Shown here: piece by piece, positions 1 through 64,000 of the stretch | How positions within the stretch are numbered: the stretch's first letter is position 1 | Layout: each line of letters opens with the position of its first letter | Source: Petroclostridium sp. X23 | GTDB lineage: Bacteria > Bacillota > Clostridia > SK-Y3 | Assembly (NCBI RefSeq): GCF_030013905.1 | Contig: NZ_CP124862.1 | Span: 62,001-126,000, forward strand | Reading direction: 5' to 3' | DNA length: 64,000 bases | Position numbers and translations under genes: made by a program | The notes under the pieces: generated by a model | What the model was told of the DNA's origin: nothing | The model's input: the letters and a program-made list of their open reading frames with translations, nothing else | Databases searched by the model: none

Positions 1-3000
1 TTCGGACAAGAAAAGGTAATCATGCTGGAAGTGGAAAACGAAAAACGTCGTAAAGGAAATCATGCTACGGCAAATATATACAGAATTACACCTATCAAAA
101 GAAAATTCGACGTTCATTTTAAGGCGGCGGCTCCTCTTACCTATGATGACGGAAATGGAAATAAAATTCCTATTCCCGAGTATACGGCTGCAGAGCTGAA
201 AGGTGCGAATGACAGCGGGATCGTTGCAAAATATGCCGATGAGCAGTTTTCCATCGCTGTAAAAAATACCGCGAAGGCAAGACTAAAAGAGATTAGAATC
301 GTAACCGATGATAATTCAAAGGTTATATATACTGCCAGACCTGGTCAGACTGTTGTAAATATTAAAATAGACAATCTGTTTTTGCAGAAGTATAAAGACG
401 TTATTTCATATAATGATGTATCAGGGGTGACGGGGTCAAAGAAAGGCAGTTTCACTGTACAACCGGTTTTCGAATATATTAATGCGGATGTACGGATATT
501 TAAAGCGCAAGAAGGATATGTTGACAAGTTTAATCCATCTTCCGGTCGTCAATATGTGGATAAAGTTTATCATTTGGGAGATAAGCTGAAGCTTAAATTA
601 ATGCCTTTCTCACCGGAGGATTACAGGGCGGCAAGTGTCAGGTATAAAACAAAGGAAAATAAGAATCAGAACAAAGAGGTCAGCGGCACGTACGATGTGA
701 CATCGGGAGATACCTATATTTATCCGATCAATACTCCTGTTGTGCAATTAACACCGGTCTTCCAGAAAAAAGACAATAAGATTGTGGTACGCATCAATAA
801 AAACGATATCAGCAAATATTTTACTGCGAACAGCGGAGTGTTGAATTATAAGAATAGAACAGATGGCGGAAGTTACTGGCAGTATGTGATTGATACCAAT
901 CCTAAATTTCAGAGCAATTACGTGCTGACAATACAACCTAAGAGCAGTCAATATGTTCCGACCTGGAAAGAAGCAAAAAATGATACTGTGTACAACGGTA
1001 ATATTTTCTATTTTTCTGCAAAGACCCTTACCAGTGAAAATATTATATGGCTGAGTGCGGAGGATGCCACAAAAGTTAAAGCAGGCTATTTTTCTTTGAA
1101 CGGCATAGCCTATCATAATAATACTTCCATTAGAAACAAATATGGGGCGCAACCCTATCTTCCGGCCGAAGGGGCGGCGATTGCAAGCTGTGGAAATATG
1201 GCACTGGTCGGTGCCGACGGGAAGTTTGAACTCTCTCCATTTCGCGGCGTCTATGGCGGGACGGTAAGATACCTTGTTGCGAGTGATGGCAGAGAGGGAC
1301 TGAGAGAGTACACGTTGCCAACAAGAGAAGGGACAAAAAAGGAATTTACCACCACCATCTTTGACCCGGAGACAAATCAAACTAAGACACAGAAAGTACA
1401 AGCTGAAACAGTAAATCTTTCAGAGGTGGTTTTACCTAGTGATGGTACGGATATCCCGGAATTTACATCGGTTAGCGTATATTCGGGAAATGTACCTATA
1501 GCAGATTACGATAATGCGGTTACCATTAATGAAAAAACAGTAAATTATGTAGTAGATATAGATGCAAAAGGAAAAGAAATTGCCGGCGTAGACTTTATCG
1601 TACTGGATAAGGATAATAAGAAGAAGTTCACAAAGCAGGGAGTACGTCTCTATTCGGGTACAAACAGGTTCGGTTGTATGTCCATGCTGACAACGGCGGG
1701 CGATGAAGGCTATGCCCCGGGAGATAAGCTGTTCGTGCAGATGGAGATTAATACACCTCCGGTCTCAGCAGCAGAAGGTGCCGGGCAGTTTACCACAACA
1801 AAGCTTATGGCAAAGGATACGGGACTTGTGTTTGTGTCCGATACATATAAAGAGCCGGTTACGCAGAACTTTACAGTACCGACAAATGCTTCATTTATTG
1901 ATCTGCCGCTCATCGGAAGCTTCAACGCCGCATTTGCATTTAGTAATGTAATGTTTAGCATTACACAAAAGCCGAATAATTTAATCGAAATGAGATTTGG
2001 TTATGCGCCTATCAATATGAGTATGTCCACTGATAATTTTAAGCAATATAACGCGATGGATTTAATTGATGGAGTTAAAGAGGCGTTTGGAGACGGATTT
2101 TCGGATGCATCGGCCTATAAAGGTGCGGTGGCAGCGATGGGAGCACCTCAATTCAAGGTGAGTCCTGTAGTCGGACTTTCGCTTACATTTGGCATCCGGG
2201 ATAATGGTGATTTTGAATTAATGGGCGGTGGGGTCTTCCTGGGAGTCACAGCCGCATTTAAAGTGACTTGGTATACATTGCTGCCGGTAGTTTATATTCC
2301 ATGCTACGTAGGTGTTGCAGGCAATATATCGGCGCTGTTGGAAGGAGGATTTATCGCAGATCCTACCGGTCCGCTGGTTACGGTAGGGGGATTAAATAAT
2401 CAGTCCTATGAGTTAGATAAGAGTATGAAGTTTGATGCTTCACTCCAAGCTTTGGGAAGCCTCCAGATATTTGCTGGTGTAGGGTTGGCCGGAACGATCG
2501 GGGTGCGCGGAGGTGGTCAGATGGATGCAGCCTATATCTGGTATCCGACAGTGACAAAATTCTACCCGAATTACCATACACATGGTTTGAGGCTTACTTT
2601 TTCTCTTAGATTGTGGCTGGATGCGTATTTGGTAAGTATTCCTATTCCTATTTATACCTTTGATGATTTGAATTTCGGGTACTATGAAGATCTTGCTAAT
2701 GCAAAAGAGCCAAAGACGCTAAAGGCACCAAATGCGTTGGCAACACCGGGAGATGAAGACGGCGTACAGTATAAAGACAGGGATTATCTAGATGAAATGT
2801 CCGAATGGCTGCCGCAGAATAATAAGCTTTACAGTATGAGACTATTCGGTGCTGCCGAAGGATTGAAGCAGACAACCCTGATCGAAAACGGCTATGACCG
2901 GCCCGACTCGAAATTAATAGATATTGGTGGCGGTAAAATGCTTCTGGTATTCTTGGCAGATGAAAAAGAAAGAGAAGCAAATCAGAGAACCGCATTGCAA

Positions 3001-6000
3001 TACAGTATTTTTGACGGAAGCAATTGGAGCCAGCCTGTAACCATACAAGATGACGGTACCGCAGACTTTACGCCAAATATAATGGATGCAGGAGAAAATG
3101 TAATCATTACATGGATATCCACACCGCCGGGTGCCGTTACATCGGATGATCCAAAGGAATTTCTGAAGAAAACGGAAATCTACACGGCAATGTTTAATAA
3201 AAACAACGGAACAATTGGCAATATGGTACGATTGACCGAAGATGACTTTTATGATTCCATGCCAAATGCTATTTATGATGAGACTACCGGAGATATTGGG
3301 GTGTACTATGTAAAAAGCAGCGTGAATAATGAAAGTGACTTTGTGACCGCGGTAGATGTAACAGAAAACAATAGTGTCATCGTGTATATGCTGTATGATG
3401 GTGCTCAAGGAAGATGGCTGACGGATTACTATTATGATAACGAATTAAGCGACCCCGCAGATGCGGAAATATTAATAGAGAGGTTTAAAGGGCAAAGGTT
3501 CCTCGGTTCTCCGATTGAGAAGTATGGTATGATGGATCCTATTATTACCGACTTTAATGCAATCAGCTATGACGGAACCGGTGTATATGCGTATACCATC
3601 GATAAAGATAATATCAAGGATACATCCAGTGATCGGGAGTTATTCTTCCAGGTATATGACTTCGATACCCATAAAACTTACTGGCCTGTCGGCATTACAG
3701 ATAATGTTAAGAACGATGCGATTCCGAAACTCATTAGAAAAGGAAATGAAACCTATTTGTTCTGGCTGCAGGGAGATACGGCATTAAGATATGTTAATAT
3801 TACGGCACTGCTTGAAGAAGGTATTAATCCGGACGGCTCGATCAAAGAAGGTTATGATATGAAAATCGGTACGGTAACGCTGTTGTCGGAGTATACGGAT
3901 AACCAGCCTATCTTAAATGGTTACGAAGTGGTTCAAGACCCCAATAATAACATATATGTTGTTTGGGCACAGCCTGTAGTGGACGAAGAGACCGGAAAAG
4001 GCAGCCAGGAGATTTTCGCGGCTGCGATGATTGAAACGAAAACAGCCGAGGGTGAAGAAACGGTTGTTTGGTCACAGGAATGCCAGGTTACCGAATCAGG
4101 GTTGTTTAATGATGAGCTGTCGATAGCTGTGAACCAAAGCGGGAAAGTATATGTTGTTCATAATGAGTTTGACCAGCAATATACCGATAACGCAGATGCT
4201 CCTGTATTGATTGAGGATATGAAGCTAAGGGTAACGGAATTTATGCCGGACAGCAATTTGATATTTGAAAAATTCATCATGTCGGATAAAACACCAAATT
4301 CCGGAGAAATGGTCATGGTAGGAATGGACATAAAGAATGAAGGTCTTCTTCCGGTTGTAAAAGGATATCATGCGGATATCTATGAAGTAAAGAATGGTGT
4401 AAGAGGAAAACTGGTTGCCGTCATTGATAGTGATCAGGCAATTTTGGCCGGGCATGAGGAAAAAGGCATATTTGAATGGACACTGCCCGAGGATATCAAC
4501 AATCTTTCATTGGAAGCAGTGATCACCGATAAAGACACCAATCGGATCACATCGGGAAGCAGTGAAGAAATCCAAATGGTGTCGGAATATGAGATCAAAG
4601 ATATGCAATGCTACCAGGATGAAGAAGGAATGAAGACTTCCTTTAATATCGTAAATACCGGTAATATGGCATCGGTAGAAGATGATATTGTTAGAGTGAA
4701 CTTCAACGGGCCATTTGTTTCATCCGATGCATTAGGTATTGACAACAAAGTCTATTATGAAGCGGAAGTAGGCACGATCTTGCCGGGAGAATCCAAAGCA
4801 TTCGAAGGCAAATTGGATGTGCCGGGTAAAGCGTTTAACCGCTTCGGCTTCTTAAAAACCTATACGGTTGTTACTGATAGTGCAGTTGAACAGGAAAAAG
4901 GAAAAGGAATTTCAACCGATATGTTTACTACCCAGCCTTTGGAAATCTCATTGCAGGGTGCAGCGGAGGATGGATTAACGATAGAAAAAGGGGAAAGTCT
5001 CCGTTTGACTCTGAGTTATGAACCTGCTAGTATTTATCCTGACGCAGACATCGAATACACTGTACAAGATACTTCCGTTATCGCTATTGAAGGAGATGTA
5101 ATAAAGGGTATTCATAATGGACAGACTGTATTGACAGCGTATATTCAGCCCTACGGCACCAAAAAGACTTTCGACGTTAGAGTGAAAGGCGGTTCATCAT
5201 CGGATGATGATGGTGACGATGATGTTGTATCACCAACTGCTCCGGCAAACGATGCAATCGCTATCGATAAGGAATTCGCGGAACAGAATACAACAGAGCA
5301 AGTACTGCGCATATCAGAGACAAATGGGGCACAAGCGTTAGAACTGAGTATAGGGGAAGATGCTATCGGAGATAGTACTGATGCAATTCAAATCAGTACC
5401 CTAAATGCGGATGTTGTACTCTTAAGAGATACTGTAGAGGCCATCAGAAATACAGGAACGGACGCAGTATTGATGATTTCCGAACAAGGGCAGCAAGGAA
5501 TTTCCGTAAAGATTATGGCCGATGATGACGAACAAGTGCCTGTAGAAGGGTATGTACTGATGAATTATGATTTGGATGAAGGCAGCCTTGCTGATCATAT
5601 TATTATTAAGTATAAGGATCAAATTATTACACAAGGGTTTTATGATGAGGATAAAGGTAAACTGTATATACCTCTAATCGGGTCCGGAGAGTATCAGATA
5701 TTGGAAAATCCGAAATCCTTCAGCGATGTTCAAGCCCATTGGGCAAGCAGAAATATAGGCTTTCTTGCCGCCAGATTCATCTTGAACGGGTATGAGGATG
5801 GTAGCTTCAAACCTGAAAAACCGGTAACACGGGCTGAGTTTCTAAAGATTTTACAGGTTAGCGATATCCTCAATACCGAAGCAGAAGGACAAGCACATTT
5901 TTCTGATGTTGATGCAAACAGTTGGTACTACGATTATGTGCGATGGGGTGCAGCGAATAATATTGTAAATGGCTATGAGGATCAAACCTTCGGTCCCGAA

Positions 6001-6273
6001 AAGCCTATTACCCGTGAAGAAATGGCTGTCATGCTCAGTAAGTTTATTGCGCTGTCTCAAAAAGAATTTGAAGAAAGGGATGGAAGTGATTTTGAAGATG
6101 ATAGGCAGATCGCTTCATGGGCAAAAGATGCGGTGGAAATGCTAAGAAGGCAGTCTATCGTAGAAGGTGATGAGGAAAATATGTTTAATCCGGAGGATCA
6201 GCTTACACGCGCACAAGCAGCTAAGCTTATTACTGTGATTTTAAAAAGATATAACGAAATAGCATCTAGGTAA
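1..6273 (+). CDS. Giant SLH-domain surface protein, 5' end outside window
   Basis: The frame is open from base 1 to the stop at 6273 (about 2,090 codons), so the ATG at 22 is probably internal and the N-terminus with its signal peptide lies upstream. The last ~190 residues hold three S-layer homology repeats (roughly residues 1899-1945, 1958-2005 and 2028-2075 counted from base 22; cores NGYEDGSFKPEKPVTRAE, NGYEDQTFGPEKPITREE and FNPEDQLTRAQA). These anchor proteins to secondary cell-wall polymer. Before them lie a Big_2-like Ig domain (about 1650-1725) and an acidic Ser/Asp linker (about 1727-1740). Residues ~930-1400 have short repeated beta-strand units that resemble a BNR/propeller region. 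Very likely a cell-surface protein; ligand unknown. Confidence 0.9.
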   Translation, partial: FGQEKVIMLEVENEKRRKGNHATANIYRITPIKRKFDVHFKAAAPLTYDDGNGNKIPIPEYTAAELKGANDSGIVAKYADEQFSIAVKNTAKARLKEIRIVTDDNSKVIYTARPGQTVVNIKIDNLFLQKYKDVISYNDVSGVTGSKKGSFTVQPVFEYINADVRIFKAQEGYVDKFNPSSGRQYVDKVYHLGDKLKLKLMPFSPEDYRAASVRYKTKENKNQNKEVSGTYDVTSGDTYIYPINTPVVQLTPVFQKKDNKIVVRINKNDISKYFTANSGVLNYKNRTDGGSYWQYVIDTNPKFQSNYVLTIQPKSSQYVPTWKEAKNDTVYNGNIFYFSAKTLTSENIIWLSAEDATKVKAGYFSLNGIAYHNNTSIRNKYGAQPYLPAEGAAIASCGNMALVGADGKFELSPFRGVYGGTVRYLVASDGREGLREYTLPTREGTKKEFTTTIFDPETNQTKTQKVQAETVNLSEVVLPSDGTDIPEFTSVSVYSGNVPIADYDNAVTINEKTVNYVVDIDAKGKEIAGVDFIVLDKDNKKKFTKQGVRLYSGTNRFGCMSMLTTAGDEGYAPGDKLFVQMEINTPPVSAAEGAGQFTTTKLMAKDTGLVFVSDTYKEPVTQNFTVPTNASFIDLPLIGSFNAAFAFSNVMFSITQKPNNLIEMRFGYAPINMSMSTDNFKQYNAMDLIDGVKEAFGDGFSDASAYKGAVAAMGAPQFKVSPVVGLSLTFGIRDNGDFELMGGGVFLGVTAAFKVTWYTLLPVVYIPCYVGVAGNISALLEGGFIADPTGPLVTVGGLNNQSYELDKSMKFDASLQALGSLQIFAGVGLAGTIGVRGGGQMDAAYIWYPTVTKFYPNYHTHGLRLTFSLRLWLDAYLVSIPIPIYTFDDLNFGYYEDLANAKEPKTLKAPNALATPGDEDGVQYKDRDYLDEMSEWLPQNNKLYSMRLFGAAEGLKQTTLIENGYDRPDSKLIDIGGGKMLLVFLADEKEREANQRTALQYSIFDGSNWSQPVTIQDDGTADFTPNIMDAGENVIITWISTPPGAVTSDDPKEFLKKTEIYTAMFNKNNGTIGNMVRLTEDDFYDSMPNAIYDETTGDIGVYYVKSSVNNESDFVTAVDVTENNSVIVYMLYDGAQGRWLTDYYYDNELSDPADAEILIERFKGQRFLGSPIEKYGMMDPIITDFNAISYDGTGVYAYTIDKDNIKDTSSDRELFFQVYDFDTHKTYWPVGITDNVKNDAIPKLIRKGNETYLFWLQGDTALRYVNITALLEEGINPDGSIKEGYDMKIGTVTLLSEYTDNQPILNGYEVVQDPNNNIYVVWAQPVVDEETGKGSQEIFAAAMIETKTAEGEETVVWSQECQVTESGLFNDELSIAVNQSGKVYVVHNEFDQQYTDNADAPVLIEDMKLRVTEFMPDSNLIFEKFIMSDKTPNSGEMVMVGMDIKNEGLLPVVKGYHADIYEVKNGVRGKLVAVIDSDQAILAGHEEKGIFEWTLPEDINNLSLEAVITDKDTNRITSGSSEEIQMVSEYEIKDMQCYQDEEGMKTSFNIVNTGNMASVEDDIVRVNFNGPFVSSDALGIDNKVYYEAEVGTILPGESKAFEGKLDVPGKAFNRFGFLKTYTVVTDSAVEQEKGKGISTDMFTTQPLEISLQGAAEDGLTIEKGESLRLTLSYEPASIYPDADIEYTVQDTSVIAIEGDVIKGIHNGQTVLTAYIQPYGTKKTFDVRVKGGSSSDDDGDDDVVSPTAPANDAIAIDKEFAEQNTTEQVLRISETNGAQALELSIGEDAIGDSTDAIQISTLNADVVLLRDTVEAIRNTGTDAVLMISEQGQQGISVKIMADDDEQVPVEGYVLMNYDLDEGSLADHIIIKYKDQIITQGFYDEDKGKLYIPLIGSGEYQILENPKSFSDVQAHWASRNIGFLAARFILNGYEDGSFKPEKPVTRAEFLKILQVSDILNTEAEGQAHFSDVDANSWYYDYVRWGAANNIVNGYEDQTFGPEKPITREEMAVMLSKFIALSQKEFEERDGSDFEDDRQIASWAKDAVEMLRRQSIVEGDEENMFNPEDQLTRAQAAKLITVILKRYNEIASR

Positions 6274-6334
6274 CTTATGATTAAATGATTTTGCTGACTT
6301 GATACAGAGATATTTAAGTAAGGAGGTGATTAGG

Positions 6335-6505
6335 TTGAGTGATAAAAAAAATGTAAAAAAACAGGAAGCATCTGTTGAAGAAACTACGATGATTGCAGAA
6401 GAAGAGTTAGGAAAGGTTACAGGTGGCGGTGCTTTTGATGATTTTCCCCGAGTGCCGTTCCACGATTATGAAGCGGATGCCAATAAGAATACTGACGGAA
6501 AGTGA
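6335..6505 (+). CDS. Small double-glycine leader peptide (bacteriocin/RiPP-like precursor)
   Basis: This 56-codon gene starts at a TTG placed 5 bp after a near-perfect AAGGAGGTGAT site; an upstream ATG at 6299 has no such site. The first ~31 residues are a charged leader ending in EEELGKVTGG, the classical double-glycine motif cleaved by C39-peptidase ABC exporters or by RiPP proteases. The remaining 25 residues (starting GAFDDFPRVPF) are acidic, contain no Cys and have three Pro/Phe-rich turns. It lies 61 bp after the SLH gene and before a terminator, so it may share that transcript. No exporter or modifying enzyme is visible within the window. Identity as a secreted peptide precursor is inferred from the leader alone. 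Confidence 0.7.
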   Translation: MSDKKNVKKQEASVEETTMIAEEELGKVTGGGAFDDFPRVPFHDYEADANKNTDGK

Positions 6506-6546
6506 TTGTTAGTAATAATAGATAAAGAAAATTTATAAAAATAATG

Positions 6547-6605
6547 AATGGGAATCAAGCTGCTTAGACGTATTTTATCTGTGCTGTTTATTCCCATTTT
6601 TTTGT
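6547..6605 (+). terminator. Rho-independent terminator after the peptide gene
   Basis: The arms AATGGGAAT and ATTCCCATT are separated by a 34-base loop and followed by a run of T. It closes the SLH/peptide unit. Confidence 0.6.
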
Positions 6606-6718
6606 GAAAAATGATACAGGTGTAATATCTGTTATAAATGATAATTTTATGATTAAATTGCACACATTGAAGTAAAATAAACTTAAGATCATAAAAGTAG
6701 ACGGAAAGAAGTGTAAAA

Positions 6719-6916
6719 ATGGATATAACAAAAATTGGTAATGATGGATTGATGTTTTATTATTTTTCAAATAAACGGCAAATGGATCTTTTATACAAAC
6801 AGCAAAAAGAAATAGAAGAAGAAATCAATAAACGTCTGGATCATATGCGGCTAAAGGCTGGAAAGGGTGAAATTATAATTACGGAATATGGTGCAGATTT
6901 CACTACCGAACCATAA
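6719..6916 (+). CDS. Small hypothetical protein, 65 aa
   Basis: ATG start behind GGAAAGAAG. The product is charged and partly helical: residues ~20-48 are rich in Lys/Glu/Gln and could form an amphipathic helix or short coiled coil. No signal peptide or membrane segment. I do not recognise a family. It stands alone between two terminators, which supports a real transcription unit. Confidence 0.55.
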   Translation: MDITKIGNDGLMFYYFSNKRQMDLLYKQQKEIEEEINKRLDHMRLKAGKGEIIITEYGADFTTEP

Positions 6917-6930
6917 ATAAGGTATCAAAG

Positions 6931-6970
6931 AAAAGCGAAGCAATTAGATGATATCTAACACTTCGCTTTT
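6931..6970. terminator. Bidirectional terminator between convergent small genes
   Basis: AAAAGCGAAG pairs with CTTCGCTTTT across a 20-base loop. The A and T runs on either side let it serve both the plus-strand gene ending at 6916 and the minus-strand gene ending at 6978. Confidence 0.7.
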
Positions 6971-6977
6971 ATACTTT

Positions 6978-7217
6978 TTACCACATTGTTCTATTTTGGA
7001 TTTGTAATACTTCTACTTCCTGACTATCATTATTAAGCATATTTGCTACTTTATTTGCTTCCTGCTCGTTGTCAAATGGATATACCTTTGTGAGGGTAGA
7101 TAAGAAGTAATTGCCATCATTTGATTTTGAGACATATCTTTCATGATCAACCTTTGATTTAATAATATATGACATCTGGATATTACTTTGTTTTGGATTA
7201 ATATGAGCGTTAAACAT
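6978..7217 (-). CDS. Small hypothetical protein, 79 aa
   Basis: The gene has a strong AGGAGGACTC ribosome binding site just upstream of its ATG on the minus strand. The protein begins MFNAHINPKQSN and contains a YVSKSNDGNYFLS stretch followed by an alpha/beta tail, which suggests a compact cytoplasmic fold. No transmembrane segment. Family not recognised. Confidence 0.6.
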   Translation of the reverse strand: MFNAHINPKQSNIQMSYIIKSKVDHERYVSKSNDGNYFLSTLTKVYPFDNEQEANKVANMLNNDSQEVEVLQIQNRTMW

Positions 7218-7459
7218 TAAGAGTCCTCCTTTTATGATGGTATATATTTTTTGTTACCATAAAAAAATATATTTAATATTGTATGCCAGTATTATATTAT
7301 CATACATGTTTTTTGTCTACAATTATTCTAATTTTTAGCAACAAATTTTTCTTCTATAACAATCATTCAATGAATAATATATTAGAAGTGATGAAAAAGA
7401 TGTATATAAAAGTGAACATGTTTCTCACATTATCATATGATAATATGGGGGGACTAAGT

Positions 7460-8179
7460 ATGGGATTATGGACACGCAGGGGTTTGGCGTATAGAGTTAA
7501 ATACAGAAAAAGAAAGAATAAAGGATACAATGTATTTTTAATGATTGCTTTAATTATACTGATGATGATTTACTCGCTTTCAGTATTTGATCGAAAGATC
7601 AGGCCAACTGTTGTATCTATCGCGGAGGCAAGAGCAAAATATATCGCTTCAAGAGCAATTAATGAAGCGGTCAACGAAAAGATTGCAGAGGATAATCTGC
7701 GGTATGAGGACCTCATTACTTTTCAAAAGAATAATGAAGGTCAGATCATGGCGCTTCAAGCAAATATTATAAAGATGAACCAATTGAAGACTGCCATTTC
7801 CATGAGCATACAACAGAAAATTGTCAATATAGATTCCACACAGATTAATGTGCCTATAGGAAATGTTATTAACAGTCAAATGCTGGCCGGATGGGGGCCG
7901 AGAATACCGGTTAAATTATTACCTGTAGGAACAGCACAAGCCGATTTTAAGAGCAGCTTTCAAACAGCAGGGATTAATCAGACGAAACACCAGATTTTAC
8001 TTGAAATACATAGTAATGTATCGGTGCTGCTGCCTATGATAAAGAGCAATTCGGAAGTAACGACAGCAATACCGGTAGCAGAAACCATTATCGTAGGTTC
8101 TGTTCCGGATCAATACATCAATGTAGAAGGTGCTACCACCAATCCATCGGATACCATATTGAATATGATGGAAAGATAA
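7460..8179 (+). CDS. yunB: Sporulation protein YunB
   Basis: 239 aa from an ATG preceded by GGGGGG; the frame opens further upstream at 7283 but without a plausible start site. One N-terminal membrane segment (about residues 27-46, FLMIALIILMMIYSL) is preceded by a basic stretch. Then comes the conserved YunB region with EARAKYIASRAINEAV near the membrane and PIGNVINSQMLAGWGP further on. YunB is a forespore-related protein of Bacillota whose mutants sporulate poorly; its exact role is not settled. This marks the organism as a spore former. Confidence 0.85.
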   Translation: MGLWTRRGLAYRVKYRKRKNKGYNVFLMIALIILMMIYSLSVFDRKIRPTVVSIAEARAKYIASRAINEAVNEKIAEDNLRYEDLITFQKNNEGQIMALQANIIKMNQLKTAISMSIQQKIVNIDSTQINVPIGNVINSQMLAGWGPRIPVKLLPVGTAQADFKSSFQTAGINQTKHQILLEIHSNVSVLLPMIKSNSEVTTAIPVAETIIVGSVPDQYINVEGATTNPSDTILNMMER

Positions 8180-8323
8180 CAGTCAGGTTGGATTTAGAAT
8201 GCTAAAGTAATGTCCGGCTTGGCTTTTTTGATGGTACAATTGGACAAGCGGTATATTGTCATTGCTGCTTTAATACTTTATACTATATATAGATTTATCA
8301 TAATACATAAAGGAGAATTTAAT

Positions 8324-9187
8324 ATGCAAAATTTCAGTATAGGGATTGTTCAGGTTCTTATTGCAGCATTTTTATGGAGTACAGGAGGCGTTTTTATCAA
8401 AGCCATTGATGCAGACCCCATATTTATTGCTGCAGCAAGATCGGCGATCGCCGGTTTGATACTACTTCCGTTCATAGATTTTAAAAAACTTAGGTTTTCC
8501 TTTGGCCTTGCAGCGCTGCTTGTAAGTTATGCATATACGCTGTGTTCTTTTGTAATTGCAACAAAGCTTACAGCGTCTGCCAACGCTATTGCGATACAGT
8601 ATACTGCACCGTTATGGCTGTTTATTTTTACTGTTATTATGACAAAAAAGGTGTCACTAGCCAGGATTATACCTATGGCATTTATCGGCGGAGGTATCCT
8701 GTTTTTTTTAATGGAACCGGTGTCAGGAACAAATGCAGCAGGTAACTTAATGGCTCTTTCAAGTGGTATAGGTTTCGCCGCATTGTCTTATTTTATGAGT
8801 AAACCTCAATGTATTGCCGGTGTGGGTCTGATTAGCTTATGTAATCTTACTGCCGCATTGTGTATGGTATTATTTATTCCTTATCCTATTAGTGTTTCGA
8901 GTATAAGTACGGTTGGATGGATGTCCTTAGCCTACCTAGGGATATTTCAAATAGGAATAGCCTATATTTTTTATGGCAAGGCGTTAGAGACCGTAGCACC
9001 GCTTAAAGCAACTATCATAGCATTGATTGAACCTATTTTGAATCCGATATGGGTAGTGATATTTATTCACGAAATACCAACCATATACGCCCTTTTTGGA
9101 GGCGTAAGTATCCTAATAGGTATATTGCTGGATATTAAAGCAAGTAATTCCACGCCTAGAGAGAATGTAAGCGTAAGCAACAGTTGA
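8324..9187 (+). CDS. EamA/DMT-family permease
   Basis: 287 aa from the ATG that follows AAAGGAG at 8309-8315; the open frame runs further upstream without a comparable site. About ten hydrophobic segments form two EamA halves typical of the drug/metabolite transporter superfamily. The N-terminal signature AFLWSTGGVFIKAI is present and the second half ends in GGVSILIGILLDI. Likely a small-metabolite exporter or importer in the cytoplasmic membrane; substrate cannot be told from sequence. Confidence 0.85.
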   Translation: MQNFSIGIVQVLIAAFLWSTGGVFIKAIDADPIFIAAARSAIAGLILLPFIDFKKLRFSFGLAALLVSYAYTLCSFVIATKLTASANAIAIQYTAPLWLFIFTVIMTKKVSLARIIPMAFIGGGILFFLMEPVSGTNAAGNLMALSSGIGFAALSYFMSKPQCIAGVGLISLCNLTAALCMVLFIPYPISVSSISTVGWMSLAYLGIFQIGIAYIFYGKALETVAPLKATIIALIEPILNPIWVVIFIHEIPTIYALFGGVSILIGILLDIKASNSTPRENVSVSNS

Positions 9188-9202
9188 GTTGTAGAAATAA
9201 GA

Positions 9203-9231
9203 AATCATGGTATACTAGTAATGCCATGATT
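9203..9231 (+). terminator. Hairpin between the permease and ligA
   Basis: AATCATGG pairs with CCATGATT followed by ATTTT. The loop contains TATACT, which with TTGTAG 16 bp upstream could also be the ligA promoter, so the hairpin may overlap promoter sequence. Confidence 0.45.
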
Positions 9232-9244
9232 ATTTTGGAGGTAG

Positions 9245-11248
<2,004 letters not shown>

Positions 11249-11318
11249 TTAATCAATGCTGGACAAAGCTTATTTGCAAAAGCGGCTTGTTTGAATCGAA
11301 GTATATAGGATCTATCTT

Positions 11319-11360
11319 AATAACCGGGTATCCGAGTGCTGATGAAACCCGGTTATTTTC
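11319..11360 (+). terminator. ligA terminator
   Basis: AATAACCGGG and CCCGGTTATT form a 10-bp stem with a T-rich 3' flank. Confidence 0.75.
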
Positions 11361-11401
11361 ATTGATTAGTAAAAAAGTAGTCATATCTTGTTGCTTTTTG
11401 T

Positions 11402-11733
11402 TTCAGTAAGTTCTTTCTTAAATCTGTGATTTTCGTTATACATTCATGTAAGTTTAGATTGTAGTAAAAAACTCCAAAAATAAGCTCCTTTTTAACAAGA
11501 ATTTATAATATGAAGCTAAGGATGAGCTTTGTTTATAAGATGGTTTTATCATAAACACAATAAGAGCTTTGGATAGTCAAAAATAATTCGATAATAACGA
11601 ACCAAAAATAAATTAAACAAGAAGGATTTTTGTAATATACGTAGAATAACTATTATATCAAATAAAAACGAAAGGCATTCGGCAATATCGAATCAGTAGC
11701 CATGTCGATTTTAGAAGGGAGAATGTTGATGCA
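11402..11733 (+). repeat. Diverged copy of the IclR leader region
   Basis: This stretch aligns by eye along its length with 37603-37940, the leader of the intact IclR gene. Shared segments include CATGTAAGTTTAGATT, the AAGCTAAGG block, TTTTATCATAAAC, GAATAGTCAAAAA-like sequence, CGAAAGGCATTCGG and GAAGGGAGAA. It contains two operator-like sites, TTCGATAATAACGAA (11587-11601) and TTCGGCAATATCGAA (11678-11692). Together with the following pseudogene it marks a segmental duplication. Confidence 0.75.
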
Positions 11734-11969
11734 ATGATTGAAAAAAGATACTTGTAAGAAAATGGATCATCTCTGATACGTTCTGTTGTCAAAGCTTTAA
11801 GTATTCTAAATCTGCTTGCAATTAATAAACGAAGTATGTCTTTGGCAGAAATATCTAAGAAGATGAACCTGGCTAAAAGTACAAGTACATGGATTGCTTT
11901 CAACTTTGAGGAATTTTAGCATTAGGTTATCGCAGATCAGTATTAGGAGGAGATATCAATGGAAGTTAG
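11734..11969 (+). pseudogene. Decayed IclR-family regulator with internal deletion
   Basis: The frame begins MIEKRYL, like the intact regulator at 37941, but codon 8 is TAA instead of TCA. An insertion in the recognition-helix region (KSTSTW in place of KSTVHG) shifts the frame. After about 180 bp the sequence jumps directly to the C-terminal codons ALGYRRS-LGGDINGS and the stop at 11967-11969. The wing, hinge and effector-binding domain are therefore missing. The nucleotide match to the intact copy remains high, so the loss is fairly recent. Its stop overlaps the start of the next gene, as in the intact copy. Confidence 0.85.
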
Positions 11970-12753
11970 AGAATTTCTATTTACAAACATAGAAAATAAA
12001 AGAAGAGAGTTTACTATAATATCTAAAGAAAAAGGAGTTTTGTCTGGGACATTACGTTTAAAACAATTAGCGGATGAATTGAAGATAGAGGTCATAAACA
12101 TAGCCGATGAAGCAAAAAGATTAAACCCGGGAGACTGTGTTCTAGAAGCGATTGGAAATCCTGAGCAAATTATTAGAGCAGAAGAGATGCTTTTAGGTGT
12201 CATTGCGAAACCTTCAGGAATAGCAACCGCTGCAGCAGATTTAGTTCAAGTGGCTGGAGATAAGACTAAGGTGGTTTGCGGTGGATGGAAAAAAGTGGCT
12301 CCGGAGAGTAGAGCAGACTTGCGACAATCCATTATTGCCGGTGGCGCAGGAATGCGTATTACAGATCAGCCATTTGTTTATTTGGATAAAAACTATGTGC
12401 GTCTTCTTGATGGTGTTGGGAATGCTGTAGCACGGGCAAAGGCTTATAAGACCGATCGTATAGTAGTTGTACAGATCCGAGGCGAAACGCGGCCCATATT
12501 TGATGAAGCGACTGAAGCAGTAGAAGCTGGAGCTGGAATAGTCATGGTTGATACCGGAAAAATGGAAGACCTGGAAAAAGTAATTGAGACGGCAATTAGA
12601 CATGGATGGCGAAATGATTTGCGTATAGCTTTTGCCGGCGGTGTTAATCAAGCAAGTTTAAAGGCAGTAGCTGATTTAGGGGGAGATATTGTGTGTGTAG
12701 GAAGGGCAATCATTGATGCACCTTTATTGGACTTGAGTCTTGATATTAGGTAG
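11959..12753 (+). CDS. NadC/ModD-like (QPRTase-fold) protein, divergent subfamily
   Basis: 264 aa with the quinolinate phosphoribosyltransferase fold: N-terminal sandwich, SGIATAA helix and barrel segments GAGIVMVDTGKMEDLEKV and GGDIVCVGRAIIDAPLLDLS. The family normally converts quinolinate and PRPP to nicotinate mononucleotide, but the NadC signature RKTxPG is replaced here by GGWKKVAPE. The GGGxNHR motif is replaced by AGGAGMRIT, so known substrate-binding Arg and His residues are missing. A paralogue at 26123 has the same changes. It starts inside the C-terminus of the IclR pseudogene (GGAGG at 11946-11950). Function unknown; likely a related phosphoribosyl- or acid-binding role. Confidence 0.75.
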   Translation: MEVREFLFTNIENKRREFTIISKEKGVLSGTLRLKQLADELKIEVINIADEAKRLNPGDCVLEAIGNPEQIIRAEEMLLGVIAKPSGIATAAADLVQVAGDKTKVVCGGWKKVAPESRADLRQSIIAGGAGMRITDQPFVYLDKNYVRLLDGVGNAVARAKAYKTDRIVVVQIRGETRPIFDEATEAVEAGAGIVMVDTGKMEDLEKVIETAIRHGWRNDLRIAFAGGVNQASLKAVADLGGDIVCVGRAIIDAPLLDLSLDIR

Positions 12754-12778
12754 TAGAAGTTTGAATGGAAGATGATAT

Positions 12779-12880
12779 TTGGAACGTCATGTTTTTATGG
12801 ATTTATCCAATGTTATTACATCATTAGGCCCTCATGAAGAAATAAAACTAGAATGTGATGGGATGATTATTGGTATGTAG
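12779..12880 (+). CDS. Short ORF or gene remnant, 33 codons
   Basis: A TTG-started frame encodes a peptide with VFMDLSNVITSLGPHEEIK, directly after the QPRTase-like gene. There is only a weak GGAAG site. It could be the C-terminal stub of a deleted gene; I do not recognise it. Confidence 0.25.
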   Translation: MERHVFMDLSNVITSLGPHEEIKLECDGMIIGM

Positions 12881-12899
12881 GAAGGGAGGAACAGAGCAG

Positions 12900-13751
12900 T
12901 TGGAAGAATGTAAAATTAAAGTATTAAATGAGGCTATTGTTGCAGGAAAATATATTTATGAAGCTTTTGGGGGGAATAGTAGTATTACAGTCGTAGATGA
13001 AAATTTAAGAATTTATCTACATTTAAATGGCAATAAAATAAGCTTTGATTTAAAAAAAGGTGATCATTTGCCTAAGGGAACAATTATTGATATTGCTATG
13101 AATCAAAAAAAAAGAAACTTTTTGTATGTTAGTAAGGAAAAATCAAAATTCGGATATTCATATACGGGGATTGGTATTCCTGTAGCAGATGAGAATGGCC
13201 GAGTGGTTGGAGGTATAACAATTACATCTTCAGTAGAACGGCTTGAGTTATTAAATAAAATAGGGTCTGTACTTTCCGATATATCGGGTCAAACGTTAGA
13301 AGGTATCGATACAATGTCTGATAACGCAGTTAAACTTTCACAAACCATAGGGAAGCTTTTAGAAATTACGGATGAAACGAAAGAAGGCTTAGCCGTAATA
13401 GAAAAAGTAATAAAAATGATAAAGGGAATAGTAGATCAAACAAAACTATTGGCTTTAAATGCAACTATTGAAGCTGCACGTGCAGGAGATGCAGGGAGAG
13501 GCTTTGCAGTAGTTGCAAAAGAAATAAGAAATTTGGCAGTAACTTCTCAAGATGGTGTAGATGAGACATCTAAGAAATTACTTCAGATTTCAAAAGCGGT
13601 AGAAATTATTGCGGAATATATTTCTGATATTAATAATGCATCAGAATATCAAGCTGCTATGACAGAAGAAATCAATTCATCTTATACTGAAATTGATGAG
13701 TATATCAAAAAAATCTATTTACTTTTGCATGAGGCCAAAGAAGAATTGTAA
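12900..13751 (+). CDS. Soluble methyl-accepting chemotaxis-type receptor
   Basis: 283 aa from a TTG that follows AAGGGAGG; no membrane segment, so cytoplasmic. Residues ~1-115 form a small sensor domain (GTIIDIAMNQKK, GIGIPVADENGRVVGGITI) with PAS/GAF-like alternation. Residues ~130-280 are helical, with the conserved MCP hairpin tip LLALNATIEAARAGDAGRGF and VVAKEIRNLA. The signalling arm is short and methylation sites are few. It presumably tells the chemotaxis CheA/CheW array about an internal metabolite. Its place between the QPRTase-like gene and the TRAP transporter suggests it senses the island's substrate. Confidence 0.8.
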   Translation: MEECKIKVLNEAIVAGKYIYEAFGGNSSITVVDENLRIYLHLNGNKISFDLKKGDHLPKGTIIDIAMNQKKRNFLYVSKEKSKFGYSYTGIGIPVADENGRVVGGITITSSVERLELLNKIGSVLSDISGQTLEGIDTMSDNAVKLSQTIGKLLEITDETKEGLAVIEKVIKMIKGIVDQTKLLALNATIEAARAGDAGRGFAVVAKEIRNLAVTSQDGVDETSKKLLQISKAVEIIAEYISDINNASEYQAAMTEEINSSYTEIDEYIKKIYLLLHEAKEEL

Positions 13752-13952
13752 GGATGTATTATGCTACGGTAGCAGAATGAATAGCACTAATGCTGCTTGG
13801 GGATATTGAAATGTTAATGAGTGAGGTTGCATCATAACCATTGTCATGAGGTTGTATTATACAATATTTTGATTTGGGACATAATCACATGTGCTACAAT
13901 GAGATATTATGGTAAATGGATTAGAAACTCTATGCAAATTCATTAAAAAATA

Positions 13953-13981
13953 TTGCAATACAAATAAAAAAGTAGTATACT
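13953..13981 (+). promoter_or_regulatory. Predicted sigma-A promoter of the TRAP operon
   Basis: TTGCAA, a 17-bp spacer, then TATACT. It lies about 30 bp upstream of the operator-like sites, an arrangement that would suit repression. Confidence 0.5.
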
Positions 13982-14009
13982 TATACTATAATAAAAATGC
14001 AATTGTTTG

Positions 14010-14044
14010 TCGTATAATACAAAACATTGTACGATAATGTAAAA
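14010..14044 (+). promoter_or_regulatory. Operator-like palindrome upstream of dctP
   Basis: TCGTATAAT and ATTGTACGA form an imperfect palindrome (14010-14034). The overlapping TACGATAATGTAAAA (14030-14044) matches one half of the TWCGGYAATANCGAA motif found in the IclR leaders. Confidence 0.4.
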
Positions 14045-14265
14045 CAACAAAAATATTTAGTCATTAGTATCGAGTATAACTATCGTTTTATATAAAAACT
14101 ATTTCTAAGAGTGTTGAAGATAATATACATATAAGATTAAAAATGAATTTAGACTCTTCTTTCGGAATAATGCCTAATCAAAAAAATAAATCAGCAGTTG
14201 ATTTTAAGTTTATGCTGCGATGACATTGATCGTGGCTACTAAAAGGTCAATACACAAGAACAATA

Positions 14266-14280
14266 TACGGTAATACAAAA
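14266..14280 (+). promoter_or_regulatory. Operator-like half site
   Basis: TACGGTAATACAAAA retains the left half of the IclR-leader motif; the right CGAA half is lost. Confidence 0.3.
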
Positions 14281-14522
14281 CAGCAAAAAAGTAATTGATA
14301 ATAGATGTTTGCTGATTGATTTTCATAATTAATGCTATATAAAAATGCGATCTAAAATTTACAGAAAGAGAAATATCCCTTGAAAAGTGAAAATGTACTT
14401 TGAGGGTAATAAAACATTGCTTACTCATCTCTCAAAACATCTAAATATTAATAAATAATACTTTAGAAGCTATTTAATTTTAAATAGATTAACAAAAAAA
14501 TTAATTAAAAGGAGAGAGGAAC

Positions 14523-15602
14523 ATGAAAAAAATGAAAAAACTAAAAAAACTAATCAGCTTTATTTGTATTGCAGCCCTGTTGCTCAGTCTTATAGGTTGT
14601 AGTAGTGCAAGCAAAACAGATGAAAGTCAGGGACCGGATACTAAAGCAGATGCAAGTCAGGGAACAGATGCTAAGAAAGAAAAAACTTATAAGATTAAAT
14701 TGGGCCATGTAACTCAAGAATCACATCCATATCATCTTACATCAATGAAGTTTGCTGAGTTAGTAAAAGAAAAATCCGAAGGCAGAATTGATATTACGAT
14801 TTATCCGGCAAGACAACTTGGTGGCGATAAGGATTTAATAGAAATGGTGCAAAATGGTAGTCTGGAGATGGGAGCGATTTCTTCCAGTATTTTTGAGGGT
14901 TTTACTCCTTTGTTAACCGCTCTGCAATTGCCTTTCTTGCTTGAATCATACGATACCATAGACAAAGTAATACCCAGTGATGCTTCTAATGCTCTTCTAG
15001 ATGGCCTAGATGAAATTGGTATAAAAGGTTTAGGTATATATGATTCCGGATTCAGATACTTTATTAACCCTAAGGCAAGTGTTGCTTCTTTGGAGGACTT
15101 AAAAGGTAAAGTATATAGAGTTGCTGAAGCACCACTATTAATAGAGATATACAAGGCTCTTGGAGCGAGTCCTACTCCTATACCATACGGTGAAATATAC
15201 ACAGCACTTCAAACAGGCACAGTGGATGGCGCCGATATGGATATGCCTGCTATTGTCGCAGAAAAACATTACGAGGTAGCAAAATACGTTACTATTTCAG
15301 GACATTTTTCATGGCCTTTTGCTCTTGTGATGAACCCTGAACTATTCAATTCAATGTCAGCAGAAGACCAAAAGATAATAACGGATGCTGCAAAGGAATG
15401 TTATGAGTATAATCATAAAATCATTAGAGAGATGGATGATAAATCAAAAACGGATTTAGAAAAAGAAGGTGTTACTTTTAATACCATATCTGATAAAGAA
15501 AAAGAGGAATTAAAACAAGCCGTATCTGGAATCTACGATCAATATACTGCAAAGGATAAACGTATATTAGATTTTGTAGATGAAGTAAAAAAATACAAAT
15601 AA
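14523..15602 (+). CDS. dctP: TRAP transporter substrate-binding lipoprotein DctP
   Basis: 359 aa. The basic N-terminus and hydrophobic core end in the lipobox LIGC (Cys26), so it is a membrane-anchored extracellular lipoprotein. The mature part is a DctP-type binding protein: KIKLGHVTQESHPYH at its start, GGDKDLIEMVQNG, GIYDSGFRYF, LKGKVYRVAE with the conserved Arg that holds the substrate carboxylate, and TGTVDGADMD. Such proteins deliver organic acids to the DctQM permease. The RBS AGGAGAGAGG is strong. The substrate is unknown; context points to the acid degraded by this island. Confidence 0.93.
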   Translation: MKKMKKLKKLISFICIAALLLSLIGCSSASKTDESQGPDTKADASQGTDAKKEKTYKIKLGHVTQESHPYHLTSMKFAELVKEKSEGRIDITIYPARQLGGDKDLIEMVQNGSLEMGAISSSIFEGFTPLLTALQLPFLLESYDTIDKVIPSDASNALLDGLDEIGIKGLGIYDSGFRYFINPKASVASLEDLKGKVYRVAEAPLLIEIYKALGASPTPIPYGEIYTALQTGTVDGADMDMPAIVAEKHYEVAKYVTISGHFSWPFALVMNPELFNSMSAEDQKIITDAAKECYEYNHKIIREMDDKSKTDLEKEGVTFNTISDKEKEELKQAVSGIYDQYTAKDKRILDFVDEVKKYK

Positions 15603-15630
15603 AGCATAAATATTTAAAATCCAGTCCAAT

Positions 15631-15664
15631 TTGATAAACCACCAGCAAACTGGTGGTTTATCAA
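15631..15664 (+). terminator. Perfect 15-bp hairpin between dctP and dctQ
   Basis: TTGATAAACCACCAG pairs perfectly with CTGGTGGTTTATCAA around a 4-base loop, without a strong T-run. Such hairpins after a binding-protein gene often stabilise its mRNA or stop part of the transcripts so that binding protein outnumbers permease. Confidence 0.6.
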
Positions 15665-15739
15665 ATAATCAATAAGACAAGAGTGAATCTTATTTTATAA
15701 ACTGCTACTTATAATATAAATGATAGGGAGTCTGTGTAT

Positions 15740-16240
15740 ATGATGCAAATTATAAAGAAAATAGGAGATGGTATTGATAGGGTGTCTCTTATCATATCAG
15801 GAACAGCTGTTGGAGTAGCAAGTGCAATAGTAATAATCCAAATATTTCTAAGATATTTTTTCGGAAATGCCCTAAGTTGGGCTGATGAACTCTCAAGATA
15901 CTGTATGGTTTATGCTACTTATATAGCATTACCCTGCGTTTATAGAAGAAAAACATTAACAGGAATAACAATTTTTGTAGAAAAAATCCCCTTGAAAATA
16001 CGTAAATACATAGAGTTGCTAGCATTAGCATTGAGTATATTTTTTCTAAGTATAACAATATTTTTTGGAACGAAACAACTTTTATCTCCTTCTGTTTTAA
16101 GGCAAATAACTCCAGCGTTGAAGATACCAATGTATATTCCGTATTTCTCAGTACCTTTAGGTGCCACATTGTTGCTGTATTTTATTTTAGAAGATGTTTT
16201 GCACATATTTAATAGAAAAGAAGGAAGTGACACAATATGA
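15740..16240 (+). CDS. dctQ: TRAP transporter small permease DctQ
   Basis: 166 aa with four predicted membrane helices. It includes the conserved WADELSRYCMVYATYIA segment of the DctQ family. The start is chosen at the ATG 9 bp behind GGGAG; GTG at 15734 and ATG at 15743 are alternatives. Its stop overlaps the dctM start (ATGA), which indicates coupled translation of the two permease subunits. Confidence 0.88.
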   Translation: MMQIIKKIGDGIDRVSLIISGTAVGVASAIVIIQIFLRYFFGNALSWADELSRYCMVYATYIALPCVYRRKTLTGITIFVEKIPLKIRKYIELLALALSIFFLSITIFFGTKQLLSPSVLRQITPALKIPMYIPYFSVPLGATLLLYFILEDVLHIFNRKEGSDTI

Positions 16241-17508
16241 TTATAGCAGTATTTATAATTTCTTTACTTATTGGCGTTCCTATAGCTATTGTGATGGGTT
16301 TAACAGCGGTTGTTCATATTATTACTACTGGAAATTTTACTTTTTTCTTAAATGTATCTCAAAGAATGTTTGCCGGAATCGATATGTTTAGCTTGTTATG
16401 TGTGCCACTTTTTATTCTTGCAGGGGAGCTAATGAATTCAGGGGGAATTACAAAGAGGTTGACAGATTTCGCCAGAGTATTGATTGGGCATGTTAGAGGG
16501 GGGTTAGCATATGTAAGCATATTAGTTTCTACTTTTATGGCGGCAATTGTAGGTTCGGCAACTGCCATAACAGCTATCCAATGTAAAACACTAGTCCCTG
16601 AAATGATTAAGGATGGATATGATGAGGATTTGGCTGTATCTGTAAGTACGGCAGGTTCTATTATAGGACCGATTATTCCTCCTAGCATGATTTTTGTAGT
16701 TTATGGTGTAACTGCCGGAGTATCTATCGGAGGTATGTTTATAGCCGGTATTATACCAGGACTTCTATTGGGTGTAGGATTTATGTTCTTGGCATATCTT
16801 AATATTAAAAAAAGGAATTATCCTAAAAATAAAAGAGCTACACTAAGTCAATGTATAAATGTGACGTTAAAAGCATTACCGGCGTTAATGCTACCTGTTA
16901 TTATACTAGGCGGAATGTTGGGCGGAGTTTTTACACCAACTGAAACGGCGGGTGCTGCAGTTTTTGTATCCATCATAGTTGGTGGTTTTATATATAAAGA
17001 CCTGGAATTCAAAAAAATTCCTGCTATGCTAGCGAATACAGCTGTTACGATGGCATCTGTTTTAATTATTGTTTCAACAGCAAATGTATTTGGGTGGACA
17101 TTGGCTGTTGAACAAATACCTCAATTGATTTCAAAAGTTTTATTGTCTATTAGTACAAATAAGTATGTAATTTTATTAATTATAAATATATTCTTGCTTT
17201 TTGTGGGTTGTGTAATGGAAGCATTCGCAGCGATTGTAATGTTGGTTCCGGTTTTTAGTCCTCTTTTAGCTCAATTAAATATTGATCCACTACACTTTGG
17301 TATTGTAATGTCAGTAAATTTGATCATCGGTATGATCACTCCACCGGTAGGGATATGTTTGTTTGTAAGCACTAGTATGAGTAATGTAAGTATAGAACGA
17401 CTATCAAAAATAATAGTTCCGTATATTACAGTATCATTTTTAATATTGTTGATAATAACTTATTTCCCGGGTGTAATAACGTTTTTACCAAATCTGTTAA
17501 TGAAATAA
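16237..17508 (+). CDS. dctM: TRAP transporter large permease DctM
   Basis: 423 aa, of usual length for DctM, with 11-12 hydrophobic segments. Conserved elements: FAGIDMFSLLCVPLFILAGE, IVGSATAITAIQ, GPIIPPSMIFVVYG, FTPTETAGAAV and GMITPPVGICLFV. It forms the Na+- or H+-driven channel that takes acids from DctP. It overlaps dctQ by 4 bp and is followed after 31 bp by an alcohol dehydrogenase gene, so uptake and metabolism are probably co-expressed. Confidence 0.94.
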   Translation: MIIAVFIISLLIGVPIAIVMGLTAVVHIITTGNFTFFLNVSQRMFAGIDMFSLLCVPLFILAGELMNSGGITKRLTDFARVLIGHVRGGLAYVSILVSTFMAAIVGSATAITAIQCKTLVPEMIKDGYDEDLAVSVSTAGSIIGPIIPPSMIFVVYGVTAGVSIGGMFIAGIIPGLLLGVGFMFLAYLNIKKRNYPKNKRATLSQCINVTLKALPALMLPVIILGGMLGGVFTPTETAGAAVFVSIIVGGFIYKDLEFKKIPAMLANTAVTMASVLIIVSTANVFGWTLAVEQIPQLISKVLLSISTNKYVILLIINIFLLFVGCVMEAFAAIVMLVPVFSPLLAQLNIDPLHFGIVMSVNLIIGMITPPVGICLFVSTSMSNVSIERLSKIIVPYITVSFLILLIITYFPGVITFLPNLLMK

Positions 17509-17539
17509 ATATTATCATAAACATAAAGGAGAGATAAAA

Positions 17540-18691
17540 ATGAGTAATTTTACATTTGAGCATAATACTAAAATAGAATTTGGTATAAATTCAATTAATA
17601 AAATACCAAATATAATAAAGAAATTAAAATGTAAAAATGTAATGTGTGTTACAGATCAGGGATTGGTAAAATCCGGAGTCTTTAAGCAGCTTACTGATAT
17701 ACTAATAAATTCACAAATAAACTTTGTTGAATTTACAGAGGTTGAAGCAGACCCAAGTACTAAAATGATAGAAAAAGCGGCTAAAATATCGAAAGATAAT
17801 AATGTAGATATGTTAATTGCCATTGGAGGGGGCAGTCCCATTGATACAGCTAAAGGTATAAGAATTATAATGGATAACAATGTTAAATTAGAGGACTGTA
17901 GCGGTGTTGAAAAAGTAGATAAAATTTCTACACCAATGATGGCAATTCCAACTACAGCAGGTACGGGTAGTGAAGTTACTAAATTTGCGGTTCTGAGTGA
18001 TTTGGAAAAGGATTTAAAATTTACCGTTACAAGTGGTTTGATATGTCCTGATTATGCCATACTAGATCCGCAGCTGACCATTGGGCTGCCAGCGGGAATA
18101 ACTGCTGCTACAGGATTTGATGCTTTGACTCATGCAATTGAAGCTTTAACCTCTATAATAGCTCAACCTTTGGCAGATGTTATTTCATTTGAAAGTATAA
18201 AACTAATATTTGACTGGTTGCCTAAAGCAGTGAATCAAGGAACAGATTTGGAAGCACGAAGCGAAATGCTTAAAGCACAATTATACGCGGGCATTGCTTT
18301 TAATAATGCATTTTTAGGGTTATCTCATGCCATAGCAAGTCCTTTGGGTGCTCACTGTCATATCCCGCATGGTTTAGCTAATGCTGTTATGCTGTCTTAT
18401 GTAGTTAAGTACAATGTGCCGGCAGCTGCTGATAAATATGCTAAAGCTTATGATATCATTAAAAATAATGTTTCTTCTGAAGGGAAATATGATAAGGGAT
18501 ATCAATTTGTAAAAGAAATAGAGAATTTAAACAAACTTTGTTCCCTTCCAAGCAAATTAAGCGAAATAGGTGTGGATAAGAAGAAACTTGATTTGGTAGC
18601 GGAAGATGCTTTAAAAAGTGGAATGTTGAAATTCAACGTACGAAGTGCGGATAAAAAACAAATTAGAGAAATTTTAGAAGAAGCATATTAA
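17540..18691 (+). CDS. Iron-containing alcohol dehydrogenase
   Basis: 383 aa of the group III (Fe) ADH family, NAD(P)-linked oxidoreductases for alcohols, diols or hydroxyacids. Visible features: nucleotide loop GGGSPIDTAKGI, TTAGTGSEVT, and metal ligands in ATGFDALTHAIEALTS and LSHAIASPLGAHCHIPHG. ATG behind AAAGGAGAG. It is in the dctPQM unit, so it probably acts early on the imported compound or an alcohol derived from it. The substrate cannot be assigned within this broad family. Confidence 0.92.
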   Translation: MSNFTFEHNTKIEFGINSINKIPNIIKKLKCKNVMCVTDQGLVKSGVFKQLTDILINSQINFVEFTEVEADPSTKMIEKAAKISKDNNVDMLIAIGGGSPIDTAKGIRIIMDNNVKLEDCSGVEKVDKISTPMMAIPTTAGTGSEVTKFAVLSDLEKDLKFTVTSGLICPDYAILDPQLTIGLPAGITAATGFDALTHAIEALTSIIAQPLADVISFESIKLIFDWLPKAVNQGTDLEARSEMLKAQLYAGIAFNNAFLGLSHAIASPLGAHCHIPHGLANAVMLSYVVKYNVPAAADKYAKAYDIIKNNVSSEGKYDKGYQFVKEIENLNKLCSLPSKLSEIGVDKKKLDLVAEDALKSGMLKFNVRSADKKQIREILEEAY

Positions 18692-18699
18692 TACAGATA

Positions 18700-18842
18700 A
18701 AAAACTCTGAAAGTAAAAATTAGAGCACGGAAGTAGGAATGCTACTTGGGGACGGTTCGTCTGTGGCATATGATTTTGATGCTACTGAAGAACTGTCTCC
18801 ATGTGGCATTCCGGTAAGATTATTTCTAACTTTAGAGTTTTT
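18700..18842. repeat. GGGGAC-type foldback repeat in ADH terminator region
   Basis: Outer arms AAAAACTCTGAAAGT and AACTTTAGAGTTTTT could be the dehydrogenase terminator. Inside are imperfect arms at 18734-18761 and 18787-18816, which carry GGAATGC and TGGGGACGGTTC on the left and GAACTGTCTCC and GGCATTCC on the right. This is the most degenerate of four related foldbacks in the window. Confidence 0.6.
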
Positions 18843-19065
18843 CATCTATAGTTTAAAATTATGCGTTTAAAGTTGAGTAAAAATATAATTTACATAAGTA
18901 GAAAAGGCTGAAATAATAAATAATAATGAAACTTTTTACCTATTTTCTTATATAGGCTGCGGATAAATTTTAATTACTGTAACTTAGAGGTATATACTAA
19001 ATTGTAAACAAATGTAATTAGCAGTGTACCCGATAATTGCATTGGCAGATAAATGACAAAAAAAT

Positions 19066-19144
19066 ATAAGTGAGATCCTCCAAATATGTTAGTTTTATAT
19101 TGACTAAAGATATAAAACTAACATATTTAGGGGGGATCACTTAT
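19066..19144. repeat. 79-bp foldback, MITE-like
   Basis: Two 35-base arms (19066-19100 and 19110-19144) match at the outer ATAAGTGA and over the inner 19 bases ending GTTAGTTTTATAT, with an 8-base divergent patch. The loop is 9 bases. The right arm runs into a 12-codon frame starting MSDVTMLQ that stops at once. This could be a miniature element or an IS end. Confidence 0.5.
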
Positions 19145-19815
19145 GTCTGATGTTACTATGCTGCAGAGCAATCTTATATAGGTTTGTAATAAAAATTTCC
19201 ATATTTTAAATTTTTTAATTTTTTCAAAAATATCTTGTAAAAATTCAGGACTAGTGTTATAATGAAATAAAAGTATTAACAATCACTCCAGTTCTATAGC
19301 TGTTGATTACTAGTAATTAGTAAAGAAGGTCATTGCTACATGTTTATAGGACTTTACAAATTTCTTTGCTTTTAGTCGTATCAATTATCACATTAATTTA
19401 ATCAATTTAATCAAGTAATATTGATTCTTATTTTAGCTGTATTATAATGTTTTTTTAATAATTCGATTAAGTGAATTTTATAATATTGAAAAATGTTGAA
19501 TCACTATTATTCATTAGCATAGCATAAAAGCTTTTAAGCCGTGCATCACTCTTTTTTCTTGGAATAATTACAGAAATAGAACCGTGGTTATCAAAGTTTA
19601 TACCTTGTACAATGTATTACAGGGATGTTCGTCGAGCATCTTGTAACAGTTATATAAATGATTGACTCATCAAACGATGAACGGTTGCATACCGCTTTGA
19701 TCTTGGGACTGAAGAAATAGCTCAATATACTGTTTCGGGTGAACTATAAAGACTTTTTTATTGGATTAAGCAATATGTAATTAAGATTTTTTTTTGATAC
19801 ATAAACAGAACGATA

Positions 19816-19830
19816 TACGGCAATATCGAA
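19816..19830 (+). promoter_or_regulatory. Operator-like site TACGGCAATATCGAA
   Basis: It differs from the leader site at 11678 by a single base. It now sits upstream of the IS, about 1.9 kb before the aldehyde dehydrogenase gene. Confidence 0.4.
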
Positions 19831-19893
19831 CAGATGTCTTTTGTAATAAAAAGCAGTTCGATGGATTTGTAGATCATTTTTTGAGGAAGTCTT

Positions 19894-19919
19894 AAGAAAA
19901 GTATGTGTTTACTTTTCTT
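19894..19919 (+). terminator. Perfect 10-bp hairpin, terminator-like
   Basis: AAGAAAAGTA and TACTTTTCTT around a 6-base loop, followed by TT. Confidence 0.4.
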
Positions 19920-20148
19920 TTGAAATATAAATTTAAGGGACTTTTGGTTTTGAAAAAGTTTCTAATATGTAGATGTTCAGTAAATAACAACAAAATGGTA
20001 TAGAATGTTAAAGTTTTAGGTTATAGCAATAAACTATGTTCATGTGTACTTTGAAAATTTAAAGAATGGATGATAGGAATAATTTGGTATCTAAAAATGG
20101 TCGGAGATTCCCTATGCAAGAGAATAGTAAGAATATTTTTCCTGTAGT

Positions 20149-21477
20149 TTATGCAGCAGTCTTATGGTATTCTTTATTCTCAAGGGTTATGGCTATGGCT
20201 TTTGCATGTTGGAGCATGCAAACTAAGGCAGTTCTCACGAAGAAGTTCTTGGTACCCCTAAATAATGGAGATTTAAGACCGTTGTTGAGTACAATATCTC
20301 CAATAACGGATTCTATACGTGCTCTTCTTGAATAGATGTCTTTCCAGAGTTGTGAGCCTCTGGGAACTTGGGTAAACCAACGAATATCATCTTCAATGTG
20401 AGTATAGACTGTCTTGCCATAGCCAGAATCACAACATGGATGATCACACTTTAGTTTTTCAGCCAATTTTTTAGAAGCTTTTCTTGGACACCGCCATTTT
20501 AGTCGTCTTTTTTTCTTATCAATACCCCAATAGTAAAATGTATGACCAGCAGCACAAACAGGCAAACCAAACTCATTAGTAGGTGTTGGAGTTTGAGAAT
20601 TTCTTGGATTAATTGCAATAATAGGCTTACCGCCTAGTAAACTAATCCACCAGTAAACATAATAAGCGTCGTATCCCGAATCAGCAATGACATAATGAAA
20701 GTCAACTTTCAAGTTGTGATAAAGATGCATTATTAGATGTGGTGTCATTCTAACATCGTGGACATCAGCACCTTCGACGAAGAATGTTAGTGGTAGGCAT
20801 TTAGATGGATTATCTATCATAGGAGTTGTTGCAAAATGCAGACCGTATCCCATTAGATATTCATCAAGATTATGATCATAACCTTTTGTGGCTTCGGAGT
20901 CAGTACACATAGAGCATTTAAAGGGTTTTATATTACTGGCATAGCATCTACAATATTTTTCAGGAACATACTTTTGTTTGCAAAAAGATTTTACCTTGCA
21001 GCCGTCAAAGATTACTTTATCATGGGGATCAATGATTCCTAATTCGATAGATTCTTTGACAAATAACAATTCAAATATTTTACGGATTAGAGAACCTTGA
21101 AGCATGACATCTTCAACGTTTTCATCGCCGAAAAGATTAGAGATAAACCAAGAGAAATAAGCCTTAGAGGGCGTCTTGTCAGGAGAGAAACCTGATAGAT
21201 AAGCATATCTTGGTGTATCCCTAAGTTCTTTGACCCATTTATTAATGGATGTAAAGCCAGCAAGGTACATCACAAGTAAAGACCTTAAAGCATCTTGAGG
21301 GCGATAAAGTGCAATACGTCCTGCAGGATTTTGTGAATAAAAATGTAAACAGAAGTCATAAACACGAGATAGATCAATCTTTGATATTATCTTAGCAATG
21401 CTGTCAGTCTCACTGACAGATAGAAATAAATTAAGTTTATAAGCCAGGTGACTCTGGTTTGGTGGAAGCAATGACAT
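20149..21477 (-). CDS. Insertion-sequence DDE transposase
   Basis: 442 aa and apparently intact. Features of a DDE transposase of the IS4/IS5/IS1182-like group: N-terminal helical DNA-binding region (RPQDALRSLLVMYLAGF), first catalytic Asp in HDKVIFDGCKV, a Cys-rich insert with CRCYASN and CSMC, second Asp in YVIADSGYDAYY, and Glu in SRRARIESVIGDI. The exact IS family is uncertain. I could not define terminal inverted repeats or a target duplication by eye. It is the only complete mobile gene in the window and lies between an operator-like site and the aldehyde dehydrogenase operon. Confidence 0.85.
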   Translation of the reverse strand: MSLLPPNQSHLAYKLNLFLSVSETDSIAKIISKIDLSRVYDFCLHFYSQNPAGRIALYRPQDALRSLLVMYLAGFTSINKWVKELRDTPRYAYLSGFSPDKTPSKAYFSWFISNLFGDENVEDVMLQGSLIRKIFELLFVKESIELGIIDPHDKVIFDGCKVKSFCKQKYVPEKYCRCYASNIKPFKCSMCTDSEATKGYDHNLDEYLMGYGLHFATTPMIDNPSKCLPLTFFVEGADVHDVRMTPHLIMHLYHNLKVDFHYVIADSGYDAYYVYWWISLLGGKPIIAINPRNSQTPTPTNEFGLPVCAAGHTFYYWGIDKKKRRLKWRCPRKASKKLAEKLKCDHPCCDSGYGKTVYTHIEDDIRWFTQVPRGSQLWKDIYSRRARIESVIGDIVLNNGLKSPLFRGTKNFFVRTALVCMLQHAKAIAITLENKEYHKTAA

Positions 21478-21701
21478 CAGCCCCTTTCTAAAATATTCTC
21501 TATTTTAGCAGGTTTGAGGGCTGTGAGGTGAAGAAAATTGTTTCCAGTTGATAAAATCAAGTTGAATCAAGGGGTTCAGCTTTGCTGAACACCAACTTTC
21601 TAATATATGAGTGAGGTGATATGATGATTGTAATTACTTAACGGATTAAACTATTAATAGGAGAAAAGAATTAATCATCAACTGTAGAGAGGAAGTGTAC
21701 A

Positions 21702-23165
21702 ATGGTCAAAGTCAAAACGTACTTAAATTACATCAATGGAGAATTTGTTAAATCAAGCAGTGGTAAAACCATTAGCTGTATTAATCCGGCGAATCAAGAG
21801 GTTGTTGGATATGTACAGCAGTCAAATGAAAATGACATTGAGAATGCTATTCAAGTAGCCGACACTGCATTTCACAACACGAACTGGAGATATAATTCCG
21901 CTTTACGCTGTAGTACATTAATGCAATATGCAAATCTTGTTGAGAACAAAAAAGAAGAACTTGCCCAGCTGCTGACAATGAATAATGGAAAAACAATCGG
22001 TGAAGCGCATGCAGAAATAAACGGTTGTATTGACGGTATACGTTATTATGCAGGTTTGTCCAGAAATGTATTCGGAAAAAGTGTAGTCCCTTCTGAAGAT
22101 TCATTAGGAGTATTAGTTCGAGAACCTGTTGGTGTTGTAGGTATTATTTCACCGTGGAACTGGCCGGCTTGGTTAATGATCCGGGGAATGCTTCCTGCTC
22201 TGGCTGCCGGGAATGCAATAGTAGTAAAACCTGCAACCTTAACAGCTGCAATATCAATGGAATTAATTGAAATTCTTTCTGAAGTAAAAGATATTCCCAA
22301 AGGCATTATTAATGTTGTCACTGGACCAGGCAGAAGTGTAGGCGATGCAATGGTTAGAAGCAAACATGTGGATATTATTAATTTTACAGGAGATGAAAGT
22401 ACTGGGGTAGCTATATCCGAGGCGGCTGCAAAAACTATTAAAAAACTTTCTTTAGAACTTGGAGGAAAATCGCCTAACGTAGTTTTTGAAGATGCTGACT
22501 TAAGTAAAGCTGTTCCAGGAGCTATATGGGCATTTCTTTTCACATCAGGACAGCTTTGTATGGCCGGAACAAGGCTTGTTGTGCAGGATACAATCTATGA
22601 TGAATTTCTAAGGACGTTAAAAGAAGAGATAGAGAAGCTTAAAGTTGGAAACGGATTAGATGCAAGCAATCATATTGGTCCGGTAGTATCGCAGACACAA
22701 CTTGATACGGTAATGGAATATATTAATATTGGTAAAAAAGAAGGTAAAGTTATAACAGGGGGTTACAGATTAACCGGCAAAGAATTTGACAATGGATTCT
22801 TTGTGGCACCAACTGTGATAGCGGAACTGGATGATAATTCAAGATTAGTTCAGGAAGAAATTTTTGGTCCTGTTTTGGTTGTGCAGAAATTCCATACGGA
22901 AGAAGAAGCAATCAAAATTGCAAACGGAACCAAATTCGGTCTAGCTGGAGCGGTATGGACTAAAGATGTCAATAGAGCTGTCCGTGTTGCAAGAGAAATT
23001 AAAGCAGGAACCGTATGGGTTAATACGTACAATAAATTCTACACAGAAGCAGAATTTGGCGGATATAAAGCAAGTGGTATCGGTAGAACTCATGGGGAAG
23101 AAGCCTTGTTAGAGTGTACAGAAATAAAACATATTAATTTTGATATTAAACCAACTTATTTTTAA
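21702..23165 (+). CDS. NAD(P)-dependent aldehyde dehydrogenase
   Basis: 487 aa, full length for the ALDH superfamily, closest in pattern to betaine-aldehyde/semialdehyde dehydrogenases. Oxyanion Asn and nucleotide-binding region SPWNWPAWLMIRGMLPALAA, general base Glu252 in LELGGK, catalytic Cys286 in SGQLCMAG, and EEIFGPVLVV near the C-terminus. It oxidises an aldehyde to its acid. ATG follows AGAGGAAG. It leads a small operon with an iron ADH and a membrane protein. A GTTCAGC/GCTGAAC hairpin lies in the 224-bp gap between it and the transposase gene. Confidence 0.93.
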   Translation: MVKVKTYLNYINGEFVKSSSGKTISCINPANQEVVGYVQQSNENDIENAIQVADTAFHNTNWRYNSALRCSTLMQYANLVENKKEELAQLLTMNNGKTIGEAHAEINGCIDGIRYYAGLSRNVFGKSVVPSEDSLGVLVREPVGVVGIISPWNWPAWLMIRGMLPALAAGNAIVVKPATLTAAISMELIEILSEVKDIPKGIINVVTGPGRSVGDAMVRSKHVDIINFTGDESTGVAISEAAAKTIKKLSLELGGKSPNVVFEDADLSKAVPGAIWAFLFTSGQLCMAGTRLVVQDTIYDEFLRTLKEEIEKLKVGNGLDASNHIGPVVSQTQLDTVMEYINIGKKEGKVITGGYRLTGKEFDNGFFVAPTVIAELDDNSRLVQEEIFGPVLVVQKFHTEEEAIKIANGTKFGLAGAVWTKDVNRAVRVAREIKAGTVWVNTYNKFYTEAEFGGYKASGIGRTHGEEALLECTEIKHINFDIKPTYF

Positions 23166-23312
23166 TTTATGCAGAAATATAACTTCTAATATTAGTAGAC
23201 ATGATCTTAGATTTTCTCTATTGAAAGCTTAGTTTTTATGGGAAACATACCTAAAAAGTGAGAAAAGTTATATATTCATATAACTTAATAAAAAATAAAG
23301 GAGGAAATTACA

Positions 23313-24497
23313 ATGTCTGATTACAAAGGGTTTAGAATTCCGAAGGATATCGTTTTTGGCTGGGGGAGTCTTGAGTATTTAAAGAGTTTGGATGGCAAGA
23401 AAGCTGTGATTGTCACTGATAAAGTGATGCAAAATCTAGGTTTTGTAGACAAAATAAAAAGTTATCTTTCCGAGGCTGGAATTGAAAGTTTTGTTTTTGA
23501 TGAAGTTGAAACGGATCCTTGTCGTCAAACAGTGAAAAAGGGTGCGGAGTTTATGCTTAAGCACCAACCGGATTTAATTATAGGTCTTGGCGGAGGATCC
23601 TGTATTGATGCTGGTAAAGGTATGTGGATATTTTATGAATATCCTGATGCAAAGTGGGATGAAATTTTTGTACCTTTTACTGGTGTACCTAAATTACGTA
23701 ATAAGGCGCATTATATTGCGATCCCCTCTACCAGCGGAACAGCTACAGAAGTTACGCTAGCTGCTGTCATAACAAATCGTGATGTTCATCCTAATACTAA
23801 AGACTTTACCCTTTCTTATGAAGTTACGCCGGATATTGCCATATGCGATCCTGAATTGCCATCAACTATGCCGCCTTCAATAACTGCAAATACAGGGTTT
23901 GATGTTCTCGTACATGCAACCGAAGCATATGTCTCGAGAAATGCTTCGGATTTGACTGACCCTATTGCTTTAAGATCGGCTTCGATGGTAATGGAATGGC
24001 TACCTAAAGCTTATGCTAACGGCGCTGATAAGGAAGCACGTGAAAAAATGCATAATGCATCTTTGATGGCAGGATTTACGTTTACTAATACGGCTCTTGG
24101 CATATGTCACAGTACGGCACATCAGATAGGTGCTGAATATAAGATCCCTCATGGACTTGCAAATGCAATTATGCTGCCTTATGTAGTGCAATATAATTTG
24201 CCTGTTGCAGCCAGTCGATATGCTGACATTGCAAGAGCATTCGGTATTGAATCAGAAACACCGATTGAGGGTGCACGTAAGTTTATTGATTGTCTTGTTG
24301 AATTAAAGAAGATATTCAATATGCCTATGTCTATAAAAGAAGCCGGTGTTGATGAAGCAGATTTCATGAAGAATTTGGATATGTTAGCTAAGAATGCTAT
24401 GGCTGACGGCAGTACACCTCCAAATCCTAGAATCCCTACAATTGATGATATTAAGAAGGTCTTTACTTGTGCATATCATGGTGTTGATGTTTTATAG
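23313..24497 (+). CDS. Iron-containing alcohol dehydrogenase (second copy)
   Basis: 394 aa, group III Fe-ADH. Features: GGGSCIDAGKGMW, STSGTATEVT, FDVLVHATEAYVS and ICHSTAHQIGAEYKIPHG with the metal-binding His residues. It differs clearly from the copy at 17540, so it is not a recent duplicate. AAAGGAGG precedes the ATG. Coupled to the aldehyde dehydrogenase, it could take an alcohol to aldehyde and then acid, or run in reverse to dispose of electrons. Confidence 0.92.
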   Translation: MSDYKGFRIPKDIVFGWGSLEYLKSLDGKKAVIVTDKVMQNLGFVDKIKSYLSEAGIESFVFDEVETDPCRQTVKKGAEFMLKHQPDLIIGLGGGSCIDAGKGMWIFYEYPDAKWDEIFVPFTGVPKLRNKAHYIAIPSTSGTATEVTLAAVITNRDVHPNTKDFTLSYEVTPDIAICDPELPSTMPPSITANTGFDVLVHATEAYVSRNASDLTDPIALRSASMVMEWLPKAYANGADKEAREKMHNASLMAGFTFTNTALGICHSTAHQIGAEYKIPHGLANAIMLPYVVQYNLPVAASRYADIARAFGIESETPIEGARKFIDCLVELKKIFNMPMSIKEAGVDEADFMKNLDMLAKNAMADGSTPPNPRIPTIDDIKKVFTCAYHGVDVL

Positions 24498-24526
24498 TAA
24501 TGCTGAGAAATGAATAATTATTTTTG

Positions 24527-24553
24527 ATGCGGAGTATTAAATATACTCCGCAT
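24527..24553 (+). terminator. Hairpin after the second ADH
   Basis: ATGCGGAGTAT pairs perfectly with ATACTCCGCAT around TAAAT, followed by TATTT. It may limit read-through into the membrane protein gene 30 bp later. Confidence 0.6.
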
Positions 24554-24585
24554 TATTTAAAAATAATACAAGGAGGAGCGTTAAT

Positions 24586-25452
24586 ATGGGAATTAGTTTG
24601 ATCATGATACTTGCATCAGCAGGAGGAGGAATCCTTGGGGCATGCTTAGGAGGACTTCCTGCTATTACGTTGTGGGGTGCTGTATTGCTGATAGCCAGTT
24701 TGGCTGGTATAGCTACCGGGAATGCTGCGATGGTTTGGGATTTTGGATTCAATCCTCTTTTTGGTGCTCAAGTCGTTTTTATTGGTGGAGCGGCAGCTGC
24801 TGCATATGCCTGGTCAAAAGGCAAGCTTGAAACCGGGTTGGATATTCTGAAGCCGTTATCAGGCTTTCAGAAAGTGGATATTCTTTTGGTTGGCGGTATT
24901 TTTGGGATTATAGGGATGATTATTGAGCGTGTTGGTACATCATTAGCAATTCCCACAGATAATGTTGCTTTATCTGTAGTGGTAGCAGGTTGGCTGTCTC
25001 GGTTAATTTTTGATAGAAATTGGCTGAAAAACAGAAGGGAAAAATTAGCAGAAAATAATAGTGGGTGGTTTCCGAAAGGTGATGAGCTGGCTACTCTGAT
25101 TGTAATGGGGGCAGGGATCGGGTTTGCCGGAGGATTAGCGAGTTATAAAATTGGCAGTCCGCTAATTCCTTTTGGTATTGCATTATTATTTATACTATAT
25201 TTGCAAATGGGATTCAAGGGATTAACATGGCATCATATCGTGCTTATCGGAGGTATCGTTGGATTGCAAGAGCAAGGAAGTATGTATGGATTGATTTGGG
25301 CTGCTATCATGGGAGTTGTAGTAGCTATTGTATGCAAATGTATTGAAAATTTAACAATCCCAGAGACTAATTCTTATATTGATCCGCCCGTTACAAGTAT
25401 TGCTATTGGCACTAGTTTAGTAATTCTTCTAACATCGATAGGAGTACTGTAA
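24586..25452 (+). CDS. Multi-pass membrane protein of unknown function
   Basis: 288 aa, ATG behind AAGGAGG. About eight or nine hydrophobic segments rich in Gly and Ala (GGGILGACLGGLPAITLWG, FIGGAAAAAYAWS, VMGAGIGFAGGLASY). It has conserved-looking charged turns FDRNWLKNRREK and GLQEQGSMYG inside the membrane part. Not a recognised transporter family. Downstream of aldehyde and alcohol dehydrogenases, it might move the alcohol, aldehyde or acid across the membrane. A terminator follows. Confidence 0.75.
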   Translation: MGISLIMILASAGGGILGACLGGLPAITLWGAVLLIASLAGIATGNAAMVWDFGFNPLFGAQVVFIGGAAAAAYAWSKGKLETGLDILKPLSGFQKVDILLVGGIFGIIGMIIERVGTSLAIPTDNVALSVVVAGWLSRLIFDRNWLKNRREKLAENNSGWFPKGDELATLIVMGAGIGFAGGLASYKIGSPLIPFGIALLFILYLQMGFKGLTWHHIVLIGGIVGLQEQGSMYGLIWAAIMGVVVAIVCKCIENLTIPETNSYIDPPVTSIAIGTSLVILLTSIGVL

Positions 25453-25502
25453 AGTTGAATCTTAACTATTCGTATATAGCAGGTAGTATTCGTTAATACA
25501 AA

Positions 25503-25546
25503 AAGAGAATTAGTCAATAAGTGGTTATTGATTAATCCTCTTTTTT
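25503..25546 (+). terminator. Terminator of the ALDH-ADH-membrane protein unit
   Basis: AAGAG plus ATTAGTCAATAA pairs with TTATTGATTAAT plus CTCTT, followed by TTTTT. Confidence 0.75.
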
Positions 25547-25623
25547 AAAGCTTTTCTTTTGTTTTTGGATTTTTGAAGATTGAAAGTTAACACGTGATTT
25601 TTTTAAAGAAATATAAAAAACGT

Positions 25624-25765
25624 TTGAAAATTTCTAATAGATATGGTATATTATTAATAGAACATAATTCGGCTATATAAAACAAATAAATATTCATCTT
25701 TATACTTTAGTAGAAGATGAATATTTATTTAACGAAATATCAAAACGCAGTACGATAATGTAGCA
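25624..25765 (+). promoter_or_regulatory. Promoter with two operator-like sites and a perfect hairpin
   Basis: TTGAAA, 17 bp, TATATT (25624-25652) is a good sigma-A promoter. Just downstream are TTCGGCTATATAAAA (25668-25682), a perfect 17-bp foldback AAATAAATATTCATCTT with its complement (25684-25730), and TACGATAATGTAGCA (25751-25765). This is the likely control region of the 26-36 kb catabolic operon. The hairpin could be a terminator/attenuator or part of the binding site. Confidence 0.5.
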
Positions 25766-25864
25766 CTAATTATTAAAGACATACAAAAAGTTCATAAAAG
25801 GTTACTGAAATAAGTATTAGCGAGTTTTTTAATCCTAGAGGTATAGCAGTGGCAAGGTATTTCT

Positions 25865-26074
25865 GTGAAAGAAGACCATCCCAATAATCAGATTCTTCGA
25901 TATTCTAGAGAAATGAGCTTAAACAGAAAGATCTTTCTAGTAAATCCCATAAATGATAAAATAGAAGTATTTAAAGTATACAAGAGTCTGTTTGATATAT
26001 TTAAATCTTTTGATTTGGTTGTAACGGCGGTAGGCTCAAAAAATGCTTTGGACTATGAAAAATTGAAGAAATAG
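25865..26074 (+). CDS. Short ORF, possible LarA-like C-terminal remnant
   Basis: 69 codons from a GTG with a poor RBS. The order ILRYSREMSLNRKIFLVNP then KSLFDIFKSFDLVVT loosely resembles the C-terminal end of LarA-family proteins (arm helix, strand, LEEAL helix). If so it is the stub of a deleted lactate-racemase-like gene. It could instead be an unrelated small protein. Confidence 0.3.
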   Translation: MKEDHPNNQILRYSREMSLNRKIFLVNPINDKIEVFKVYKSLFDIFKSFDLVVTAVGSKNALDYEKLKK

Positions 26075-26122
26075 CATTGTATAAATCCGAATAAAGAATT
26101 AATTAAAAATGGAGGGCTTGCT

Positions 26123-26923
26123 TTGATTGATATACGAAAACAGATTCTTAAATCAATAGAAAATTGCAATTATAAGGCGCAGATAGAAGTTGAAAGAAAT
26201 GGGATTCTGGCAGGCAGTGAAGAAAGTAAGATAGAGTTATCCGAGTTGAGTATGAAATATGAATTTTTTTATAAAGACGGGGAAGAGGTCAAGGCTGGAG
26301 ATACTATTTGTACCGTTTTTGGGAAAGCCGAGGAAATTATTAAAGCGGAAGAAGTAGTAATAGGAAAGATGGCAAAAGCTTCGGGCATTGCAACAGCTAC
26401 AAGGGAATCTGTACGATTGGCAAATGGAAAGTGTAAAATTGTTGCCGGAGCGTGGAAAAAAATGCCGAAAGAAATCAAACCAATGATACAAAAAGCTGTA
26501 AGAATTGGTGGAGCAAGTACAAGGTTAATAGAAGAAACTTTTATATATCTGGATAAAAATTATATCAGAATGTTTGGAAGTATAAAAAATACATTAATAG
26601 CAGTTAACAATATCTCTGGTTGGAAGAAAGTGATTCAACTAAAGGGAGAAGAAAGCAGTATTGAAGAAGAGGCCTATACAGCAATTAAATATCATGCTGA
26701 TATCATAATGGTTGATACGGGAAAAATGGAAGACATGATTGCAGCTAAAAATGTCATTAGGCAATGCGAAGTGGAAGAAAACATAAAACTGGGATTTGCG
26801 AGTGAATTGCTTATTTCGAAAATACCTGAATATGCACAGGTTGGCGTAGATTTTTTATGTTTCGGTAAACAAATCATAGATGCACCATTACTTGATATGA
26901 AACTTGATGTGAGTAAACTTTAG
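26123..26923 (+). CDS. NadC/ModD-like (QPRTase-fold) protein, second paralogue
   Basis: 266 aa from a TTG behind GGAGG. Same fold and same unusual signature as the gene at 11959: AGAWKKMPKE in place of RKTxPG, GGASTR in place of GGGxNHR, and the shared YLDKNYIRM segment. Its C-terminus (FLCFGKQIIDAPLLDMKLD) also matches. Overall identity between the two paralogues is only moderate. It starts a long operon and lies 13 bp before the MoCF-domain gene. It is probably not a true NadC; no nadA or nadB is nearby. Possible roles are a phosphoribosyl transfer to another cyclic acid, or a binding/regulatory function. Confidence 0.75.
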   Translation: MIDIRKQILKSIENCNYKAQIEVERNGILAGSEESKIELSELSMKYEFFYKDGEEVKAGDTICTVFGKAEEIIKAEEVVIGKMAKASGIATATRESVRLANGKCKIVAGAWKKMPKEIKPMIQKAVRIGGASTRLIEETFIYLDKNYIRMFGSIKNTLIAVNNISGWKKVIQLKGEESSIEEEAYTAIKYHADIIMVDTGKMEDMIAAKNVIRQCEVEENIKLGFASELLISKIPEYAQVGVDFLCFGKQIIDAPLLDMKLDVSKL

Positions 26924-26936
26924 AAGGAGAAATAAA

Positions 26937-27821
26937 ATGAGTTTGAATATGCTAAATAAAACCGAGGTATGGATAGGCCCTATAAAACTTGAGAATGCAA
27001 ATTTAACTGATATTGCAAGATTAACTGCCGAAGTATTAAGCCTGCCCAGTGATAAAGTATTAGTAGTAGATGTAAGAGAAGATCATATAAGCCTTGATAT
27101 TTTAATTGAAGAAATTGAACCGTCTGCAATCATGGGCAAAAAGAAAATTTTACTTGAAAGATTAAGCAGCATAAAAGGATGCAATGTGTTTGAAGAAACA
27201 AGAATATGTTCCCATGGCATCTTGGGTATTATTGATTTGGATGAAGCAGAAATAAAGGAATCCATGAGAATGTCGGAAGAAATGAGTGTACAAATAAAAA
27301 ATAAAGTAATTAAAAGGGTCAAGGTATTTCCGACAGGATTTGAGCTAAAGAAAGGCATGATCGAAGATACCAATTCGATTTATATAAAAGATGAATTAGA
27401 GAAGTCAGGATATAAAGTAGATATAGGTCAAGTCCTTGACGACGATGTAGATTTGATTTCCGGAAATATACGGAGAGCAGTCAATGATGGCTATGGCATC
27501 GTTATTACCACAGGAGGGGTTGGTGCTGAAGATAAAGATAAGACTGTTGAAGCCATTGGAAAGATAGATCCTGATGTAGCATCACCATATATTGTGAAAT
27601 TTGAAAAAGGAACAGGAAGACACGTCAAAGATGGGGTGAGGGTTGCGGTAGGGAAGTCAGGATTATCATATATTATTGCTTTCCCGGGTCCTAATGACGA
27701 AGTTAGATTAGCTTTAAAAGCTATAAAACCATTGCTGGAAGCAAATCAGGATAAACATGTGATAGCAAATGCAATGGCCCATGTATTAAAACATAAGATA
27801 GGAAATAAGTTCAAACATTGA
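26937..27821 (+). CDS. MoCF-domain (CinA/MoaB-like) protein
   Basis: 294 aa, ATG behind AGAAGGAG. Residues ~1-125 form an N-terminal region of unknown fold. Residues ~125-285 are a molybdopterin-binding/MoCF domain, with VFPTGFELKKGMIEDTN, DDDVDLISGNIRRAV, IVITTGGVGAEDKDKTVEA and IAFPGPNDEV, the same order as in CinA N-domains and MoaB/MogA. Related proteins adenylylate molybdopterin or cleave ADP-ribose-type pyrophosphates. It follows the QPRTase-like gene closely. It may help make the tungstopterin of the AOR at 39208 or process a nucleotide-like cofactor; this is inference. Confidence 0.75.
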   Translation: MSLNMLNKTEVWIGPIKLENANLTDIARLTAEVLSLPSDKVLVVDVREDHISLDILIEEIEPSAIMGKKKILLERLSSIKGCNVFEETRICSHGILGIIDLDEAEIKESMRMSEEMSVQIKNKVIKRVKVFPTGFELKKGMIEDTNSIYIKDELEKSGYKVDIGQVLDDDVDLISGNIRRAVNDGYGIVITTGGVGAEDKDKTVEAIGKIDPDVASPYIVKFEKGTGRHVKDGVRVAVGKSGLSYIIAFPGPNDEVRLALKAIKPLLEANQDKHVIANAMAHVLKHKIGNKFKH

Positions 27822-27840
27822 TTTCATATAGATTGATAAA

Positions 27841-27939
27841 ATGGTTAAACCGAAAATGATTGAAGATATTGTCAATCACACGATTGGAAAGGTATTTAAC
27901 TATTTTAAAATACAACATGATTTGATTAAAAGATGGTGA
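27841..27939 (+). pseudogene. C-terminal stub of a ubiX gene
   Basis: The 32 codons include KMIEDIVNHTIGKVF and HDLIKRW. These align with the C-terminus of the full UbiX at 41132 (TIEEIVNQLIARIL and HNLVKRW). No upstream UbiX sequence is present. It lies directly in front of ubiD, where a ubiX gene would be expected. Confidence 0.65.
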
Positions 27940-28017
27940 AAAAACGGACTCAACACTTTTTAACAGCGCGTTATAGGCAACAAAAAGATTTTAAAAAATA
28001 GAAGGAGGGGGATATTA

Positions 28018-29358
28018 TTGTTTACTTCATTAAGAGAATGGATTAGTTTTCTGAAAGAAAATAATATGATTTCAGAAATCAAGAAAAAAGTCTCTATCAA
28101 TTTTGAAATTGCGGGAGTCACTAAACTTTATGATGGAGAAAAAGCATGTTTATTCAATAATGTAGACGGATTTGAAATGCCTGTAATATCAAACGCCGTA
28201 TACGATAGGGAAAGCATTGCTGTATCCGTTGGGTCAAACAAAGAAAACCTGGTCAGCAAATTTTTGGATAGTATGGAGGTGCCTATAAAATGTGAAATGT
28301 CAAGTAACGTTGCTCCATTTAAACAGAATTTGTTACTAGGGGATGAGGTAGACCTTCTAAAACTTCCTATTCCTATTCATCATGAAAAGGACGGAGGCAG
28401 ATATATTACGGCAGGTTTGCTGATTGTCAAAGACATCAGCACCGGCAAGCAGAACGTATCCATTCACAGGCTGCAGGTCTTTAATAAAAATGAAATGGGT
28501 ATTTTGATATTACCCAGACATTTGTGGCACATATTTTCTAAATATGAAAAAGAACAGAAAGAACTTGATATAGCCATTTGTATTGGTAATGCGCCTGCAC
28601 TCATGTTAGCTTCACAAGCAATTACACCTTATGGTGTTGATGAACTGGAAATAGCCAATGCGCTATTAAATAACAATTTAAAGCTATCTAAGTGCGAGAC
28701 TGTAAACGTTGATGTACCGGAAAATACAGAAATTGTAATAGAAGGAAAACTGATTCCGGGCATGCGAAAAGAAGAAGGTCCTTTTGGAGAGTTCCCAAGA
28801 TATTACGGGCCGGCAGGCAATAGACCGGTAATAAAAGTGACTGCGGTCGGTTACCGGAATGATGCGCTATACCACACAATTCTTCCCGGAACAAAAGAAC
28901 ATTTACTCTTAGGAGGAATTGCAAGAGAAGCTTCTATGATCAAGACAATTTCACATACAGTTCCGTCAGTAAAAGGTGTTCATCTAACCTTTGGTTCATC
29001 CTGCAGATATCATGCAATCGTATCTATTAAAAAGGAACACGAAGGGGAAGGTAAAAATACAATTTTGGCCGCATTCTCCAACAGTCATGAAGTAAAGCAG
29101 GTGATTGTGGTAGACGATGATATAGATATTTTTGATCACGACCGCGTAGAATGGGCTGTGGCCACACGTTTTCAAGCAGGGAAGGATATGATTGTTGTGA
29201 AAGGAAGCTTAGGCTCGAAGTTAGATCCATCCTCAGATGAAGGGATATCGGATAAAGTAGGTATGGATGCTACCTTGCCAATTAAAAGAGATAATAACAA
29301 ATTTGATGTAATGACAATTCCCGGATTGGACGTAATGAAAAAAGAAGATTATATATAA
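28018..29358 (+). CDS. ubiD: UbiD-family decarboxylase
   Basis: 446 aa from a TTG behind AAGGAGGGGG. UbiD enzymes use prenylated FMN to decarboxylate aromatic, heteroaromatic or alpha,beta-unsaturated acids. Features: SLREWISFLKENN at the N-terminus, KDISTGKQNVSIHRLQV, the prFMN/Mn site EGPFGEFPRYYGPA, and VDDDIDIFDHDRVEWAVATR. Its cofactor would come from the UbiX at 41132. It is in one operon with ferredoxin/BFD, LarA-like and aldolase genes, so it is catabolic rather than for ubiquinone. Substrate not known. Confidence 0.92.
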   Translation: MFTSLREWISFLKENNMISEIKKKVSINFEIAGVTKLYDGEKACLFNNVDGFEMPVISNAVYDRESIAVSVGSNKENLVSKFLDSMEVPIKCEMSSNVAPFKQNLLLGDEVDLLKLPIPIHHEKDGGRYITAGLLIVKDISTGKQNVSIHRLQVFNKNEMGILILPRHLWHIFSKYEKEQKELDIAICIGNAPALMLASQAITPYGVDELEIANALLNNNLKLSKCETVNVDVPENTEIVIEGKLIPGMRKEEGPFGEFPRYYGPAGNRPVIKVTAVGYRNDALYHTILPGTKEHLLLGGIAREASMIKTISHTVPSVKGVHLTFGSSCRYHAIVSIKKEHEGEGKNTILAAFSNSHEVKQVIVVDDDIDIFDHDRVEWAVATRFQAGKDMIVVKGSLGSKLDPSSDEGISDKVGMDATLPIKRDNNKFDVMTIPGLDVMKKEDYI

Positions 29359-29431
29359 TCATTTATTAGAATGATAAGCCGAGTTTTCTAATTAAATATT
29401 TTATGACCAAATTATTTAAGGGGGGTTAGTG

Positions 29432-30040
29432 GTGAAGACTGTAACATGGTTAGCAGAAATAAATGAAGAAAAATGTATCGGGTGTGGAACTTGTGAAAAA
29501 GTGTGTCCTGTATATGCCATCAAGATGAAAGAAAGAAAAGCGATAGTGGATGTTAACTTATGTACCGGATGCGCAAATTGTAATCAGAGATGTCCTGTTT
29601 ATGCGATTGAATTAATTAAAAGGGACCAACCACTAAAATTAAAGGTGGATGTTTCCTCTGTGGATGCTGTGAAAGTAGATGAAATCTGCAAAAAAGCTAA
29701 ATTCAATCCCCAGCAGATTATCTGCTATTGTACTGAAACCAGGGCAGACGAGGTTGCAGCGGCAATACTTAAAGGAGCAGATACGCCCGAGAAGATTTCT
29801 CAAATGACGGGGATTAGAACAGGGTGCGGTGTAGAATGTATTCAGCCTATATTAAGACTTCTTGATGCGGCTGGGATTGTTCCTGAAAAACCGAAGGGAT
29901 GGCAGTGGTATGGAAAGACGCCAACAGTTTGGGACATCCCGGCTGATGTAAGAGAAAAGTATAATAAAAGCGGTTTCTACTTTGAGGAAGATCAAAAATT
30001 ATTGGACGAAATATCAGAAACAAGGGTGAAGAAAGGGTGA
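29432..30040 (+). CDS. Ferredoxin fused to a BFD-like [2Fe-2S] domain
   Basis: 202 aa. Residues ~10-65 carry two [4Fe-4S] motifs, CIGCGTCEKVCP and CTGCANCNQRCP. Residues ~90-140 carry a BFD-type cluster: CYC, then about 32 residues, then TGCGVEC. The tail has no clear motif. GTG start behind AAGGGGGG; GTG at 29429 is an alternative. Likely an electron carrier for a partner oxidoreductase. No such partner is adjacent; the AOR at 39208 is a candidate. The ferredoxin-BFD fusion is seen in dehydrogenase complexes of anaerobes. Confidence 0.85.
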   Translation: MKTVTWLAEINEEKCIGCGTCEKVCPVYAIKMKERKAIVDVNLCTGCANCNQRCPVYAIELIKRDQPLKLKVDVSSVDAVKVDEICKKAKFNPQQIICYCTETRADEVAAAILKGADTPEKISQMTGIRTGCGVECIQPILRLLDAAGIVPEKPKGWQWYGKTPTVWDIPADVREKYNKSGFYFEEDQKLLDEISETRVKKG

Positions 30041-30045
30041 AGAGT

Positions 30046-31482
30046 ATGAAACAACCTATTATACCGATTGAACCTAGATCGTCACAATACGGGATTGTTC
30101 CTGGAATGGTAAAAAAGAGGATGTATCAATATGATAATATCACATCTTTGATGATCAAAGACTTGTTTGCAGATACGCCCGACGTCATTTATCCCAGTGA
30201 GCAAGGAATATCTTCTGTAAAACAATCTGCATTGAAAGCGTTGGAAAATGTAGATATGAGTTTTATCAAGCCGGGAGATTCAGTGAATATATGCTGCTCT
30301 CATCATGGATTTACAATGGTTGGAGGACAGCCGTATGCAGAGCTTATAAAAGCTTTGAGAGATGTAATCAGTGAGAGAACAGGAACTGACAATATTCGTA
30401 TAAGAGCCGGCGTAGGATTGCGGTTCAGAGAAACGGAAGAATATATTAAAAGATACGGCCTTGATACATATTTTAAAGGTAAAGCGAAAGGTGTGGCTCC
30501 CATCGATGAAGGAATTCCTATTGAAACGGAAATAGGGACGCTATATGGATTAAAAGCCATCTATGATGCTGATTGGATCGTCCATTGCCATAATAGTGAT
30601 GTAAGAGAGGTTCATTTTCACAGGCAGGTAGATAGAGCGGTAAAACCGTTCGGAATGTCTTATGCAAGAATTGAGACACGGTCTACTTATCACCAGAATC
30701 TTGGACCAAGAGCAGCGAATTTCGTGGCAAGAGCTATATTCGGTTCTGAATTTGTACAAAGCAAGTTTGCATTTGCGGCATTTTTAGAAATGTCTCCTGC
30801 AGGGGTAATCAGTGTTGATGCGGATAATGATCTTATGGCATTAAATGAAAGGATGCTTATATCCGGATGTCGATACTATGGGAAAATTATGACGCTTCTT
30901 GGAGAAATAGATGAATGTATTGTAGGACTGGACTTTCCCTGCCCAGTACCTTATGTATTTGCAGCAGGTGTAATTTATGCGAATTTTGCAGGAGCAAATT
31001 GCGATCTGTTCGATCTGGATAATGCATTGGCACCCTATACTTGGTATACCGAAGCGTTTTACAATAAAGACTCTGTTCCATTAACATCAAAGATTCCACC
31101 GGTTAATCCTGCTATTAAGATGGTTGTACATAATTACGCATGGGGCGGATACCCAAGTGCATTTTTTAGCAAGCACATTCCGACTATCGTGGTGGGCAGA
31201 GAACAAGCAGATCTATTTAATAAAGATTCTCAAAATCTTGAATATATGAAATATGGAGTCATAGCCGATCATTTAGATACAGCTATGGAATTTGCATATA
31301 AGCAAGCGAAGACAGATAAGGTAATCATATTTGATGGTGCGGTAGGAGGCGTTAATATCAGCACATCCCTTGCAGAGCTATTAATAGAAAAAGCACCTGC
31401 TGTAAATAAGAAAGTGGATGAAGAAATGCTGCCGAAGTGGCTGAAGCAAAGAGGAATAGATATCAATTCTATAAAACTATAA
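30046..31482 (+). CDS. LarA-like (lactate racemase family) protein
   Basis: 478 aa; ATG chosen 9 bp behind GAAAGG (GTG at 30037 is possible). From memory the order matches LarA. A GDSVNICCSHHGFTMVGG segment stands where LarA has its SSDHTRP loop. Next come RIRAGVGLRFRETEEYIKRY, the central ADWIVHCHNSDVREVHFHRQ His cluster, and the end HIPTIVVGREQADLF plus LDTAMEFAYKQAKTDKV. LarA enzymes use a nickel pincer nucleotide made from nicotinate adenine dinucleotide to racemise or epimerise hydroxyacids. The key Lys for cofactor attachment is not obvious to me. No LarBCE in the window. Family call moderate, function open. Confidence 0.6.
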   Translation: MKQPIIPIEPRSSQYGIVPGMVKKRMYQYDNITSLMIKDLFADTPDVIYPSEQGISSVKQSALKALENVDMSFIKPGDSVNICCSHHGFTMVGGQPYAELIKALRDVISERTGTDNIRIRAGVGLRFRETEEYIKRYGLDTYFKGKAKGVAPIDEGIPIETEIGTLYGLKAIYDADWIVHCHNSDVREVHFHRQVDRAVKPFGMSYARIETRSTYHQNLGPRAANFVARAIFGSEFVQSKFAFAAFLEMSPAGVISVDADNDLMALNERMLISGCRYYGKIMTLLGEIDECIVGLDFPCPVPYVFAAGVIYANFAGANCDLFDLDNALAPYTWYTEAFYNKDSVPLTSKIPPVNPAIKMVVHNYAWGGYPSAFFSKHIPTIVVGREQADLFNKDSQNLEYMKYGVIADHLDTAMEFAYKQAKTDKVIIFDGAVGGVNISTSLAELLIEKAPAVNKKVDEEMLPKWLKQRGIDINSIKL

Positions 31483-31538
31483 AAAGGGCAATGAAATATA
31501 GGTAACCAAATTTCCGAATACTAATAAGTTCAATTACT

Positions 31539-31569
31539 TGTAGGGGCGGATATGGAATCCGCCCCTACA
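31539..31569. repeat. Perfect 13-bp inverted repeat (TGTAGGGGCGGAT)
   Basis: TGTAGGGGCGGAT pairs with ATCCGCCCCTACA around 5 bases. It is GC-rich in an AT-rich gap between the LarA-like and acetaldehyde dehydrogenase genes. The TTTTAG that follows could give weak termination. Similar GGGGCGGAT palindromes are dispersed repeats in many bacteria. Confidence 0.7.
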
Positions 31570-31650
31570 TTTTAGATACATTATCTGTTACCAATGGTAT
31601 TTTAGCAGAAGATTTAATACTAACTTTTTATAATATTTTGGAGGTGTAAT

Positions 31651-32535
31651 ATGAGCACAAAAAAGATTAAAGCAGCAATTGTCGGTCCCGGAAATATAGG
31701 AATAGACTTGATGTTCAAGCTTTTGAACAGTTCTTATATAGAAGTAGATACGATGGTTGGTGTAGTAAAAGAATCAAAGGGATTGCAGCTGGCGCGAGAA
31801 AAAGGAATTAAAGCTACTTCTGACGGGGTAAAAGAAATATTGGGTAATAAAGAGATAGAGCTTGTTTTTGAAGCAACCAGCGCAAAAGCACACTTGGCAA
31901 ATGCTCCTCTATATAAAGAAGATGGTAAGATTGCCATAGATTTAACACCGGCGATGATAGGTCCTTTTGTGGTTCCTGCAGTAAATATCGAACAAAATCT
32001 CGATACCGATAATGTAAATATGGTAACTTGTGGTGGCCAGGCTACCATACCTATGGTTGCAGCCATAAATTCGGTTCAACCTGTAGAATATGCGGAAATT
32101 GTAGCCACCATATCCAGCCGCAGTGCAGGACCGGGTACACGGCAAAATATAGATGAGTTTACAGAGACAACATCCAAGGCAATATGTGAAGTAGGTGGTG
32201 CCAAAAAGGGTAAGGCGATCATAGTGTTAAATCCGGCTGAACCTCCCATCATTATGCGAGATACGGTATATGTGAAGGTAAAAGATCCTAACGAAGAAGA
32301 GATTACAAAAGCTGTAAAACAGATGGAACAAAAAGTGCAAGAATATGTGCCCGGATATAGAGTGAAAGCAGGTCCATTATTTGATGGTGATAAGGTGACC
32401 GTAATGTTGGAAGTGGAAGGTGCCGGTATGTATCTTCCTAAATATTCGGGAAATCTTGATATTATGACAGCAGCAGCAAAAGCAGTAGGAGAAAAGATTG
32501 CGTACAAATTGCTAAAAGAAAGAGGTGAAGTGTAA
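31651..32535 (+). CDS. mhpF: Acetaldehyde dehydrogenase (acylating)
   Basis: 294 aa, MhpF/DmpF family: acetaldehyde + CoA + NAD+ to acetyl-CoA. Rossmann motif [13 protein letters not shown] at the N-terminus, catalytic Cys in [17 protein letters not shown], and [17 protein letters not shown]. The stop codon overlaps the start of the aldolase gene, as is usual because the two enzymes form a channelling complex. GGAGG precedes the ATG. In an anaerobe it would yield acetyl-CoA for ATP formation. Confidence 0.95.
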
Positions 32536-33533
32536 TGAAAAAAGTCAGAATTATAGATACCACTTTGCGGGATGGGATGCATGCGGTGAGTCATCAATTT
32601 ACTCCCGAAGATATGGCTGAAATTGCTAAAGCGTTAGATGATGCCGGGGTGGATACGATTGAAGTGAGCCATGGAGATGGATTAGGGGGTTCATCTTTTC
32701 AATATGGGTTTGCTAAAGCAAAAGAAGAGGAATATCTGGAGGCAGTTTCTAAAGTTTTAACAAAAACGAAATTAGCTGTACTGTTACTACCCGGTATCGG
32801 GACGGAAAAAGATCTGGAAAAAGCTGCGAAAAATGGAGCGACCGTGGTTAGAGTTGCTACGCATGTTACAGAAGCAGACATCGGTGAGCAACATATAAAG
32901 ATGGCAAAAAAACTTGGTATGGAAGCCATCGGATTTTTAATGATGACTCATATGGCAAGTGCAGAAAAAATCGTTGAGCAGGCCAAGCTTTTCGAAAGCT
33001 ATGGAGCAGATGCGGTATTTGTAACAGATTCTGCCGGTGCGATGGCGTCTTCAGAGGTAAAAGAAAGGATTGAAGCTGTTAAGAAAGCAATATCTTTACC
33101 TATAGGCCATCATTCACACAACAATTTAGGCCTTTCCATCGCGAATAGCCTAGCAGCAGTTGAAGCAGGAGCGGAAATCATAGATGGTACCTGTAAGGGC
33201 CTTGGCGCTGCTGCCGGAAATGCAATGACAGAAGTTTTAACAACGGTATTTAAGAAGATGGGATATGAGACGGGGATAGACTTTTATAAAATTATGGATG
33301 CAGCTGATGATGTAGTAGCTCCGAAACTTCATAGGCCTCAAGTGATTACAAGAGAGGCTTTGAGCATTGGTTATGCAGGAACCTATGGAAGTTTTCTTCT
33401 TCATTCCTTAAGAGCAGCAGAAAAGTTTAACGTAGACGCAAGAGATATATTAATCGAAATGGGAAGAAGAAAAACAGTAGGTGGGCAGGAAGATATGATT
33501 ATTGATGTTGCGTATGAGCTTTCTCATCAATAG
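32535..33533 (+). CDS. mhpE: 4-hydroxy-2-oxovalerate aldolase
   Basis: 332 aa, DmpG/MhpE family: 4-hydroxy-2-oxopentanoate to pyruvate plus acetaldehyde. Key parts: IIDTTLRDGMHAVSHQFT with the catalytic/metal-binding Arg-Asp, EVSHGDGLGGSSFQYG, GHHSHNNLGLSIANSL with the metal His pair, and IDGTCKGLGAAAGN. The C-terminal DRE-TIM communication domain is complete. Start overlaps the mhpF stop. Confidence 0.96.
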   Translation: MKKVRIIDTTLRDGMHAVSHQFTPEDMAEIAKALDDAGVDTIEVSHGDGLGGSSFQYGFAKAKEEEYLEAVSKVLTKTKLAVLLLPGIGTEKDLEKAAKNGATVVRVATHVTEADIGEQHIKMAKKLGMEAIGFLMMTHMASAEKIVEQAKLFESYGADAVFVTDSAGAMASSEVKERIEAVKKAISLPIGHHSHNNLGLSIANSLAAVEAGAEIIDGTCKGLGAAAGNAMTEVLTTVFKKMGYETGIDFYKIMDAADDVVAPKLHRPQVITREALSIGYAGTYGSFLLHSLRAAEKFNVDARDILIEMGRRKTVGGQEDMIIDVAYELSHQ

Positions 33534-33567
33534 ACACTTGATTACTATATGAAAGGAAGAAGGCCAA

Positions 33568-34353
33568 ATGGATAAAAAAGATATCGTAAAAGCTTCAACA
33601 CTACTGGAACAAGCAAGTAAAACTAAAGAGCCTATAGAACAGCTAACAAAGATGTTTCCTGAAATGAGTATTGCCGAGGCATATGCGATTCAGCGAGAGA
33701 ACATTGAAAAAAGAATACAGATGGGTAGAAGTGTAATCGGAAAAAAAATAGGACTTACAAGTGTAGCTATGCAGAAAATGTTGGGTGTGGATAGTCCGGA
33801 TTATGGGTTTATTATGGAGGATATGATTGCTGATGAAGAGACTCCTCTAAGTTTGAAGGGATTTATACAACCTAAGGTTGAAGCAGAGTTGGCATTTGTA
33901 TTAAAGGAAGACCTAAAAGGACCTGGCGTCACCATATCAAAAGTATTGCAGGCAACTGAAGGGATAATGGCATCCTTTGAAATTATTGATAGCAGGATTA
34001 AAGATTGGAAGATTAAGCTTGAGGATACTATTGCCGATAATGCATCAAGTGCAATGATTGTGTTGGGAAGTAAAATGGTTCCTGTTGATAGCATTAATTT
34101 GAAATATACAGGTCTTGTCTTGGAAAAGAACGGAGAAATAGTGGATACCGCAGCAGGTGCGGCAGTTTTGGGACATCCGGCTTTAGCGGTTGCATGGCTG
34201 GCAAATGAAATGGCAAAATACGATGTTGTATTAAAAAAGGGTGAAATCATTCTGGCGGGCGCGTTTACCAAGGCTCTAGAGATTAAAGAAGAAGATGTTT
34301 TTACAGCTACTTTTGATGGAGTTGGCAGCGTAAAAGCAAAATTCATAAAGTAG
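33568..34353 (+). CDS. mhpD: 2-oxopent-4-enoate hydratase / oxalocrotonate decarboxylase family
   Basis: 261 aa of the MhpD/XylI fold. GKKIGLTS carries the conserved Lys and [12 protein letters not shown] the two metal-binding Glu. [22 protein letters not shown] and [17 protein letters not shown] complete the family pattern. Hydratase (to 4-hydroxy-2-oxopentanoate) and decarboxylase (from 2-oxohex-3-enedioate) members are hard to tell apart by eye. Either activity feeds the adjacent aldolase and acetaldehyde dehydrogenase, giving pyruvate and acetyl-CoA. Confidence 0.9.
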
Positions 34354-34409
34354 TAGAACTATTAAGCTTTTTAATCTATAAGAGATGTGAAAGTAAAGGA
34401 GACAGTGTC

Positions 34410-36374
34410 ATGGAAATGATAGATTACTTGTATATTCCGCCGCTATGTGCATTGGCTGCGCTGATATTTGCATATTTTTTAGCTCAGAATATTAATAAAA
34501 TGGATCCTGGTAATGATAGGATGCAGGAAATAGCAAAATATATTCATGAAGGATCTCTTGCTTTTCTTAAAAGGGAATATAGGGTACAAAGTGGTATTGC
34601 AGTCCTGCTATTTCTATTGCTTGCATGGAAAATTTCAATTTATACTGCACTGTGTTTTATGGCAGGAGCACTTTGTTCGGTGCTTGCAGGATATATTGGT
34701 ATGAAGATTGCGACTAAAGCGAATGTACGGACAGCCAATGCTGCAAAGCAGGGTATTAAACCCGCTTTGGAAGTTGCTTTTTCAGGTGGCGCGGTGATGG
34801 GAATGTCTGTGGTAGGATTAGGGCTACTTGGCCTTAGTGTTTTATGGATCATTTTCAGAGATACGACCATAATTACCGGTTTTGGTTTAGGAGCCAGCTT
34901 TGTTGCGCTATTTGCCAGAGTTGGAGGCGGTATTTATACGAAAGCTGCTGATGTAGGAGCAGATCTGGTTGGGAAAGTAGAAGCGGGTGTCCCGGAAGAT
35001 GATCCTCGTAATCCCGCTGTTATCGCAGATAATGTAGGAGACAATGTAGGAGATGTTGCCGGAATGGGAGCGGATTTATTTGAATCCTATGTAGGTGCCA
35101 TTATTTCTGCCATAACGTTAGGGATGTGGACTTTTGGAATCAATGGTACGGTATTTGTGATGTTGTTAGTAGCAGCAGGGATTATCGCATCTATTATCGG
35201 CAGTATATTTGTGAAAAAAGGAAAAAGTGAAAATCCTCATATGTCTCTTCAGGTGGGAACGTATGTAAGTGGGGGATTGTTTATCATTGCTGCACTGGTA
35301 ATCAGTTTGCTGGTTTTGGAAAGCTTAAGAGGAGCATGGGCGGTAATAACGGGATTGGTTGTAGGAATTATGATAGGCCAAATAACAGAATACTACACTT
35401 CTTCAGATTATAATCCTGTAAAAGAAATTGCAAAGCAATCTGAAACAGGTGCTGCTACAAATATTATCTCGGGATTAGCTCTTGGAAAGAAGAGTACTGC
35501 TTTTCCAATTCTTCTCATCTGTGTCGGCATCTATATTTCATATCTAACGATGGGACTATATGGTATTGCTTTAGCAGCGGTAGGAATGCTTTCTATTACC
35601 GGGATGACAGTGGCGGTTGACGCGTATGGTCCTATTGCCGATAATGCCGGTGGTATTGCTGAAATGGCGCATTTGGATAAAGCGATCCGTAAAGTTACCG
35701 ATAAACTGGATTCGGTTGGAAATACAACTGCGGCCATAGGCAAAGGATTTGCTATTGGTTCTGCGGCACTGACTGCTTTGGCATTATTTGCTTCATATTC
35801 TCAGGCTGTAGGGCTTGAAATCATTAATCTAGTAGATGCTAAAACCATCATAGGTCTCTTACTGGGAGGAATGCTGCCGTTCTTATTCTCGTCTATGGCA
35901 ATGGAATCTGTTGGCCAAGCGGCTTCTTCCATGATTCAAGAGGTTAGAAGGCAGTTTAGAGAGATAGAAGGGCTTATGGAAGGCGAAGCTACACCGGACT
36001 ATGCCCTGTGTGTGGATATCAGTACCAGAGCTGCTTTGAAGAAGATGATTTCTCCCGGATTACTTGCGGTGTTGTCACCGCTTATTGTAGGAATGGTTTT
36101 AGGTAAAGAGGCACTTGGAGGATTACTTGCCGGTGCTTTAGTTACAGGTGTAATGCTGGCGATTCAAATGGCGAATGCCGGAGGTGCTTGGGATAATGCC
36201 AAAAAGTATATTGAAGAAGGAAACCATGGAGGTAAAAGTAGTACTGCACACCAAGCTGCCGTAACTGGAGATACGGTAGGGGACCCTTTTAAAGATACAG
36301 CAGGACCCTCTATTAATATATTGCTTAAACTCATGACAATTGTGGCATTGGTGTTTGCACCGTTATTTATATGA
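34410..36374 (+). CDS. hppA: Membrane-bound ion-pumping pyrophosphatase
   Basis: 654 aa with about 16 membrane helices. Signature regions: the catalytic [51 protein letters not shown], and [20 protein letters not shown] at the end. [10 protein letters not shown] has Ala where K+-independent enzymes have Lys, which points to the K+-dependent class. H+ versus Na+ pumping cannot be settled here. As the last gene of the catabolic operon it would recover energy from PPi made by an AMP-forming CoA ligase or a phosphoribosyltransferase. Confidence 0.95.
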
Positions 36375-36474
36375 TTTTATAAGTCAGCGATTATGCAAAT
36401 TCATTAAGGAGATTTTGCATTAAGATATCATGAATGAATCCAATTTTTATAGTTAAAATCTTCTTGATAAACCA

Positions 36475-36537
36475 TTGCATATAGAAAAACATATGATATA
36501 ATACTTAATAAATAAAGCGCAAAGCGATAATATAGGA
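36475..36537 (+). promoter_or_regulatory. Promoter and operator-like half site of the first IclR gene
   Basis: TTGCAT, 16 bp, TATAAT (36475-36502), followed by AGCGATAATATAGGA (36523-36537). The latter resembles one half of the IclR-leader motif and suggests autoregulation. Confidence 0.4.
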
Positions 36538-36547
36538 TGGAATGCTT

Positions 36548-37324
36548 ATGAATAAGAAAAAGACTGGAATCATACAATCTGTTGACAGGGCATTAACAAT
36601 AGTAGAGACGATGTATAATGCAAAAGAAGAACTAGGGGTCACAGAACTGGCTGACATTATTGGTTTGCACAAAAGTACAACTTTTGGTCTTTTAAGCACA
36701 CTTGAAAACAGAGGATTTGTAACACAAAATAAAGATACGGGAAAGTACGGATTAGGCCTTAAGTTCTTGGAAATAGGTACTGAAATTCTTGAAAATATGG
36801 ATGTTCGGCAGATCATCAAGCCGTATTTGAGGGACTTATCGGAAAAATATCAAGAGACAGTTCACTTTGCAGTAGAAGATGATAATATGGTTGTATATAT
36901 TGATAAAATAGAGAGTCCACGGGCATTAGTCATTAAATCTTCTATTGGTAAACGAAATCCGATGCACTGCACAGGGGTTGGAAAATGCCTGTTATCATTT
37001 ATGAGCGAAGAAAAGCAAAACGAGATATTAAAAGAACCTCTTGAAAAATACACAGACAATACAATAGTTGACCCAAAGAACCTGAATGAGGAAATTGATA
37101 AAATCAGAAAAAATGGTTATAGTATTGATAACGAAGAAATTGAAATCGGGTTAAGATGTATAGCAGCTCCAATATTTGATTACAAAGGAGAATTGCTGGG
37201 AGGAATAAGTATTTCCGGACCAAGCACAAGGATGACGGACGAAAGAATAGTTGAATTAATTGAACCATTGAAAAGTACGGCGTCTAAAATTTCTAAAAGT
37301 CTCGGACATTATAAGCATATATAA
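36548..37324 (+). CDS. IclR-family transcriptional regulator
   Basis: 258 aa. N-terminal winged helix (TIVETMYNAKEELGVTELAD, then LHKSTTFGLLSTLENRGFV) and a C-terminal GAF-like effector domain (ETVHFAVEDDNMVVYIDK, MHCTGVGKCLL, GGISISGPSTRM). ATG at 36548 is 8 bp from GGATGG; ATG at 36542 is an alternative. IclR proteins bind small aromatic or aliphatic acids and usually control adjacent catabolic genes. This one follows the hppA end of the operon by 173 bp. Confidence 0.92.
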   Translation: MNKKKTGIIQSVDRALTIVETMYNAKEELGVTELADIIGLHKSTTFGLLSTLENRGFVTQNKDTGKYGLGLKFLEIGTEILENMDVRQIIKPYLRDLSEKYQETVHFAVEDDNMVVYIDKIESPRALVIKSSIGKRNPMHCTGVGKCLLSFMSEEKQNEILKEPLEKYTDNTIVDPKNLNEEIDKIRKNGYSIDNEEIEIGLRCIAAPIFDYKGELLGGISISGPSTRMTDERIVELIEPLKSTASKISKSLGHYKHI

Positions 37325-37387
37325 AATAATGAGTAATGATTAGTTAAAATCAGGGGTCTTATTCTACTCTCAAATGTACACTAGTCG

Positions 37388-37433
37388 AATATACTCCTTC
37401 TTTTTGATATATTTGACCGGGAAGGAGTATATT
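37388..37433. terminator. 13-bp hairpin after the first IclR gene
   Basis: AATATACTCCTTC pairs perfectly with GAAGGAGTATATT across a 20-base loop; T-rich in the loop and weakly T-rich after it. Confidence 0.6.
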
Positions 37434-37602
37434 TAAGCATATAGTTCTCAAATTTTGAGAATTGCTGATTAAATTTTCATTAACTAACAAAAAACAAATG
37501 CTCACCGCCCATCCTGTATATTGAAGAATCATGGCATTACTTCTACATTTTTCATAAAAACCTGCTAAAAATAAAAGAGTACTCATTTCTTATTGTATCT
37601 GC

Positions 37603-37940
37603 ATTTTGTAAAGTTCTTTCTTTATTCTATAATTTTCCTATATATTTTCATGTAAGTTTAGATTATAGTAAAAACTTTAAAAGTGAATGCGGTTTTAGCA
37701 AGAATTACAAATATAAAGCTAAGGAGGAGTTTTATTTATTAAGAGTGTTTTATCATAAACTCCATATAGATTTTGAATAGTCAAAAAGAATTCGGTAATA
37801 GCGAATAAAAAATAGATTAAACTAGAAGGAGTTTTATAATCTTTGTAGAATACTTATATTATTAATCAAAAAAAGCGAAAGGCATTCGGTAATGACGAAC
37901 GAATGGCCGTGCCGATTTTGGAAGGGAGAACGCTAGTGTA
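37603..37940 (+). repeat. IclR leader region, intact copy of the duplicated segment
   Basis: This is the counterpart of 11402-11733. It carries TTCGGTAATAGCGAA (37791-37805) and TTCGGTAATGACGAA (37885-37899), two operator-like sites 94 bp apart, just as the decayed copy has two sites 91 bp apart. No coding region is evident. Confidence 0.75.
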
Positions 37941-38762
37941 ATGATTGAAAAAAGATACTTATCAGAAAGTGGATCATCTCAAATACGTTCTGTTGCCAAA
38001 GCTTTAAGTATTCTAAATCTGTTTGCAACCAATAAACGCAGTATGTCTTTAGCAGAAATATCTAAGAAGATGAACCTGGCTAAAAGTACAGTGCATGGAT
38101 TGCTCTCAACTTTGAGAGACTTTGGTTATGTAGAACAATCGGAATTTGATGGAAATTACAGTTTGGGAATTACTCTCTTTGAAATCGGTTGCGTAGTCTC
38201 TAGTAACTGGGATGTACGTAAAATTGCCGCTCCGTATTTGATGAAGTTAGTGGAAGAAACAGGCGAAACAGTTCATTTGGTGGTTCTTGATCAAGGAGAG
38301 GTTCTGTATATTGACAAACATGAGAGTAATAAATCGTTAAAAATCGTATCAGAAATTGGTGCGCGGTTGCCATCCCACTGTACAGGAGTAGGAAAAGCAC
38401 TTTTGGCTTATCTGCCTTCTAAAGAAGTCAAACGCATTATAGACGCAAAAGGGCTGCAGGCATATACCAAAAATACCATTACCGACCCTTTGGAACTGGA
38501 AAAAGAACTTGAGCGCATCCGAAAGCAGGGATATGCCGAAGATAACGGGGAAATTATGGACAGTTTGCGTTGCGTGGCCGTACCTATTTGGAATTACAAT
38601 AATAAGGTATGTGCCGCAATAAGTATTTCCGGTTCGTACGCACATATGGAAGGCGAAGGAAAACAGACAATTATTACTCACGTTATGCAGACAGCTGCAG
38701 AGATATCAGCAGCATTAGGTTATCGCAGATCAATATTAGGAGGTGATATTAATGGCAGTTAG
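37941..38762 (+). CDS. IclR-family transcriptional regulator (parent of the pseudogene)
   Basis: 273 aa. Winged helix with SVAKALSILNLFATNKRSMS and recognition helix MNLAKSTVHGLLSTL; effector domain with ETVHLVVLDQGEVLYIDKHE, LPSHCTGVGKALLAY and AAISISGSYAHM. It differs from the regulator at 36548. Two motif copies in its leader suggest autoregulation. Its last codons overlap the ATG of a truncated gene, the same arrangement as in the decayed copy at 11734-11969. Confidence 0.93.
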   Translation: MIEKRYLSESGSSQIRSVAKALSILNLFATNKRSMSLAEISKKMNLAKSTVHGLLSTLRDFGYVEQSEFDGNYSLGITLFEIGCVVSSNWDVRKIAAPYLMKLVEETGETVHLVVLDQGEVLYIDKHESNKSLKIVSEIGARLPSHCTGVGKALLAYLPSKEVKRIIDAKGLQAYTKNTITDPLELEKELERIRKQGYAEDNGEIMDSLRCVAVPIWNYNNKVCAAISISGSYAHMEGEGKQTIITHVMQTAAEISAALGYRRSILGGDINGS

Positions 38763-38850
38763 AGAATTTCTATCAATGCCTGTACGCCGCCAAAAGGATG
38801 GTGTCAGTGATAAAATACGCGTTGATGTCACGGTACCTTTAGATGCGTAA
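38752..38850 (+). pseudogene. Truncated 5' end of a gene translationally coupled to IclR
   Basis: The 32-codon frame starts MAVREFLSMPVRRQ inside the IclR C-terminus behind AGGAGG. Its first six codons match the start of the QPRTase-like gene at 11959 (MEVREFL), then the sequences diverge. It is probably a stub left by a deletion or recombination. Confidence 0.45.
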
Positions 38851-38943
38851 TCCAGATAGTTTTAAAGATTTATATCTGAAGTGAAGAGAATAATGTTTTA
38901 AAAGATAATATAGACTAGAGCAAATATATGGTTGGGAGGAGAA

Positions 38944-39192
38944 ATGTTGAATATTTTTGTAGAACTGTTTCCGCCATTAAAGTTTCCTAATGGAGATAAA
39001 ACACGGCAAATGAATGTAGAGCAGCATTTAAATATTGGGGATTTATTAGAACGTCTTAAAGATGAAGGTGTGTTTGATGACTATGGCTGTAATGCATTGC
39101 TGGTGATGGTTGATGACCAAATCGCTGAGAATAATTACTTGCTTAATAACGGGCAAGTAGTAAAAATTTTACTTCATGTGGCTGGAGGTTGA
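38944..39192 (+). CDS. MoaD/ThiS-type sulfur carrier protein
   Basis: 82 aa, ATG behind GGGAGGAG. Ubiquitin-like beta-grasp protein ending LLHVAGG; the terminal Gly-Gly becomes a thiocarboxylate that supplies the dithiolene sulfur of molybdopterin/tungstopterin. It sits 15 bp before an AOR gene, the common pairing for tungsten enzymes, so it probably serves that enzyme's cofactor. Confidence 0.85.
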   Translation: MLNIFVELFPPLKFPNGDKTRQMNVEQHLNIGDLLERLKDEGVFDDYGCNALLVMVDDQIAENNYLLNNGQVVKILLHVAGG

Positions 39193-39207
39193 TAAGGAGT
39201 GGGAAAT

Positions 39208-41049
39208 TTGCTGGGTGGTTATGCGGGAGAAATATTATGGATAGATTTGACCAATAGGCAGTATCGCAAAGAGAAAGTAACTGAAGATATGGCACGTACA
39301 TGGCTTGGAGGCAGCGGTTTTGCGGCGGCTGTCGTGTCTGAAATGGTACCGCCCCACGCAGATCCGCTGGGACCGGAAAATATTCTAGGGTTTTTTACCG
39401 GACCGTTGACAGGAACGCCTGTACCGTCCTCCGGGAGGCATAGTGTGGCGGGTAAATCACCTCTTACAGGGATTTGGGGTGAAGCCAGTGTCGGGGGTAA
39501 TTGGGGACGGGCTTTGAAATATGCCGGTTACGATGCGGTAGTTCTTACGGGGCAGTCGTCAGAGCCGGTTTATATATGGATTCATGAAGATAAAGTGGAA
39601 ATCCGTTCGGCAGAAAATTTATGGGGAATGGATACCTATGAAATTGAGGAAGCTATCCGAAAACTAACTCATCCCAAAGCACAGGTTTCATCTATAGGGT
39701 CTGCAGGGGAAAGACTTTCTAAAATTGCTGGAATTTTTACCGATGGTCATGAAGGACGGACGGCCGCAAGATGTGGTTTAGGTGCCATTGCCGGATCAAA
39801 GAAAGTAAAAGCTATTGCTGTATATGGACAAAAAACGCTTCATTTTGCAGATAAGGCAGCATTATTAAAGAAGATAAAAGAGGTAACACCCACAATCAGG
39901 GAAAGGGCAAAAGGCACTTCGGATTTGGGAACAGCCGGGCTAGTGATACCTTGTGAGAAAATTGGTGATTTTCCGGTAAAGAACTGGACGCTTGGCTCCT
40001 GGGAAGAAGGCGCTATGAAGATCAGTGGGGTTGCATTGAAGGAAAAATATTTAACCGGCCGTTTTCACTGCTTTGCTTGTCCCATCGGCTGCGGACGCCA
40101 AATTGCCATCACAAAAGGGAAATATAGCGGTTTGCATGGCGCAGGGCCGGAATACGAGACCCTTGGTTTGTTTGGCGGTTCATGTCTTATTGATGACTTG
40201 GAAGCTATCTGTTATGCAAATGAGTTGTGTAACCGCTATGGTGTAGACACAATAGAAGTAGGAAACCTAATTGCTTTTAGTATGGAAGCATATGAAAAAG
40301 GCATTATTACCAAGGAAGATACGGACGGCAGAGAAATCAAATGGGGAGATACCGAAATATTTATTGAGTTAGTAAAAGAAATAGGAGAAGTAAAAGGATT
40401 TGGAGCAATTTTATCGCAAGGATTTCCGGATTTAATCAAAAAGTATGGACATGCAGTTAAAGAAATCAGTATTGTTGCTAAGGGACTCAGCTTTCCGGCT
40501 CACGAACCAAGGGCTTACAATAGTCTTGCTCTTGGCTATGCTACAGCAAATAGAGGTGCTTGCCACTGTGAAGCATTCAGTCATCCTTTTGAACGAAGCC
40601 TAACCATGCCCGAATTGGGGATTGAAAAAAGCATGGATAGATTTGCAAAGGAAGGTAAGGGTGAACTGGTAGCGAAGTCACAGAACTATATGATGCTCTT
40701 TGATTCTGCGGCATTGTGTAAGTTTACTATGCTTGGCGGGGCGGTAACGCCAACCATTCTTGCAGAGTGGATATCTCTGGCAACAGGTATATATTGGTCA
40801 TGGGAAGAATTACTGAAATGTGGAGAGCGTATTTTTAATAAAAAGCGTCTCTTCAATATCCAATGCGGTGTTGACCGTAAAGAAGATACTTTGCCTGAAA
40901 GGATTCTCAAGGAACCGCGGGGAAGTGGCGGTGCAGCCGACAATCTTCCCCCATTGGAAGCGATGTTAGATGACTATTACGCATTTCGTGGTTGGGATAG
41001 TAATGGGATACCAACCATAAAGAAACTGCAGGATTTAGGACTAGCGTAG
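39208..41049 (+). CDS. Tungsten-type aldehyde:ferredoxin oxidoreductase family
   Basis: 613 aa, usual AOR length. The start is taken at TTG 39208 (MLGGYAGEILWIDLT), 8 bp behind AAGGAG; GTG at 39199 lies inside that site. N-terminal tungstopterin-binding region with GGSGFAAAVVSEMV, GRHSVAGKSPLTG and GNWGRALKYAGYD. The [4Fe-4S] ligands are CFACPIGC with a fourth Cys in DSAALCKF. It oxidises an aldehyde to an acid, or reduces a carboxylate, with ferredoxin. Aromatic-acid-specific members exist, so it may act on the island's substrate. Confidence 0.92.
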   Translation: MLGGYAGEILWIDLTNRQYRKEKVTEDMARTWLGGSGFAAAVVSEMVPPHADPLGPENILGFFTGPLTGTPVPSSGRHSVAGKSPLTGIWGEASVGGNWGRALKYAGYDAVVLTGQSSEPVYIWIHEDKVEIRSAENLWGMDTYEIEEAIRKLTHPKAQVSSIGSAGERLSKIAGIFTDGHEGRTAARCGLGAIAGSKKVKAIAVYGQKTLHFADKAALLKKIKEVTPTIRERAKGTSDLGTAGLVIPCEKIGDFPVKNWTLGSWEEGAMKISGVALKEKYLTGRFHCFACPIGCGRQIAITKGKYSGLHGAGPEYETLGLFGGSCLIDDLEAICYANELCNRYGVDTIEVGNLIAFSMEAYEKGIITKEDTDGREIKWGDTEIFIELVKEIGEVKGFGAILSQGFPDLIKKYGHAVKEISIVAKGLSFPAHEPRAYNSLALGYATANRGACHCEAFSHPFERSLTMPELGIEKSMDRFAKEGKGELVAKSQNYMMLFDSAALCKFTMLGGAVTPTILAEWISLATGIYWSWEELLKCGERIFNKKRLFNIQCGVDRKEDTLPERILKEPRGSGGAADNLPPLEAMLDDYYAFRGWDSNGIPTIKKLQDLGLA

Positions 41050-41131
41050 TTGTAAATGATTTAGCAATATGACTACTTTATAAATGCGGTTATTTAAATT
41101 AATGGACAGCAAGATTAAAGGGGAGATAAAC

Positions 41132-41698
41132 ATGAGATTGGTTGTTGCGATTACGGGGGCAACCGGGGCAATTTATGCAATGCGTCTATTGGAGGAACTT
41201 AAAGCGAAAAAAGTGGAAGTGCATTTAATTTTAAGTGAATGGGCAGAGGAAACATTGCGAATTGAAATGAACATGAAGAAAGAGTCCTTAATAGAACTGG
41301 TTGACTATTATTATTTGGAGTCAGATATGACAGCACCGGTAGCTAGCGGTTCGTTCCAGCATCAAGGCATGATCATAATACCTTGCAGTATGAAAACTCT
41401 GTCCGGAATTGCTCACGGTTATGCTGAGAATTTAATCATTCGTGCTGCTGATGTATGTTTGAAGGAATGTCGAAGACTCATATTAGTTCCCCGTGAAACA
41501 CCTCTAAATGCTATACATCTTGACAATATGCTGAAGTTAGCAAAGTTAGGTGTCGAGATCGTACCGCCTATGCCGGCTTTTTACAATCATCCTGTAACTA
41601 TTGAGGAAATAGTCAATCAATTGATTGCAAGAATATTGGATCAATTGGGTTTAGAACATAATCTAGTAAAAAGATGGGGAGATACGATGAAATCATGA
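41132..41698 (+). CDS. ubiX: Flavin prenyltransferase UbiX
   Basis: 188 aa from ATG behind AAAGGGGAG. Rossmann-type N-terminus VVAITGATGAIYAMRLLEEL, the SGSFQHQGMIIIPCSMKTLSGIAHG block, and the VPRETPLNAIHLDNM motif that binds the dimethylallyl phosphate. It makes prenylated FMN, the cofactor of the UbiD at 28018. It follows the AOR by 82 bp. The decayed ubiX stub next to ubiD means this is now the only copy in the window. Confidence 0.94.
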   Translation: MRLVVAITGATGAIYAMRLLEELKAKKVEVHLILSEWAEETLRIEMNMKKESLIELVDYYYLESDMTAPVASGSFQHQGMIIIPCSMKTLSGIAHGYAENLIIRAADVCLKECRRLILVPRETPLNAIHLDNMLKLAKLGVEIVPPMPAFYNHPVTIEEIVNQLIARILDQLGLEHNLVKRWGDTMKS

Positions 41699-41722
41699 AG
41701 CCAAAATTTACTGGTGAAATAA

Positions 41723-41863
41723 TTACCAGCAAACAATATTAAAAAGATTTATTCTAATATTCCCATAGATATTAGAATAGGAATATCTATATATGTAACA
41801 GGTACATTTATAGATATTTCAGGTGGTAAATTTTGCGTGCAAAATCCTCAAGATGCATGGTGA
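41723..41863 (+). other. Open stretch of 46 codons without a start, probable gene stub
   Basis: Read from 41723 it contains VTGTFIDISGGKFCVQNP and ends at TGA. There is no clean start codon or RBS. It looks like coding remnant; family not recognised. Confidence 0.25.
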
Positions 41864-41895
41864 TATAAATATAATACTGCCATTTTAATGTCAAA

Positions 41896-41934
41896 AAAGA
41901 CACAAAAATCTTTACGAGTTTTGCGTCTTTTTTT
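41896..41934 (+). terminator. Terminator closing the AOR-ubiX unit
   Basis: AAAGACACAAAA and TTTTGCGTCTTT form an 11-of-12-bp stem followed by TTTT. Confidence 0.75.
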
Positions 41935-41986
41935 GTTTTATAATTTGTAAGGTTTGGGCTTCACCGACTGCATTAGGGAGGATATA

Positions 41987-42067
41987 ATGAGTTATTTAAA
42001 AGCAACCTTAGATAGCGGATTTTCAACTTTCGACAAAATTCTCTTTACTTCGACTTTGATGAAGTGA
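41987..42067 (+). CDS. Tiny ORF, 26 codons
   Basis: ATG behind AGGGAGGATATA, encoding MSYLKATLDSGFSTFDKI and a short tail. The RBS is good, but the peptide is not recognised and may be the truncated start of a lost gene. Confidence 0.3.
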   Translation: MSYLKATLDSGFSTFDKILFTSTLMK

Positions 42068-42107
42068 TATGATTATTTAAGTTTTAAAAAGAAAGAGGGT
42101 GCAGTCC

Positions 42108-42410
42108 ATGGAGAACAAGCCGTCATTAAAAAGTAATACCAATTTAACAGGAATTATATCAATGAGTATGCCGATAGTTCTTATTTCTCTGATATTAAAT
42201 TGGTTTTTTAGAATAACACCATATCAGAAATTAGAAGGAATGCCGCTGCTGCTGGCACCCTTGGTAAGTGCTGTAGGATTTATTTTAGGCCTTCTATCTC
42301 TTAAGAAACGTGATAGTCGTCTCGCGAAGTGCAGTCTTGTGATGAATGTGATGCTATTCATACTGCCATTCGTATATTGGGTGATGGGTACTTTGCTGTT
42401 TGGTGTTTAA
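42108..42410 (+). CDS. Small membrane protein next to an ABC transporter
   Basis: 100 aa, ATG behind AGAGGGTG. Three hydrophobic segments (MSMPIVLISLILNWF, LLAPLVSAVGFILGLLSL, VMNVMLFILPFVYWVMG) with a basic KKRDSRLAK turn between the second and third. DUF4190-like in layout but not assigned. The ABC ATPase gene follows after 63 bp, so it may belong to that transporter. Confidence 0.6.
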   Translation: MENKPSLKSNTNLTGIISMSMPIVLISLILNWFFRITPYQKLEGMPLLLAPLVSAVGFILGLLSLKKRDSRLAKCSLVMNVMLFILPFVYWVMGTLLFGV

Positions 42411-42473
42411 CTGATATTGATTATATAAATGATTCAAAATGATAAGGGATATATTAAAAAAATGGAGGAACGT

Positions 42474-43265
42474 ATGACATCTATAGGTGAGAATGTAATA
42501 AACATAAGAAATTTGCAAATGAGCTTTGGAAACAAGCAGGTTTTGAAGGGAATCAATCTGGACGTAGGGAAAGGTCAGATTATCGGATATATAGGGCCGA
42601 ATGGGGCCGGCAAGAGTACTACAATAAAAATCATATTGGGTCTTTTGGAAGGATATTCGGGAACGGTAGAAATATTTGGCCAGGACATCTCGGAAGGTGA
42701 TGTACAGTATAAGAGAAAAATAGGGTATGTCCCGGAAATCGCAGAAATATATGATAACCTTACTGCAAGGGAATATATTACGTTTATAGGTGAGCTGTAC
42801 GGATTGGATGCAGAAGAAGCAGATACCAAAGCACAAAAGCTTATGAAAATCCTTGGAATAGAGCAAGTATATGATACAAGAATAACCTCTTATTCCAAGG
42901 GGATGAAGCAGAAAGTTCTGATTATATCCAGTTTATTACACAATCCCGACATATTATTCTTAGATGAGCCGCTAAGCGGGCTGGACGCCAACAGCGTTAT
43001 TGTGGTTAAAGAGATATTCGCGCAGCTGGCTGCGCAAGGCAAAACAATATTTTACTCTTCTCATATCATGGATGTGGTTGAAAAAATCAGCAATAGAATT
43101 GTACTAATCAATCATGGTGAAATAGTAGCTGACGGAAGTTTTGACGAGTTAAGACAGAAATGCATGGAAGGGTCATTAGAGCAGATCTTTAACCAGCTTA
43201 CCGGTTTCAATGAACATCAGTCTCTCGCTCGGGAATTTGTATCTATTGTTGAAAAGGAGCAGTGA
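42474..43265 (+). CDS. ABC transporter ATP-binding protein (ABC-2 exporter type)
   Basis: 263 aa from ATG behind GGAGG. Walker A GPNGAGKS, signature SKGMKQK, Walker B ILFLDEPLSGLD, and switch His in FYSSHIMDVVEK. The DRA/NatA-type pattern fits exporters of antibiotics, Na+ or lipids. The stop is 1 base before the permease start. Substrate unknown. Confidence 0.93.
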   Translation: MTSIGENVINIRNLQMSFGNKQVLKGINLDVGKGQIIGYIGPNGAGKSTTIKIILGLLEGYSGTVEIFGQDISEGDVQYKRKIGYVPEIAEIYDNLTAREYITFIGELYGLDAEEADTKAQKLMKILGIEQVYDTRITSYSKGMKQKVLIISSLLHNPDILFLDEPLSGLDANSVIVVKEIFAQLAAQGKTIFYSSHIMDVVEKISNRIVLINHGEIVADGSFDELRQKCMEGSLEQIFNQLTGFNEHQSLAREFVSIVEKEQ

Positions 43266-43266
43266 T

Positions 43267-44919
43267 ATGAAAGATTTTAAGGTACTAAAACTTTTAGATA
43301 GATTTAAAATTATTTTTGAAAAGTTTGGCGCTGATTACCATGTGATGAGAACAATACTGCAGGTAAAGCTTACGATGGATGGCAGGAGAGTGCCAACGGT
43401 CTTCGGCAATTCGTCTAAAAAGAAAGATGATCCTGCAAAAGCTCATGAAAATAGTTTCATGAAGTCGTTGTGGTTTTATGGATTTATAGGATTAACCATG
43501 ATTCCCCTTGTGGTCATGGGAGAAAATTATTTATTCCAAATGAGTTTTGTTTTTGGAATACTGATGTTCATGATTACCACCACCTTAATTTCTGATTTTT
43601 CCTCGGTTCTGTTAGATGTCAGAGATAAAAATATTATTTTAACAAAACCGGTAAAAAGCATCACCTTGAGTTTGGCAAAAATTATACATGTATTTATTTA
43701 TATGTTTTTTATTACTGTTTCTCTTTCGGGAGCCGCACTAGTAACAGCACTCATACGTCATGGGTTTCTGTTTTTCATGCTATTCATAGCGGAAGTGATC
43801 CTTATGGATTTACTCATTGTAGTATTGACGGCGTTATTGTATTTAATCGTTTTAAAGTTTTTCGATGGGGAAAAGTTAAAGGATATTATAAATTATATCC
43901 AAATAGGACTATCCATAGCCATCACGATAGGGTATCAACTTATAGGAAGATTATTCAGCTTTATAGATATTGATGTGGTGTTTCAGCCGAAGTGGTGGCA
44001 GTTTATTATTCTTCCTGTTTGGTTTGGCGCACCCTTTGAGTTGTTGTTCCACAATGATCAGAGGATATATATGATCGCTTTTTCTACGCTTGCTTTTATG
44101 ATTCCCATCATAGCTATTATGATCTATGTGAAGCTCATCCCGTCTTTTGAGAGAAATCTTCAAAAGTTAAATAATAATGCGGGAGGATCAGTAAAAGAAA
44201 ATAATAAGTTATGGGATACGCTGGCTAAAGTAATTTGTTTTAATCAACAGGAAAGGGTCTTTTTAAAATTTGCATCCAAAATGATGAAAAATGAAAGAGA
44301 ATTTAAATTAAAAGTATATCCCTCATTGGGATTCGCGTTGATTTTTCCATTTATATTCATCTTTAATTTTTCTCGAGGTGGGGCATGGGAGGATATAGCA
44401 TCGGGAAGAATGTATTTAAATATATATTTTTGCGTTTTATTACTGCCCACGGTGGTCATGATGGTACAATATTCGGGAAAATATAAGGGTGCATGGATTT
44501 ATAAAGTCATGCCTATCGAAGATACAGCACCCATTTTCAGAGGAACAATAAAGGCAATGATTGTTAATCTTATATTGCCGGTATATATCATTGAATGTAC
44601 CGTGTTTCTGTGGATTTTCGGATTTCAGATTCTTCCCGATTTGATTGTGGTATTTTTAAATATAGTATTGTTTACCATCATATGTTTTAAAATATTGAAA
44701 AAAGCACTGCCTTTTTCTCAAGCCTTTGAGGCTGTACAGCAACAAGGTTGGATCGTAGTGCCGCTGATGTTTTTAATAGGTGTTTTTGTAGGCATACATT
44801 ATGTTTGTACTTTATTTGATTATGGCGTTTATATCTATATGGTGGCAGTATTCCTTACAAACGTCATTGTATGGAAGAAAGCATTCAACATATCCTGGAA
44901 TAAAATTATTAATCATTGA
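43267..44919 (+). CDS. ABC-2 type permease protein, 550 aa
   Basis: ATG behind AAAAGGAGCAG. The first ~75 residues are cytoplasmic, then 12 or so hydrophobic segments follow (for example MSFVFGILMFMITTTLI and FFMLFIAEVILMDLLIVVL). This is the long form of ABC-2 permease. It pairs with the ATPase just upstream. No functional residues distinguish its cargo. Confidence 0.8.
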   Translation: MKDFKVLKLLDRFKIIFEKFGADYHVMRTILQVKLTMDGRRVPTVFGNSSKKKDDPAKAHENSFMKSLWFYGFIGLTMIPLVVMGENYLFQMSFVFGILMFMITTTLISDFSSVLLDVRDKNIILTKPVKSITLSLAKIIHVFIYMFFITVSLSGAALVTALIRHGFLFFMLFIAEVILMDLLIVVLTALLYLIVLKFFDGEKLKDIINYIQIGLSIAITIGYQLIGRLFSFIDIDVVFQPKWWQFIILPVWFGAPFELLFHNDQRIYMIAFSTLAFMIPIIAIMIYVKLIPSFERNLQKLNNNAGGSVKENNKLWDTLAKVICFNQQERVFLKFASKMMKNEREFKLKVYPSLGFALIFPFIFIFNFSRGGAWEDIASGRMYLNIYFCVLLLPTVVMMVQYSGKYKGAWIYKVMPIEDTAPIFRGTIKAMIVNLILPVYIIECTVFLWIFGFQILPDLIVVFLNIVLFTIICFKILKKALPFSQAFEAVQQQGWIVVPLMFLIGVFVGIHYVCTLFDYGVYIYMVAVFLTNVIVWKKAFNISWNKIINH

Positions 44920-45198
44920 ATAACGTCAAATGCTAAAGTTGTTAATAGTAACTTAGCGTTATAAAAGTCTCTGAGCATACGCTTTAAGGCGTGGAATCAC
45001 ATAACTTTTATTATGCTATAAAGAGTTGCAACTTTCTATCTTTCTAATCATTATAATTAGTAGAATATACTAAAATACATATTGGAATATTGTATAAAGT
45101 GTCAAAAATTATAAAAAACAATACGGAAATTTACAATGAGCATAAAAGCTTATATAATAGTAATATAGATTAAAAAACGAGGAGGAAATATAGTATAG
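44920..45198. other. Gene-free stretch after the ABC operon
   Basis: GCTAAAGTT and AACTTAGC (44932-44957) form a weak hairpin that may end the ABC transcript. No other feature is evident apart from a GAGGAGG site at 45178-45184 that precedes a broken small frame. Confidence 0.4.
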
Positions 45199-45315
45199 GG
45201 TAAGGATTTTATAAAAGAGATATATGAATATAGTGAAGTTGGAAGCGAAGAAGAGTTCTCTTAATATGGGCACCTTGAGGACTTGGAGCTAGTGGTGCAA
45301 CCTGCCAACAATTAG
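45199..45315 (+). pseudogene. Broken small ORF
   Basis: Behind GGAGG the frame reads GKDFIKEIYEYSEVGSEEEF. It then meets TAA at 45262 and continues YGHLEDLELVVQPANN to TAG inside a terminator stem. The position of an ATG is occupied by ATAGGGT, so one extra base seems to have destroyed the start. Family unknown. Confidence 0.35.
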
Positions 45316-45345
45316 TGATGCTAATTGTTGGCATTTTATTTTATA
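45303..45345 (+). terminator. Strong rho-independent terminator
   Basis: TGCCAACAATTAG pairs perfectly with CTAATTGTTGGCA around 5 bases, followed by a TTTTATTTT run. It shows that a transcript from the broken ORF region once existed or still does. Confidence 0.8.
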
Positions 45346-45417
45346 TAGGAGAAATGCTGCAGTCTGTTTTATGTAAAATACATAGGTCATTATTGATACA
45401 GCACAGGAGGGATTTCA

Positions 45418-45864
45418 ATGGAGTTAAGTCAAAAGACAAAGTTTGAAGCTGTAATTTTTGAAAATTGCGAGACAACTAAAAAATTCGTAAAAGATAGTTT
45501 ATCTCTTTTTGAAATTGAAGTATGTGATTATACTTCAGGCCATATAAAAGAGAAAGGGGATATTGCTGTAAAGCAAGCAGATGTTGTGATAGCGAATATA
45601 GATGATCAAATACTCAGTAATTATGTTAATCCTTCATTACTAAAACCTCTGGCAGATAAAGTCATTTTGATAAGTGAATATAACAGCATGGATAAGATAC
45701 AACAAGCGAAATCATTAGGATACAAATACTTTCTTAGAAAGCCTGTTAATGAAGAGCAGCTAATCGACCAGCTTGTACATGTTTTTACAGATAAATTGGA
45801 TTTGGACATTTGTGAGATGCATAAAGATTTTCATTTGAAGAAAAATCAAGATGAAGCTGTCTAA
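45418..45864 (+). CDS. Degenerate receiver-domain protein
   Basis: 148 aa, ATG behind GGAGGGATTTC. Secondary-structure order fits a two-component receiver: VIFENCETT at strand 1, ADVVIANID at strand 3, VILISEYNSMDKIQQAKSLG, then YFLRKPVNEEQLIDQL with the conserved Lys-Pro. The strand-3 phospho-acceptor Asp is Asn, so it is likely not phosphorylated in the normal way. There is no output domain and no partner kinase nearby. Confidence 0.6.
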   Translation: MELSQKTKFEAVIFENCETTKKFVKDSLSLFEIEVCDYTSGHIKEKGDIAVKQADVVIANIDDQILSNYVNPSLLKPLADKVILISEYNSMDKIQQAKSLGYKYFLRKPVNEEQLIDQLVHVFTDKLDLDICEMHKDFHLKKNQDEAV

Positions 45865-46089
45865 CTCATGGAATTGGAACTCGACTATTTTGGGTCCCTT
45901 GAAAATTAAATAAAAGATAGCTCGGCGTTGGTGCTTTTTATAGGTGTTAACGCCGATTTCATGTTATGAGCATATGAAGCATACACAAGAAAATAAAACA
46001 TTGAATAACAGGAATTGATAATGTATAATTATTAATAACTTATTTAGTGGCAATAATTGAGAAATAACCAGACAAAAGGATGTGTGATA

Positions 46090-46377
46090 ATGAAGATTAC
46101 CAAAGAACAGGTTGAGCACGTTGCAAATCTTGCGCGCTTAACCCTGACTGAAGAAGAAAAAGAAAGACTGACTGTTGAAATGGAAAACATTATTGCTTTT
46201 GCGGACAAGCTCAATGAGTTGGATACAACCGGTGTAGAGCCCACCGCGCATGCGATACCTATTCAAAATGTTTTCCGTGAAGATGTAGTTGAGACTTCTT
46301 TCGATAGAGAAAAAATCTTACAAAATGCTCCTTCGCAGGAAGACGGATGCTTTAAAGTTCCTAAGATTGTAGAATAG
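46090..46377 (+). CDS. gatC: Glutamyl-tRNA(Gln)/aspartyl-tRNA(Asn) amidotransferase subunit C
   Basis: 95 aa, with EHVANLARLTLTEEEKERL and ENIIAFADKLNELDT. GatC stabilises GatA and bridges it to GatB in the complex that amidates misacylated Glu-tRNA(Gln) or Asp-tRNA(Asn). The frame opens at 46057, but ATG 46090 matches the family start. First of gatCAB. Confidence 0.95.
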   Translation: MKITKEQVEHVANLARLTLTEEEKERLTVEMENIIAFADKLNELDTTGVEPTAHAIPIQNVFREDVVETSFDREKILQNAPSQEDGCFKVPKIVE

Positions 46378-46398
46378 ACAAAAGGAGTGTGAGAACAA

Positions 46399-47859
46399 GT
46401 GGAACTGTATAAATTGACAGCCCATGCGGCAAGAGATTTGCTAAAGAAAAAAGAACTAAGTTCAGTGGAGTTAACACAGGCTGTATTGGATAGAATCAGT
46501 GCGGTAGATGAAAGCGTACAAAGTTATATCACGGTTACTGCGGAAAAAGCACTGGAAAATGCAGCAGAAATAGATAAAAAAATGGCTTCAGGTGAACAAC
46601 TGGGAGATTTGGCCGGTATTCCTATGGCATTAAAGGATAATATGTGTACCGAAGGTGTGTTGACAAGCTGTGCTTCAAAGATATTAAACAACTTTAATCC
46701 GCCCTATGATGCTACGGTCTCCAAAAAGTTGAATAAAGCAGGTACCGTATTATTAGGAAAAGTAAATATGGATGAATTTGCGATGGGTTCTTCGACAGAA
46801 AACTCCCATATGAAACAGACAAAAAATCCGTATGACCTCGAAAGGGTGCCCGGAGGTTCCAGCGGTGGTTCTGCAGCTGCAGTCGCTGCCGATGAAGCAA
46901 TCTTTACATTAGGCTCGGATACCGGAGGTTCTATCCGCCAGCCTGCGGCTTTTTGCGGTATAGTGGGGATGAAACCTACATATGGTTCGGTATCCCGATT
47001 CGGATTGGTGGCGTTTGCATCCTCATTGGATCAGATAGGACCTTTAACAAAAGATGTGACCGACTGTGCATTGGTATTGAATGCGATTACCGGACACGAT
47101 CCTATGGACGCGACTTCGGTGAATATTCAATATCCTGATTACACAAAAGCGTTAGTAAATGATGTAAAAGGATTGAAAATAGGGATTCCGAAAGAGTATT
47201 TGGGTGATGGGATCAGCAGTGAAGTAAAAGATTCGGTCATGAAATCGTTAGAAGTGCTAAAAGCAATGGGCGCGCAGTATGAAGAGTTTTCACTGCCCAT
47301 TTCAGAATATGCACTGCCGGCTTATTACTTGATTTCTTCTGCGGAAGCAAGTTCCAATCTGGCGAGATATGATGGGATAAAATATGGATATAGAGCAGAG
47401 AAATTTACCGATTTGCTGGATTTATACAAGCAGACCAGAAGTGAAGGTTTTGGTAAAGAAGTAAAGAGAAGAATTATGCTGGGAACCTATGCCCTCAGTT
47501 CCGGGTATTATGATGCGTATTATAAAAAGGCGCAGCAGGTTAGAACCTTAATTATGAAGGCTTTTGATGAAGCTTTTAATAAATATGATGTAATTATTAC
47601 ACCGACGACACCTACCACAGCATTTAAAATCGGAGAGAAATCCGAAGATCCGCTGGAAATGTATCTTGCAGATATATGCACGGTATCGGTGAATATAGCA
47701 GGATTGCCTGGAATGGTGGTTCCTTGCGGTGTTGACAGTCTGGGATTGCCAATAGGCATGCAGCTCATCGGAAAAGCTTTTGACGAATCAACATTATTAA
47801 GAACTGCGTATACATTTGAACAAAATACGGAATTCCATAAAATAAGACCGAATTTGTAA
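46399..47859 (+). CDS. gatA: Glutamyl-tRNA(Gln) amidotransferase subunit A
   Basis: 486 aa amidase, GTG start behind AAAGGAGTG. Catalytic Lys in MALKDNMC, the [13 protein letters not shown] loop and the [13 protein letters not shown] nucleophile region are all present. It releases ammonia from glutamine for transfer through a tunnel to GatB. It lies 21 bp after gatC. Confidence 0.97.
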
Positions 47860-47877
47860 TATCAGTGGAGCGTGATG

Positions 47878-47946
47878 TGTGAATAGTTTTGCTATATCCT
47901 TCTCAAGGTTTTTAACTATTCACTATTCGCTATTCACTATTCACTA
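47878..47946. repeat. Short direct and inverted repeats of the CTATTCAC type
   Basis: GTGAATAGTT at 47878 is inverted as AACTATTCAC at 47914. The right side then repeats CTATTC(A/G)C four times in tandem up to 47946, 20 bp before the gatB start. Such TATTCAC tracts are common dispersed repeats in clostridia. Confidence 0.65.
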
Positions 47947-47965
47947 ATATCGAGAGGTGATTAAA

Positions 47966-49396
47966 TTGACATATGAAACCGTCATTGGACTTGAAGTCCA
48001 TGCAGAGCTTTCGACTAAAACAAAGATTTTTTGTGACTGTACTACCGAATTTGGCGGAGAAGTAAACACCCACTGCTGCCCTATTTGTACCGGTATGCCC
48101 GGGGTGCTTCCCATGTTAAATAAAAAGGTGGTTGATTATGCGATAAAAGCCGGATTGGCTACAAATTGCGAGATTACCCAATATGGAAAACAGGATAGAA
48201 AGAACTATTTTTATCCCGATCTTCCAAAAGCATATCAGATTTCCCAATACGATTTGCCGGTATGTAAAAACGGCTATGTGGATATCGAGGTAAATGGTGA
48301 GAAAAAAAGGATCGGAATTACCAGAATTCATATTGAAGAGGATGCGGGTAAACTAATACATGATGAATGGGGAACCGGATCACTGGTGGATTACAACCGG
48401 TGTGGCGTGCCGCTGATTGAGATTGTTACCGAGCCCGATATGAGAAACCCGGAAGAAGCCAGAGCTTTACTCGAAACCTTAAAGTCCATACTCCAATATA
48501 TCGATGTATCCGATTGTAAGATGCAGGAAGGTTCATTGCGTTGCGACATCAATCTTTCGGTTCGTCCGTTCGGTCAGAAGGAATTCGGTACCAGAACCGA
48601 AATGAAAAACGTTAATTCCTTTAGAGCTGCTGTGAGAGCGATGGAATTCGAAACCAAAAGACAGATTGAATTAGTTGAATCGGGAGGAGTAGTTGAACAG
48701 GAAACCCGTCGATGGGATGATGCGAAAGCAGTGAGCTATGCGATGAGAAGTAAGGAAGAGGCGCATGATTACAGATATTTCCCTGATCCTGACCTTGTTC
48801 CCATCGTTATCAGCGATGAATGGATAGAAGAAGTCAGAAAGACGATTCCTGAGCTCCCCAATGCCAAGAGGGTGCGTTATGTAGAGCAGTACGGGCTTCC
48901 GCAGTATGATGCTGAGATTATTACTTCATCGAGGACGTTGGCACAGTTTTTTGAAGAATGTGTGGACCATGGTGCAAATCCCAAAACGGTTAGCAACTGG
49001 TTGATGGGTGACCTGATGCGCATGTTGAAAGACCGGAATATCGAGCCGGAAGAAATTCCTTTCCCTGCACAGCATATGTCCAAATTGATTGCGTTAATAG
49101 AAAAGGGAACCATCAGCGGGTCGGCAGCCAAGAAAGTTTTAGACGCAATGTTTGATGAGGCGAAAGATCCTGAGGTGATTGTAAAGGAAAAAGGTTTGGT
49201 ACAGATCAGTGATGAATCCGCGTTGGTTGAAATGGTTCAAAAAGTACTGGATGACAACCCTCAGTCTGTTGCCGATTATAAAGCCGGTAAGGAAAAAGCG
49301 ATAGGATTCCTTGTAGGACAGACCATGAAAGCAAGCAGAGGCAAAGCGAATCCACAGGTGATAAACAAAATATTAAAAGAATTATTGGATGCATAA
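47966..49396 (+). CDS. gatB: Aspartyl/glutamyl-tRNA amidotransferase subunit B
   Basis: 476 aa. TTG start at 47966 follows GAGAGGTGAT and gives the family N-terminus [19 protein letters not shown]. Zn ligands CDC and CCPICTG, kinase-like core [11 protein letters not shown], and a C-terminal YqeY-like tail ([16 protein letters not shown]). It phosphorylates Glu- or Asp-tRNA and uses ammonia from GatA. Confidence 0.97.
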
Positions 49397-49457
49397 AAAA
49401 ATAACAACTGGGGACATACCACAAAAAATAGAGGGGATGTCCCCAGTTGTTATTTTT
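49397..49457. repeat. GGGGAC-type foldback serving as gatB terminator
   Basis: Two perfect 21-base arms (49397-49417 and 49437-49457) centre on CTGGGGACAT and ATGTCCCCAG. They begin right after the gatB stop and end in TTTTT. It is a member of the dispersed GGGGAC family. Confidence 0.8.
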
Positions 49458-49500
49458 GAAAAAATTTCATAATTATTCGTTTTATGTCAGTGTCTTTTTG

Positions 49501-49529
49501 TTGAAGATGATAGGGCATTATGATATTAT
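49501..49529 (+). promoter_or_regulatory. Promoter of the holin-like toxin mRNA
   Basis: TTGAAG, 17 bp, TATTAT. The predicted start is near 49536, at AGAGGTAATCGG. Confidence 0.6.
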
Positions 49530-49598
49530 ATGCATAGAGGTAATCGGAAAAGCAGGGTGTGGTTGCCACCTCATTCCCAAGTGGAAGGGGGTGATGCC

Positions 49599-49682
49599 GT
49601 GAGTACATATGAAGCATTGTCTTTAATGATTTTGTTTTCTATGTTGATCATAGCAGTCCTAAATTTTAGGATAAAAAAATAA
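49599..49682 (+). CDS. Putative holin-like (TxpA-type) type I toxin peptide, 27 aa
   Basis: GTG start behind GGAAGGGGG gives MSTYEALSLMILFSMLIIAV and a short basic tail (LNFRIKK). The MSTYE N-terminus and single membrane helix match the holin-like toxin/TxpA family. These peptides insert in the membrane and are held back by an antisense RNA. The locus has its own promoter, a convergent RNA and a shared terminator. Confidence 0.85.
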   Translation: MSTYEALSLMILFSMLIIAVLNFRIKK

Positions 49683-49763
49683 TCACCCTGCCTGGCCGCA
49701 GTGTGATTAATTAATAATTGATCTACAACGTGGCAACCGCACCATGCGGTACCGATTACCTCT
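49675..49763 (-). ncRNA. Predicted antisense antitoxin RNA (RatA-like)
   Basis: On the minus strand TTTACT, 16 bp, TATAAT (49770-49797) would start an RNA near 49763. The RNA runs into the toxin 3' end and stops at the hairpin AATCACACTGC/GCAGGGTGATT followed by TTATTTTTTT. It overlaps only the last codons and terminator of the toxin mRNA. Confidence 0.6.
49681..49708. terminator. Shared bidirectional terminator of toxin and antitoxin RNAs
   Basis: AATCACCCTGC and GCAGTGTGATT form an 11-bp stem with one mismatch. The T-run is much better on the minus strand, so sense transcripts may read through. Confidence 0.65.
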
Positions 49764-49877
49764 ACTTATATTATAGCATAAAAAGAAAGAAAGTAAACAT
49801 TGTTTTATGCTGTTTTTGCCATATATTCTATCTATATAAATAACACTAAGTACATTACAGTCAGGCGTAGAAGAAAA

Positions 49878-49949
49878 AATGTGACATGGGGACGGTTTTC
49901 ATATCACAATGATTTTGGGTGACAGGAGAACCGTCCCCGTGTTACATTT
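49878..49949. repeat. GGGGACGGTTC-type foldback overlapping the M20 gene stop
   Basis: AAATGTGACATGGGGACGG (49878 onward) pairs with CCGTCCCCGTGTTACATTT (to 49949) with few mismatches. The right arm contains the TAA stop of the minus-strand amidohydrolase, so the repeat both ends the gene and probably terminates it. Confidence 0.75.
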
Positions 49950-51132
49950 CCTCACTTAGATAATCCACTGCAAATTGCGCGAATACTGAAGCACCTACAG
50001 TAATACAATCTTCATCCACATCGAATCGGGCATTATGGATAGGATATACCAGTCCTTTAGCTACATTGCCGCACCCTAAGCGGAAGAAGGTAGAAGGCGC
50101 TTTTTCGGCGAAAAAGGCGAAATCTTCTCCGCCCATGGAAGGATCCTCCGCCCAAAGAACATTTTCCTGGCCGATCACTTTTGATGTTGAATGGACGAGC
50201 AAATCGGTAATGGTGGTATCATTAATGGTGGGAGGATATAAATATTTAAAATTAAACTCATATTCACCACCCATGGAATGTACGATGCCTGCAATGATTT
50301 CTTCTATTAATCCTGCGATGCTGTTTCTTAAATCTCTGTCCAATGTTCGTGCGGTCCCTTTAATGACGGCGGTATCCGGAATAACATTGGTGCATGTTCC
50401 CGAGTGAAAAGAGCAGACGGAAATTACCACCGGTTTGAGGGGATTTACTTTTCTGCTGGCGATGGTCTGCAGTGCATTCACTACCTGGCATCCAATGACG
50501 ATAGGGTCTATAACAGCATGAGGCATGGCACCGTGGCCGCCTTTGCCTTTGATAATAATTTCAAAATCATCGGGAGAAGCCATGATGGCGCCATGCTTTA
50601 CCGCGATTTTTCCTGCGGGAACTTCCGGCCAGACATGAGCCGCTATACAGGCATCTACTTTCGGATTCTCCATCACGCCTTCCTCAATCATAGGCAGTGC
50701 GCCTCCCACACCTTCTTCAGCGGGTTGGAATATCAGCTTGATATTGCCGCTCAGCCGGTCTTTAAGATTGTTTAGAATCTCAGCTGCACCCAACAGGCAG
50801 GTGATATGTGCATCATGCCCGCATGCGTGCATTTTGCCATCAATGGTAGATTTATAATCACAGCAGTTTTCTTCTGTGATTGGCAGTGCGTCCATATCAG
50901 CACGTATTGCAAGTGTTTTGCCCGGCTTACTGCCGCGTATCAGCCCCACAACGCCGGTTTTTGCGACGCCCTCGGTAGTTTCAATATTTATTTGTTTAAG
51001 ATATTCAGCAATCAACCGCGATGTTTTGATCTCTTCAAAAGCCAATTCAGGCTGCATATGTAAAGCGCGGCGTGTTTCAATGAGCTTGTCCCTGATATCG
51101 GAAGCCATTTCCTTTATTTCTTGTGTAAGCAT
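49942..51132 (-). CDS. M20-family amidohydrolase (N-acyl-amino-acid hydrolase type)
   Basis: 396 aa. Metal ligands in MHACGHDAHITCLLGAA and the catalytic QPAEEGVGGA, plus MASPDDFEIIIKGKGGHGAM (dimerisation lid) and GGEDFAFFAEKAP near the end. The family removes acyl or aryl groups from amino acids (hippurate, IAA-amino acids, N-acetyl-diaminopimelate). Cytoplasmic, no signal peptide. Transcribed alone from the minus strand. The last codons (LSEEM) and stop lie in the repeat at 49878-49949. Confidence 0.93.
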   Translation of the reverse strand: MLTQEIKEMASDIRDKLIETRRALHMQPELAFEEIKTSRLIAEYLKQINIETTEGVAKTGVVGLIRGSKPGKTLAIRADMDALPITEENCCDYKSTIDGKMHACGHDAHITCLLGAAEILNNLKDRLSGNIKLIFQPAEEGVGGALPMIEEGVMENPKVDACIAAHVWPEVPAGKIAVKHGAIMASPDDFEIIIKGKGGHGAMPHAVIDPIVIGCQVVNALQTIASRKVNPLKPVVISVCSFHSGTCTNVIPDTAVIKGTARTLDRDLRNSIAGLIEEIIAGIVHSMGGEYEFNFKYLYPPTINDTTITDLLVHSTSKVIGQENVLWAEDPSMGGEDFAFFAEKAPSTFFRLGCGNVAKGLVYPIHNARFDVDEDCITVGASVFAQFAVDYLSEEM

Positions 51133-51193
51133 TTAATCAACTCCAAATATGAAATATATAATATATTATCATAATTTTATGATTTGCAACAAT

Positions 51194-51233
51194 AAAAAAT
51201 AACAGCAGATCTTATCGAATGCTGTTATTTTTT
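51194..51233. terminator. Bidirectional terminator
   Basis: AAAAAATAACAGCA pairs perfectly with TGCTGTTATTTTTT around 12 bases. It ends the minus-strand Cys-rich gene. Confidence 0.8.
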
Positions 51234-51245
51234 ATATTATCGCAT

Positions 51246-51386
51246 TTATTGATTTGTTTTTTCATCTTTATCAACAAAGTAAACACATGAGTCGTTTAAA
51301 CAATCGGATACTGTGGTGACATTATCTAAGTGACACTTACCATCTTTTTGATATATGCAGTTAGATGTACAATTTATATTCGTCAT
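51246..51386 (-). CDS. Cys-rich mini-protein, 46 aa
   Basis: ATG behind GGAGGTGATAT. Five Cys residues are arranged as INCTSNCIY, KCHL, DCLN and SCVYF, a metal-binding pattern. Very similar short proteins occur in clostridia and are often misnamed hydroxymyristoyl-ACP dehydratase; they resemble DUF1540 proteins. Function unknown. Confidence 0.7.
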   Translation of the reverse strand: MTNINCTSNCIYQKDGKCHLDNVTTVSDCLNDSCVYFVDKDEKTNQ

Positions 51387-51469
51387 AATATCACCTCCAT
51401 CTATATTTTTACCCTATTGAGATAATTCATACTTGTTTATTAAAATCATAAATATCAAAATGATAAAAT

Positions 51470-51496
51470 GCCGTGAAAAGGTTTCCTTTTCACGGC
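51470..51496. terminator. Perfect hairpin GCCGTGAAAAGG/CCTTTTCACGGC
   Basis: A 12-bp perfect stem with a TTT loop. The minus-strand side runs into ATTTTATCATTTTG, so it would stop an unseen minus-strand RNA from the 51500-51650 interval. There is no gene there. Confidence 0.5.
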
Positions 51497-51687
51497 GTAT
51501 CTCAACAACAAACAGTAAACAGAAGCTACTGTCCGTTGATAGCGAGAGAAATAACAGCAACTGTTTATTTCATTACTATCATATGTAAGAAATTTAAAAA
51601 TGTGTATGAAATAATTTAAACAAATTACTTTTTTTTACGTAAGTATAATAGAACGATAGATATTTAACAATTTATGGAGGGGTTAAA

Positions 51688-52446
51688 ATGGATGAGCAAA
51701 TGAACACAGAGGTACAACAATCTACCGATATAGCTGGGGTAAAAGATTACAACAGCTTTAAGAAATATTTTGGGGTACTTTTTGAACCGGTTAAGGCATT
51801 TCAAGCGATCAAAGAAAAGCCGAACTTTATTTTCCCAACGGTTATAATGATTATAGCAGTATGTATATCTACATATTTTACACTACCCTACCAAGATGAG
51901 ATAAAAGCATATACTTATGAACTGATGGGGATTTCTGCGGACCATCCCATGATGCAAAATCAAGCGCAAATCCCTAATGCACTAACCATTGCGCTAACAA
52001 TGGGAGGAGCCATTGTATTAGCAATTATCGGATGGCTTATAATGGCGGTAATATGCAGATTGTTTTCTATGATATTTGTCGGGGAAGGAAAATATAAGCA
52101 TGATCTTTCAATTTTTGCAAATACCTATGTGTTTACGCTATTAGGGACGCTTATTTCATGTATATTGCTTATTGTTACAAAAGATCCGGCAAAAATGAAT
52201 ACAAATCTATCTTTATTCTTTCCCTTTCTAGATCATTCAGGATTTATGTTTTGGTTTACCACTAATATTAATATTTTTACGTTCATAGGATTAATATTTG
52301 CAGTCGTAGGTATTTCCATTGTAGAAAATATAAAGAAATATCAAGCAGCCCTCATGGTATTTGTTCCATGGTTGATTGGTAAAGCTGCAGCAGCAGCATA
52401 CTATGCTCTTTTTACTATTCCAATGCTGCAAAAAATGATTGGATAA
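51688..52446 (+). CDS. Yip1-family membrane protein (YknW-like)
   Basis: 252 aa, ATG behind GGAGGGG. A short N-terminal cytoplasmic part includes FKKYFGVLFEPVKAFQAIKE. Five or six membrane helices follow, from FIFPTVIMIIAVCIST to FVPWLIGKAAAAAYYALF. In Bacillus subtilis the Yip1 protein YknW is encoded with and assembles with the YknXYZ exporter. Here the gene is directly followed by the same three types of gene, so the same role is likely. Confidence 0.82.
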   Translation: MDEQMNTEVQQSTDIAGVKDYNSFKKYFGVLFEPVKAFQAIKEKPNFIFPTVIMIIAVCISTYFTLPYQDEIKAYTYELMGISADHPMMQNQAQIPNALTIALTMGGAIVLAIIGWLIMAVICRLFSMIFVGEGKYKHDLSIFANTYVFTLLGTLISCILLIVTKDPAKMNTNLSLFFPFLDHSGFMFWFTTNINIFTFIGLIFAVVGISIVENIKKYQAALMVFVPWLIGKAAAAAYYALFTIPMLQKMIG

Positions 52447-52461
52447 TTGGAGGAATACACA

Positions 52462-53760
52462 TTGAAGAAAAAAATATTGATAGGACTTGCGATTGTTATC
52501 GTCATTGCCGCAATTATTGCATTAAATATGGCAGGTGCAAACAAAAGTACAAATGGACTTCCGGTGAATACGGTGGAAGCATCAAAACAGGATATTATTT
52601 CTCAGGTATCTACTTCCGGCGTGGTAGAGGAGCAGGAAAGCTCTATTATTTATGCGGAAGGAGACCTTAGAGTTGAAAAAATACACGTGCGTGTCGGAGA
52701 TAGGGTCAAAAAAGGAGATCTACTGGCGGATGTTGATCTTAAAGATCTGCAAAACCAGGTGGAGCAGGCACGAATCAATCTGGAGATGGAAAGGCTTAAC
52801 CTGCAAAAATTACAGGGAAAAGATACGCTCCAGGATCCCCGCCAGGTGGAATTGGATGTAAAAGAAGCGCAAATTGCATTTGAAAAATCAGAAAACGATT
52901 ATGCAAGAAATCAAGTGCTGTATGAGCAGAAAGCCATTTCTCAGGTTGAGTTAAATGAAGTGAAAATAAAAATGGATAATGCATCACTTAATTTACAGCG
53001 TGCCAAAAACAGATTGGAAAATATTAAAAAAGATAACCAGAAAGCCCAATTAGAATTGCAAAATGAGATTGCGATTCAGAAAAATAACGTAAGGCTTGCG
53101 GATATAAGGTTGGAACGGCTGGAAGAGCAGCTGGATAGGCAAAATGGAAAGATTATCAGTCCTATTGACGGTGTAGTCACAAAGCTGGATACCATTAACG
53201 GCCAATTTATGGAAGCAGGTATGGCGATATTTACCATTGCAGATACCGGCAGTCTTATTATCAAAGTAAATGTTAGCGAATATGATATCGGTAAAGTAAA
53301 GGTTGGACAAGAAGCGGAGATTACAGGAAACGGACTGGATAATACCAAAGAGCACAAGGCAAAGGTGAGAAGCATTGCGTCTACGGCTGCAAAAGTACGG
53401 TTAGGAAATGCGGAGGAGACGGCGGTGGAAGTGATTTTAGAAATATTAAATCCAAGTGATGATATTAAGACCGGATTTTCCATAGATGCCAAAATTATCA
53501 CCCGGCAAGAGAAAGAGGCAATCGTCATTCCTTATGAGGCGATACAGAATGGTGAAGACGGTAAAAAATTTGTATATGTAATTGACGAAGGTATTGCCAA
53601 AAAGATAGAGATAAAAACCGGTGTAGAAGCCGATCTGTTTGTGCAAGTTGAAGAGGGTATCAAAGAAGGAGATAAGCTGATTGTTAATCCGACAGATAAA
53701 ATCAGCGATGGCACCGCTGTAAAAGAGATCAATCAATCTGGCAACAAAAAAGGTGTTTGA
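52462..53760 (+). CDS. Periplasmic-adaptor-type (HlyD/MacA-like) protein, YknX-like
   Basis: 432 aa; TTG at 52462 follows TTGGAGGAA (the frame opens at 52447). N-terminal membrane anchor [17 protein letters not shown], split lipoyl domain ([19 protein letters not shown] and [17 protein letters not shown]), coiled-coil hairpin about residues 95-215, then beta-barrel and proximal domains (VTGVEADLF region). It couples the MacB-type permease to the outside in a Gram-positive. Confidence 0.9.
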
Positions 53761-53761
53761 A

Positions 53762-54499
53762 ATGATAAAAACAATTAATCTTACAAAGACGTATAAGAAT
53801 GGAAGTATTGAGGTGCAGGCGTTGAAAGGTATTGACCTTATTATAGAGAATAATGAATTTGTAGCGGTGATGGGACCTTCAGGGTCAGGAAAATCTACAT
53901 TGATGAATATCTTGGGATGCCTGGACCGATGCACATTAGGGTCATATATATTAGATGATGTGGATGTTTCAACGCTTAATGACAAGGCATTGGCAAAGAT
54001 AAGAAATGCAAAAATCGGTTTTGTATTTCAGTCTTTTAATTTACTGCCTAGAATGTCGGCGCTGCATAATGTAGAACTTCCGATGATGTACAGTGGTATT
54101 ACCGCAAAAGAGAGAAGGAAAAGAGCGGAAATCGCCCTTGGTAAGGTAGGACTTGACGGCAGGATGCATCATAAACCAAATGAGTTATCGGGTGGGCAAA
54201 AACAACGGGTGGCCATTGCAAGAGCGTTGGTGAATACTCCCTCTATTATCCTTGCCGATGAACCTACCGGGAATCTTGACAGTCAATCGGGTGAAGAAAT
54301 CATGGCTATATTTCAACAGCTAAACAAAGAGGGAGCTACCATTATTCTAGTTACTCATGAGCCGGATATAGCGATGCACACCAAAAGGATTATCGCTTTC
54401 CGTGATGGACTGCTGGTGAAGGATGAAGCAGTTGAGAAGCCGGTTGAAGCAACCGATGTTATCCATCAATTATCCAATTTGCATGACCGCATGATGTAG
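53762..54499 (+). CDS. MacB/LolD-type ABC ATPase (YknY-like)
   Basis: 245 aa; ATG just after the adaptor stop, behind AAGGTG. Walker [10 protein letters not shown]-loop [21 protein letters not shown], signature [15 protein letters not shown], Walker [13 protein letters not shown], and H-loop VTHEPD. It is the only ATPase for the two permeases that follow, so it probably serves both. Confidence 0.94.
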
Positions 54500-54521
54500 T
54501 TTAAAGAGAGGAAGAGGAATA

Positions 54522-55733
54522 TTGAACTTTTTGGAATGCATAAGAGTAGCGACAAGTTGTATTTGGCAGAATAAGATGCGCTCTATTCTTACGATGTTAG
54601 GGATTATTATCGGTATTGCATCAGTAGTAGCGGTGGTTTCAGTAATGCAGGGAGGACAAGTGGAGATTAACAAAAGTCTGGAGAAATTTGGAACGAACCG
54701 TATTATTATTCAATTGAATTGGAGAGAGCAGGACAAGATTACTTCCAGAGATTTTATTACTTATGATGATATAGATGCTATTAAGCAATTCGGTGATGAA
54801 ATTGTAGGGGTTTCACCCATTATCAATTACTCATCTACGGCCAAGCTTGATTCAAAAAAAGAAGAACTGATGATCAATGGTGTATCGCCTGACCATATCC
54901 TAATTGAGAATCTTGAAATAGTAAAAGGAAGATTTATTTCAGAAAGCGATTATAAAGGCAACCGGGAAATCATTGTCATTGATGAGAAACTGGCTAAGAA
55001 GCTCTTTAATACTGTTGATGTGGTTGGAAAGCAGTTTAATATTGTGATCGGAAACCGTAATACCAGCGTAACCATTTGCGGTGTTATAAAGGCATTGGAT
55101 TCAACACTGGGGTCCGCATTGATGGAAGGAAGCCGAAGTACTGTGTACATGCCTATTACAACGGTTAATAGAATGTACTACAACAATTATTTATATGCTT
55201 TAAGTGTCAAAGTAGCCAATAGAAATAATATTGATGAAATGGGAAAAAAAATAGTATCGCTTCTACATAGAAGGCATCATAACACAGATAAATATATTGT
55301 TGAGAATTTAACCCAGGCAATCAATCAATTCAATCAGTTTTCCAATACTTTTACACTGATTATTGCTGTAATAGCAGGTATTTCATTATTTGTGGGCGGG
55401 ATCGGAATTATGAATATCATGCTTGTATCGGTTACCGAAAGAACCAGAGAGATTGGTATCCGAAAATCTCTTGGAGCAAACAGGGAGGATATACTCATTC
55501 AGTTTTTAATTGAGGCAGTGATTATCTCTCTTATGGGAGGGGTTCTGGGAATGCTTACCGGAGTCGGAATTGCATATGCGATTAGTCAGGCTGCGAAATG
55601 GCCGCCGGTGTTCTCTATTTTCAATATAGGTTTGGCATTTATGGTCACCACCATCATCGGTATTATTTTTGGTGTATATCCGGCATATAAAGCCGCTAAA
55701 CTGGACCCGATCGAAGCGCTTCGTTATGAATAA
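54522..55733 (+). CDS. MacB/FtsX-type ABC permease (YknZ-like), first copy
   Basis: 403 aa, TTG start behind GAGAGGAAGAGG. One N-terminal helix (SILTMLGIIIGIASVVAVVS), a large extracytoplasmic MacB core domain (about 45-275), then three C-terminal helices with GGIGIMNIMLVSVTERTREI and the closing DPIEALRYE. These are mechanotransmitting permeases exporting peptides or antibiotics. Confidence 0.93.
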   Translation: MNFLECIRVATSCIWQNKMRSILTMLGIIIGIASVVAVVSVMQGGQVEINKSLEKFGTNRIIIQLNWREQDKITSRDFITYDDIDAIKQFGDEIVGVSPIINYSSTAKLDSKKEELMINGVSPDHILIENLEIVKGRFISESDYKGNREIIVIDEKLAKKLFNTVDVVGKQFNIVIGNRNTSVTICGVIKALDSTLGSALMEGSRSTVYMPITTVNRMYYNNYLYALSVKVANRNNIDEMGKKIVSLLHRRHHNTDKYIVENLTQAINQFNQFSNTFTLIIAVIAGISLFVGGIGIMNIMLVSVTERTREIGIRKSLGANREDILIQFLIEAVIISLMGGVLGMLTGVGIAYAISQAAKWPPVFSIFNIGLAFMVTTIIGIIFGVYPAYKAAKLDPIEALRYE

Positions 55734-55747
55734 AGTTTCAATTATAG

Positions 55748-55790
55748 ATAATCTTAAAGAGTTTATTGCTTTTTAAGATTATTTTTTTTG
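55748..55790 (+). terminator. Terminator after the first permease
   Basis: ATAATCTTAAA pairs with TTTAAGATTAT followed by eight T. It separates the first adaptor-ATPase-permease set from the second pair. Confidence 0.7.
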
Positions 55791-55826
55791 CTTTTACAGA
55801 TAATATGGTTTGAGGGAGTGGTTGTA

Positions 55827-56942
55827 TTGAAAAAAATCTTTTTTACTTTATTTGCTTCAATGTTCATAGTTATCACCATATTATTGGTTAATTATGTAAA
55901 TATCAAAGCAGTGAAGGACGTAAATGTATATCCGCTGGAAAAAACAGGCATTATATCGAGTATTTCAAGCAATGGAAAGATTGAGGAAGTTAATAAGGCG
56001 GAAATATATGTTGATATACCGTTGAAAGTCCAAAATATTTATGTAAAAGAAGGAGATAAGGTAAAAAAAGATCATCCGTTGATGGAACTGGACATGCAAA
56101 GCTTGGAGTTGGAATTAGAACAGGCGAAAGCAAACTTGGAGATGGAAAAGCTTAATTTCGCAAAGACCATGAAAGATAATTATTCAAGCTTTGGGCTGGA
56201 GGATGATAAAAAAGCCTTATATAGTGATAAAAATGCGGTGCCGGTATTTTCAAGTGAAGATGCTATTGCCGTATATCAGAAAAAAGTAGAGATTGCCGAC
56301 TTAAAAGTGCAAGAATTGGAAAAGAAGCTAAAGCAGCAGCCTGATAAGGTCATAAGTCCTATTACAGGCATCGTGACTGCGTTAAATGTGAATAAAGGCA
56401 CCGTGGCAAGTACTACACAGCCGGTAATCACAGTTTCTGATATGAATAACTTGCAGATCCAAGTTGATATTGAAGAGTATTATGTTTCTAGAATCAGAGA
56501 GGGACAAAGAGTAGAAATTACCGGCGAAGCTTTTGAAGGCAGCAGCTACAGTGGAATAGTAGAAAAAGTATCACCCGTTGCGAAGGAGGTATCTTCGGGA
56601 CAAAGTACCTCAACAGTCATCGAAATTATTATCGATATTTTAGATGAAGATCATTTGTTGAAGCCGGGGTTTTCTGCGCAAGTAAAAATCATTACTGATA
56701 CAAAAGATAATACACTCATATTGCCTTACGAAAGCATTATCCAGGATGAGAACAATAATGATATTGTATTTGTCATAAGAAATAACAGGGCATATAAGAG
56801 AAAAATAGTGACAGGAGCAGAGTTGGAGCTGGAGATTGAGGTAGTATCAGGGTTAAAAGAAGGGGAAAAAGTAATACTGAATCCGTCAAAAGAAATGGAA
56901 GATGGTGCAAAAGTTCGTATAGCAGCTGTTAGAAAAAGGTGA
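55827..56942 (+). CDS. Second HlyD/MacA-like adaptor
   Basis: 371 aa; TTG at 55827 follows GAGGGAGTGG. N-terminal anchor IFFTLFASMFIVITILLV, lipoyl halves QNIYVKEGDKVKKDHPLMEL and SPITGIVTALNVNKGT, a shorter coiled-coil than the first adaptor, then barrel and C-terminal domain. It is diverged from the adaptor at 52462 and may fit the second permease or a different cargo. Confidence 0.88.
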   Translation: MKKIFFTLFASMFIVITILLVNYVNIKAVKDVNVYPLEKTGIISSISSNGKIEEVNKAEIYVDIPLKVQNIYVKEGDKVKKDHPLMELDMQSLELELEQAKANLEMEKLNFAKTMKDNYSSFGLEDDKKALYSDKNAVPVFSSEDAIAVYQKKVEIADLKVQELEKKLKQQPDKVISPITGIVTALNVNKGTVASTTQPVITVSDMNNLQIQVDIEEYYVSRIREGQRVEITGEAFEGSSYSGIVEKVSPVAKEVSSGQSTSTVIEIIIDILDEDHLLKPGFSAQVKIITDTKDNTLILPYESIIQDENNNDIVFVIRNNRAYKRKIVTGAELELEIEVVSGLKEGEKVILNPSKEMEDGAKVRIAAVRKR

Positions 56943-56946
56943 TAAA

Positions 56947-58149
56947 ATGAAGGCAGTAGAGTACTTTAGAATGTCGTTTAGCAGTACTGTATCTAATAAA
57001 CTTAGAACATTGCTGACTATTCTAGGGATAGTGATAGGAATATCTTCTGTCATTATCATTGTCTCCATTGGCAAAGGAGGACAAGCTGCTATTCTGGGAG
57101 AATTAGAAAAACTAGGGATTAGCGGTGTCAATATTAAGACAAAAGCCGGTGATTTACAGAGCAAGGATTTGCTTAAAATCGCAGATGCTGATATGATAAG
57201 AAAACGTATTCCTCAGATAAGAAGCGTAACACCTGTATTTAACGGCCTTGGTGTAGTAAAGCACAACAACAGATACAGGGAAGCATATTTGTGGGGCATA
57301 GATAAGGAATTTAGAAATATTTATTCTTTGCAGTTACTGCATGGCAGATTGGTCAATGAAGCCGATACACGTTCCCAGAGAAAAGTAGTTGTGATTGACA
57401 ATGTATTGTCCAGCAAGCTATTTCACAGGGAAAATGCGGTGGGGCGCACGCTGAAATTAACTTCAAAAAAAAATACATACAATGTGACCGTCATTGGCAT
57501 TGTGAAGAGTTCCAATGAAATGTTTGAAGAACTCTTCGGAGAACAAATTCCAACATTTGTTTATCTGCCTATTACAACACTGCAAAATATTTATGATAGC
57601 GACAATGTGGATCATATTTCCATTAAGATTGATAAAAGTGAAAACCTTGATGAAATAGGAGTAAAGGTGGTAAAATTTTTAGAGCGAATACATAATAATG
57701 AGGATAAATATTATGCTGAAAACATGATGAGACAGAAAGAACAAGTAAATAATGTAACCAATATACTTACTTTTATTATAGGTGCGATTGCTGCAGTATC
57801 TCTTATTGTAGGAGGTATTGGTATCATGAATATTATGCTTGTTTCAGTGAAAGAAAGAACAAGAGAGATAGGTATACGTAAAGCGTTAGGTGCTACAAGA
57901 AGAAATATACTTATTCAATTTTTGATTGAAGCTGTTAATCTTACTGTGATCGGAGGGATCATGGGAGTAGCTTCCGGAATAACGCTTTCATGGATGATAT
58001 GCCGTTTTTCAGGATTGCCTTTTAACATTTCAGTCTATACAATCTCTACTACGATGCTTTTTTCCGCTTTTATAGGATTGGTTTTTGGGGTGTATCCGGC
58101 AAAGAAAGCCGCGAACCTAGAACCGATAGAAGCGCTGAGGTACGAATAA
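56947..58149 (+). CDS. MacB/FtsX-type ABC permease, second copy
   Basis: 400 aa, ATG 4 bp after the adaptor stop. Same plan as the first copy: LLTILGIVIGISSVIIIVSI at the N-terminus, GGIGIMNIMLVSVKERTREI near the C-terminus, and the same EPIEALRYE end. No ATPase gene accompanies it, so it probably shares the one at 53762. Confidence 0.92.
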   Translation: MKAVEYFRMSFSSTVSNKLRTLLTILGIVIGISSVIIIVSIGKGGQAAILGELEKLGISGVNIKTKAGDLQSKDLLKIADADMIRKRIPQIRSVTPVFNGLGVVKHNNRYREAYLWGIDKEFRNIYSLQLLHGRLVNEADTRSQRKVVVIDNVLSSKLFHRENAVGRTLKLTSKKNTYNVTVIGIVKSSNEMFEELFGEQIPTFVYLPITTLQNIYDSDNVDHISIKIDKSENLDEIGVKVVKFLERIHNNEDKYYAENMMRQKEQVNNVTNILTFIIGAIAAVSLIVGGIGIMNIMLVSVKERTREIGIRKALGATRRNILIQFLIEAVNLTVIGGIMGVASGITLSWMICRFSGLPFNISVYTISTTMLFSAFIGLVFGVYPAKKAANLEPIEALRYE

Positions 58150-58151
58150 AA

Positions 58152-58182
58152 AATGGACAATGGACAATGTACAATGGACAAT
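58152..58182. repeat. Tandem ATGGACA repeats
   Basis: Four 7-base units (ATGGACA, ATGGACA, ATGTACA, ATGGACA) start just after the permease stop. The type is common in clostridial intergenic DNA. Confidence 0.7.
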
Positions 58183-58200
58183 ATAATAGGAGGTGGGAAA

Positions 58201-58376
58201 GTCAGATTAAGCACATAGAAGGAGTGAAGCATGGAGACTGGTCGAAATCACTGGAGAAGTGCTTGATTGGTCAGTCGCAAAGCATGGGGACGGGCCTACA
58301 GCTTCCCTAAAAAGCAAGCGCAGCAGTAGGTCCGTCCCCATGCTTCACTCCTTCTGCGTGCTAAATCGGACTTTTT
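58201..58376. repeat. Large nested GGGGAC foldback
   Basis: Outer arms 58201-58238 and 58334-58371 pair over 38 bases with about five mismatches and run into TTTTT. An inner segment 58281-58299 (AGCATGGGGACGGGCCTAC) also pairs with 58326-58344. The right strand can thus form either of two stems. Confidence 0.75.
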
Positions 58377-58531
58377 CAGTGATCCATTTTTACACATAGA
58401 AAGAGGCAAGAATCGGGAGGGAAATATTACTGCGCTTATCTTTGATGAAGCTTTATTTTGGTTTGATATTTATGCTTTGAATGATTTGTTTTATAATTAT
58501 TAATTATTAATTGAATTCCCCGGGGGTTTTT

Positions 58532-59293
58532 ATGGAACAGTTTCTCAAGACACCGTTTTTGCCTGAAAAAAGGGTAAGTCATGTCATCGTTGATGGAAGA
58601 GTATCGTCTAGCATCATATCATCTTTACATGAATTAGGTATAGACACTATTTTGACACCTGCATTGGCATCACTTTATCCATCTGTGCGCTGTCATCCGG
58701 ATATGCTTATACATCCGATTGGTGATGATATTGTGGTTGCAGCACCGGATGTATATGATCTTTTTAAGCCATTATTGATGCCGTTGAAAATAAAATTAAT
58801 CAGAGGTAAAACTTATATAAAAAGTAACTACCCTGAGAGTATTGCATATAATGTAGCAAGAATAAATAATGTGGCATTTCATAATATAACATACACAGAC
58901 CCGGTAGTTAGAGATTACCTGGAACAGAAAAATGTGCGAATGATTAATGTAAAACAGGGATATGCTAAATGCTCGGTATGTATTGTTAACGAGCATGCGA
59001 TCATTACTTCTGATCGAGGGATTGCAAATGCTGCCGATACCTATAATCTTGACGTGCTGCTAATTCGACCGGGCTATATTTTGCTTCCGGGTCTTAATTA
59101 TGGATTTGTTGGCGGAGCTACAGGACTTATCGCCCGAAATCAATTAGCAGCAGCCGGAAGCTTGAATAAGCATCCTGACTTCACTGATATCGTCGATTTT
59201 TGCAGTAAATATAATGTTGAGATTTTGAGTTTAGGTGACGAAGAGTTAATAGATATTGGGTCTATTATACCTATAAAATATAAACATGGTTAA
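58532..59293 (+). CDS. DUF6873-type GME-fold protein
   Basis: 253 aa; ATG at 58532. N-terminal VSHVIVDGRVSSSIISSL and PSVRCHPDMLIHP, middle VKQGYAKCSVCIVNEHAIIT and SDRGIANAA, then GFVGGATGLIARNQLAAAGS. The order resembles guanidino-group-modifying enzyme folds (the DDAH/arginine deiminase superfamily). CHPDM and the Cys in KCSVCIV could be active-site parts. NCBI has a DUF6873 family of this type in clostridia. Function unknown. Confidence 0.65.
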   Translation: MEQFLKTPFLPEKRVSHVIVDGRVSSSIISSLHELGIDTILTPALASLYPSVRCHPDMLIHPIGDDIVVAAPDVYDLFKPLLMPLKIKLIRGKTYIKSNYPESIAYNVARINNVAFHNITYTDPVVRDYLEQKNVRMINVKQGYAKCSVCIVNEHAIITSDRGIANAADTYNLDVLLIRPGYILLPGLNYGFVGGATGLIARNQLAAAGSLNKHPDFTDIVDFCSKYNVEILSLGDEELIDIGSIIPIKYKHG

Positions 59294-59390
59294 AATGGTA
59301 TCGTTATTTATTGGATTTAATAGGCAAGGCATATTACTGCATACAACATTCTACTTAGTCATATAATACACTTGAAGGGATGTGAATTCG

Positions 59391-60305
59391 ATGGACTGTT
59401 TATATATAGGAATGACTGATGATATAGATGATGTAAAAGATATGATAACAGATGAACTAGATAACTGGAAAGAAAAAAATATAAATATAGAACTTAAGGA
59501 AAAGAAAACAGATGATGTTAACTTCATAGAACTAGAGATACACTCTGATGATATGCTGAATAATATAAAAGTTCATCTTGCAAATACTTTGTCTCAATAC
59601 ATCATAGAAAAATATGAACAGAAGTTTATTAGCAGGATAATCAGCTCAAACTACTGTTATTTCAATACATGTGAACGCAGAGAAATACTGAAAACGGCTT
59701 TGAAAAGTGTACTGGGGATGGAAGAAAAAAATATATTCAGTAATTTATTTATGTTAAGAAGAAAGAATATTGTAGTAAAAAAATTATTGGAGTATTTGGA
59801 GACTTCAAATGAAATTATATTAGATGGATTTGTAACATTCCGGTTAAAGGACTATATAAAAGAGCTTGAAGATGTAGTGGATAAAGCGGTTGATGATTAT
59901 CTTATGGAAAAAGAATACAAAGAATTTATCCGACTCCTAAAATATTTTGTTGAAATCCAGGAGCCAAAATTTGATGTAGTTCATGTGTTGGCTAGTTATG
60001 ATAATAAGTATGTACTTATGGATAATAATAGAAAAGAAATAACAAACGAATGTATACAAGATTTTATAAATGAAGTGGCTGATGGTGAAATCAATTATGA
60101 TGATTTACTGGTGAGTTCACTCATCACGTTGGCACCAAATAAAATACACATTCATATGGCAGGACAAATCAAAAACAGAGAGTTGATGGAAACTATAAAA
60201 AATGTGTTTTACGGAAAAGTAATTTTCTGTCCGGGATGCGATCTTTGTATGGTCAATAAAATCCATCCCAGTGAAATAAAAATGACTGATTACTTGCATC
60301 AATAG
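59391..60305 (+). CDS. ytxC: Sporulation protein YtxC
   Basis: 304 aa; ATG 8 bp behind AAGGGATG. Charged and mostly helical. The C-terminal half has LSYLVSSLITLAP-like sequence (DDLLVSSLITLAPNKIHIH) and the Cys pair FCPGCDLC at the end. This matches the YtxC family of spore formers. Its precise role is not known. A terminator follows at once. Confidence 0.8.
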   Translation: MDCLYIGMTDDIDDVKDMITDELDNWKEKNINIELKEKKTDDVNFIELEIHSDDMLNNIKVHLANTLSQYIIEKYEQKFISRIISSNYCYFNTCERREILKTALKSVLGMEEKNIFSNLFMLRRKNIVVKKLLEYLETSNEIILDGFVTFRLKDYIKELEDVVDKAVDDYLMEKEYKEFIRLLKYFVEIQEPKFDVVHVLASYDNKYVLMDNNRKEITNECIQDFINEVADGEINYDDLLVSSLITLAPNKIHIHMAGQIKNRELMETIKNVFYGKVIFCPGCDLCMVNKIHPSEIKMTDYLHQ

Positions 60306-60320
60306 AATAATTTATATAAG

Positions 60321-60355
60321 ACATTATGCAAAAGCGCATAATGTTTATTTTTTTT
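60321..60355 (+). terminator. ytxC terminator
   Basis: ACATTATGC and GCATAATGT around AAAAGC, followed by TTATTTTTTTT. Confidence 0.8.
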
Positions 60356-60380
60356 ACTTTTTTGCTTTGTTTATTTTATA

Positions 60381-60419
60381 AAAACATATGTTTGCTTTTT
60401 TTTTAACATATGATATAAT
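60381..60419 (+). promoter_or_regulatory. uvrBA promoter with LexA-type box
   Basis: TTGCTT, 16 bp, TATAAT (60392-60419). AAAACATATGTTTG (60381-60394) matches the Gram-positive LexA/DinR box CGAACATATGTTCG at 11 of 14 positions and overlaps the -35. SOS control of uvrBA is the expected biology. Confidence 0.65.
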
Positions 60420-60444
60420 TACTTTGGATATGTGAGGTGACGAT

Positions 60445-62421
60445 ATGGATAGATTTGAAGTAGTTTCTGACTATAAGCCTCAAGGTGATCAACCAAAGGC
60501 AATTGAAAAATTAAGTGAGGGAATTATAAAGGGATATAAAGGACAGACTTTGCTGGGGGTTACTGGGTCGGGTAAGACGTTTACTGTTGCGAATGTGATT
60601 CAGCAGGTACAAAAGCCAACGTTGGTACTGGCACATAATAAGACGCTGGCAGCCCAGTTGTGCAGTGAGTTTAAAGAATTTTTTCCTAATAACGCGGTTG
60701 AGTATTTTGTCAGTTATTATGATTATTATCAACCGGAAGCGTATATTCCCCAGACCGATACCTATATTGAAAAAGATGCTTCTATCAATGATGAAATAGA
60801 TAAGCTTCGACATTCTGCGACAGCAGCACTCTTTGAAAAAAGAGATGTCATCATCGTAGCAAGTGTATCCTGTATCTACGGTCTTGGTGATCCGATTGAT
60901 TATAAAAATCTTGTTGTATCGCTGCGGCCGGGCATGACTAAGGAACGGGATGAGGTACTTAAAAAGTTGGTGGAAATCCAGTATGAAAGGAATGATATCA
61001 ACTTTGTCCGCGGTAAATTCAGGGTTCGGGGAGACGTGGTTGAAGTATTTCCTGCCAACTCCAGTGAAAAGGCACTGCGGATTGAGTTCTTCGGTGATGA
61101 AATAGAACGGATTACAGAAATAGATGTTTTGACGGGAGAAATCATAGGAATAAGAAACCATTGCGCGATTTTCCCGGCTTCTCACTATGTTACCACCCAT
61201 GATAAAATGGAACGGGCGATTAAAGCCATTGAAATAGAGCTGGAAGGACGGCTTACGGAACTAAAGAAGCAGGACAAGCTGGTGGAAGCGCAGAGGCTTG
61301 AACAAAGAACAAATTACGATATAGAAATGATGAGAGAAGTAGGTTTCTGTCAAGGCATAGAGAACTACTCAAGACATATCAGCGGCAGAGAACCGGGAAG
61401 CTCTCCGTTTACATTGATAGACTATTTTCCTAAAGATTTTCTACTGGTTATTGATGAATCTCATGTAACCATTCCACAGGTAAGAGGAATGTATGCGGGA
61501 GATCGTTCCAGAAAAGATTCGCTTGTGGAATACGGTTTTAGGTTGCCGTCGGCTTATGATAACAGACCATTGAATTTTGAAGAGTTTGAAGGCAGGCTTA
61601 ATCAGACGCTATTTGTTAGTGCGACCCCTAGTAATTATGAGAGACAGCATTCCCACAATATTGTGGAACAAATTATCCGCCCGACCGGGCTGATTGACCC
61701 TGAAGTGGTTGTAAAACCGATTAAAGGTCAGATCGATGACTTGTTAAGTGAGATTCATGCAAGAATCGAACAGAAAGAAAGGGTCTTAGTAACCACCCTT
61801 ACTAAAAAGATGGCAGAAGACTTGACTGACTATCTTAAAGAAATGAATATAAAAGTAAAATATTTGCATTCGGATATTGCAACCATCGAAAGAATGGAAA
61901 TCATTCGTGACCTGCGTCTAGGTGTATTTGATGTATTAGTAGGGATCAACCTTTTAAGAGAAGGGCTGGATTTGCCGGAGGTATCCCTTGTCGCGATTCT
62001 TGACGCGGATAAAGAAGGATTCTTGCGTTCCGAAACTTCACTGATTCAGACCATTGGCAGAGCTGCCAGAAATGTAAAAGGGAAAGTTATTATGTATGCC
62101 GATAAGTATACCGATTCAATGGTAAAAGCAATCAGTGAGACAAATCGTAGAAGAAAAATTCAAATGGATTTCAACAAGCAGCATGGCATTACCCCTAAGA
62201 CCATTGTCAAGGGAGTAAGACAAGTCATCGAAGCGACTAAAGTTGCTGAAGAAAGTGAAAAATATGGTGTGGATAGATCGATGAGGCAGGTTGACGGCAA
62301 TGAGATCCAGGAGATGATTGCAAGATTGACTGAGGATATGAAACTTGCTGCAGCGGACCTTCAGTTTGAAAGAGCGGCTGCACTGAGAGATAAGATAAAT
62401 GAATTAAAAGCAAAAGAATGA
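60445..62421 (+). CDS. uvrB: Excinuclease ABC subunit B
   Basis: 658 aa. Helicase-like damage verifier of nucleotide excision repair. Walker A GVTGSGKT (residues 38-45), beta-hairpin [24 protein letters not shown] motif, helicase motifs [15 protein letters not shown] and [18 protein letters not shown], and a C-terminal UVR domain ([17 protein letters not shown]) for UvrC contact. ATG behind GTGAGGTGACG. It is followed after 42 bp by uvrA. Confidence 0.98.
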
Positions 62422-62463
62422 ATTTAGTTCATAGAACCAACAATAACATAGGAGAAGATAAAG

Positions 62464-64000
62464 ATGTCTAGAAATAGTATATTAATAAAAGGTGCAAGAG
62501 AGCATAACCTTAAAAATATTGATATTGAAATACCAAGAGATCAGTTCGTTGTGTTAACGGGTCTAAGCGGGTCTGGGAAATCTTCACTTGCTTTCGATAC
62601 TATTTACGCGGAAGGACAAAGAAGGTATGTGGAGTCATTGTCTGCTTATGCAAGACAATTTCTTGGACAGATGGAAAAGCCGGATGTTGACTATATAGAG
62701 GGTCTTTCTCCGGCCATTTCTATTGACCAGAAAACCACCAGTAAAAACCCCCGTTCAACAGTAGGTACGGTAACGGAGATATATGATTATTTAAGATTGC
62801 TTTTTGCACGAATTGGTATCCCGCATTGTCCTAAATGCGGGAAAGAAATCAAGCAGCAGACCATTGACCAGATCGTAGATCATATACTGGCGCTTGAGGA
62901 AAAAACAAGGATTCAGATATTGGCGCCGGTGGTGAGGTCACGGAAAGGCGAGCATCAGAAGGTGTTTGAAGATGCAAAAAAGAACGGATATGTAAGAATA
63001 AGAGTAGATGGGCAAGTCATGGAACTAACCGAAGAGATCAAACTGGAAAAGAATAAGAAGCATAATATAGAAATCGTTATCGACCGGTTAATTGTTAAAG
63101 AGGAGATCAGGAAAAGGCTTGCAGATTCATTGGAAACAGCACTTCATTTGACGGGCGGTATTGTGATTATTGATGTCATTGACGGGGGAGAAATTGTTTT
63201 CAGCCAAAATTATGCTTGTAACGATTGCGGCATCAGTATGGAAGAACTTTCACCGAGAATGTTTTCATTTAACAGCCCGTTTGGTGCATGTCCGAGCTGT
63301 AGCGGTTTGGGTACGCTGATGAAAATTGATGCGGACCTTATCATTCCCGATAAAAGCAAATCCATATCCGAAGGAGCTATCAATGCGGGCGGATGGAATA
63401 CCAGCAATGAAGAAAGCATGTCACGTATGTTTTTCGAAGCGCTTTCCAAACATTATGGATTTAGTTTAGATACTCCGGTGAAGGATCTGCCGGATAACAT
63501 CGTTGATATCATTTTATATGGTAACAATGGAGAAAAAATTAAAGTGGATTATGAACGGGGCTATGGGAAAGGTTCATTCCATGCGCCTTTTGAAGGTGTG
63601 ATTAATAATCTTGAGAGGCGGCATAAAGAAACGCAATCGGATTGGATGCGCAGTGAGTTGGAAAGCTTGATGAGCACGAATCCTTGTCCCGATTGCAGTG
63701 GCGCAAGATTAAAGAAAGAAATACTGGGTGTAACGGTGAATGGCAAAAATATTAATGATACGACCCAAATATCTATTGTTGAGGCCAGAAAATTCTTTAA
63801 TCATCTTACATTAACCGAAAAAGAACAATTGATTGCGCATCAGATATTGAAAGAAATTAACGCACGGTTAGGCTTTCTGGTAGATGTGGGATTGGAGTAT
63901 CTTACATTATCCAGGTCTACAGGAACATTATCGGGAGGTGAAGCGCAGCGTATACGTCTTGCGACCCAGATAGGATCCAGTCTAATGGGGGTCTTATATA
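62464..64000 (+). CDS. uvrA: Excinuclease ABC subunit A, 3' end outside window
   Basis: The first ~512 codons of UvrA, open to the window end. N-terminal Walker [15 protein letters not shown], UvrB-binding region with [13 protein letters not shown], zinc fingers CPKCG and CPSCSGLG, and signature [12 protein letters not shown] at the end. ATG behind AGGAGAAG. It finds DNA lesions and loads UvrB. The remaining half (second ATPase) lies outside. Confidence 0.97.

Follow-up and report, generated by a model that had tools for sequence, protein, structure and literature searches.

The window analyzed here is a stretch of 64,000 nucleotides, bases 62001-126000 of the 5,512,510-base, single-contig genome of Petroclostridium sp. 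X23. In its first 7 kb, a short gene for a double-glycine (GG) leader peptide lies behind the gene of a giant SLH surface protein. The features, all on the forward strand, are as follows.

1..6273 (+): giant SLH surface-protein gene, 3' part; the whole product has 2674 aa
5716..6222 (+): three SLH domains, from domain matches at 5716-5841, 5899-6027 and 6091-6222
6320..6330 (+): Shine-Dalgarno sequence AAGGAGGTGAT, with a 4 nt gap to the TTG start
6335..6505 (+): GG-leader peptide gene, 56 aa, from the ORF and its homologues
6335..6427 (+): leader, residues 1-31, with the end EEELGKVTGG (I-12, L-7, V-4, G-2, G-1)
6428..6502 (+): predicted mature core of 25 aa, GAFDDFPRVPFHDYEADANKNTDGK
6547..6603 (+): terminator-like hairpin with a long loop and T-run, 3' of the peptide gene

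The peptide ORF at 6335-6505 is a real gene. A sequence-only reading of the window had described a double-glycine leader gene with a TTG start, a strong ribosome binding site and the EEELGKVTGG end, and its coordinates and these features were found as described. The translation is MSDKKNVKKQEASVEETTMIAEEELGKVTGG followed by GAFDDFPRVPFHDYEADANKNTDGK, the junction being the predicted GG cleavage site. A 68-aa frame from 6299 was disfavored; the start at 6335 is preferred because the ribosome site of a paralogue has the same build, with AAGGGGGTGAT 4 nt before an ATG. Folding of the 100 nt 3' of the stop gave a hairpin of -20.5 kcal/mol (z -2.7), which was absent from a simple scan restricted to loops of 3-8 because its loop is too long. 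Hairpins were found 3' of all five peptide genes of the family described below (z -2.7 to -10.0). Two small ORFs 3' of the peptide gene, at 6719-6916 (+) and 6978-7217 (-), matched no Pfam or NCBIfam family above cut-off.

The first 1752 nt of the giant gene lie 5' of the window, its start being at L005:10250. The 2674-aa product has Calx-beta, a long conserved middle and three C-terminal SLH domains, the last of which mark it as an SLH surface protein, and its N-terminus was judged by eye to be of the Sec type. The closest PDB relatives of a profile of the giants are chains of the S-layer protein Sap. The peptide ORF begins 61 nt past the stop of the giant gene, and the two genes are probably carried on one transcript. 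An in-frame extension of the giant, with 'VEGG' serving as GG leader, was rejected: the paralogue has no such stretch, and the later ATG has a ribosome site before it. Genes of an oligopeptide-type ABC importer (L005 4817-9876) lie immediately 5' of the window giant. This Opp-type transporter was considered as a partner and set aside, as it is absent beside the other copies.

The genome holds one further copy of the peptide gene, at 382570-382728 on the minus strand (E 1.4e-5, 37% identical to the window peptide), which encodes MPENKKIEKQEEPEKQFEQFSDEGLVQVSGG before and KSAFTNVPRVPLKDYDDEVKKNI after the GG site. This paralogue lies 56 nt behind the gene of an SLH giant of 2695 aa, which shares 69.4% identity with the window giant over 2702 columns. 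A two-row profile of the peptides was run against 391 genomes of the class; four genomes matched at E<=0.01, of which three were true. Besides X23, these are G579, with one gene (E 3.4e-8), and G724, with a pair of genes (E 4.0e-10 and 4.6e-10); G579 and G724 belong to two families of the class other than that of X23. The remaining match (G607, E 0.004) was rejected, as it overlaps a frame of 156 aa that has no GG motif. The G724 peptides are MNNEKENKKIQEVDLEDLEKVTGG followed by GAFDNVPRVPEHKIDDNLKSKI and MNNEKENKKIQEVDLEDLEKVTGG followed by GAFDNVPRVPEHNIDDKLKGKI, and that of G579 is MSQEKNEKNIKNPEKLQEIDFDDLEKVTGG followed by SAFDTIPRVPEKPIDDNLKSKI. These three genes lie 25-26 nt behind genes for giants of 2690 aa, at least 2420 aa (close to a contig end) and 2764 aa, which are about 29-33% identical to the window giant over 1600-2500 residues. 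SLH domains are common to the relatives' giants, and Calx-beta was present in the two that were scanned.

The position behind a giant SLH gene, noted earlier for the window gene alone, thus extends to all five known family members, with gaps of 61, 56, 25, 25 and 26 nt. The sequence-only reading had also held that homologues lacking the GG motif would speak against it; all five keep the motif. X23 has an SLH-rich surface, with 82 SLH matches that were grouped into 34 genes. A GG ORF was found within 900 nt 3' of three of the 34, namely those of the window, the paralogue and locus L004; two further matches of the GG regular expression behind X23 SLH genes were set aside by eye as chance. Of 17 GG leaders with E<0.1 in the genome, three follow SLH genes (p about 2e-4, or 0.006 with the duplicated pair counted once, both values assuming 5000 genes). 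In the case of a third, more distant X23 giant of 2871 aa, the 900 nt downstream contain no GG ORF.

Peptides and giants do not diverge in step. The two X23 giants are 69% identical, whereas their cores share 10 of 22 residues. The two G724 peptides are 93% identical and their giants 43%/30% identical outside a homogenized 3' end. The last 880 nt of these copies (L113 and L114), comprising the giant end, the gap and the peptide, are 97.4% identical, from which it appears that the cassette is recently homogenized. Because the two partners do not diverge in step, the case for a tight ligand-receptor pairing is weakened.

The family cores have 22-25 residues, are free of Cys and follow the pattern [GS]AFxx[VIF]PRVP..., in which AF and PRVP are invariant in five of five. 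Of the five, the window copy has diverged furthest; it lacks the C-terminal LKxKI, and its core is identical to the other cores at 7-10 of 22 positions. One G724 peptide (G724a) and that of G579 share 17 of 22 core residues vs. 7 of 14 in the N-terminal leader. An acidic, Cys-free core of 25 residues had been singled out from the sequence; the description holds for the window peptide (net charge -3, no Cys), but acidity was rejected as a defining family trait since the relatives' cores are neutral or nearly so (0, 0, 0 and +1). A conserved core is easier to reconcile with a fixed partner than with an antibiotic.

In the leaders of all six SLH-linked peptides, those of the family and that of L004, position -4 is V, position -7 is L, position -12 is I, F, L or V, and the end is GG. 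In a co-crystal of the LahT C39 domain, the equivalent leader side chains sit in a hydrophobic groove (PMC6363468). A profile was built from 13 leader ends of Cys-rich and similar X23 GG peptides, none of them SLH-linked, and applied to 3400 ORFs, drawn from the window and from 29 loci without training peptides. The top six ORFs were exactly the six SLH-linked peptides, that of the window being second, and rank 7 was a large unrelated frame. The E-values were 4e-6 (L004), 0.035 (window) and 0.32 to 2.9 (others); taken singly they are weak, and the ranking is the result. Bacteriocin-like models matched the leader weakly, below their cut-offs. When four family members were scanned, TIGR03793 and TIGR03798 (nitrile-hydratase/Nif11 leader) gave no match at E<=10.

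The processing gene had been expected outside the window. No C39 gene lies inside the 64 kb, and the only two C39 matches of X23 are at 4.85 and 5.09 Mb, distant from the window gene. The absence of C39 machinery from the genome would have spoken against a double-glycine peptide, and two C39 exporters were found. Their C39-ABC1 proteins scored 992 and 944 bits against TIGR03796 (cut-off 853), and the ABC2 proteins 780 and 757 bits (cut-off 709). A C39 transporter just upstream, where it had been suggested to look for one, is not present in X23, where the exporters are unlinked to both giant-peptide pairs, but is encoded directly 5' of the giant in the two relatives. The gene order in one copy each of G724 (L116 then L113) and G579 (L117 then L115) is lipoprotein, HlyD, C39-ABC1, ABC2, giant SLH protein, GG peptide. 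These exporters score best to the NHLM models yet fall under the curated cut-offs, with 763 and 748 bits for TIGR03796 (cut-off 853), 592 and 543 for TIGR03797 (709) and 136 and 121 for TIGR03794 (156). All four exporters have the catalytic C39 residues Cys, His and Asp. The predicted export of the peptide is well supported at the sequence level.

Other GG peptides lie near the two X23 exporters. At L004, an operon-like row (2072-13999) encodes a TPR protein, an 888-aa SLH protein, a 54-aa Cys-free GG peptide 22 nt past its SLH gene, an RCC1-repeat secreted protein, C39-ABC1 and ABC2; the hairpin 3' of this peptide falls short of significance (z -1.7). Near L004, the gene of a radical-SAM-like protein adjoins an aldehyde ferredoxin oxidoreductase-like gene, both named by eye. 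The L003 exporter adjoins four Cys-rich GG peptides, and no lanthipeptide synthetase was recognized beside it; one of the four was scanned and gave a match to the Nif11 leader model. With these four included, at least a dozen GG peptides other than the SLH-linked ones, mostly longer and Cys-rich, are scattered in X23 (L003 15143-18598; L032, L033, L061, L065, L066, L093, L101, L102, L103). A Peripla_BP_6 lipoprotein, a possible peptide sensor or chaperone, is encoded next to the NHLM-type exporter at L116 5906-7048, L117 10697-11872 and L003 13992-15131.

The family is small and associated with giant SLH proteins and with C39 exporters of NHLM-like type; its breadth so far is three of the 391 class genomes, X23 included. 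When the paralogue protein was searched against 99 relatives, five genomes matched. Only X23, where the two known copies were hit, gave convincing matches; the remaining four genomes had best E-values of 0.05-0.09. The two-row profile, a weak one, matched 10 of 398 phylum genomes with only the X23 copies convincing, the other loci being other genes or unrelated GG peptides. A scan of genome contigs with N-terminal stretches confirmed none of 593. A DNA pattern of the core, which fits both X23 copies, demands Asp-Tyr and is blind to the IDD-type relatives, gave no match in genome contigs, viral contigs or plasmids and is uninformative on the breadth of the family. A broadened pattern gave 12 matches in 291 class genomes, two of them X23, vs. 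13 for the reversed control, and missed G579, which is among the 291 yet whose codons break it. Other plasmid and phage matches had E 0.4 or worse, and none of 63 viral stretches checked was confirmed. Phage matches H12 and H14 were rejected as long frames, presumably purM, in which a GGFYENIPR-type stretch mimics the motif. A profile of the giants, run on 398 phylum and 7 order genomes, gave only weak matches outside X23. Those in G113 and G230 end inside their loci with no GG ORF behind, and that in G040 spans its entire locus, the downstream end falling outside the sequence covered.

From the gene, its leader, the pairing with the giant, the exporter linkage and the conserved core, all read from the DNA, it is reasonably probable that the gene encodes a secreted peptide precursor, forming with the giant SLH protein a conserved module that has a role at the surface and is not a toxin. 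The giant would leave the cell via Sec, and its SLH domains would then anchor it to the cell wall. The precursor, with its EL..V.GG leader, would be recognized by the C39 domain of an NHLM-type exporter and cut after Gly-Gly, and the core of 22-25 residues would be pumped out, probably unmodified. The exporter encoded directly 5' of the giant would serve in the two relatives, and one or both distant copies in trans in X23. Outside the cell, the core would most likely act at the surface with the giant, as a ligand or as an assembly or adhesion factor. Action at the cell surface with the SLH protein had been suggested from the window alone, and the giant SLH neighbor in all five members strengthens the suggestion; a partnership of the two products is inferred because their genes are linked. 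A more specific form is possible and is offered tentatively, namely that a C39 exporter is devoted to secreting a conserved peptide of roughly 22 residues, and that this peptide docks on its same-operon, 300-kDa, S-layer-anchored partner and controls the assembly, adhesion or display of that protein.

The possibility was considered that the exported core is a diffusible signal, or pheromone, acting on a sensor, perhaps the Peripla_BP_6 lipoprotein, with the SLH co-location reflecting shared regulation. GG peptides are frequently signals, according to a review (PMC7595303), and the streptococcal CSP, BriC and VP1 peptides treated there likewise have short GG-leader precursors that leave the cell through C39 ABC transporters. 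The core is conserved, soluble and unmodified-looking, and the lipoprotein gene adjoins the exporter in G724, G579 and L003. However, the lipoprotein also stands beside the Cys-rich GG peptides at L003 and is therefore not specific, and the constant neighbor is the giant SLH gene. Moreover, inspection by eye showed no sensor kinase or transcription regulator by the five genes, and the streptococcal peptides differ in this respect, no two-component system or Rgg regulator being seen beside the window-family genes. A signal is accordingly judged a doubtful reading.

An unlikely reading is that the peptide is the precursor of a RiPP natural product, which an enzyme encoded at another site would modify before export by the NHLM exporter. 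NHLM-class exporters normally serve modified NHLP/Nif11 precursors, and X23 holds many Cys-rich Nif11-like GG peptides. The NHLM/NHLP systems (PMC2887384; TIGR03794/03796/03797) resemble the present case in part: the X23 C39-ABC1 and ABC2 proteins exceed the NHLM cut-offs, the relatives' exporters score best to the same models, and a Gly-Gly site ends the leader. In contrast to NHLM/NHLP precursors, those of the window family lack a nitrile-hydratase or Nif11 leader, the neighbors examined showed no recognizable modification enzyme, the core is Cys-free and conserved, unlike NHLP cores, and the constant neighbor is a giant SLH gene. Neither Nif11 nor NHLP models matched at E<=10, and Pfam and NCBIfam scans of selected neighbors recognized no lanthipeptide enzyme (LanM), YcaO or similar. 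A radical-SAM protein of G724 (L116 3017-4975; Radical_SAM_N/DUF3362) lies between FtsK-like and tetrahydrofolate dehydrogenase genes and looks housekeeping. The comparison with LahT/PCAT (PMC6363468) has the same two sides: V-4, L-7 and a hydrophobic -12 precede Gly-Gly, and the exporters have the C39 Cys, His and Asp, whereas the LahA peptides are Nif11-type lanthipeptide precursors and the leader here is short and non-Nif11.

Class II bacteriocins are characterized by a cationic, amphiphilic core and an accompanying immunity gene, neither of which was seen in the family. An unmodified bacteriocin of this type would agree with the length, the GG leader and the weak, sub-cut-off leader matches to bacteriocin-like models, but the core is hydrophilic with a net charge of 0 to -3 (one +1), it is conserved across families, the gene is always tied to SLH, and no immunity-like gene was seen by eye beside the family peptides, which makes this reading quite improbable. 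The earlier proposal of a bacteriocin or RiPP is thus weakly supported: the candidate GG peptide stands, but its core is conserved and mostly neutral to acidic, with no modification or immunity gene recognized nearby. A chance open frame, for which the short ORF, the TTG start and its absence from most genomes sampled might be cited, is dismissed in view of homologues in other families (E down to 4e-10) with the same neighbor, a strong ribosome site and a terminator.

We know of no SLH-protein tie for the EbfG1-4/PteB system of Synechococcus elongatus, which offers an analogy to the favored module of peptide and surface protein. Its C39-exported GG-motif small proteins have a surface or biofilm rather than antibiotic role (PMC4997328), but the sequences are different ones and the analogy is functional only. 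Export of GG peptides by NHLM-type machinery is an already known kind of system, and the window peptide is a new form of it. The pairing of a giant SLH protein with a GG peptide was not met in a limited literature search, which is no proof that it is unpublished.

The product is probably a conserved, little-known surface peptide and not an antibiotic. NHLM-type exporters get annotated as bacteriocin exporters; here such an exporter sits by a giant surface protein and a peptide with a conserved core, in which nothing points to antibiotic or RiPP maturation. If the favored reading is confirmed, automated 'bacteriocin' labels on such loci would be misleading, and C39 export would serve cell-surface building or signaling in these probably spore-forming Firmicutes. 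If docking on the giant proves true, the peptide would serve as cofactor of a Gram-positive surface protein, and NHLM-type export would have a use outside natural-product biosynthesis. As to the organism itself, a Spore_YunB protein is encoded in the window and points to a spore-forming Firmicute.

Follow-up and report, generated by a model that had tools for sequence, protein, structure and literature searches.

The window, a 64,000-nucleotide stretch of the Petroclostridium sp. X23 genome, carries two genes of one QPRTase-fold subfamily, Q1 (11959..12753, 264 aa) and Q2 (26123..26923, 266 aa, with a TTG start and GGAGGG upstream), both on the plus strand like all genes listed below from M to UbiX. 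Q2 is followed, 13 nt past its stop, by M (26937..27821, 294 aa), which consists of an N-terminal region of about 125 residues and a MoCF domain with an intact TTGGxGAEDKD motif; Q1 has no M of its own. Downstream of M lie the genes for a UbiD-family decarboxylase (28018..29358), for F (29429..30040, 203 aa), with two 4Fe-4S motifs and a BFD-like [2Fe-2S] domain, and for L (30037..31482, 481 aa), a distant LarA-fold protein matched by no family model. They are followed by an acetylating acetaldehyde dehydrogenase (31651..32535), a 4-hydroxy-2-oxovalerate aldolase (32535..33533), a 2-oxopent-4-enoate hydratase family protein (33568..34353), an IclR-family regulator (36542..37324), an aldehyde ferredoxin oxidoreductase (AOR) family protein recognised by Pfam (39199..41049), and UbiX, the flavin prenyltransferase that supplies the UbiD cofactor (41084..41698; TIGR00421 260 bits, cut-off 109). 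In the catabolic cluster, a gene for a membrane H+ pyrophosphatase (34410-36374) separates those for the hydratase and IclR, and a probable membrane protein of 288 aa (24586-25452), with no Pfam or NCBIfam match, is encoded directly upstream of the module. The Q1/TRAP block is separated from the Q2 block by a transposase-like ORF on the minus strand (20149-21477).

Both Q1 and Q2 matched the N- and C-terminal QRPTase domains of Pfam, and they are 34-35% identical over their full length (E=3e-54). In Foldseek, the top matches of the Q2 model (pLDDT 96.3) were only NadC and NAPRT folds (E 8.7e-23; TM about 0.8, up to 0.86), in agreement with the NadC barrel that the preliminary description of this DNA had assigned to both proteins. 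The motif replacements it had reported are also there: both proteins have G(A/G)WKK at the position of NadC TRKTxPG and GGAxxR at that of GGGxNHR. Scores against the NCBIfam nadC equivalog were 113-116 bits, well under the cut-off of 198.4, and those against the ModD model TIGR01334 were 43 and 36 bits (cut-off 178.9).

We aligned 50 Q relatives with 16 NadC sequences from module-bearing genomes, and compared the residues of the quinolinate/PRPP site (R105, R139, K140, H161, R162, K172, E201, and D222) using the numbering and residue roles of the M. tuberculosis QPRTase. Only K140, R162, and D222 are retained in all 50 Q relatives. R105 is replaced by E or D in 49/50, R139 by W in 43/50, K172 by D in 49/50 and E201 by R or K in 46/50, while H161 is variable. 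N174 and G270 are also retained, and three invariant residues were gained: a Lys at T141, a Lys at D173, and a Gln at E199. From the QPRTase-like model and these losses it follows that Q is a QPRTase fold in which the quinolinate pocket has been rebuilt and the ribosyl-phosphate side partly remains. That quinolinate chemistry is lost, as had been claimed at the outset, is likely on the basis of this alignment. It falls short of proof because some residues are kept (K140, R162, and D222) or shifted by one, a Lys standing directly after the positions of both K140 and K172.

Q and NadC have in common the whole fold, the two-domain order, K140, R162, D222, and the C-terminal glycine. One could hence take Q1 and Q2 for two additional NadC or ModD enzymes of the ordinary kind, joining quinolinate or a close analogue to PRPP, and the shared fold (TM about 0.8) and the three retained residues would agree with this. 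Yet R105, R139, H161, K172, and E201 are replaced in almost all 50 Q sequences, together with the TRKTxPG and NHR motifs, and a branch with 100/100 support splits Q from both NadC and ModD, giving it the clade of its own that had been anticipated. Moreover, a regular NadC in a complete nadB-nadC arrangement (locus L001) and a ModD (L002) are encoded elsewhere in the X23 genome, so that Q1 and Q2 are dispensable for NAD synthesis; Q sits in a catabolic module, not in an NAD operon. We consider the chances of this explanation close to negligible. ModD shares the QPRTase fold with Q, and both are non-NAD branches, but the ModD of X23 retains RKSFPG and HR motifs, and Q does not score as ModD. Within the tree, Q2 groups with Fusibacter paucivorans, and Q1 with Moorella and Clostridium luticellarii. 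A recent Q1-Q2 duplication is ruled out by these different partners, and the two genes did not arise as a pair by simple duplication, a point that the preliminary description had missed. Four outgroup rows (NAPRT) were placed among the Q sequences on a branch of length 9.6, and were judged to be long-branch artefacts.

M is a clear member of the MoCF fold (PF00994, 66 bits; cut-off 26.6), and scored under every cut-off of the MoaB, MogA, and CinA equivalogs. The TTGGxGAEDKD and PGP motifs are kept in M and in 31 aligned relatives, with the TTGG motif invariant. Thus, M has the fold motifs (TTGGxG..D and PGP) in common with MoaB, MogA, and CinA, but differs from them in having its own N-terminal region and, in its relatives, a His-rich tail, and in being tied to L and Q rather than to Moco genes. 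Histidine makes up 18.6% of the C-terminal tails of M relatives against 2.1% of their bodies (p=4e-43); the tails of Q and L show no enrichment of this kind, and the tail of the window M holds a single His. His-rich tails are typical for nickel chaperones, and in MogA/MoeA the MoCF fold adenylylates and metallates a phosphorylated dithiolene (molybdopterin). Six further MoCF genes are present in the X23 genome, and M is therefore not required for the molybdenum cofactor.

A scan of genome contigs yielded 80 loci, spanning Bacillota, Desulfobacterota, Archaeoglobus, Borrarchaeota, Chloroflexota, Actinomycetota, and Alphaproteobacteria. Among the 37 with full flanks, Q was found in 37, M in 36, L in 35, and F in 35, and the same loci held the hydratase in 25 cases, the aldolase in 23, and the acetaldehyde dehydrogenase in 23. 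The coupling of Q2 to a MoCF gene that had been noticed in the window is conserved: M lies at most 150 nt from Q on the same strand in 56/77 loci, and Q and M form a single fused ORF in several (e.g.: L022, L027, L049, L057, and L068). L is found in 69/81 loci. Gene orders recur too (IclR-Q-M-hydratase-acetaldehyde dehydrogenase-aldolase-F-L-BenE, F-L-Q-M, and Q-F-L-M), with IclR genes in 40/81 loci and a BenE-like aromatic-acid symporter in 24. Q, M, F, and L hence constitute a widespread and conserved four-protein module, of which we found no description in the openly accessible literature on anaerobic furoate degradation, on the nickel-pincer nucleotide (NPN) and furan, or on QPRTase and LarA. 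One locus (L044) has two L paralogues (3670-5202 and 8407-9831), each with its own F gene.

These counts bear on the preliminary suggestion of a cofactor step linked to either the AOR or the LarA-like protein of the window: the link to the latter is very strong, while an AOR is present in only 8/81 loci. If the Q-M pair helped to provide the nearby AOR with its tungsten or molybdenum cofactor, the MoCF domain of M would be accounted for, as would the AOR genes of the window (39199) and of a small number of other clusters. The rarity of AOR compared to L (8 loci against 69) and the six other MoCF genes of X23, which can serve Moco, make this very improbable, and we rejected AOR/Moco as the main link of Q-M. 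The AOR at 39199 is possibly an accessory enzyme for furan-aldehyde oxidation.

We sought the same association in 399 independently drawn genomes of the phylum, 29 of which contained M; adding the metagenome-assembled genome G027 gave an M-positive set of 30. In these genome-wide tests, which were done by searches alone, L was present in 28/30 M-positive and 0/41 M-negative genomes (Fisher p=9e-18), and a Q-like match in 27/27 module genomes checked. One of the two M-positive genomes without L is G107, whose M contains a stop and which is also missing LarB, LarC, and LarE; the whole system seems to be decaying there. Of the pincer cofactor genes, LarB adjoins the module in 14/81 loci, LarC in 15/81, and LarE in 8/81. 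LarE scored above cut-off in 28/30 M-positive genomes, LarC was found in 27/30 M-positive and 24/41 control genomes, and LarB in 25/27 and 22/38. There is one clear exception: G027 (L006, L008, and L025) has a complete module and none of LarB, LarC, or LarE was found in it, owing either to an assembly gap or to another source of the cofactor. In another genome (G364), LarC alone is missing.

The relationship of L to LarA is remote. L had no Pfam match even at E<=10 and no NCBIfam match, neither phmmer nor a profile search of the PDB gave a sequence match, and hhalign of L against LarA profiles returned a probability of 1.5%. Given the failure of these sequence-level searches, the assignment is carried by the fold and by residue spacing only. 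All 10 PDB matches of the L model (pLDDT 93) with E<1e-3 are LarA-family structures (best E 4.9e-10; TM 0.36-0.52). In three MAFFT modes, H193, K203, and H219 of L align with the catalytic His, the NPN-linking Lys, and the Ni-ligand His of LarA, and their spacing (10 and 16) is identical in both proteins (for the roles of the LarA residues see PMC7583248 and PMC12611868). Among L relatives, K203 is conserved in 42/42 and H219 in 43/43, and the position of the catalytic H174 of LarA is a His in 33/42. In contrast, L has F92 at R75 of LarA (the NPN-phosphate Arg), H/E89 at D72 (the ribose Asp), and R129 at H108 (the second catalytic His), so that the LarA set of two catalytic His plus the cofactor-site Asp and Arg is incomplete. 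With these three residues replaced, L is unlikely to be a plain racemase, and it may differ from LarA in how it binds the nucleotide portion of the cofactor.

Our computations thus place L, as modelled, as a very distant LarA-fold relative with the key Lys and His. It shares with the LarA superfamily the fold, the NPN-linking Lys, the Ni-ligand His, mostly one catalytic His, and LarB/C/E as neighbours, and departs from it in lacking a sequence-profile match, the second catalytic His, and the phosphate Arg, and in having constant partners (F, M, and Q) and a catabolic redox setting. We propose that F is the electron donor to L. No L was found in the plasmid collection.

Among the genes around the module, the aldolase (TIGR03217, 520 bits; cut-off 286) and the acetylating acetaldehyde dehydrogenase (TIGR03215, 453 bits; cut-off 282) both scored over their equivalog cut-offs, and represent the lower oxopentenoate (meta-cleavage) pathway. 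The hydratase scored under the equivalog cut-off of its best family (TIGR03220, 299 bits against 408.8). The closest solved structure to the window UbiD is PtHmfF (6H6V; PMC8988006), a furan-2,5-dicarboxylate decarboxylase, with 527 bits over residues 3-446, i.e.: the full length, and the next solved UbiD has 203 bits. By similarity, the window enzyme is probably of the HmfF type. UbiD proteins at least 50% identical to it occur in 7/30 module genomes and 0/41 controls, and in each of the seven the gene shares a contig with L, at a distance of about 20 kb or less. As in the aerobic Hmf furan pathway, an HmfF-like UbiD would yield 2-furoate, but furoyl-CoA ligase and furoyl-CoA dehydrogenase were not recognised among the window genes examined, and the window has an oxopentenoate-type lower pathway instead. 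Beside Q1 (12870-13751) there is a gene for a protein with a methyl-accepting-chemotaxis-like C-terminus, which has a relative inside a module cluster (L012:14504-15337), possibly involved in substrate sensing.

Altogether, we propose that Q, M, F, and L form a reductive ring-opening module for the anaerobic catabolism of five-ring heteroaromatic acids, here most likely 2-furoate, with Q and M as cofactor partners; we give this reading a probability of about 0.5. The HmfF-type UbiD would convert furan-2,5-dicarboxylate to 2-furoate. L would hold a nickel-pincer-type pyridinium nucleotide through Lys203 and His219, the ferredoxin F would supply the electrons that charge this cofactor, and a hydride and a proton would be transferred to the furan ring. 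The resulting dihydrofuroate would open to 2-hydroxypenta-2,4-dienoate (2-oxopent-4-enoate): on paper, the opening of 2,5-dihydrofuroate is a vinylogous elimination, and its product is the substrate of the hydratase. The hydratase, aldolase, and acetaldehyde dehydrogenase would then lead to pyruvate and acetyl-CoA. The balance from 2-furoate to 4-hydroxy-2-oxovalerate (C5H4O3 + 2[H] + H2O = C5H8O4) is a two-electron reduction, which fits a ferredoxin adjoining L. What the computations show is the module with its linkage, the fold and key residues of L, the residues lost in Q, the lower pathway, and the relative of HmfF; the substrate, the reduction of the ring, and the tasks of Q and M are inferences.

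The identity of the ring is the first point at which this scheme may be challenged. The module could open or reduce another acid, such as pyrrole-2-carboxylate or some other hetero- or homo-aromatic acid, with the HmfF-like UbiD handling the analogue. By losing ammonia, dihydropyrrole-2-carboxylate could arrive at the same C5 intermediate, many ring acids are handled by UbiD relatives, 23/30 module genomes have no HmfF-like gene, and BenE-like symporters occur at the loci. Against this, HmfF is by far the nearest to the window UbiD among the solved UbiD structures, and HmfF-like genes, where present, adjoin the module. For the window, we regard a substrate other than a furan acid as rather unlikely.

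The second point is the job of Q and M. Most likely, they would modify, metallate or load the pincer nucleotide used by L. Q, M, and L all point to pyridinium nucleotides or metals, since their folds are those of NaMN-forming, molybdopterin-adenylylating and -metallating, and pincer-nucleotide enzymes. Alternatively, both could act on the substrate: Q would bind the ring acid in the old quinolinate pocket, and either open the dihydro ring or prime the acid by making it a nucleotide, and M would be the partner that handles nucleotides. The retention of R162, K140, and D222 in Q, the added invariant Lys113, Lys145, and Gln172, and the position of Q genes among catabolic genes would suit such a role, and ring opening by Q would need a carbanion beside the carboxylate, as in quinolinate decarboxylation. 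Nevertheless, furoate has no ring nitrogen to which a ribosyl group could be attached, the tail of M relatives, being rich in His, speaks for metal handling, and Q and M persist even where the cluster lacks the oxopentenoate pathway, which is in favour of a more general role. We therefore hold a substrate role to be unlikely, and prefer the cofactor role, to which we give even odds. The preliminary idea of a new ligand or cofactor was right in its direction and too narrow, missing the wider module and its furan/oxopentenoate setting. In its most specific form, our proposal is that a ferredoxin-fed LarA-fold reductase dearomatises furan acids and opens their ring with no need for oxygen, CoA or ATP, using a (modified) nickel-pincer cofactor that is tailored and loaded by a NadC-fold protein put to a new use and by a MoCF-fold nickel protein; this we advance tentatively, at slightly less than even odds.

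To our knowledge, the reactions in which LarA enzymes employ the nickel-pincer nucleotide are all racemisations and epimerisations. If true, the proposed reaction would be the first case known to us in which this nucleotide serves a net redox reaction, and would supply the missing ring-opening step of anaerobic furan degradation; a gene-level account of furan ring opening in strict anaerobes was not found in the openly accessible literature searched. The furans concerned (furfural, HMF, and FDCA) are biomass inhibitors and plastic monomers. The four linked genes are present in the culturable Fusibacter paucivorans, Moorella, Desulfofundulus, and Sporomusa, where the pincer-redox and the furan questions can be tested together. 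The module also gives context to a QPRTase subfamily and a LarA-fold family that the database models used here miss.

Gene content varies among clusters. About a third of the loci, many of them proteobacterial, carry the module without oxopentenoate genes, and furoate is thus not its sole substrate. Examples are the Q-F-L-M-type clusters of L031, L032, L034, L040, L052, L053, L054, and L060. These clusters likely act on another substrate, given the acyl-CoA-metabolism-like genes near the modules of L034 and L053. In Desulfofundulus-type clusters (L036, L037, L042, and L084), genes for an iron alcohol dehydrogenase and an AOR lie either next to the module or in the interval from the aldolase to M, where one would expect the enzymes of a front end that handles furfuryl alcohol and furfural.
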